Shown piece after piece: positions 1-26,989 of a stretch of 26,989 bases of DNA. Within the stretch, counting starts at the first letter, position 1. Every line of letters starts with the position of its first letter. The position numbers and the translations under genes are program-made. The stretch is from a virus. A model generated the notes under the pieces. The model saw only the letters and a program-made list of their open reading frames with translations, did not search any database and had not been told where the DNA came from. The DNA is taken from positions 1-26,989 of IMG/VR virus record IMGVR_UViG_3300031539_000265; one strand, given 5' to 3'.

Positions 1-417
1 AAACAACTATTTCAAACGAAAGTAGTTACTGCTGGGAACATATTGATTATTGATACGGTTGGTTCAAAGTCGGCGAAAATATTTGAAAGATTACAAAAGA
101 CAAGAGAACACAACTATACCAACACAATCATTTATTTAGAAATCAATGTAGATTTGGCGTTACAGCGAGATGTTTGGAGAAAGGATCATTCTGGCAGAGG
201 CGTAGGCATTCCGGTTATTGTGAATTATTCTAAATCAATGGATAATGCGTATAATGATTACAAAGCAGAAGGTACTAAGGAAAATGGAGTAGTTGATAGG
301 TTGATGCATTTTGTTTGGAAACCGGCTGGGAACTCACCAGTGAAAGGAACTTGGACATTGACGAAGGATGATAGATTTTCGCTGAAAAGACGATTAAAAT
401 CATTAAAAGGTAAATAA
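1..417 (+). CDS. P-loop kinase / Zeta-toxin-like protein, C-terminal part (left edge truncated)
   Basis: The frame is open from the first base, so the gene begins outside the window; about 138 codons are visible. The visible part fits the C-terminal half of the P-loop nucleotide-kinase/Zeta-toxin type found in T4-like phages. A hydrophobic strand ends in IIDTVG. Next comes a helix with FERLQKTREHNY, then the strand TIIYLEINVD, then a basic LALQRDVWR segment and GRGVGIPVIV, matching the usual lid region (A-x-x-R-x-x-x-R then a proline). The Walker A loop would lie upstream, so kinase activity cannot be confirmed. The TTG at 43 is internal and not a convincing start. A terminator follows about 80 bases downstream, so this gene ends a transcription unit. 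The next enzymes also handle nucleotides, which suits a nucleotide kinase. The family call is from memory of fold patterns. Confidence 0.6.
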   Translation, partial: KQLFQTKVVTAGNILIIDTVGSKSAKIFERLQKTREHNYTNTIIYLEINVDLALQRDVWRKDHSGRGVGIPVIVNYSKSMDNAYNDYKAEGTKENGVVDRLMHFVWKPAGNSPVKGTWTLTKDDRFSLKRRLKSLKGK

Positions 418-499
418 ATCAAATGGCAGATAATATAAAAATATTAACCGAATTTATTACTAAATTAGAAAACAAGTAAAAAGTTAAATTTTTATTAAG

Positions 500-526
500 A
501 AGGACTATTAAATAGTCCTTTTTTTG
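500..526 (+). terminator. Rho-independent terminator
   Basis: A perfect 9-bp stem (500-508 pairing with 512-520) with a 3-base TAA loop is followed directly by a run of five further T residues. It lies in the 167-base gap after the kinase-like gene and before a candidate promoter, where a transcription unit should end. The rest of the gap (418-499) is AT-rich and shows nothing I can support. Confidence 0.88.
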
Positions 527-532
527 TTTTTA

Positions 533-546
533 TATATTTATTTATA
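533..546 (+). promoter_or_regulatory. Candidate phage promoter, degenerate copy of the TATATTTATA element
   Basis: Just after the terminator the sequence TATATTTATTTATA matches 9 of 10 positions of the TATATTTATA decamer found exactly at 4422, 5200, 15947 and 17879. It lies about 40 bases before the TTG start at 585. Placement between a terminator and a gene start suits a promoter. This is the weakest copy and the assignment is inferred from position and similarity only. Confidence 0.45.
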
Positions 547-584
547 AGGAATAACTTTTTTATAAACAATAGTGGAGAATAATC

Positions 585-1139
585 TTGCTACGAGAATCAA
601 TACGGCAATTAATAAGCGAAGAACTTGACGAATTACGTTTTAATATTGCGTTGGTAGAAATAGATCAGATATCACAAGCAGTAGATTTTGCTCGTGATAT
701 TCATTCCGGCCAATGGAGAAACAAATCGCCATTGCCATATATGGTACATCCAATGCGGGTATATCACCGCGCAAAAAAGAGAGGTCTCTCAAAGAAACAT
801 CAAGTTTTAGCCATACTACATGATACGGTTGAAGATTCTAACAATCCGCAAAGAACTCTGGCGAAAATAAAAGAGTTGTTTGGAAGTACGATTGCTAACT
901 TAATATTGATAATGTCGCATGATAAAAATGTGGATTATTCTACATATCTTTATAAACTGGCAAAACTGTCGCCGACGGCATTTGATATAAAGTTGTTAGA
1001 TTTAGAGGATAATTTGAGTGACAGCCCAAGTCCAAAACAACAATATAAGTATAAACAAGCATTAGACTATTTAGAGGAAAAGGGTATACAAATAAACTCA
1101 AAGATACGGGAAAAACTTTATCAAAAAGTTGGAAAATAA
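585..1139 (+). CDS. (p)ppGpp hydrolase-type HD domain protein with N-terminal packaging-like tag
   Basis: This 184-residue protein carries the stand-alone hydrolase half of the RelA/SpoT family, as in small alarmone hydrolases (SAH/MESH1). Visible motifs in order are HSGQWR-x5-PYMVHP (residues 40-56, metal-ligand His), ILHDTVEDS (77-85, the HD and ED signature) and KLLDLEDN (136-143, the late Asp/Asn motif). No synthetase domain is present. These families remove the 3'-pyrophosphate of (p)ppGpp, with Mn(II). Residues 1-17 (LRESIRQLISEEL) match the helix tag shared by many proteins here, so it may be a virion-packaged enzyme; that is inference. The TTG start has GGAG 7 bases upstream and begins the tag exactly. 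A terminator and candidate promoter lie upstream, and the next gene begins one base after the stop. It could act on another nucleotide. Confidence 0.88.
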   Translation: MLRESIRQLISEELDELRFNIALVEIDQISQAVDFARDIHSGQWRNKSPLPYMVHPMRVYHRAKKRGLSKKHQVLAILHDTVEDSNNPQRTLAKIKELFGSTIANLILIMSHDKNVDYSTYLYKLAKLSPTAFDIKLLDLEDNLSDSPSPKQQYKYKQALDYLEEKGIQINSKIREKLYQKVGK

Positions 1140-1140
1140 T

Positions 1141-4100
1141 ATGAATAATATAGAAAAATTTAGTGAACAAATACTTCTTGAAATGATTCAAGAAATCGAG
1201 AGAAAGTCGATGCCACAAGTCAAAGGTAAGAATGTAGATGAGGTATTGAAAATCTTTGATGAAAGTGGTATTGCTTATGAACAAGGTCAAGCTAAGTGTA
1301 GTGATTTATCAGCGACACAAGAAGATTTTATTCCTGAAAAAGTTGAAAGTATAAAGAAACAAATCCAGGAAACTGATTGGGTTACACATCCTTTATTCAT
1401 TTCAAAAGAGGGGAAGATACTTGACGGACATCATCGGTGGCTCGCGTACAAGGAAATCTATGGCGACGATTATTCTATTCCAGTGACCAAAGTTGATTTA
1501 CCATTAGAGCAAGCGTTACAAACCTTTGATGATAGTGCTTCAGAAGTGAATGAAGAAACAATTAATCAAAGGACTATTGTTGTTTTTCCTGGTCGTTTTC
1601 AGCCTTTTCATTCTGGGCATTATTATTCATATCAAGCGTTAAAGAAGAAATTTGGTGACGTTTATGTAGCGACATCGGACAAAGTTGAGCCAGGAAAATC
1701 GCCTTTTAATTTTTCTGAAAAGAAACAAATAATGAAAAAGATGTTTGGTATTTCAACGAATAGAATTATTCCAGTGAAAAGTCCTTATAATGCTAATAGT
1801 TACGAAAAAATAGGCGATTCAACTAAAGATGTTTTAGTTATTGGACTTGGAGAAAAGGACGCTCAACGTTTAGGTGGCAAGTGGTATAAGCCGTATAAGG
1901 GAAATGAAAACAACTTGAAACCTTTTAATGAACACATTTATACTTATATTGTTCCACAACTACAAATGAAAGTTGGTGGCAAAACGATTAGCGGAACACA
2001 AACACGAGAAGTGTTTAAAAAAGGTTCTGATAAAGCGAAACAGAATCTATTCAAAAAACTTTACGGAAAGTTTGATCAAGGTATATTTGATTTGATAGTA
2101 AATAAACTAAATGAAAGTGTTATTTTAGGAAGTACGGTAATAGAAGATTTTGTAACTGAAGTCAATATAAAACAACTTTTACTTGAGGTAAGTCAAGCTG
2201 TTGAGTCTGAAGTTGACGATGGGCCAGCTACATTTTACAAAAGACCTGACGCATTTGTATTGGGTCAACTTGTAAACAAACAAAAATCGGTGAGTGATGT
2301 TATTAAACAACTTGGTTGGCAGATTGTAGACTGGTTAGCCGGCGACAACGAAGATATAATGACACTTCGACATAAATATAAAACAGATCATGTAGGTGAT
2401 GTTTCATTTGGTGATCTTGGAGTAAGAGATACAACTTATCCAGATCCACTACAAAAGTATAAAAATCGTATGGAGAAAATAGCTACTAATGTAGGGTATT
2501 CTTTGGTTAGTTGGTTATTGAGTAAGGACAACAAGAGAAACATTATCGATGATCCTAAGAGCGAAATGGCGACACACGAGCCGTTAGTACAAAATACAAG
2601 TGGAAATAGACCATTAGGGGAACAACTTTTTTCAAAAGAATGGTGGACTAAAAATGTTATGACTGAAAGTCCTGATAATGTTGAAATAAAAGGAAAAAAT
2701 CTTGAATATACTGACAGAGATGCAAGGGCATTTGGGTATAAGAAAGAAAAAATGCTAATTTCTAAATTTGGAGATACACATTACAGTATGGGATTATTTT
2801 TGAAGTATTCAGGGAGAATTTGGAAAAAAAATAAAGTTATATCATTTTGGGAGTATCCATCGGTTAGTAAATTTAAAAAAGTAATTCAGGATCTTGAAAA
2901 AATAACTAAACTTAATATATGGAATGATCCAAAATGGCAATTAGATGTTGAAAAGTCTAAAGCCGTGATGGGAACTTTAATACCATTAAAATCATATATT
3001 GGTTCTGGTGAAGTAAAACGAACAAAACATGCGGATTCGCCTTTAATTAAAGGAAAAACAAAAGTTTCTGCGGGTTGGGGCTCAAAAAAAATACCAAAAG
3101 ATATAAAACCTGGCGAAACTATGGCTCAATATAATGCTCGTCAAAGAACCAGCGAAAATTTAGACGATTCAAAATTTTTATTAATAGAAGGTGGAGCATA
3201 TGGCCATTTAAATCATCCATTTGACGATATGGATTTGACATTTGGTGATTTAAAGACGATGATTGATACTGCTCTTGAGGGCAAGTTAGAAATGGCACAG
3301 GAAAAAACGGATGGGCAGAATTTAATGATTTCGTGGAAAAATGGAAAGTTGGTCGCCGCACGAAACAAGAGTCACCTAAAAAACTTTGGCGAGAATGCTC
3401 TCAACAAAAATGGAGTAAGTGATATGTTTGCGGGTCGCGGAGAAATTCAAAATGCTTTTACATTTGCCATGAATGATTTGGAAAAAGCGATAGGTAAATT
3501 ATCACAAAAACAAAAAGACAAAATTTTTCAAAATGGAAAGAAGTTTATGAGTTTTGAGGTAATGTATCCAGCGACACAAAATGTAATACCTTATGGAATG
3601 TCAATGTTATTATTTCATGGAACTATGGAGTATGACAAAGAGGGTAATGTAATAGGTGGAAGTAAAGAGGATGCTAAAATGCTTGCAGGAATGATAAAAC
3701 AAATTAATCAAGAGGTACAAAAAAACTATACGATTGGAGATGTACCTGTATTGAAACTTCCTAAAGTGCAAGATTTCTCAAAACAAAAAGCTAAATTTAA
3801 TAGTAAATTAAATACATTAAAAAATCAATTTAAATTAAAAGATTCTGATTTAGTAATGTTATATCATCAATCTTGGTGGGAAGATTTTATTTCAAAACAA
3901 GCGAAAAAGTTTAAATATGGAATACCAAATCGTGTAATGACAAATCTTGTAAAACGGTGGGCGTACAGTGACAAGTCATATAAGATAACGGACATGAAAA
4001 AGGAGATTGACAACGAGAAGTTTTTGAGTTGGGCGTTAGATTTTGACAAGACAAGTCATGATGATCAATTAAAGAAAAACATTTCGCCTTTTGAGTTATT

Positions 4101-4407
4101 ATTTTTAGAGTTGGGTGCTCAAGTATTGAAAAACATGAATCAACTATTAACTGCTAATCCTGAAAAAGCTGTACAACAAATGAAGAAAGATTTGGAAGCG
4201 ACTATTAAGGAACTTGAGGCGACAAACGATGTAACAAAAATGGGAAAGTTAAAAACACAACTGGATAGATTAAATGCTATTGGTGGAATGGACACAATAG
4301 TGCCGACTGAAGGAATTACGTTTATGTATAATGGAAAACTTTATAAATTAACGGGTACGTTTGCGGCTAGCAACCAGATATTAGGTATGTTGAAGTTTAG
4401 TAGATAA
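1141..4407 (+). CDS. Multidomain fusion: ParB-like, NMNAT-like nucleotidylyltransferase and ATP-dependent RNA/DNA ligase-like domains
   Basis: The start is ATG 1141, which follows the previous stop and has GGAAA upstream; the in-frame TTG at 1129 lies inside the previous gene. The product is 1088 residues. Residues 1-20 are a helix resembling the packaging tags. Residues about 25-125 look like a ParB/sulfiredoxin-type domain with ILDGHHRW (93-100). Residues 145-325 are an HxGH nucleotidylyltransferase: FPGRFQPFHSGH (149-160), VIGLGEKD and ISGTQTR (283-289), the NMNAT pattern. Residues about 340-510 are unassigned. Residues about 675-1088 show covalent-nucleotidyltransferase ligase motifs: EKTDGQN (721-727, Lys722 the likely adenylated residue), ARNKSH, SFEVMYP (804-810), EGITF (1057-1061) and YKLTG. 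Linkers contain L-N-E and V-T-E sites. Substrates are unknown; NAD synthesis and nucleic-acid end joining or capping are options. Confidence 0.87.
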   Translation: MNNIEKFSEQILLEMIQEIERKSMPQVKGKNVDEVLKIFDESGIAYEQGQAKCSDLSATQEDFIPEKVESIKKQIQETDWVTHPLFISKEGKILDGHHRWLAYKEIYGDDYSIPVTKVDLPLEQALQTFDDSASEVNEETINQRTIVVFPGRFQPFHSGHYYSYQALKKKFGDVYVATSDKVEPGKSPFNFSEKKQIMKKMFGISTNRIIPVKSPYNANSYEKIGDSTKDVLVIGLGEKDAQRLGGKWYKPYKGNENNLKPFNEHIYTYIVPQLQMKVGGKTISGTQTREVFKKGSDKAKQNLFKKLYGKFDQGIFDLIVNKLNESVILGSTVIEDFVTEVNIKQLLLEVSQAVESEVDDGPATFYKRPDAFVLGQLVNKQKSVSDVIKQLGWQIVDWLAGDNEDIMTLRHKYKTDHVGDVSFGDLGVRDTTYPDPLQKYKNRMEKIATNVGYSLVSWLLSKDNKRNIIDDPKSEMATHEPLVQNTSGNRPLGEQLFSKEWWTKNVMTESPDNVEIKGKNLEYTDRDARAFGYKKEKMLISKFGDTHYSMGLFLKYSGRIWKKNKVISFWEYPSVSKFKKVIQDLEKITKLNIWNDPKWQLDVEKSKAVMGTLIPLKSYIGSGEVKRTKHADSPLIKGKTKVSAGWGSKKIPKDIKPGETMAQYNARQRTSENLDDSKFLLIEGGAYGHLNHPFDDMDLTFGDLKTMIDTALEGKLEMAQEKTDGQNLMISWKNGKLVAARNKSHLKNFGENALNKNGVSDMFAGRGEIQNAFTFAMNDLEKAIGKLSQKQKDKIFQNGKKFMSFEVMYPATQNVIPYGMSMLLFHGTMEYDKEGNVIGGSKEDAKMLAGMIKQINQEVQKNYTIGDVPVLKLPKVQDFSKQKAKFNSKLNTLKNQFKLKDSDLVMLYHQSWWEDFISKQAKKFKYGIPNRVMTNLVKRWAYSDKSYKITDMKKEIDNEKFLSWALDFDKTSHDDQLKKNISPFELLFLELGAQVLKNMNQLLTANPEKAVQQMKKDLEATIKELEATNDVTKMGKLKTQLDRLNAIGGMDTIVPTEGITFMYNGKLYKLTGTFAASNQILGMLKFSR

Positions 4408-4421
4408 AAATTTTATTTTTG

Positions 4422-4431
4422 TATATTTATA
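4422..4431 (+). promoter_or_regulatory. TATATTTATA element upstream of the GIY-YIG gene
   Basis: Exact TATATTTATA, ending 27 bases before the ATG at 4459, in one of the few gaps over 40 bases. The same decamer sits at 5200, 15947 and 17879, each 27-42 bases before a start codon. I read it as a phage-specific -10-like promoter element. Its reverse complement contains the T4 late consensus TATAAATA, so orientation is uncertain. Confidence 0.55.
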
Positions 4432-4458
4432 GATATAAATTAACAGGGGAGTTAGAAA

Positions 4459-5190
4459 ATGATTATCTATAAAACAACAAATAAAATAAATGGAAAAATT
4501 TATATTGGGAAAGATAGTAAAAATAATTCTAATTATTTAGGTTCTGGAGTGATATTACAAAACGCGATAAAGAAATATGGCAAAGAAAATTTTGTAAAAG
4601 AAATAATTGAAGAATGTAAAAACGAACAACATTTAGACGAAAGAGAAATATATTGGATAAATTATTTTTCTGCTGTAGATTCTGAAAAATTTTATAATTT
4701 AGCTGATGGTGGTTGTGGTGTTAGTAGCCGAATGATGTATGATTATTGGAAAAACCATCCAGAAAGAAAAATGGAATTAAGTGAAAAAATGAGTGGAGAA
4801 AATAATCCTTTTTATGGAAAAACACACACCGAAGAAAATAAACAACTTTTTGCTGATAATGCGAGAAAATTACATACTGGTAAAAAACGAAGTGAAGAAA
4901 CAAAACGAAGAATAAAAGAAGGAGTAAAAAATTCTGATCATGCTGAAATTATGAAGTCGCCCGAAATGAGTAAGAGGATTTCTGAGGCGACAAAAAAAGG
5001 AATGGATAATCCTGAAGTGAGAGAGAAATGCGCGTATTGGAAAGGGAAAAAACAACCTGAAGAAATGGTTGAAAAAAGAAATAAAAAAGTATCGGAAGCA
5101 TTAAAAGGGAAGCCAAAATCTGAAGAGCACAAACAAGCATTAAAAGAAGCTTGGAAACGAAGAAAAGAAAGAAAAACAGAGGGTAAATAA
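4459..5190 (+). CDS. GIY-YIG homing endonuclease with NUMOD3 repeats (Seg-like)
   Basis: This 243-residue protein begins with the GIY-YIG nuclease fold: IIYKTTNKINGKIYIGK (residues 2-18) contains the paired IY/YIG strands. YLGSG, AIKKYGKENF and a conserved E in LDEREIYWI (54-62) follow, then YNLADGG. The C-terminal half has NUMOD3-type DNA-binding repeats of the form NPFYGKTH-TEENK, GKKRSEETKRRIKEG and GKPKSEEHKQALKEAW. This matches free-standing Seg endonucleases of T4-like phages, which cut alleles lacking the gene and so spread it. It has its own upstream TATATTTATA element and GGGGAG ribosome binding site, with a 51-base gap before it and another such element after it. It looks like a self-contained inserted cassette. 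It is complete, with no sign of decay. Confidence 0.93.
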   Translation: MIIYKTTNKINGKIYIGKDSKNNSNYLGSGVILQNAIKKYGKENFVKEIIEECKNEQHLDEREIYWINYFSAVDSEKFYNLADGGCGVSSRMMYDYWKNHPERKMELSEKMSGENNPFYGKTHTEENKQLFADNARKLHTGKKRSEETKRRIKEGVKNSDHAEIMKSPEMSKRISEATKKGMDNPEVREKCAYWKGKKQPEEMVEKRNKKVSEALKGKPKSEEHKQALKEAWKRRKERKTEGK

Positions 5191-5199
5191 AATAAATAG

Positions 5200-5209
5200 T
5201 ATATTTATA
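5200..5209 (+). promoter_or_regulatory. TATATTTATA element upstream of the 5242 gene
   Basis: Exact TATATTTATA between the GIY-YIG stop and the ATG at 5242, 32 bases before that ATG. It overlaps the in-frame ATG at 5209, which argues against that upstream start. It is inferred to be a promoter restoring transcription downstream of the endonuclease cassette. Confidence 0.5.
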
Positions 5210-5241
5210 TGTGTATAAAACACTTATTAGGAGAATGTAAA

Positions 5242-5508
5242 ATGAGCAATTATGAAGATGTTGTAAAAAACATTATTAGCAAAACGAATAGCAGAAAAGA
5301 CCAAAATCCAAAAATTTACAGATTAACTTGGGCGAGTGGACAAAATAATGTTGTTTCTATGAATGAAGCGGTTGAAACGATTAATCGTTGGGCTAATCAA
5401 AAGGGTTGGGAATGGATACGAGTAGTCAATACCGAGACCAAGAAGCAACAAATCGTCTATGAATCAGCAAATCGTAGTGGTAAAAGATTGAATGAATTGA
5501 GTGTATAA
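5242..5508 (+). CDS. Small hypothetical protein (88 aa)
   Basis: I do not recognise this protein. ATG 5242 is chosen over the in-frame ATG 5209 because AGGAG sits 8 bases before it and the longer form would run through the TATATTTATA element. The product is soluble, with a helical N-terminus (YEDVVKNIISKT) followed by an alpha/beta region with GWEWIRVVNTETKKQQIVYE, suggesting a small compact fold. It ends in RLNELSV, which holds an L-N-E site like others in the window, but it has no N-terminal helix tag of the L-R-x-I-I-x-E-E type. The next gene's ribosome binding site overlaps its stop, so the two are probably co-translated. Confidence 0.75.
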   Translation: MSNYEDVVKNIISKTNSRKDQNPKIYRLTWASGQNNVVSMNEAVETINRWANQKGWEWIRVVNTETKKQQIVYESANRSGKRLNELSV

Positions 5509-5519
5509 GGAGATTTCAA

Positions 5520-5810
5520 ATGAAACGATCAGATTTGAAAAAAATGATTATAGAAGAAATCCAAAAATTGAAAGAAGAAGATTTGGTGAAAAAAGTTGCG
5601 GATGCCACTAAGAAAATGAATACAAAATACAAAAAACTTGTTGGGACGAGAGTAAAAACACCAGATAAACAGGAATGGGAATTTGTAGAAACTAATGATC
5701 TGGGTGTTCCGTATTTTGTTAAAGTTGTTGGTGGAAAACCACAAAAAAAACAATTTACGGTTGCAATGTTTGGCAGAGATTGGTTAGATTCTGAATTGAA
5801 GAAAAAATAA
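5520..5810 (+). CDS. Small tagged protein (96 aa), putative capsid-internal protein
   Basis: The function is not recognised. The N-terminus, MKRSDLKKMIIEEIQKLKEE, is a clear member of the shared amphipathic-helix tag, nearly the same as the start of the 22736 gene (MKRSELKEIIKEEITKF). After a basic helix the rest looks like a small beta-rich domain (GTRVKTPDKQEWEFVETNDLGVPYFVKVVGG) ending in a charged tail. The ATG has AAGGAG 7 bases upstream, and the stop overlaps the next ATG (TAATG). By analogy with T4 internal proteins the tag could direct it into the prohead and be cut by the gp21-type protease; that is inference. Confidence 0.8.
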   Translation: MKRSDLKKMIIEEIQKLKEEDLVKKVADATKKMNTKYKKLVGTRVKTPDKQEWEFVETNDLGVPYFVKVVGGKPQKKQFTVAMFGRDWLDSELKKK

Positions 5811-7702
5811 TGAAAGCATCCTTTAAAAACTTTCAACTTTTAGCAGACCCGGAGCTGTATGAAGCGATGTTGAAAAAATATGGAGCCCAATCTTATGGCG
5901 AAAATAAAATGGCAATTAAAACAAACAATTCATTTGCCAGTTGGATGATTGCCGAGAAGGTCGGCGACAAGTATAAGATTACGCCTATTTCATCTCAAAA
6001 CAACGAGAGACAATCTTTGCAAATGGAGGCATATTGGACAACACTGAAAGAATTTCCAATAACTGAGTATAAAGATGTGCCAATTTTTTACCGTCAGTGG
6101 TTTGTAAATCGGGGTTTGATAAAAGAATCAAGTGCAAGTGAAGAAGCGAAAAAGAAAGGCTTAACACATAAAGGGTTTGGGCGGTATGCAGATAAATCTG
6201 GAAAAGTTGTTGCAAAAAGTGAAGATGGTGCATTAGTTGGTTTAGATAAGGATAAAAAAACAAAAAAGGTTAATTCAAGAAAGGAAAATGATGATATGCC
6301 GCCTTCAAAAATTCCTGAAAAAATTAAAAGGATATTGAAAAAACATGATATAGAACCTATAAAGATTATAGGTGAAGGTGGGCATGGGTATGCATACGTA
6401 ACGAAAAATGGAAACATATTAAAGGTCACAAATGATAGAGCAGAAGCTAAAGCTATGGCAAAAATTAAAAAACACAACTTAAAAAACATAGTTAAACCTT
6501 TAAAAGTATTAAAAGATAGTAAAAATTTTTATTATATAGAAATGGAAAAACTTTATCCAATGCCCGATTCTATGATGGATGACAATATGCTTAGATATAT
6601 GACGGAACATCTTGCGGAAATAACTTATCAAGAAAATGGAAGGAATATAGGAAATATAACAAAAGATGATTTTGAAAAAATAATAACTAATGAATATATT
6701 TTTGATGACGAAGGTGTTTATATATATAAAGATATGAGTCAAGAAGATAAAATTGAAACCAATAAATCGATTAAAAAATATTTAAATCAAGAATGGAAAA
6801 AGTTTGAGCAATATAAAAAAACTAATAGTAAATTTTTAACTGATTATGTAAATGGAATAGATCAATTAAAAGATATAGGTATAGAATTTAAAGACACTCA
6901 TCTTGGTAATTTGATGATTGATAAAGATGGAAATTATAAATTTATTGATATAGGATATTCGTTTGGGGCAGAAAAGGAAAAAGTTAAAAAAATGGAACAA
7001 AAAGAAATGAAAGAGGAAGCAGAACGGGATTACAAGGATGAATACAAGAAATTTCAATCGTCAGATAAGAGTAAAAAATATAGAGCAGAACTGAACAAAT
7101 ATAATCGTGATAAGGGGACGTATGGAAACGGCGACGGCAAGGATGCGACACACAAGGACGGCGAGATAAAGGGATTTGAGGACGAATCAGCGAACAAGGG
7201 TCGCCGAGAAAAATCGCGACTCAAAAAGGAAAGTGAGATAAATGAAAAATTTCCAGCAGACTGGCAATACGATTTCCGTAAGATTGATTTTCCAAGTGTG
7301 CAAGTTTGGAGTGGAGAAAATCTTATAAAAACAAATCTACCAAAGAAACAAGCGCAACGATTAGTAAAAGCGAGAAAAGCGTTTGTTATAACTGGTGGAG
7401 CTATAAGTTTAATAGGGGAGAGTAAAACGAAAATAACGAAATTAAGGATTCGTGAGATCATTATGGAAGAATATCAAAAATTAAATGAAAGTCTTAAAGA
7501 AAATTTGGGTTTATCAAATGGAACTAAAGTTATGTACATAAACAATAAAAGTAAATTAGTTCCAGCAAAAATTAAGGATGAAGTAGGTCATGACCAATAT
7601 CAAATTATAGATGATAAAGAAGGAAATATACAAGTATTAAAAAAAGGGGGAAAGGCTAAACAAGGTGTATACTTTCAATTAAAAGAAAGTAAAATAAGCT
7701 GA
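5810..7702 (+). CDS. Polyprotein with protein-kinase-like domain and internal packaging-like tag
   Basis: This 630-residue protein has several modules. Residues about 10-105 are unassigned, with EAMLKKYGAQSYGE echoing the YGV-SP module of the 7751 gene. Residues 117-143 hold a GFGRYADKSGKVVAKSEDG segment. Residues about 183-390 are kinase-like: glycine loop GEGGHGYAY (188-196), Lys205 in ILKVT, catalytic-loop equivalent KDTHLGN (361-367) and metal site DIG (380-382), more like phage/APH-type phosphotransferases than classic HRD/DFG kinases. Residues 407-475 are very basic with GDGKDATHKDG, resembling an HNH-like module. Residues 543-561 are the helix tag LRIREIIMEE followed by KLNES; the remainder looks KOW/SH3-like. 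The kinase part is markedly AT-rich compared with its flanks and may be an insertion. Phosphorylation targets are unknown. Confidence 0.85.
   Translation: MKASFKNFQLLADPELYEAMLKKYGAQSYGENKMAIKTNNSFASWMIAEKVGDKYKITPISSQNNERQSLQMEAYWTTLKEFPITEYKDVPIFYRQWFVNRGLIKESSASEEAKKKGLTHKGFGRYADKSGKVVAKSEDGALVGLDKDKKTKKVNSRKENDDMPPSKIPEKIKRILKKHDIEPIKIIGEGGHGYAYVTKNGNILKVTNDRAEAKAMAKIKKHNLKNIVKPLKVLKDSKNFYYIEMEKLYPMPDSMMDDNMLRYMTEHLAEITYQENGRNIGNITKDDFEKIITNEYIFDDEGVYIYKDMSQEDKIETNKSIKKYLNQEWKKFEQYKKTNSKFLTDYVNGIDQLKDIGIEFKDTHLGNLMIDKDGNYKFIDIGYSFGAEKEKVKKMEQKEMKEEAERDYKDEYKKFQSSDKSKKYRAELNKYNRDKGTYGNGDGKDATHKDGEIKGFEDESANKGRREKSRLKKESEINEKFPADWQYDFRKIDFPSVQVWSGENLIKTNLPKKQAQRLVKARKAFVITGGAISLIGESKTKITKLRIREIIMEEYQKLNESLKENLGLSNGTKVMYINNKSKLVPAKIKDEVGHDQYQIIDDKEGNIQVLKKGGKAKQGVYFQLKESKIS
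7415..7429 (+). other. Decayed ribosome binding site and start codon inside a coding region (fusion scar)
   Basis: GGGGAG, then AGTAAA, then ACG, followed by codons for the helix tag KITKLRIREII. The intact equivalent at 11496-11511 reads AGGAG, AAAGTAAA, ATG, then KITKREL. The simplest reading is that a separate tagged gene once started here, its ATG became ACG, and it is now read as part of the upstream frame (residues 537-540, ESKT). Confidence 0.55.
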
Positions 7703-7750
7703 GAAAATAAAAACAGTCAAAAAATATATTAATGGGTTAGGAGAATAAAA

Positions 7751-8161
7751 ATGGCGACACAGAGTAAATTACAAGTAGCGTATCGTGAATTTTTCAATGC
7801 GATGTTAGGTGAATATGGTGTAAAGTCACCAGGTGCTCTTGGCGACAAGAAAGGTGAATTTTTCAAAAAGATAAAGAAAGAGTGGCCGGAAGCGAAAAAG
7901 AAAATACAAGAGGGTGTACTTCGTCAAACCGTTCGCGGTATTATTGCTGAAGTGTTGGATGAAGAAGTAAAACCAGCACCCGAACAGTTTAAGAAATTAG
8001 CACAAGTTATTGTTGATAAAAAAGGCAATTTTAGTGCTAATGATTTCAAAAAATTAAACATTCCATTTGAAATATTTTTACAAATGGCACAAATGGATAA
8101 TAATATATTAGTAAAAAATGCTGAAAAAGTATTAAAATTGGCGAAAGAACAAGAAATGTAG
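7751..8161 (+). CDS. Small protein with YGV-SP module and internal helix tag (136 aa)
   Basis: Residues 11-46 (YREFFNAMLGEYGVKSP, then KKGEFFKKIKKEW) match the module in the second half of the 11083 gene (YQTFFKGALDKFGVSSP, then KKKEFFDYIEKNW), so the two are paralogous domains. I recall this module in other T4-like phage proteins but know no function. Residues 56-72 (VLRQTVRGIIAEVLDEE) are a copy of the shared helix tag, here between two domains rather than at the N-terminus. The C-terminal half is helical (KLAQVIVDKKGNFSANDFKK). AGGAG lies 7 bases before the ATG. The preceding 48-base gap shows no promoter motif. Confidence 0.82.
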   Translation: MATQSKLQVAYREFFNAMLGEYGVKSPGALGDKKGEFFKKIKKEWPEAKKKIQEGVLRQTVRGIIAEVLDEEVKPAPEQFKKLAQVIVDKKGNFSANDFKKLNIPFEIFLQMAQMDNNILVKNAEKVLKLAKEQEM

Positions 8162-8171
8162 GAGAAAAAAT

Positions 8172-8939
8172 ATGGGAACTGTTCAAGAGTTAGAAAACTT
8201 GATGAAAAAACACAATTGGTATTATGAACATACTGCTATTGGTTCTCAATGGCGACAAGGAAATGAAATTCAAGAAAAGATATACAACTTAATGAAACAA
8301 GTAGGTAAAAAGGTCGCCGTAGATTTATGGAACAAATATGCTCCGAAAAATAAGGCTGCTGGTGGAAAACCGATGTTTCCATTTCCAAAACATTTAGTCA
8401 AAGAGATGGAAGGTGATAAAATATCTGGTGGTAAAGGCGACAAAACAAATCCAAAAGATGTAGATCAAAACGAATTAAAAGTTGGTATAGCCGTAGAAAT
8501 GGAGCATACCAGTGATGCTGAAGTTGCTAAAGAAATCGCATTAGATCATTTAACTGAAAATCCAAAGTATTATACTGAGTTGATAAAGAGTGGTATTGTG
8601 GATGAAAAAGAAGCGTTAAAATTAGCGAAAGATTTAGGAATGTCTGAAGCAGTTCAGATAAATCATTTAAGGCGAATGATAAAAGGGGAAGTGACACATC
8701 TTTTAGAAAATGGAGATAAGAGTTGGTTATTCAAGGAAATAAGAAAGTTAGAGGAAGCATATAAAGTTATCAATGCAAGTCCGATTCTTGCCAGTAAATT
8801 AGGGCCGAATGGATATAGCATAATGATAAAACAATTGTGGAATGCACTTAAAGTTGGGTTGAATTCTAATAAAATGGATTATGAAAGGGAGTTTGGAAAA
8901 GCGAACTGGAAAGTAGATCCGAAAGGATACCCAAAATGA
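8172..8939 (+). CDS. DUF5661-like protein (255 aa)
   Basis: The middle (residues about 100-135) contains VGIAVEMEHTSDAEVAKEIA followed by DHLTENPKYYTEL. This is the signature I associate with DUF5661-type proteins found in phages and bacteria, whose function is unknown. Before it lies a helical N-terminal domain (KIYNLMKQVGKKVAVDLWNK) and a basic proline-containing linker (KPMFPFPKHLVKEM). After it, HLRRMIKGEVTHLLENG (residues about 169-185) looks like a variant of the shared helix tag, and a further helical domain ends the protein. The ribosome binding site overlaps the stop of the upstream gene, with 7-base spacing. The module-tag-module arrangement fits the polyprotein pattern. Confidence 0.8.
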   Translation: MGTVQELENLMKKHNWYYEHTAIGSQWRQGNEIQEKIYNLMKQVGKKVAVDLWNKYAPKNKAAGGKPMFPFPKHLVKEMEGDKISGGKGDKTNPKDVDQNELKVGIAVEMEHTSDAEVAKEIALDHLTENPKYYTELIKSGIVDEKEALKLAKDLGMSEAVQINHLRRMIKGEVTHLLENGDKSWLFKEIRKLEEAYKVINASPILASKLGPNGYSIMIKQLWNALKVGLNSNKMDYEREFGKANWKVDPKGYPK

Positions 8940-8964
8940 CAAAAACATTAAGGAGTTTGGTATA

Positions 8965-9378
8965 ATGGAATCAAAACTACGAAATATAATAAAAGAGGAA
9001 GTAAGAAAATTACTTGAGGTCGATGGTGAATATGAAAATATGAAATCATATAAAGATATGAAAAAGAAAATGGACTCTGTTGTTTCTTATGTAAAACAAA
9101 AATTAGGAAAACCTACAATTGAAGCTGATTGGTCGGACAAACCATTTTTGAGAAAAAAAGGGTCGTGGATTAATAAGAAAATGTATTGGAAAGACAAATT
9201 TCCAACAGTAAATTTTATGGTAATAGATGGTGATTATGATGAAGGATTTATTACAATAAATGTGTTTACTAGGGAAAAGGATTCTGATTATAAAAAAGTT
9301 GGAAATACATATCCAATACTCAATAAATCTGATTTGGATAAAGTGATAAGGTTTGTAAAAGTATACAATAAACAATAG
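8965..9378 (+). CDS. Small tagged protein (137 aa), putative capsid-internal protein
   Basis: The product begins MESKLRNIIKEEVRKLLEVD, one of the cleanest copies of the shared helix tag. The remainder (residues about 25-137) looks like one globular alpha/beta domain with many aromatic residues, including KGSWINKKMYWKDKFP and VNFMVIDGDYDEGFITINVF. I do not recognise it. The ATG has AAGGAG 9 bases upstream. The stop overlaps the ribosome binding site of the next gene. By the T4 capsid-targeting analogy, cleavage at a hydrophobic-x-E site near residue 18 would release the domain. Confidence 0.82.
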   Translation: MESKLRNIIKEEVRKLLEVDGEYENMKSYKDMKKKMDSVVSYVKQKLGKPTIEADWSDKPFLRKKGSWINKKMYWKDKFPTVNFMVIDGDYDEGFITINVFTREKDSDYKKVGNTYPILNKSDLDKVIRFVKVYNKQ

Positions 9379-9386
9379 GAGGCAGT

Positions 9387-9959
9387 ATGGCTGATAGTAA
9401 AAGACCTATGGGTACAATATATCCAAAGAGGATACAAGAGGTATTACATGGAGAGGGAAAAACAATACAAGTTGGATACGAGAAAAAGAAGATCCGTCGC
9501 CAGGAAGGCGAAAAATGGGTTGACGAGTGGGGTAAAGGCTGGGAAATGAAAGATGGAATAGTAAGAAGTATTCCAAAGTTCACTGATGTAAGAGTACCAT
9601 TGTTTTGCCCAAAGTGTAATAGTGTAATGGGTAAAAGGTCAAAAGATGTTGAGGTATATTACAAGTTTGGGTTCTGTTTAAAGTGTTTGCTTGACAGGGA
9701 CGCTGAAATGAAAAGAAACGGAACGTTTAACGAATATGAAAAGAAATATATAGAGAGTAAGAAAAAAGGATTTTATACAGACTTTAAACTTGAGATAGAG
9801 AGTTACATAACACAAATGAAAGAAAAAGGATGTTTGGAGTATGTGACTGCTGATGGTCAAATAAAAAAGATGGATGTAGACGTAAATACACTTATAGAAT
9901 TTTGGGAAAAAGAACTTGAGGAAGTAGAGAAAGAATTACAAAAATTAGGAGAGGAATAA
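9387..9959 (+). CDS. Zinc-ribbon protein (190 aa)
   Basis: A four-cysteine zinc site is visible: FCPKCNSVMG at about residues 73-82 paired with GFCLKCLLD at about residues 96-104 (C-x2-C, about 20 residues, C-x2-C). A basic N-terminal region (YEKKKIRRQEGEKWVDEWGKGWE) precedes it, and a charged helical C-terminus (LEEVEKELQKLGEE) follows. I recall similar zinc-ribbon proteins in T4-like phages of aquatic bacteria, without known function. The N-terminus lacks the helix tag. AGGAGG lies 4 bases before the ATG, and the stop overlaps the ATG of the next, membrane-protein gene (TAATG), so the two are translationally coupled. Confidence 0.82.
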   Translation: MADSKRPMGTIYPKRIQEVLHGEGKTIQVGYEKKKIRRQEGEKWVDEWGKGWEMKDGIVRSIPKFTDVRVPLFCPKCNSVMGKRSKDVEVYYKFGFCLKCLLDRDAEMKRNGTFNEYEKKYIESKKKGFYTDFKLEIESYITQMKEKGCLEYVTADGQIKKMDVDVNTLIEFWEKELEEVEKELQKLGEE

Positions 9960-10231
9960 TGTTTGGAGAATACACAATTTGGTATGTATTATTAAATTTT
10001 ATTATTATGTTTTTAGGAGTGGTTGCTCACTTTGCGAAAAAAAAGATTCGCGGTGAAACTGTTGCGGACATAAAAGAATATTTTAAGACACACTTTAAAG
10101 AAACGATAGTAACTGTTATTGCGGCTATTGTAACATTTGGTTCATTAGTTGCTACCAGTGGTTTGGGTTGGATTGCTTCATTTACGGTGGGATTTGCTGC
10201 GGATTCAATTTTTAACAAAAGCGTAAAATAA
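9959..10231 (+). CDS. Small membrane protein, holin-like (90 aa)
   Basis: There are two or three membrane segments: residues about 5-25 (WYVLLNFIIMFLGVVAHF) and about 50-82 (IVTVIAAIVTFGSLVATSG then IASFTVGFAADSIF). Between them is a basic loop (KKKIRGETVADIKEYFKTHF). The size and topology suit a phage holin, but similar small membrane proteins in T4-like phages are of unknown function, so the lysis role is a guess. Its start overlaps the previous stop. The gene that follows after 11 bases encodes a coiled-coil protein with a single C-terminal membrane anchor, a pairing often seen for holin and XhlA-like proteins. Confidence 0.75.
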   Translation: MFGEYTIWYVLLNFIIMFLGVVAHFAKKKIRGETVADIKEYFKTHFKETIVTVIAAIVTFGSLVATSGLGWIASFTVGFAADSIFNKSVK

Positions 10232-10242
10232 AAAGGTTGAAA

Positions 10243-10509
10243 ATGGATGAAAAATTCGGCGAACTTGAAATAACAAATAATGATTCGTGGGATAGATATA
10301 AAATTTATGTCATTGAAACTGTACGGCGTCTCCGTATAGAAGTTGATAATATACGGGAAAGGATAGATGAAGATATTGTAACTAAATTAAATTATTTAGA
10401 AAACCAAATATCAAAACTTCAAGTAAAGTCTGGGGCGTGGGGATTACTTGCGGGGCTTTTAGGAGTTGTAATTGCTATGATAATAAAATCTCAATTTGAG
10501 GTAGATTAA
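10243..10509 (+). CDS. Tail-anchored coiled-coil protein, XhlA-like (88 aa)
   Basis: I chose ATG 10243 over the in-frame TTG 10237 because AAAAGG lies just upstream. Residues about 20-65 form a coiled coil (VRRLRIEVDNIRERIDED, then KLNYLENQISKLQ), followed by a single membrane helix at about residues 67-83 (GAWGLLAGLLGVVIAMII) and a short tail. This architecture matches the hemolysin XhlA family, small phage proteins that act with holins in lysis; homology is not shown here. It directly follows the holin-like gene, and its stop overlaps the next ATG (TAATG). Confidence 0.75.
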   Translation: MDEKFGELEITNNDSWDRYKIYVIETVRRLRIEVDNIRERIDEDIVTKLNYLENQISKLQVKSGAWGLLAGLLGVVIAMIIKSQFEVD

Positions 10510-11072
10510 TGAAAATAGAAAGAATAAGACAAATTATTTTAGAAGAATTAAAAAATCTTTTAGTCGAAGCAGAAGGCGACAATAAAGAGAAAGAAAAGGT
10601 AAACAAAGAGAAAGAAAAAGTTGACCAACAAAAAACTGATTTTAATAAACAAAAATTAGATTTTAATAAACAAAAGTTTGATTATACACAAGATAAAGAT
10701 AGAGAAAAAGGTCAAGCAGACCTGGAGAAAGAAAAAGAAGATCGCCAGCAAGGTGGGGCGCCTCAAGATGGTGGTCAAGGTCAAGCAGAACCTGAAGTAA
10801 AACCAAATATTAGTTTCAAAGATCAAGGTCAATTTTACGAAGAGGCGTATCCGGAGTTGAGGAATCTTGCGTTGAGTGACGGAAAACTTATAGGCGACGA
10901 TGAGAGAAGATTTGTTGCTCTTGCTATTCAGGCGGCTGAGGGTCGTATGGATAAAGGGTTTGTGAAGTTTTTGAGTAAAGGTCGAGCAGGAAATGTATAT
11001 GGGAAAGATTTTAGTAATGAAGACAAACAAAAAATTATAGATTATTGTAAAACTCATGAGTTGGTGAGATAG
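10509..11072 (+). CDS. Tagged protein with heptad-repeat coiled coil (187 aa)
   Basis: The N-terminus (MKIERIRQIILEELKNLLVE) is a strong copy of the shared helix tag with an L-V-E site at 18-20. Residues 25-80 are eight nearly exact 7-residue repeats of the N-K-x-K-x-x-hydrophobic type (NKEKEKV twice, then NKQKLDF, NKQKFDY), visible in the DNA as imperfect 21-base tandem repeats. A Gly/Gln/Pro-rich linker (GGAPQDGGQGQAEPE) leads to a C-terminal helical domain (residues about 105-187) with YPELRNLALSDGK and AIQAAEGRMDKGFVKFL. The function is not recognised. The start overlaps the previous stop (TAATG). Confidence 0.82.
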   Translation: MKIERIRQIILEELKNLLVEAEGDNKEKEKVNKEKEKVDQQKTDFNKQKLDFNKQKFDYTQDKDREKGQADLEKEKEDRQQGGAPQDGGQGQAEPEVKPNISFKDQGQFYEEAYPELRNLALSDGKLIGDDERRFVALAIQAAEGRMDKGFVKFLSKGRAGNVYGKDFSNEDKQKIIDYCKTHELVR

Positions 11073-11082
11073 GAGAAAAATG

Positions 11083-11919
11083 ATGGCATTAAAGACAAAA
11101 GATGTATACAAAAAGGGCGACAAGGTAAAATATACTATTGAATATGGTGCGAGCCCTATGTTAGCTAAATCAAAGGCTGATAAAAGTAAAGAAAAGGTTG
11201 GATATGTTTCAAAAGTTACAAAAGATTTTACAGGAAAACCACAATATGTAATAAATAATATAACGATTGGTCATAGCAGTGTATTAGGTCTTGCTGAAAG
11301 TAAAATAAATGAAGCAAAATATTTTTCAGTGGTCGCCATAAAAAACAATAAAGTTGTAGACCAAATGCATACGGTTGGCGAAAATGAAATAAAAGATGTT
11401 GTTAGTGTAATGAAGAAAGACAATCCTGGTGCTACAATATCTGTTGAAAATTCAGGAGGACAAGTTATTAAAGTGTATAAAGAAAATAAACAACAAGGAG
11501 AAAGTAAAATGAAGATTACAAAGAGAGAATTGGTAGAAATGATTAAGACCGTTGTTAAGGAAGAAACTGAGTATCAAACATTCTTTAAGGGCGCTCTTGA
11601 CAAATTTGGTGTTAGTTCACCTGGTGAAATGGATGATGCAAAGAAAAAGGAATTCTTTGATTACATCGAAAAGAATTGGACAAAAGAAACGAATGAAACA
11701 TTAGAACCTGTATCACCGGCGGCTGGGAATCCATTAAAACGAGTTAAAGCGAAAAAGCGCGATCAAATTCTTGCTCAAGAAAAGGTCGAAAATTATGTTC
11801 GTAAAATCATTCGTGAAGAATTGAGGTTCGTCATGTTTAATGAAGTTCCTGGCGGAACGTCACGTAAAGTTGCTAAGAAAAGAATCTCACAAACAGGTTC
11901 GACTGACAAATCGTTGTAA
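11083..11919 (+). CDS. Polyprotein: KOW-like module, linker module, YGV-SP module, two internal helix tags (278 aa)
   Basis: AGGAG at 11071-11075 gives better spacing to ATG 11083 (7 bases) than to ATG 11080, so I use 11083. Residues about 7-70 look KOW/SH3-like (KKGDKVKYTIEYG, KEKVGYVSKVTKDF). Residues about 73-133 are a second small domain after AESKINEAK. Residue 143 is the Met of an in-frame internal start (ATG 11509, AGGAG 8 bases upstream) that begins a tag, MKITKRELVEMIKTVVKEE. After it comes the YGV-SP module shared with the 7751 gene. A second tag-like helix, YVRKIIREELRFVMFNE, lies at about residues 238-254. Translation from 11509 would give a 136-residue protein, the same length as the 7751 product. 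It looks like at least two ancestral genes fused, possibly still expressed in two forms. Confidence 0.83.
   Translation: MALKTKDVYKKGDKVKYTIEYGASPMLAKSKADKSKEKVGYVSKVTKDFTGKPQYVINNITIGHSSVLGLAESKINEAKYFSVVAIKNNKVVDQMHTVGENEIKDVVSVMKKDNPGATISVENSGGQVIKVYKENKQQGESKMKITKRELVEMIKTVVKEETEYQTFFKGALDKFGVSSPGEMDDAKKKEFFDYIEKNWTKETNETLEPVSPAAGNPLKRVKAKKRDQILAQEKVENYVRKIIREELRFVMFNEVPGGTSRKVAKKRISQTGSTDKSL
11496..11511 (+). promoter_or_regulatory. Internal ribosome binding site and ATG in frame (nested start)
   Basis: AGGAG at 11496-11500, an 8-base spacer and ATG at 11509-11511 lie inside the 11083 gene and in its frame. The spacing and sequence equal those of ordinary genes in the window. The codons that follow encode a standard N-terminal helix tag. 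In the long frame the site is translated as GESKM. Confidence 0.65.
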
Positions 11920-11942
11920 TAACAACGAGAAAGGAGAAAGTT

Positions 11943-12269
11943 ATGGGATGGGTAAAAACCGTTTGGAAGTGGATACTCGGCGCTCTAGCTGTTATTGGAG
12001 CAATTATTTTATATATTCTTTTATCGAAAGACGACACCGACCGAAAAGTTGCCGAACTTGAGGATAAGATTAAAGAAAAGGAAAAAGAAATAAAAAAGTG
12101 GGAAAAGGAAAGGAAAAAACATTTGGATTCGGCAGGAAATCTTTCTGAAGAAGGCGAGAAACTTGATAAAGAAATTGAAAAGAAAAAAGCTGAAAAAGTT
12201 AATCTCACTGAAAAACGAAAAAAAATGAAAAACATTTTCGACAAATATGGGAGCAAGACAAATGGATAA
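11943..12269 (+). CDS. Membrane-anchored coiled-coil protein (108 aa)
   Basis: There is one N-terminal membrane helix (residues about 6-27, VWKWILGALAVIGAIILYILL) with few basic residues before it, then a long highly charged coiled coil (about residues 33-98, rich in E and K with K-E-K-E repeats). The predicted topology is a short tail inside, with the coiled coil on the other side of the membrane. This resembles inner-membrane spanin-type lysis proteins, but many phage proteins share this shape, so the role is a guess. AGGAG precedes the ATG. The stop overlaps the start of the next gene (ATGGATAA). Confidence 0.75.
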   Translation: MGWVKTVWKWILGALAVIGAIILYILLSKDDTDRKVAELEDKIKEKEKEIKKWEKERKKHLDSAGNLSEEGEKLDKEIEKKKAEKVNLTEKRKKMKNIFDKYGSKTNG

Positions 12270-12573
12270 GAAACAATGGTATAAAATTCTTGGAAAGAAC
12301 TTGAAAGAAATCAATTCTGTAAAAGATATGATTAATGAGGGTCGTTCTATTTCTCAAATTGCGGGGGAAATCAGTAGAGATTGGAAGAACGTAAATTTTG
12401 CTGCTAAACCGTATCTTCAAGCGATGTATTCATTAGATTCTATCAACGATAAATATGGTTTAGATAGTGGTCGTTCTATTGTCGCTTATTTTTTATCTAA
12501 TGCATCGACTTGGAAAGGCGAAAAGGCGAAAGAAATAAAAAAAGAATTGAATACGATACTAAAGGGGAGATAA
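12262..12573 (+). CDS. MDKKxWYK-tagged small protein 1 (103 aa)
   Basis: ATG 12262, with GGGAG 8 bases upstream, is preferred to ATG 12247 because it starts exactly at the tag shared with the next two genes. The N-terminus (MDKKQWYKILGKNLKEINS, then VKDMINEG) is about 75% identical to that of the 12577 product over 27 residues. After the I-N-E-G site the body is a helical module (DWKNVNFAAKPYLQAMYSLD, DKYGLDSGRSIVAYFLSNAS, WKG, KEIKKEL). I recall that module in other phage proteins, with no known function. I infer that the tag is a second type of packaging or cleavage signal. It overlaps the upstream stop and is followed 3 bases later by a paralogous start. Confidence 0.83.
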   Translation: MDKKQWYKILGKNLKEINSVKDMINEGRSISQIAGEISRDWKNVNFAAKPYLQAMYSLDSINDKYGLDSGRSIVAYFLSNASTWKGEKAKEIKKELNTILKGR

Positions 12574-12597
12574 TCAATGGATAAAAAACAATGGTAT
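12566..12597 (+). repeat. 32-base direct repeat, copy 1 (ribosome binding site plus tag start)
   Basis: This segment from GGAGATAATC through the first codons MDKKQWY is identical, base for base, to 12870-12901. It spans the ribosome binding site, spacer, start codon and the first seven codons. It shows that the two tagged genes arose by recent copying or conversion of their start regions. Confidence 0.9.
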
Positions 12598-12870
12598 AAA
12601 CTACTTGGAAAAGAGAAAAAAGAAATCAATTCCGTAAAGGATATGATAAATGAAGGTGTATTATCTCAAGTCAAGTCTGAAATCAACAAATATAAAAAAC
12701 AACTTGAAGCAAAATGGAAATCAAAAGGTGCTTACGAAAATTTTGGTCAAAAAGAAATTCGTAAATTGAGCGATAAATATATTGATCGTTCTGATTCTTC
12801 AGATGAAATGAAACAAATTGAAAATGCTATTTTACTTTTTGATGAATGGGCTATGAATTATACTGGATAG
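12577..12870 (+). CDS. MDKKxWYK-tagged small protein 2 (97 aa)
   Basis: The tag region (MDKKQWYKLLGKEKKEINS, then VKDMINEG) closely matches the preceding gene, but the bodies are unrelated: here KSEINKYKKQLEAKWKSKG, then YENFGQKEIRKLSDKY and a C-terminal LLFDEWAMNYTG. I recall the ENFGQKE/MNYTG module from other T4-like phages; its function is unknown. A constant N-terminus on variable bodies indicates a transferable tag. GGGGAG lies 7 bases before the ATG. Two near-identical starts in a row would also allow recombination between the genes. Confidence 0.83.
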   Translation: MDKKQWYKLLGKEKKEINSVKDMINEGVLSQVKSEINKYKKQLEAKWKSKGAYENFGQKEIRKLSDKYIDRSDSSDEMKQIENAILLFDEWAMNYTG

Positions 12871-12901
12871 GAGATAATCAATGGATAAAAAACAATGGTA
12901 T
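12870..12901 (+). repeat. 32-base direct repeat, copy 2
   Basis: Identical to 12566-12597. Beyond position 12901 the two genes diverge completely (this one continues LDIADREYG), so the similarity ends at a sharp boundary after the seventh codon. Confidence 0.9.
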
Positions 12902-13093
12902 TTGGATATTGCAGATAGAGAATATGGTGAATATGATGATTCGTGGACTTATGGCCCATTTAATTCTGAAAAGGATGTAGAAAGATATTTAAATAACTTT
13001 TCTAATCCGGGTGGTTGGCAAACCGATGCAAGTGGGAAAGAAAAGCCGCCAACAAGAAGTCCAAATGGTAGATCAGTAACGAAACCAAGATAA
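12881..13093 (+). CDS. MDKKxWYK-tagged small protein 3 (70 aa)
   Basis: It shares only the first seven residues (MDKKQWY) and the whole ribosome-binding region with the gene before it. The body has DSWTYGPFNSEKDVERYLNN, then SNPGGW and a Pro/Arg-rich tail (KPPTRSPNGRSVTKP). I recall this GPF-x-S-E / SNPG / SPNGR module as a small recurring phage domain without known function. No I-N-E site follows the tag, so if cleavage happens in the paralogs it may not happen here; the tag may have been copied only in part. Confidence 0.8.
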   Translation: MDKKQWYLDIADREYGEYDDSWTYGPFNSEKDVERYLNNFSNPGGWQTDASGKEKPPTRSPNGRSVTKPR

Positions 13094-13105
13094 TAGGAGT
13101 AATTT

Positions 13106-13486
13106 ATGAAAACATTTGTTATATTAACATTCCTATTGTTATTTTTAGAAATGGGAAATGCCCAAGATTCATTGACAGTTTCAGTGGATGATTGGAAATT
13201 TATACAAGAGACAACACAAGAACTTGAGAAAGCACTTGATGATTGTGATACATTAAATGTGATGTATGAAAAACGAATGAGCATATTTCAAATGGAAGTT
13301 GGAGAATTACGACAAGCGAATTTTTTATGTGATACTATTTTAGTGGCGAAAGACTCACAATTAGAAATAAGAAAACATCAAATCGATTTATTAAATCGTA
13401 AAATACAAAAACAAAAACTTGAGTTATGGATAACACGGGGCGGTGGATTACTTGTAGTGGTCGCTGCTGTATTATTACTGAAATAA
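13106..13486 (+). CDS. Exported coiled-coil protein with C-terminal membrane anchor (126 aa)
   Basis: Residues 1-19 form a signal peptide (MKTFVILTFLLLFLEMGNAQ, likely cleaved after A19). A coiled-coil middle (residues about 35-105, LEKALDDCDTLNVMYEKR onward) follows, then a C-terminal membrane helix (about 110-125, GGGLLVVVAAVLLL). This two-ended layout resembles unimolecular spanins, but the signal has no lipobox cysteine, which those require, so the match is incomplete. With the anchored coiled-coil protein at 11943 it might form a lysis or envelope pair. AGGAG lies 6 bases before the ATG. The terminase gene follows 9 bases after the stop. Confidence 0.78.
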   Translation: MKTFVILTFLLLFLEMGNAQDSLTVSVDDWKFIQETTQELEKALDDCDTLNVMYEKRMSIFQMEVGELRQANFLCDTILVAKDSQLEIRKHQIDLLNRKIQKQKLELWITRGGGLLVVVAAVLLLK

Positions 13487-13495
13487 GGGAGTAAA

Positions 13496-15106
13496 ATGGC
13501 ACAAATACCGGTAGTGAAGAAATCACTAAAAGAGATAATTGCGGAAGAATATAAAAGATGTGCAATTATGCCAAAATACTTTATGAAAAAGTATTGTGTT
13601 ATTCAACATCCGAAACGCGGAAAAATACCATTTATTTTGTATCCATTTCAAGAAGATTGTACTGATCAATTGGTTGAACATGGTTATACGATTATTTTGA
13701 AGTCGCGTCAGTTAGGATTATCCACTTTATCGGGTGCTTATTCGTTATGGATGATGTTATTTAAAGCAGACCAGAATATATTGGTAATCGCCACAAAGAA
13801 AGATGTAGCGAAAAACGTAATAACAAAAGTAAGAATAATGCATGATCATTTACCTTCGTGGTTAAAAAGTCCTACAACTGAAGACAACAAAATGTCATTA
13901 GTATTTAAAAATGGATCACAAATAAAAGCCATTTCAAGTTCGCCAACGGCTGGTCGTTCTGAAGCCTTGTCATTATTGATTCTTGATGAAGCCGCATTTA
14001 TTTATGACATTAAATTAATTTGGGGTGCTGCTCAACAAACTCTTGCTACTGGTGGTGATTGTATTATTCTTTCAACACCTAATGGTATGGGTAACTGGTT
14101 TTATGATATGTGGAGTGCTGCGGAAGAAGGTGTTAATGGTTTTCATACTATTTCATTGAAATGGGATGTTCATCCTGAAAGAGATCAACGATGGAGAGAT
14201 GAACAAGATGTTAAACTTGGTCTTCGACTTGCTGCTCAAGAATGTGATGCCGACTTTCTTGCCTCTGGTAATAATGTTGTTAGTCTTATAACACTCAAGT
14301 TTTTTGAAGAAACCTTTGTTAGAGAACCTGCAGAAAAACGTTCAGTTGATAAAGGTTTATGGATTTGGGAATATCCGGATTATAATAGGTCTTATATTAT
14401 TTCTGCTGATGTTGGTCGTGGCGACGGAAATGATTATTCTGCTTTTCACGTGTTTGATGCGGAGAGCTTAACACAAGTAGCAGAATACAAAGGACAAATA
14501 AATACTCGTGAATATGGCAGACTCCTTGCTGCTGTAGGTATTGAGTATAATAGTGCTTTAATCGTGGTTGAACGCGAAAATGTTGGTTGGGATACAATAC
14601 AAGAACTAATTGATATAAATTATCAAAACTTATTTTATTCGTCAAATGATTTACAATATGTTGATTCGTCAAGATATATCAACAATAAGATAAGACGAGA
14701 AGAAAAGAGAATGAAACCAGGTTTCGCCACAACTCATAGAAATAGAGCATTAGTAATAGCTAAGATAGAAAGATATTTTGAAGAAAATGGTAATGAAGAT
14801 AATGCCTTCAAGATATATTCTCAGAGATTAATAAATGAGTTGAAAGTTTTTATTTGGAATCACGGTAAAGCAGAAGCACAAAGCGGTAAGAATGACGATT
14901 TAGTTATGGCATTAGGTATATTATTATGGACGAGAGATACTGCTATGAGATTGAGAAGCGAGGGTATTGAGCTTACCAAAATGGTATTGGATAGGATCGG
15001 AAAATCTGAATTTGATTTAGGATTGTATAAACCTGGACAAATGACATATGATCCTAATAAAATGGATATTGGAAAAGAAGTAATAGACTTAAACCAGTTT
15101 TTATAA
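13496..15106 (+). CDS. terL: Terminase large subunit (T4 gp17-type)
   Basis: This is the DNA-packaging motor ATPase/nuclease, 536 residues against 610 in T4. ATPase motifs in order: Q-containing adenine motif YPFQ (49-52), Walker A KSRQLGLST (69-77), Walker B LLILDEAA (160-167) and coupling motif STPNG (193-197). The RNase-H-like nuclease follows, with acidic residues in ADVGRGDGNDYS (Asp305), VVEREN (Glu359) and KNDDLVMALG (Asp467/468). It works with the small terminase and the portal, whose gene is 880 bases downstream, to package DNA into the prohead. The N-terminal LKEIIAEEYKRC resembles the helix tag but is, to my recollection, native to gp17-type terminases, so I do not count it. In T4, tail sheath and tube genes lie between genes 17 and 20; they are absent here. 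Confidence 0.97.
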   Translation: MAQIPVVKKSLKEIIAEEYKRCAIMPKYFMKKYCVIQHPKRGKIPFILYPFQEDCTDQLVEHGYTIILKSRQLGLSTLSGAYSLWMMLFKADQNILVIATKKDVAKNVITKVRIMHDHLPSWLKSPTTEDNKMSLVFKNGSQIKAISSSPTAGRSEALSLLILDEAAFIYDIKLIWGAAQQTLATGGDCIILSTPNGMGNWFYDMWSAAEEGVNGFHTISLKWDVHPERDQRWRDEQDVKLGLRLAAQECDADFLASGNNVVSLITLKFFEETFVREPAEKRSVDKGLWIWEYPDYNRSYIISADVGRGDGNDYSAFHVFDAESLTQVAEYKGQINTREYGRLLAAVGIEYNSALIVVERENVGWDTIQELIDINYQNLFYSSNDLQYVDSSRYINNKIRREEKRMKPGFATTHRNRALVIAKIERYFEENGNEDNAFKIYSQRLINELKVFIWNHGKAEAQSGKNDDLVMALGILLWTRDTAMRLRSEGIELTKMVLDRIGKSEFDLGLYKPGQMTYDPNKMDIGKEVIDLNQFL

Positions 15107-15119
15107 TAGGGGAATTAAA

Positions 15120-15272
15120 ATGGTTGAAAAATCGATAATAATTGATGTCGAGAAAAAAGTTAAATCAGAATTGGAAATGTATAAGGATAAGGAACTTAAT
15201 ATTGAAGTTCTTACAAAGATTCTTAATATTCCTTTAATTGATGTGAAAAATATTTTGGGGGTAGAAAAATAG
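15120..15272 (+). CDS. Small hypothetical protein (50 aa)
   Basis: A short gene with GGGG 7 bases before its ATG, filling the space between the terminase and the next gene. Its TAG stop overlaps the GTG start of the latter, supporting real coupled translation. The product is charged and helical (VEKKVKSELEMYKDKELNIE), with a C-terminal stretch LTKILNIPLIDVKNILG that could form a helix-turn-helix. No family is recognised. Confidence 0.7.
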   Translation: MVEKSIIIDVEKKVKSELEMYKDKELNIEVLTKILNIPLIDVKNILGVEK

Positions 15273-15934
15273 TGGAAAAATTGATATGTGAACTTCCACA
15301 TGCTGACTATGGCGAAAAAGGAATTGAAGCGATTGATTTTAGTATAGAGAAATTACCTATTTCACAAGATCAAAAGAAAGAGTTAACAAAAAATTTTCTT
15401 AGTGGAAAGGGTATTATTGGGCGACTTCCTAAGTCAAAAAAACTTATATTGTTTACGCCAGATGGAATGAAAATAATAAAACAAAAACCAAAAGATAAGA
15501 GTATGATTTTACCACCTGAATGGCCGAAATATGCTATTATTTTAAAAGATCAAGCTGGAGAAATAGCCATGAAAAAGTTAGAATTAAAAGAAATGATTCG
15601 GGAAGAAGTCCGAAAGTTGATTGAAGATAAAAAAATAAAATTTAAATTGGTTTGTATTAACGGGGGCCGAGTTACTACAGTAAATACAGATGCTCGAAGT
15701 GCAGAAATTAGAAAAGGTGATACTATACAAATTTATAGAGAAAATCAATATCATTATTTTGGTTCACCAACTATACAATCCGGCATGAGATTTAAACACG
15801 ATGCTGGATTATCAGGAAAGAAAATTAAAAACGAATTTCCAGATACCACTGGTATGGAAGTTGCAATTGCAAAAGAGCATGTTGGAAAAGATGTAAAAGA
15901 CAGTACTTTTTGGGCTACATTTAAAAAGAAATAA
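15272..15934 (+). CDS. Two-module protein with an internal tagged start (220 aa)
   Basis: The GTG start overlaps the previous stop (TAGTG), with GGGGG about 10 bases upstream. Module one (residues 1-98) is an unrecognised alpha/beta domain with GKGIIGRLPKSKKLILFTPD and PPEWPKYAIIL. At residue 100 an in-frame ATG (15569) with GGAG upstream begins a standard helix tag, MKKLELKEMIREEVRKLIED. Module two (about residues 122-220) has KFKLVCINGGRVTTVNT, KGDTIQIY and a Lys-rich end. This again looks like a tagged gene fused to its upstream neighbour, perhaps still made separately from 15569 (121 residues). It lies between terminase and portal, where T4 has tail sheath and tube genes, which it does not resemble. 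Confidence 0.8.
   Translation: MEKLICELPHADYGEKGIEAIDFSIEKLPISQDQKKELTKNFLSGKGIIGRLPKSKKLILFTPDGMKIIKQKPKDKSMILPPEWPKYAIILKDQAGEIAMKKLELKEMIREEVRKLIEDKKIKFKLVCINGGRVTTVNTDARSAEIRKGDTIQIYRENQYHYFGSPTIQSGMRFKHDAGLSGKKIKNEFPDTTGMEVAIAKEHVGKDVKDSTFWATFKKK
15555..15571 (+). promoter_or_regulatory. Internal ribosome binding site and ATG in frame (nested start)
   Basis: CTGGAG at 15555-15560, an 8-base spacer and ATG at 15569-15571, in frame inside the 15272 gene and directly before a helix tag. In the long frame it is translated AGEIAM. This is a plausible second start for a 121-residue tagged protein. Confidence 0.6.
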
Positions 15935-15946
15935 AGAATAAATATT

Positions 15947-15956
15947 TATATTTATA
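15947..15956 (+). promoter_or_regulatory. TATATTTATA element upstream of the portal gene
   Basis: Exact decamer 29 bases before the portal ATG, in a 51-base gap. A portal gene is expected to be expressed late, so if this is a promoter it is probably a late one. Confidence 0.55.
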
Positions 15957-15985
15957 GAAGTTAGATATTACATAAAGGATAAAAA

Positions 15986-17866
15986 ATGGCAGACAACGAT
16001 AACACACTATTTTCAAAACTTAAAAAGTTGTTTTCGTCACCAGTAGTTGTAAGAAACATTGGTGGAAAACGAATAAAAGTTGTTGATGTAGGACAAATAC
16101 AAAGATTTGGACTTACGAATCGTAATGACAAGTTTACGAGAATGTATTCCACTGTAAATTATGCTTTGCGTCAACAACAGGCTTTATATGGAATGGAAGC
16201 GCAACGTCTGCAGTTATTTCGTGACTATGAAGTTATGGATACTGATTCGATTATCGCTTCGGCGCTCGACATTTATTCTGAAGAAACGACAATGAAGAAT
16301 GAGATGGGCGACACGATTAGAATAAAGGCTGGAAGTGCGAATGTAAGAACGGTTTTGGAAAACTTATTTTATGATATAATGAATGTAGATTTCACCTTAC
16401 CGACTTGGGTAAGGGGAATGTGTAAATATGGTGATTATTATTTACAGTTAGAATTGGCGAAAGAGTTTGGAGTAACGAATGTATTACCTTTACCTGTTTA
16501 TGATGTAAAACGAGTAGAGGGTGTTGATCCAAACAAACCAACGGCTGTTCAATTTGTGATTGAAGGGCCGAGCGGGAAAGCCGAGTTGGAATTTTTTGAG
16601 GTCGCTCACTTTAGAATGATGACGGATTCTAACTTTTTGCCGTATGGAAAGTCAATGATTGAGCCTGCTCGTAGAGTATGGAAACAACTTATTCTTATGG
16701 AAGATGCTATGTTGATTCATAGAATCATGCGTGCTCCTGAAAGAAGAATATTCAAGATTGATGTTGGTAATATTGCTCCAAGTGATGTTGATTCTTATAT
16801 GAGAAAAATCATTACTCAAGTAAAGAAAGTGCCTTACATTGATCCACAAACGGGTGAATACAACCTAAAATTCAACTTACAAAACATGACAGAAGATTTT
16901 TATCTTCCTGTTCGCGGTGGTGATAGTGGAACGAGTATTGAATCACTTCCTGGAATGAGTTCTGAGGGTCAAATAGACGACATTGAATATTTGAGAAACA
17001 AGTTAATGGCTGCCCTAAAAATACCTAAAGCGTTCTTGGGATATGAAGAACAAATTGGAAGCAAGGCAACATTAGCAGCTGAGGATGTTCGTTTTGCCAG
17101 AACGATTGAAAGAATTCAAAAGATTCTTATATCTGAGTTAACGAAAGTGGCTCTTGTTCATTTATACATTCAAGGGTTTGAGGGGAATGATTTAGTTGAT
17201 TTTGAAATTGAACTTACAACGCCTTCAATTATTTACGAACAAGAAAAAATTGAGTTGTGGAATTCCAAGATAGGTTTAGCCAGGGACGCTAAGGATACGA
17301 GAATGTTAAGCATGGATTGGATTTACGAAAACATTTTCAACTTTACGGAAGATGAAATAGCGACTGAAAAGAAAAATGTTGTTGATGATACGAAACGAAC
17401 ATATAGAATTCAACAGATAGAGGAACAAGGGAACGATCCTGCTATATCAGATCAAGGTTTTAGTGGAGAAAAGGACAACACATTTGGCGAAAACAAAAAC
17501 TTTAATCTTCATTACGATGAAGAAAAAGAATATGTGCCAGTGAAACCGTCTGAAGATGGTCGCCGAGGAAAAACAGCCAGGACAAGAGATAAAGACGATC
17601 CATTCGGCGACGATCCAATAGGTAAAAAGGATTATGATAAAATTTTGAAGTTGGACAATGAAGTTGGATATGACGCGAATAAGAAAAAACATCTATCAAG
17701 AAATATAAGAAAAGCAGAATCTGTTTTAGGTAAAACTTTATTGAAATCAAAAAAAGTTATTACTGAAATAGATTTGAAAAAAATAGAAAATTATTTTGTT
17801 GATGGAGCAAAAGAAACCACGGAAACTGGTGGTTCTGGTATTGAAAATGAAGAAAATAAAGAATAA
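15986..17866 (+). CDS. gp20: Portal vertex protein (T4 gp20-type)
   Basis: This 626-residue protein (T4 gp20 has 524) forms the dodecameric portal through which DNA enters the head; prohead assembly starts on it. Recognisable T4-like stretches include YALRQQQALYGMEAQRLQLF (residues 59-78), YEVMDTDSIIASALDIYSEE (81-100), MCKYGDYYLQLE (145-156), EPARRVWKQLILMEDAMLIH, RAPERRIFKIDVGN and EYLRNKLMAALKIPKAFLGYE. The C-terminal roughly 120 residues are an extra charged, probably disordered tail (EDGRRGKTARTRDKDDPFGD). It contains VITEIDLKK with an I-T-E site at 592-594 that the gp21-type protease might cut. A TATATTTATA element and AAGGA lie upstream. Confidence 0.95.
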   Translation: MADNDNTLFSKLKKLFSSPVVVRNIGGKRIKVVDVGQIQRFGLTNRNDKFTRMYSTVNYALRQQQALYGMEAQRLQLFRDYEVMDTDSIIASALDIYSEETTMKNEMGDTIRIKAGSANVRTVLENLFYDIMNVDFTLPTWVRGMCKYGDYYLQLELAKEFGVTNVLPLPVYDVKRVEGVDPNKPTAVQFVIEGPSGKAELEFFEVAHFRMMTDSNFLPYGKSMIEPARRVWKQLILMEDAMLIHRIMRAPERRIFKIDVGNIAPSDVDSYMRKIITQVKKVPYIDPQTGEYNLKFNLQNMTEDFYLPVRGGDSGTSIESLPGMSSEGQIDDIEYLRNKLMAALKIPKAFLGYEEQIGSKATLAAEDVRFARTIERIQKILISELTKVALVHLYIQGFEGNDLVDFEIELTTPSIIYEQEKIELWNSKIGLARDAKDTRMLSMDWIYENIFNFTEDEIATEKKNVVDDTKRTYRIQQIEEQGNDPAISDQGFSGEKDNTFGENKNFNLHYDEEKEYVPVKPSEDGRRGKTARTRDKDDPFGDDPIGKKDYDKILKLDNEVGYDANKKKHLSRNIRKAESVLGKTLLKSKKVITEIDLKKIENYFVDGAKETTETGGSGIENEENKE

Positions 17867-17878
17867 ATAAAAATGTAT

Positions 17879-17888
17879 TATATTTATA
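17879..17888 (+). promoter_or_regulatory. TATATTTATA element upstream of the 17931 gene
   Basis: Exact decamer 42 bases before the ATG at 17931. The longer distance compared with the other copies is accounted for by a small hairpin between the element and the ribosome binding site. Confidence 0.5.
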
Positions 17889-17896
17889 TATGGAAT

Positions 17897-17919
17897 TTAT
17901 TAGGTAAAAAATCTAATAA
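17897..17919 (+). promoter_or_regulatory. Leader hairpin just before the ribosome binding site
   Basis: A 7-bp perfect inverted repeat (TTATTAG at 17897-17903 with CTAATAA at 17913-17919) with a 9-base loop abuts the GGGGAG ribosome binding site at 17920-17925. The stem is AT-rich and weak. No T run follows, so it is not a terminator. It could position or shield the ribosome binding site, or be chance. Confidence 0.3.
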
Positions 17920-17930
17920 GGGGAGTATTG

Positions 17931-18884
17931 ATGAAAAGAATTAAACACTCAAAGTACAAAAACACGGGTTTATTATTTGAGCTATTAGTTAGACAAACTA
18001 CAGCCGATGTTTTAAACGAAAGTAAAAACGAATCTTTTGCGATAAAAGTGATAAAGAAATACTTTGGCAACGGGAAACCATTAGCCAGGGAATTATCTTT
18101 ATATAAGGGATTAATGGATACAAAATTTACATCGGAAAATAGAGCAAAAGAGTTAATTGAAGAATCTATTAATTCACGGAAAAAGATTAGTAATTTATCT
18201 TTGAAAAAAGAGAAATATAATCTCATCAAAGAGATTCAGGATAACTATAATATCGACGAATTTTTTAGAAGTAAATTACCGAGTTATAAGAATTTCGCTT
18301 CAATTTATCAATTGTTTGAATCTGCAACAAATGAGGAAGGCGAATTATTACCTGCCGATAAAGTTCAATGTACATCGACTCTTATAGAACACGTAACTGG
18401 AAAACAACTTAAACCCATCAAACCAATAGAAGTTAGAGAAAATGACAAGGTTCTTGAAGAATATAAGAAAATGACTGAAGACCTTAGATTGCTTACTTAC
18501 AAAACAATGTTAGATAAATTTAATACTAAATATGAAGGTTTGGATGATGCTCAAAAAAATCTACTTCGTGAATTTATCTATAATGTTTCGAATACAAATT
18601 CCTTTAGAGATTATGTTGATAAAGAAGTTGATAGAGTAAAAAGTGACGTAATGACATTTATTCCTAAAATAGAAGATAAAACGACACGGATAAAAGTTGA
18701 AGGTGTCATTCCTAACATAGATAAATTAAAACGTGGTAAAGTGGTCAATGAAAATCAACTTATTCAACTTATGAGATATTTTGAACTTTTAAAGGAAGTC
18801 AAGAAAGTTGTTGAATGTCCTAAAAAAGGCGTTCTACAAAAAGCTGTTGCTAATAAAAGGATAACGGAGAAAGTCAATGGCTAA
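17931..18884 (+). CDS. Conserved T4-like phage head-region protein of unknown function (318 aa incl. longer form; 317 aa here)
   Basis: ATG 17931 has GGGGAG 5 bases upstream and is preferred to TTG 17928. I recall the N-terminus (KHSKYKNTGLLFELLVRQTT) as a recurring signature of a conserved protein encoded between portal and protease in marine T4-like phages; its function is not established to my knowledge. In T4 this interval holds the prohead-core genes 67 and 68, so a prohead-core role is possible by position only. The protein is mostly helical and charged, with YKTMLDKFNTKYEGLDDAQK and LIQLMRYFELLKEVKKV. Its last bases overlap the start of a homing endonuclease gene. Confidence 0.85.
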   Translation: MKRIKHSKYKNTGLLFELLVRQTTADVLNESKNESFAIKVIKKYFGNGKPLARELSLYKGLMDTKFTSENRAKELIEESINSRKKISNLSLKKEKYNLIKEIQDNYNIDEFFRSKLPSYKNFASIYQLFESATNEEGELLPADKVQCTSTLIEHVTGKQLKPIKPIEVRENDKVLEEYKKMTEDLRLLTYKTMLDKFNTKYEGLDDAQKNLLREFIYNVSNTNSFRDYVDKEVDRVKSDVMTFIPKIEDKTTRIKVEGVIPNIDKLKRGKVVNENQLIQLMRYFELLKEVKKVVECPKKGVLQKAVANKRITEKVNG

Positions 18885-19587
18885 TAAACGATTTTGTCCT
18901 AAATGCGGAGAAGAAATATTATATTCAACAAAATATGTTAAAATTAGGGCAGAAAAGCGAAATACAAATTGCTTATCGTGTGCGATGACAGGAAGAGTTT
19001 TTTCTGATAAACATAAAAAAAATATGAGTAAAAATCATAAAGGAATGTTAGGAATAAAACAATCTGAAGATGCGAAGAAAAAAATCAGAAAATCTCTTAA
19101 AGGAAAAAAACGAGAATCTTTTACTGATAAACATAGAAAAAATATAAGTGAATCTAAAAAAGGAAGCGTGCCTTGGAATAAAGGTCTAACTAAAGAAACG
19201 AATGATATTGTAAAAAAAATAAGTGAAGTCAGAATAGGACAAAAACGTTCAAAAGAAACAAAACGAAAACAACGATTGTCCGCGATAAAAAGAATTGAAA
19301 AAAATAAATTTAACGGTGGTCAAATGACTCCAGGATATAATCCTGTTGCATGTAAAATTATAGATGAATATAATAAAAAACACGGTTTCAATTTTCACCA
19401 TGCAGAAAATGGTGGCGAAGTTTGTATTGATGGATATTGGCCGGATGGATTAGATGAAAAACGAAAAACTATAATAGAAATCGATGAATCACGACATTAT
19501 AAAAATGGGACATTAAAAGAAAAAGACATTCAAAGACAACAATATCTTGAAGGCTTAGGATATAAAGTAATTAGAATAAAGATTTAG
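18877..19587 (+). CDS. Homing endonuclease with NUMOD3 repeats and Vsr-like (EDxHD / PD-(D/E)XK-type) nuclease domain
   Basis: This 236-residue protein starts with a zinc-finger-like segment (FCPKCGEEI at 4-12, then NCLSCAM; two C-x2-C pairs). Several NUMOD3 DNA-binding repeats follow (FSDKHKKNMSKNHKG, QSEDAKKKIRKSLKGK, FTDKHRKNISESKKG, VPWNKGLTKE). The C-terminal nuclease has GYWPDGLDEKRKTIIEIDES, then RHYKNGTLKEKDIQRQ and LEGLGYKVIRIK, which fits the very-short-patch-repair-like fold of EDxHD homing endonucleases (I-Bth0305I type). Family assignment is by eye. The ATG lies inside the end of the previous gene (8-base overlap), so it is a free-standing endonuclease inserted between a conserved head-region gene and the polyprotein. 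It appears intact. Confidence 0.83.
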   Translation: MANKRFCPKCGEEILYSTKYVKIRAEKRNTNCLSCAMTGRVFSDKHKKNMSKNHKGMLGIKQSEDAKKKIRKSLKGKKRESFTDKHRKNISESKKGSVPWNKGLTKETNDIVKKISEVRIGQKRSKETKRKQRLSAIKRIEKNKFNGGQMTPGYNPVACKIIDEYNKKHGFNFHHAENGGEVCIDGYWPDGLDEKRKTIIEIDESRHYKNGTLKEKDIQRQQYLEGLGYKVIRIKI

Positions 19588-19597
19588 GAGATAAAAG

Positions 19598-21472
19598 ATG
19601 GCTAAAAATGGCGACTATGTAAAAATAAATGAGTTAGATGTATTCCAAAAACACCAAAAAGCTATAGCGATAAAGACATTGAAATATAGTGATCAAGGTG
19701 CATTTATAATGGGTGGAATGACAAAGGATGAAGCGAGAAAGTTTCTCAAATCTATTGGATATAGCGACAATCAAATCAAGAAGTTAGAGGAATCAAAACT
19801 CAGTGAAGCAAAAGTTCATGTGGGAACTAACATTAAAGGTCGTCCAGTAAAGGGCAGCAAAACAGCTCAAAATTATTTACCGAAAACGTCATATAAAGTT
19901 GAGAAAAAAGGAAATACCTACATTTTTACCGCAAGTGATGGTTATCAATATGAAGTTGAATCGGGTGAATATAAAAAATTAAAAGAATCAAAACTCACTG
20001 AAAATGGTTTGCGTCAAGCGATACGCGCAATGATTGAGCAAGAGTTAGATCAGTTTGACATTGAGGACGAGGAACAAGATAAATGTGATATCGGGGAATG
20101 TGAAATTGAATGTGTAGAATGTGATAAAAACGAAAGTTGCGACAAATATAAAAAAGAAGAAGAATTAGATGAAACGAGTTCGGTAGCTGCTCAAGGTGGT
20201 CAAGATGGATATCAAACACCTTATGCTTTTGCTGGACGAGATAAAGCGAAGCAGAAACAGAATGCTGAGCAACTTGGATACAAGTTAGTGAATCAAAATC
20301 TTGAAGAAAGAGATTGGGATGATATAATAAATGCGAGGAAAGAGGCATTAGTTTATCGCCGAAAGTTCGCTGAAATGAAAACTCGTTCAGGATTAAATGA
20401 AGCAGCCAATCCAAAAAAGGGAAGAAAAAGTTTTTATACTATGGATAATGTAGGAAAACGTGGAAATTATACCATTAATGCTTATGATGGAAAAGCAACA
20501 CATAAAGATGGTAGCCCTTTTTATGATATAAGAATTTTTAGAGATAAGAAAAAATATCAAACAGCAATGAAAGATTTGACGAGTAAGGGATATGTGGAAG
20601 AAAGTGTAATCAAAGAAGAAGTCAGTCAACAAGTGAAAGACGATGTAACCGCTTTACTGAAAAGCTATGGTGGAAAGGAAGTACCTGATGATAAAGTGCA
20701 TGCGATTGCTGACAAGCATGGTATTTCACCACATGAGTTAGAATCATTTATTTATAGTTTAGCATCACAGCATGTAAATGAAGGAACGCACGGAATCGCG
20801 AAAATCTATATTGGTGAGAATCCTTATTGGTTAAGAAAAATGGGTGACACGACACATTTTCACATGGCGAATTCAGCTAAAGGAATAAAAACTGGTGGAG
20901 TGACATATCATATTGGACAACATAGAGATGAACTATATTACAATGATCTTGTAAAATGGCTTAAAGGTGTGGGAAAGATAAATGGTAAAAAATATACGGA
21001 TTTTTTTAGACAATTATCTAAAATTGAAAGTATAATAGAAGATAAAAAAGATATAACGAATTTAAAATCCGGCGATTTAGTTTATTTAAAAAAAGGTAAA
21101 GATCGGGGAAAGGTTGTACATTGGATAGATTCGACGAAATTGCTTATAAAAACTAAATCAGGACAGCGCGTTGTTAATTTAAGTGCTATTGATGCGGTTC
21201 GCGAATCGAAAGATGAATTAACTGAAGGTCGCCGTGGAGCGTATCACGAATATCGTGACGATGGTGATAAGACGCCTCGCCAAAAGATCGGCGAATCACT
21301 TAGAAATGTAAGAGATCAACTGACTGAAATAGAAAAAACGATTGACCTGAATCTTCGTTTAAAACAAGAAACAGGAATCAATATTCAACAATACTGGAAA
21401 AATACGCATCGCGCTCTAAATAAAATCAACGAAAGAATGACGCAAATTATTAATAAGATACGGAGATTCTAG
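19598..21472 (+). CDS. Large modular polyprotein with multiple L-x-E sites and internal helix tag (624 aa)
   Basis: At least six modules appear to be joined by short linkers with cleavage-like sites: ESKLSEAK (66-72), ESKLTEN (130-136), GLNEAAN (265-271), HVNEGTH (392-398), RESKDELTEG (535-544). Residues 137-153 are a helix tag (GLRQAIRAMIEQELDQF). It is followed by an acidic segment with five cysteines (Cys163, 168, 172, 175, 181). Residues 199-235 (GYQTPYAFAG, QLGYKLV) and 545-624 (RRGAYHEYRDDGDKTPRQKIG, NVRDQLTEIEKTIDLN) are modules I recall from other T4-like phage proteins. Residues about 488-535 look KOW/SH3-like (KSGDLVYLKKGKDRGKVVHW). No catalytic signature is seen. AGGAG lies 7 bases before the ATG. 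Position before the protease gene fits a prohead-internal substrate. Confidence 0.83.
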   Translation: MAKNGDYVKINELDVFQKHQKAIAIKTLKYSDQGAFIMGGMTKDEARKFLKSIGYSDNQIKKLEESKLSEAKVHVGTNIKGRPVKGSKTAQNYLPKTSYKVEKKGNTYIFTASDGYQYEVESGEYKKLKESKLTENGLRQAIRAMIEQELDQFDIEDEEQDKCDIGECEIECVECDKNESCDKYKKEEELDETSSVAAQGGQDGYQTPYAFAGRDKAKQKQNAEQLGYKLVNQNLEERDWDDIINARKEALVYRRKFAEMKTRSGLNEAANPKKGRKSFYTMDNVGKRGNYTINAYDGKATHKDGSPFYDIRIFRDKKKYQTAMKDLTSKGYVEESVIKEEVSQQVKDDVTALLKSYGGKEVPDDKVHAIADKHGISPHELESFIYSLASQHVNEGTHGIAKIYIGENPYWLRKMGDTTHFHMANSAKGIKTGGVTYHIGQHRDELYYNDLVKWLKGVGKINGKKYTDFFRQLSKIESIIEDKKDITNLKSGDLVYLKKGKDRGKVVHWIDSTKLLIKTKSGQRVVNLSAIDAVRESKDELTEGRRGAYHEYRDDGDKTPRQKIGESLRNVRDQLTEIEKTIDLNLRLKQETGINIQQYWKNTHRALNKINERMTQIINKIRRF

Positions 21473-21631
21473 ATGAATACGACAAGATTAAAAGAAATTA
21501 TTCGTGAAGAAATTCAAAGTTTAAATGAAGATGTTTTAGCGAATAAAGTAGAAAAACTAACCAAAGCATTAATAATGGTTATGAGTAAGACTGGTTGGAC
21601 AAAACAAGAAGCTGAAAACCTTTTAAAATAA
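21473..21631 (+). CDS. Mini-protein consisting mostly of a helix tag (52 aa)
   Basis: The ATG follows the previous stop immediately, with GGAG 7 bases upstream. The first 20 residues (MNTTRLKEIIREEIQSLNED) are a near-consensus helix tag with an L-N-E site at 17-19. Only about 33 residues follow (VLANKVEKLTKALIMVMSKT, then a helix ending AENLLK). If cleavage occurs after L-N-E, the product would be a tiny helical peptide. Possibly a prohead-core peptide like T4 gp67/68-derived internal peptides; that is speculation. Confidence 0.78.
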   Translation: MNTTRLKEIIREEIQSLNEDVLANKVEKLTKALIMVMSKTGWTKQEAENLLK

Positions 21632-21643
21632 AAGAGAAAATAA

Positions 21644-21892
21644 ATGGATAAAAAACTTTGGTATAAAATGTTAGGTAAAGAGGACGCTTATAATCGTTCA
21701 TTATATTATAAGATAAATGAAGCATTAGAAGATACTGCAAAATATAAACTTGATTTGGATGGCGGTAAGATATTTTTATTTGGAAAGTCAAAGAATGTTT
21801 TAATAGGAAATCCAGACAAAGATTACATAACTTTGACTAAGGATGAGTTAAAAAAAATATTTAATTTCGCCAAGAAAAATGGAGCGATTTAA
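21644..21892 (+). CDS. MDKKxWYK-tagged small protein 4 (82 aa)
   Basis: It begins MDKKLWYKMLGKEDAYNRS, then LYYKINEALED, a more diverged copy of the tag seen at 12262 and 12577, again with an I-N-E site (24-26) at its end. The body is a small beta-rich segment (YKLDLDGGKIFLFGKSKNVL, then DYITLTKDELKKIFNFA). No known family is recognised. Presence of the tag 9 kb away from the tandem copies supports a dispersed, functional tag. The ribosome binding site is weak (GAGA). The stop overlaps the next ATG (TAATG). Confidence 0.8.
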   Translation: MDKKLWYKMLGKEDAYNRSLYYKINEALEDTAKYKLDLDGGKIFLFGKSKNVLIGNPDKDYITLTKDELKKIFNFAKKNGAI

Positions 21893-22347
21893 TGCCGATA
21901 AAATTGAAGAAAATTATTGATGAAATTGTAACTCCACTTGATAGAAAAATGGATATACACACCGATGGTAACTATTTATTGAGAAGAAAGACGACTGGCC
22001 AATATTATGCTGGTGGAAATATACATACACCAACAACGACAATGAATAAAAATAAAGCATCAACATTAACTGGAAATGAAATAAAGAACATAAAATATAA
22101 CTGGCCTATGAGTTGGGATTTGATTGATTTGAATAAAGATGCCGATAAAGATAATATGGGTGGAATAAGAGTTAATGAACTTAGTTTTAACGCTGATATG
22201 TTGAATAAAGTACACGGTGATGTAATGAATTTTTTGAGTAGTGAACATAAGAAACTTGGATATGCTAACCCACTTGATACTTATCATTTATTACAACAAG
22301 TATTGGGTTCTGATAAAATATTGAGTAAAGTAAAAGGGATACGATAA
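21892..22347 (+). CDS. Hypothetical protein (151 aa) with weak N-terminal tag
   Basis: The N-terminus PIKLKKIIDEIVTPLDRK is a weaker relative of the helix tag. A histidine- and threonine-rich stretch follows (HTDGNYLLRRKTTGQYYAGG, IHTPTTTMNKNK). The C-terminal half has NELSFNADMLNKVHGDVMNF and DTYHLLQQVLGS. The function is not recognised. Both its start and its stop overlap the neighbouring genes (TAATG at each end), so it lies in a tightly coupled run with the genes before and after. Confidence 0.78.
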   Translation: MPIKLKKIIDEIVTPLDRKMDIHTDGNYLLRRKTTGQYYAGGNIHTPTTTMNKNKASTLTGNEIKNIKYNWPMSWDLIDLNKDADKDNMGGIRVNELSFNADMLNKVHGDVMNFLSSEHKKLGYANPLDTYHLLQQVLGSDKILSKVKGIR

Positions 22348-22724
22348 TGAAAATCTCAAAGTTGAGAATAAAAGAAATAATACGAGAAGAAATGATAAGA
22401 GAATTTCAGGGACTTCCATCACAGGGTAAAATGTTTATTAGAGTAAATGATAAAAAGGGAGCGTTAAAGTTTCTCAAGAAAATGGATATAAAATTTACTT
22501 CTGAAGAACCAAACTTACATGGTGCTACATGGTATAACAAAGACAAGATCGTAGCAGAACTGGACAAACATATGTTAGTGATTTTTGAGGAGCGACAAGT
22601 ACAACAAAATAGATTAGATGAAGCATTAACGAGTAAGGATTATGCGGAGATAAAAGATATAATAAGAGCTGAAATTGCTGCGGTCTTTTTTGATTTATTC
22701 AAAAAACGCGCGATGTGGATTTAA
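22347..22724 (+). CDS. Tagged protein (125 aa) with C-terminal tag-like helix
   Basis: The N-terminus, MKISKLRIKEIIREEMIREF, is the strongest consensus copy of the helix tag and is nearly the same as the internal tag at about 7427 (KITKLRIREIIMEE). The middle is a small alpha/beta domain (MFIRVNDKKGALKFLKKMDI, GATWYNKDKIVAELDKHMLV). After RLDEALTSKDY comes a second amphipathic helix, EIKDIIRAEIAAVFFDLFKK, ending in AMWI; I recall this end module in other phage proteins. The function is unknown. The start overlaps the previous stop. Confidence 0.82.
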   Translation: MKISKLRIKEIIREEMIREFQGLPSQGKMFIRVNDKKGALKFLKKMDIKFTSEEPNLHGATWYNKDKIVAELDKHMLVIFEERQVQQNRLDEALTSKDYAEIKDIIRAEIAAVFFDLFKKRAMWI

Positions 22725-22735
22725 GGGGAAATGAT

Positions 22736-22996
22736 ATGAAACGTTCTGAATTAAAAGAAATAATTAAAGAAGAAATAACTAAATTTATGGAATCTGGATG
22801 GGAATATGATATTGAAGCGTATAGACCAAAATTAAATAAGGAAAAAGAAACTATAACTTTTGTTAATGATGCTGAAACCAAAAAAGCATTATCTGCTTTG
22901 GCGAAAAAAAAGATAAATGCTACGCGAGTTGGCAAGACTTTAAAATTTTTGAATACACACGACTTCAAAAAGGCGCAAACAATGATAATAGTATAA
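22736..22996 (+). CDS. Small tagged protein (86 aa)
   Basis: ATG 22736 has GGGG 7 bases upstream and starts the tag directly; an in-frame earlier start at 22715 would read through the ribosome binding site. The tag MKRSELKEIIKEEITKFME is nearly identical to that of the 5520 product, with F-M-E in place of L-x-E. The rest (YDIEAYRPKLNKEKETITF, KALSALAKKKINATRVGK, DFKKAQTMIIV) resembles a small alpha/beta fold. The function is not recognised. Confidence 0.8.
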   Translation: MKRSELKEIIKEEITKFMESGWEYDIEAYRPKLNKEKETITFVNDAETKKALSALAKKKINATRVGKTLKFLNTHDFKKAQTMIIV

Positions 22997-23009
22997 ATGG
23001 AGAATCTAA

Positions 23010-23255
23010 ATGAATAACAAAGAGTGGAAAAAATTATTTCGTGAAAATACATTAAACGAGCAAGCAAAATTTACAACACTTAAAAAAAGTGGAGATGTAA
23101 AACTTCAACATGCTATTCGTCATGATGGTAAAGAATGGTTTCGTGTTGAAATGCCAGGCGGAGTATTTGTTTTTGATATAAATGAAAAAAGAGAAGCCGA
23201 AGAAAAGTTTAAAGAAACAGTTAATTTTTTAAAAGGTATGGAAAGAACCAAATAA
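23010..23255 (+). CDS. Small protein with MNNKEW tag variant (81 aa)
   Basis: The start MNNKEWKKLFRENTLNEQ resembles the MDKKxWYKxL tag (M-x-x-K-x-W-x-K-x-L) and ends in an L-N-E site at 15-17, just where the tag should end. The body is a small beta-rich domain (FTTLKKSGDVKLQHAIRHDG, EWFRVEMPGGVFVFDINEKR) with a C-terminal helix. The function is not recognised. It lies directly upstream of the prohead protease, with GGAG before each ATG, so the two are probably co-expressed. Confidence 0.8.
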   Translation: MNNKEWKKLFRENTLNEQAKFTTLKKSGDVKLQHAIRHDGKEWFRVEMPGGVFVFDINEKREAEEKFKETVNFLKGMERTK

Positions 23256-23268
23256 TCGGAGAATATAG

Positions 23269-23928
23269 ATGAATAAAGCAACAATTATTATTAACGATGG
23301 GCAATTAGAAAGTGGGCAGAAATTTGCTAAACAAATATTAGCGGAGTATATGCCTTTACAAATAGGTGGTGGAGTAATTCGTGAATCGATGAAACAGCAT
23401 GATGGTCGAATTTTAATCAAGGGCATATTACAACGTGCAGAAGTACAGAATCAAAATGGTCGTGTATATCCGCATCAGATTCTCGCCCGAGAGGCGAAAA
23501 AATACGAAACATTAATAAGTGAAAAAAGAGCGTTAGGTGAATTAGATCATCCAGATTCTTCTGTTGTAAACTTATCAAATGTTAGTCATAATATAGTTGA
23601 GATGCATTGGGAAGGTAAAGATTTGATTGGAACGATTGAGGTATTGAATACTCCAACCGGAAAGATTTTACAAGAGTTATTGAAAGGCGGTATTCTTGTT
23701 GGTATATCTTCTCGTGGTCTTGGTTCTGTACAAGAAGCTGAAGGTAGTGCGATTGTCCAAGATGATTTTGAATTGATTGCGTTTGATATGGTAAGTAATC
23801 CTTCAACGCACGGTGCGTTTATGAAACCTATTCATGAATCTGTGGATAAATATGGTCAAGTTTGTGTAAATAAATTTTGTAGGATTCAAGAGTTGGTAAC
23901 TGAAATTTTAATAGATATGGGAGAATAA
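23269..23928 (+). CDS. gp21: Prohead core protease (T4 gp21-type, serine peptidase family U9/S80-like)
   Basis: A 219-residue assembly protease; T4 gp21 has 212. Visible catalytic features are ALGELDHPDSS with His94 and GGILVGISSRGLGS with the nucleophile Ser148 (or Ser147), followed by FELIAFDMVSNPSTHGAFM. The ILQRAEVQNQNGRVYPHQIL segment (53-72) is typical of the family. In T4 this enzyme matures the prohead by cutting scaffold, capsid and internal proteins after (I/L)-x-E, then digests itself. It is therefore the expected enzyme for the many tagged proteins with L-x-E or I-N-E sites in this window. Its own ends contain V-T-E (210-212) and I-L-A-E (23-26), candidate self-cleavage sites. GGAG precedes the ATG. 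Scaffold (gp22) and major capsid (gp23) genes are not seen within the window. Confidence 0.93.
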   Translation: MNKATIIINDGQLESGQKFAKQILAEYMPLQIGGGVIRESMKQHDGRILIKGILQRAEVQNQNGRVYPHQILAREAKKYETLISEKRALGELDHPDSSVVNLSNVSHNIVEMHWEGKDLIGTIEVLNTPTGKILQELLKGGILVGISSRGLGSVQEAEGSAIVQDDFELIAFDMVSNPSTHGAFMKPIHESVDKYGQVCVNKFCRIQELVTEILIDMGE

Positions 23929-23930
23929 TT

Positions 23931-24146
23931 ATGATTTTTTTAGATAAAATTATGTTAAGATTGAAAGAGTGGATTGTTGATGCGCAAGAATTTTCAGCAA
24001 AACGTTGGGGAACAATTTGGGTAATATGTGCGTTGGTTGCGGGTGGTGGTTTATTGTCAGCATTTTTTGGTTGGGGATTTGCTTTTTTTGTGCCTGCGTG
24101 GCTTGTTTTTGTTGCTTATATGTTAAAGAGAAAATATAAAGGATAA
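23931..24146 (+). CDS. Small membrane protein (71 aa)
   Basis: Two membrane helices are evident (residues about 27-47, TIWVICALVAGGGLLSAFFG, and about 48-64, FAFFVPAWLVFVAYML), with a basic C-terminal tail (KRKYKG) and an amphipathic N-terminal helix (MLRLKEWIVDAQEF). The function is unknown; size and topology would also suit a holin. It follows the protease after 2 bases, with its ribosome binding site inside the protease gene. Confidence 0.75.
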   Translation: MIFLDKIMLRLKEWIVDAQEFSAKRWGTIWVICALVAGGGLLSAFFGWGFAFFVPAWLVFVAYMLKRKYKG

Positions 24147-24172
24147 ATGATTTTTATTCAGGGAGTTGTATA

Positions 24173-24463
24173 ATGAAAGATAAAAAGAAAGCAGAAATGT
24201 TTACTGGCATAAGTTTTAAATGGAGAGATTTTCGCCTTCAAGATTTGACTGAAGAAAAAATAAATGAAAGTACATATACATTTGATTCAATTATGAAATT
24301 CATTAAAGATAATGAAGACTATTGGACTAAACACGGGGGCGGCGACGATAAATTTAATATTCCAAAAATTGTAATTCATGGGCCTGGTTCAAACACAAAA
24401 TGGTTAGATATATCTTATGATGCGCTTCGTGAAATAGCGAAAATACTAAAGAAATATAAGTAG
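24173..24463 (+). CDS. Small protein with candidate cleavage site (96 aa)
   Basis: The N-terminal 31 residues (KDKKKAEMFTGISFKWRDF, RLQDLTEEKINES) end with L-T-E and I-N-E sites, the sequence type that ends the other tags, though the helix itself does not match either tag family. The body (YTFDSIMKFIKDNEDYWTKH, GGGDDKFNIPKIVIHGPGS, ALREIAKILKKYK) is not recognised. GGGAG lies 7 bases before the ATG. Confidence 0.75.
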   Translation: MKDKKKAEMFTGISFKWRDFRLQDLTEEKINESTYTFDSIMKFIKDNEDYWTKHGGGDDKFNIPKIVIHGPGSNTKWLDISYDALREIAKILKKYK

Positions 24464-24473
24464 GAGTAATAAA

Positions 24474-24971
24474 ATGGCGACAAAAAAGAAACAAAAACTT
24501 GATGAAGGAATGGTAATGATTTCTTCTTTACTTCCTGTTGGTGGTTTGATTGGTATGCCTCCAAAACGGAAAGATAATTTCGTATTTAAGGGTCTTCCTG
24601 GTCAATTTGATAAAGATGGAAATAAAACTCTTGATGAATATGGTGATCCGTTAAAAGAGGAAACTGATTTCATAGCATTTTATGCTGGTAAGAAAACGCC
24701 TATTAAGGGAACGGATTTATGGGATGCTAAGAAAAAAGCCATTGCCCTATTGAAAATCCCTAAATCAAAGCAAGGATTATTAGCCATCAAATCTAAAAAA
24801 TCAATGGACGCTGGAGATTTTAGATATGAAGGTAAAGTAAACGAAGTCAGTTCAAAAAATGTAAAAGAAGTAGTTGGTTTGTTGAAAGATATTTTAAGTG
24901 AATTTGGTCATAAAAGCCAAGTATTATTGTCAATGGATAGAATTCAAGAAATGTATAATTTATTGAAATAA
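24474..24971 (+). CDS. Protein with duplicated GMPPKRKDNF module, copy 1 (165 aa)
   Basis: Residues 1-63 (MATKKKQKLDEGMVMISSLL, IGMPPKRKDNFVFKGLPGQF, KTLDEYGDPLKEE) are closely repeated in the 25144 region, with about 54 of 63 residues identical by eye. After it, residues 64-110 hold FIAFYAGKKTPIKG and KKKAIALLKIPKSKQGLLAI, a module I recall from other T4-like phage proteins. A C-terminal helical domain follows K-V-N-E (VKEVVGLLKDILSEFGHKSQ). AGGAG lies 7 bases before the ATG. The function is unknown. Shared N-terminus with different C-termini repeats the mix-and-match pattern of this window. Confidence 0.82.
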   Translation: MATKKKQKLDEGMVMISSLLPVGGLIGMPPKRKDNFVFKGLPGQFDKDGNKTLDEYGDPLKEETDFIAFYAGKKTPIKGTDLWDAKKKAIALLKIPKSKQGLLAIKSKKSMDAGDFRYEGKVNEVSSKNVKEVVGLLKDILSEFGHKSQVLLSMDRIQEMYNLLK

Positions 24972-24972
24972 A

Positions 24973-25515
24973 ATGATAAATATACCTGTAGAAATAGGCG
25001 ACACGATTTTAACCGGAAAGTTTAAGAATAAAGTAACCGTTGTAAAGGAGATTGGAATTGACGATTATGGGATGCCAACGATAAATGGTAAAAAAGTTGT
25101 CACATTTCGTATAAAGAAAAAAGAAAAACAAGGAGAAAATAAAATGGCGACAAAAAAGAAAGAAAAATTAGAAGAAGGATTAGTAATGATTTCTTCATTA
25201 TTACCGGTTGGTCAACTTATTGGTATGCCACCGAAAAGAAAGGACAACTTTGTATTCAAAGGATTACCTGGTCAATTTGACAAGAATGGTGTAAAAACTC
25301 TTGATGAATTCGGCGATCCGATAAAAGAGGAAAAAGTTGATGAAAAATATACAGGTCCTAGAGCTGATCAACATTATAAAAAAATTTTGGATCAAGTGAA
25401 AGAAGGTTTGGAAGAATTACAAGATGTTGGTGAGGATTATGGAGTATTTCAAGATGCTAAATACGCCGAAAAAACATTAAAAAAAGTATATGAAATGATT
25501 CGTAAAGTTCGCTAA
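24973..25515 (+). CDS. Fusion of KOW-like module and GMPPKRKDNF module, copy 2 (180 aa)
   Basis: The ATG lies one base after the previous stop, with no strong ribosome binding site of its own, so it may depend on coupling. Residues 1-50 look SH3/KOW-like (VEIGDTILTGKFKNKVTVVK, VVTFRIKKK). At residue 58 an in-frame ATG (25144) with AGGAG 8 bases upstream begins copy 2 of the 63-residue module (MATKKKEKLEEGLVMISSLL). Residues about 122-180 form a helical C-terminal domain (GPRADQHYKKILDQVKEGLE, AEKTLKKVYEMIRKVR) that I recall in other phage proteins. The 25144 start may be the main one, giving 123 residues. Confidence 0.78.
   Translation: MINIPVEIGDTILTGKFKNKVTVVKEIGIDDYGMPTINGKKVVTFRIKKKEKQGENKMATKKKEKLEEGLVMISSLLPVGQLIGMPPKRKDNFVFKGLPGQFDKNGVKTLDEFGDPIKEEKVDEKYTGPRADQHYKKILDQVKEGLEELQDVGEDYGVFQDAKYAEKTLKKVYEMIRKVR
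25131..25146 (+). promoter_or_regulatory. Internal ribosome binding site and ATG in frame (nested start)
   Basis: AGGAG at 25131-25135, an 8-base spacer and ATG at 25144, in frame inside the 24973 gene. The ATG starts a module identical in layout to the independent gene at 24474, whose own start also follows AGGAG. In the long frame the site is translated QGENKM. Confidence 0.7.
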
Positions 25516-25526
25516 GGAGATAAAAG

Positions 25527-26989
25527 ATGCCAGCTAAAAGTAAATCGCAGCAAAAATTTATAGGCTTGGTTCATGCGGTACAAAAAGGTGATATAAAACC
25601 AGATGATGTATCCGCGAAAGCCCAAAAAGTGGCGAAAACAATGAAAAAGAAAGATGTAACGGATTTCGCTAAAACAAAGCATAAAGGACTTCCTGAAAAA
25701 GTACCGGAAAATTACATTGTCGATGAAAATACACTAACGGATTTACCTGATGATGTTGAGTATGGCTACACGAGAGATGGAGTTGTCCAATGTATAGCGT
25801 CAAAGAATATTTGTTTAACGAGAATGCGGACTGACAGAGAAAGAAATCCTGGTTCAAAGTTTCAGTTCATTTATTCGCCGACACAACAAGTTGGCGAAAT
25901 GTTTGAAAGTATAACTGAAGCGAAAGAGAAAGCCGGAGATATGGCTCACGACATTTATTCAAGAATCGCAAATGGAAAAAGAGCGTGGGATGTGGTTGCT
26001 CAATTTGGGTTGAGTCACATTTCTGCTAATGATAAAGAATATGATCAAATACTAAATGTATTCAATAATTATAGAAAACTTGGAAAAGACAAATCAGTCG
26101 CCATTTTGACACAAGCATTAAAGACGAGTAGGATAGCTGAGGCCTGGGTATCTGGAGGCGACAAAAAATATGATAGAAACAATATACCTGATGGAACAAC
26201 CGTAAAAGTGGTATATGGGAAACACGAAGGTAAAATTGGAAAAGTTGTTGATGATGCTCCAGCTGACGGGTATTCAATAGTAAAAGTGGGTAGTGATAAA
26301 TCTTATTATCATAATAGTGATTTACTTGTGAAAGAAAATAAAATGAACGAATCAAAGTTTAAGATTGGTGATGTAGTTGCAAATAAAAGAACAAAGTGGA
26401 TAGGTATAGTTAGATCTGAGGAAGATCGAGGAGAATTAAGAACTGATGCTGATGGTATGGTATACATTAAAAATTTAGAAAAATATGATCCTAAAAAACA
26501 TAAAAATTATCATATTGCTCCAAGCACTAAAAAGGAAATTGGAGAATCCATAATGAATGAAATAAAATCCGATCAAGATATGGCAAAAGATGGGCTCAGG
26601 TATGGTAAGAAAAAGTATAAATATGATGCTAAAAAATTAAAAGATTTGGCGAAAGATTTATTAACATATATCAAATCTGGTGAAATAGACGACGAGCTAA
26701 GTATAGAAGCGTATATTGATTTTCGTCACGATGAAATCTCGATGGATGAAGGACAATTTATGGGTAGTATTGTGTCTGATGCTCGTGCATTATCATCTGG
26801 TACAATGGCAAGTTTAACTGGAAAACAAAAACACGATGAAATACAAAAAATACAAAACGATTTTGTAAAATTTGCATCACAAAATAAAACTAAATACAAA
26901 AATTGGCATGATGCATGGAGAGTATTTTGGAAACGAAACGAAATAAAAGAAGTTATTCGTGGAGTTGTAAGAGAAGTGTTGAATGAAAA
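25527..26989 (+). CDS. DUF3008-like modular polyprotein (right edge truncated)
   Basis: The frame is open from ATG 25527 (AAGGAG 7 bases upstream) to the window end, 487 codons, with no stop. Residues 1-58 (MPAKSKSQQKFIGLVHAVQK, DFAKTKHKGLPEKV) match the DUF3008 pattern of small phage/bacterial proteins of unknown function. A helical module follows (DIYSRIANGKRAWDVVAQFG). At about residues 230-272 is a KOW-like module (GTTVKVVYGKHEGKIGKVVD), then after ENKMNESKF another (KIGDVVANKRTKWIGIVRS). After GESIMNEI comes an alpha-helical domain rich in D/E (SIEAYIDFRHDEISMDEGQF). The last visible residues, EIKEVIRGVVREVLNE, form a helix tag with an L-N-E site, so another module probably follows beyond the edge. 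Confidence 0.82.
   Translation, partial: MPAKSKSQQKFIGLVHAVQKGDIKPDDVSAKAQKVAKTMKKKDVTDFAKTKHKGLPEKVPENYIVDENTLTDLPDDVEYGYTRDGVVQCIASKNICLTRMRTDRERNPGSKFQFIYSPTQQVGEMFESITEAKEKAGDMAHDIYSRIANGKRAWDVVAQFGLSHISANDKEYDQILNVFNNYRKLGKDKSVAILTQALKTSRIAEAWVSGGDKKYDRNNIPDGTTVKVVYGKHEGKIGKVVDDAPADGYSIVKVGSDKSYYHNSDLLVKENKMNESKFKIGDVVANKRTKWIGIVRSEEDRGELRTDADGMVYIKNLEKYDPKKHKNYHIAPSTKKEIGESIMNEIKSDQDMAKDGLRYGKKKYKYDAKKLKDLAKDLLTYIKSGEIDDELSIEAYIDFRHDEISMDEGQFMGSIVSDARALSSGTMASLTGKQKHDEIQKIQNDFVKFASQNKTKYKNWHDAWRVFWKRNEIKEVIRGVVREVLNE

Follow-up and report, generated by a model that had tools for sequence, protein, structure and literature searches.

The Locus

The window analyzed here, a stretch of 26,989 nucleotides, is a 27 kb fragment of the late region of a T4-like myovirus. 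Near its beginning lies an open reading frame for a predicted enzyme of the small alarmone hydrolase (SAH) family with an intact active site, which keeps company with a head module. All features below are on the plus strand.

1–417, +: P-loop kinase-like protein, C-terminal part, 61% identical to L001:5250–6116
574–577, +: Shine-Dalgarno-like GGAG, 7 nt upstream of the TTG; the GGAG/TTG arrangement is also present in L001
585–1139, +: SAH open reading frame, 184 amino acids plus stop (1137–1139), from the ORF list, family matches and fold
585–644, +: SAH N-terminal helical tag MLRESIRQLISEELDELRFN, from tag models, fold alignment and comparison with L001
666–1136, +: SAH catalytic HD domain, residues ~28–184, from invariant residues, AlphaFold2 and structure matches
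1141–4407, +: multidomain protein with a ParB-like N-terminal part, an NMN-adenylyltransferase-like domain and a C-terminal RNA-ligase-like domain, from domain and structure searches
5520–5810, +: tagged small protein (MKRSDLKKMIIEEIQKLKEE), window tag model
8965–9378, +: tagged protein (MESKLRNIIKEEVRKLLEV), window tag model
10509–11072, +: tagged protein (MKIERIRQIILEELKNLLVE), window tag model
13496–15106, +: T4-type large terminase, family matches; its N-terminus is tag-like, a caveat discussed below
15986–17866, +: T4-type portal protein (gp20), family matches
19598–21472, +: protein with a LRQAIRAMIEQELDQFDIE segment that falls in the family of head genes nearest to the SAH tag, tag models
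22347–22724, +: tagged protein (MKISKLRIKEIIREEM), window tag model
22715–22996, +: tagged protein (MKRSELKEIIKEEITKFMES), window tag model
23269–23928, +: gp21-type prohead protease, Peptidase_S77, 3.3e-31

The TTG is the sole start codon that the window SAH shares, before codon 50, with its orthologue in the 168 kb contig L001. The two proteins are 83% identical, and the L001 protein keeps the TTG start as well as the tag (LRESIRQLISEE); L002 carries an orthologue identical to that of L001. Between window and L001, dN/dS is 0.13 overall and 0.145 across the tag codons.

For the upstream P-loop protein, no significant match was found in the PDB; its L001 counterpart (L001:5250–6116) carries the tag MRELIRELINEVLNE. 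The large protein downstream matches DarB/PLxRFG-type proteins in its N-terminal part, and its RNA-ligase-like domain (nt 3187–4404) contains invariant EKxDG and EG..F motifs. Nucleic-acid ligases, most of them RNA ligases, make up all 19 of the best structural matches of this domain, with a best Z score of 7.0, which is below 8. Counterparts of the protein are located at L001:10548–13346 and L089:14941–17688, and the ligase-like part occurs in a great many related viral contigs: of 598 candidate stretches, at least 587 were confirmed.

CCA-adding enzymes with L/I-x-E N-termini (for example MIKLKNLLQE/G) are encoded in three phages of the group, near the SAH in both L001 and L100, and in a third one; such short-tagged enzymes sit in head-cargo regions at L001:3572–5020, L100:7042–8496 and, on the minus strand, in L340. 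A CCA enzyme is present in two of the five SAH-bearing records compared with one of 12 others, and as these are mostly fragments, the association is weak. Compared with L001:14286–15215, the protein at 5810–7702 of the window has ~300 extra residues with protein-kinase-like motifs seen by eye (Pfam and PDB searches returned no kinase match), as if cargo domains had been swapped between tags. Homing-type endonuclease genes are also found in this late region, at 4459–5190 (GIY-YIG/NUMOD3) and 18877–19587 (NUMOD3/DUF559).

The Enzyme

The SAH is a single-domain protein, for which Pfam gives neither synthetase nor regulatory domains. It matches Pfam HD_4 above the cut-off (7.7e-7), the metal-dependent phosphohydrolase family PHROG_990 (3.8e-27) and TIGR00691 spoT_relA (1.2e-12, under the full-length cut-off of that family). 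The residues that should bind metal and take part in catalysis, H40, H55, H79, D80, E83, D84, D139 and N143, are invariant across 43 viral SAHs. The first-pass annotation had described the SpoT-type motifs HD, HDxxxED and D-x-x-x-N as intact. This holds for HD, for D139-LED-N143 and for all catalytic residues, but the second motif reads HDTVED and is therefore HDxxED, not HDxxxED.

The AlphaFold2 model reached a pLDDT of 94.7. Compared with the PDB, it gave a Z score of 19.4 to both PaSAH from Pseudomonas (6yvc) and human MESH1 over ~155 residues, followed by SpoT (Z 17.2) and 7smg (Z 16.8). The latter, a (p)ppApp hydrolase from Bacteroides caccae, is the best PDB match by sequence (1.4e-10). 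Alignments with SAH-family structures begin at model residues 16–24, showing that the tag, which comprises the first ~20 residues, is extra to the fold. In the model it runs on into the first domain helix (H2–39).

In trees with and without long branches, the SAHs of the window, L001, L099 and L100 form one clade (support 100/98). This clade falls on the side of 7smg, which we equate with Aph1 from PMC11699363, in a split from Rel and MESH1 supported at 99/94 and 98/93. The window SAH lies outside the small clade that holds Aph1, in a tree that contained one Aph1 reference only. At a position that we take, from general knowledge of RSH enzymes, to contact the base, the window SAH reads GQWRN, L001 GQWRK and 7smg GQIDK; the Arg is thus kept in the window SAH, as in most Rel-side SAHs. 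The classification as a SpoT-type enzyme with (p)ppGpp as the substrate is not supported in that form: the trees set the protein apart from Rel and MESH1. Despite this Aph1-side position, the Arg and the full-length fold look SAH-like, and we therefore assign no single substrate. SAHs can use (p)ppApp as well, and one from a phage takes pyrophosphate off tRNA-CCA (PMC11559606). The candidate substrates are (p)ppGpp, (p)ppApp and pyrophosphorylated tRNA-CCA.

The N-Terminal Tag

A helix with the pattern (L/I)(R/K)xxI(R/K)xEE(L/I/V)xx(L/F) is shared by eight open reading frames of the window, and among reversed or minus-strand ORFs the corresponding model gave no hit that passed its threshold. 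Of the window's tags, that of the SAH is an outlier (leave-one-out score 7.3, p 0.0085 by shuffling). An independent model was built from 17 N-termini, none from the window, of the conserved portal-to-prohead-protease gene in other phages of the group, of which LKEIIRELIKKELDE/AST is an example. Scored with this head-gene model, the SAH N-terminus ranks 7th of 4,803 ORF N-termini, and three of 100,000 shuffles were as good; among the other viral SAHs none scores except the L001 orthologue. When the SAH N-terminus was compared with 4,106 ORF starts, the best matches were mostly other head-module tags. Furthermore, the N-terminal extensions of the window and L001 proteins are the longest among the 43 viral SAHs. 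The helix tag noted earlier at the start of the protein is real and atypical, and it is shared with head-module proteins of the phage's own group. It is a putative targeting peptide. The N-termini of terminases score as tags too, although terminases are not packaged, and tag similarity is by itself not proof of packaging.

A search of phage records with a 22-residue consensus tag gave no match, so immuto and Mel-JY01 are the named phages on which the tag was tested. Five of the six matches to the window tag model in the related, cultured Flavobacterium phage immuto fall at 102–123 kb, around terminase, portal and protease, with no matches in reversed proteins; weaker tags are visible as well. 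Among cultured relatives with tags, immuto is the nearest, and it yielded no SAH. In Mel-JY01 the same model found no clear N-terminal tags. A second N-terminus, FDLKKFLVENKLT or similar, recurs near the terminase of immuto (L084 3171, 16996 and 17997) and is possibly another capsid-targeting tag. A likeness of Mel-JY01 L085:22395–23561 to ADP-ribosyltransferases, noticed by eye only, was dropped, as Pfam gave no match.

In T4, N-terminal capsid targeting sequences of 10–19 residues are cut by gp21 at L/I-x-E and bring foreign enzymes into the head and then into the cell (PMC9026906). An S77 prohead protease is encoded in all four contigs (window, L001, L099 and L100). The SAH tag offers three candidate sites, I10-S-E12, L14-D-E16 and L23-V-E25 (nt 657–659 for E25), the last as LxE only. 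L001 keeps E12 and E25 but not E16. The motif is a short one, and the P1' residue at these sites is atypical, being E, L or I; A and S are the commonest in the phage group. IRQLISE of the SAH tag resembles KQIVSE/AN and KQLISE/AN, which were picked out by eye as likely cleavage sites of the immuto and Mel-JY01 major capsid proteins.

Relatives in Other Phages

The more distant members of the clade add two observations that support the packaging idea. The L099 SAH (48% identity) is encoded directly between terminase and portal; for its short extension, the locus itself offers no close match. The L100 SAH starts with MNSLKQIYYQILIE, a form common to its neighbors MKTLKNIYFDILSE, MNNLKSIALNILNE and LQTLKNILFQKIISE, and among 4,164 ORF starts its best match is its own neighbor L100:8530 (MKTLKNIYFDILSE). 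This tag differs from that of the window and ends in the prohead-protease motif L/I-x-E. The Aph1-side SAH of L145, a contig classified as phage in which the S77 protease is absent, starts with YGNLRMLISE, similar to LSELRRLIRE of a neighbor.

In total, SAHs were found in 124 phage records, and those examined mostly begin at the HD domain without a tag-like extension. SAH domains also occur inside large multidomain phage proteins (L113:4075–6537, L111:3–2981, L116:1–8505). The L113 protein joins the SAH domain to an NMN-adenylyltransferase-like domain, which in the window is found in the neighbor of the SAH. In Mannheimia phage 1152AP2 (L092), an untagged SAH at 2025–2438 lies two genes past a MuF head protein with one small ORF between them, a layout that has been described for Apk2/Aph1 toxin-immunity pairs. 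In Listeria phage CKA15, the gene for an alarmone enzyme belongs to a separate operon in reverse orientation.

Interpretation

Because the tag is like those of head-assembly proteins, the enzyme is probably packed into the head and injected together with the phage DNA, which we consider the best explanation of the data. That it is packaged, injected and also acts as a 3'-pyrophosphohydrolase, all taken jointly, we hold to be somewhat favored. The capsid-targeting-type helix would draw the SAH into the prohead core during head assembly, where a gp21-type protease may trim it at L/I-x-E, past E12, E16 or E25. The protein would then be packaged alongside the DNA and injected on infection, like the T4 internal proteins and Alt. 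In the cell it would hydrolyze the 3'-pyrophosphate of (p)ppGpp, (p)ppApp or pyrophosphorylated tRNA-CCA and may thereby cancel a starvation or defense signal ahead of phage gene expression.

The location of the SAH, near tagged CCA enzymes in relatives and beside an RNA-ligase-like protein, makes tRNA-CCA repair a live alternative. The injected SAH would here strip the pyrophosphate that toxSAS enzymes (CapRel, PhRel, FaRel2) place on tRNA 3'-CCA ends, and it would be co-packaged with the CCA-adding enzyme and the RNA-ligase-like and kinase-like proteins. We regard this as possible, with clearly less confidence than the general packaging reading. It agrees with the activity of PaSpo, the SAH of phage SSU5, which removes tRNA-CCA pyrophosphate (PMC11559606), with the role of toxSAS in anti-phage defense (PMC9712102), with the L/I-x-E-tagged CCA enzymes in L001, L100 and the third phage, and with the genes on both sides of the SAH, a kinase-like protein that is tagged in L001 and a protein ending in the RNA-ligase-like domain. 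The sparse occurrence of the CCA enzyme in SAH-bearing records and the ligase match below Z 8 speak against it. The more demanding version, an injected RNA-rescue kit of tagged SAH, CCA-adding, ligase-like and kinase-like proteins that undoes attacks by the host on tRNA before phage expression, with the SAH erasing toxSAS pyrophosphorylation at the tRNA-CCA ends, appears unlikely.

Alternatively, the tag could be an assembly or oligomerization helix, or debris of head-gene shuffling, on an SAH that is produced only once infection has begun and acts in the cell as phage SAHs elsewhere do. The many phage SAHs that start at the HD domain indicate that such an enzyme is of use even when it is not packaged. 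In the AlphaFold2 model no break separates the tag from the first helix of the domain, and terminases have a similar N-terminal helix. However, the SAH-type N-terminus recurs on unrelated head-module proteins, and the L100 SAH bears the local tag of L100 itself, so that we find this explanation rather doubtful, a little more so than tRNA rescue. Far less probable is a function in immunity against an alarmone synthetase toxin carried by the phage itself, in the way Aph1 serves MuF-Apk2. The Aph1-side position in the trees would fit, as would the fact that Apk2/Aph1 pairs occupy head morphogenesis regions (PMC11699363), but no MuF gene was seen near the window SAH, and the RelA_SpoT synthetase domain PF04607 is absent from the window, itself a fragment, and from six related records that include genomes of 160–190 kb.

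If the SAH is indeed packaged and injected, an alarm-cancelling enzyme would be delivered at phage entry, before any gene is expressed, which is when defenses based on the stringent response or toxSAS would need to be overcome. It could then be tested whether, in starved cells, infection is limited during its first minutes by alarmone or tRNA pyrophosphorylation, and whether a recognizable tag predicts injected proteins across a large group of T4-like environmental phages.

Comparison with Known Systems

Phage alarmone hydrolases are already known (PMC7824862, PMC12846349), as are the capsid targeting sequences of T4 and polyvalent proteins that are injected and contain RelA/SpoT synthetase domains. 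With PaSAH (6yvc), MESH1 and PaSpo of SSU5, the window SAH has the HD fold and the metal and catalytic residues in common; it differs by the extra head-type tag of ~20 residues and by its Aph1-side position. With Aph1 (7smg) it shares the DLEDN motif and the side of the 98/93 split, whereas 7smg has GQIDK, lacks a tag and is the shorter protein, and Aph1 has a toxin as its partner (PMC11699363). The T4 internal proteins and Alt resemble the present case in that a short N-terminal peptide is found on unrelated proteins of a phage with gp17/gp20/gp21-type head genes, and in the L/I-x-E motif, for which the SAH tag offers candidate sites. The tag sequence of the window is, however, unrelated to that of T4, and the cargo is an alarmone-hydrolase-type enzyme.

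The injected polyvalent proteins (Iyer 2017, PMC5512222) are multi-enzyme proteins with ParB-like and signaling domains, comparable to the protein at 1141–4407, but that paper describes RelA/SpoT synthetase domains in them and not hydrolases, while the window SAH is a separate tagged protein. The HD-alarmone phosphodiesterases of jumbo phages (PMC7824862) are phage HD enzymes proposed to counter alarmone signals, as the SAH may do; neither a packaging tag nor injection is known to have been proposed for them. In the open-licence literature we found no report of a packaged or injected alarmone hydrolase, nor of one with a head-type tag like the probably packaged SAH described here.
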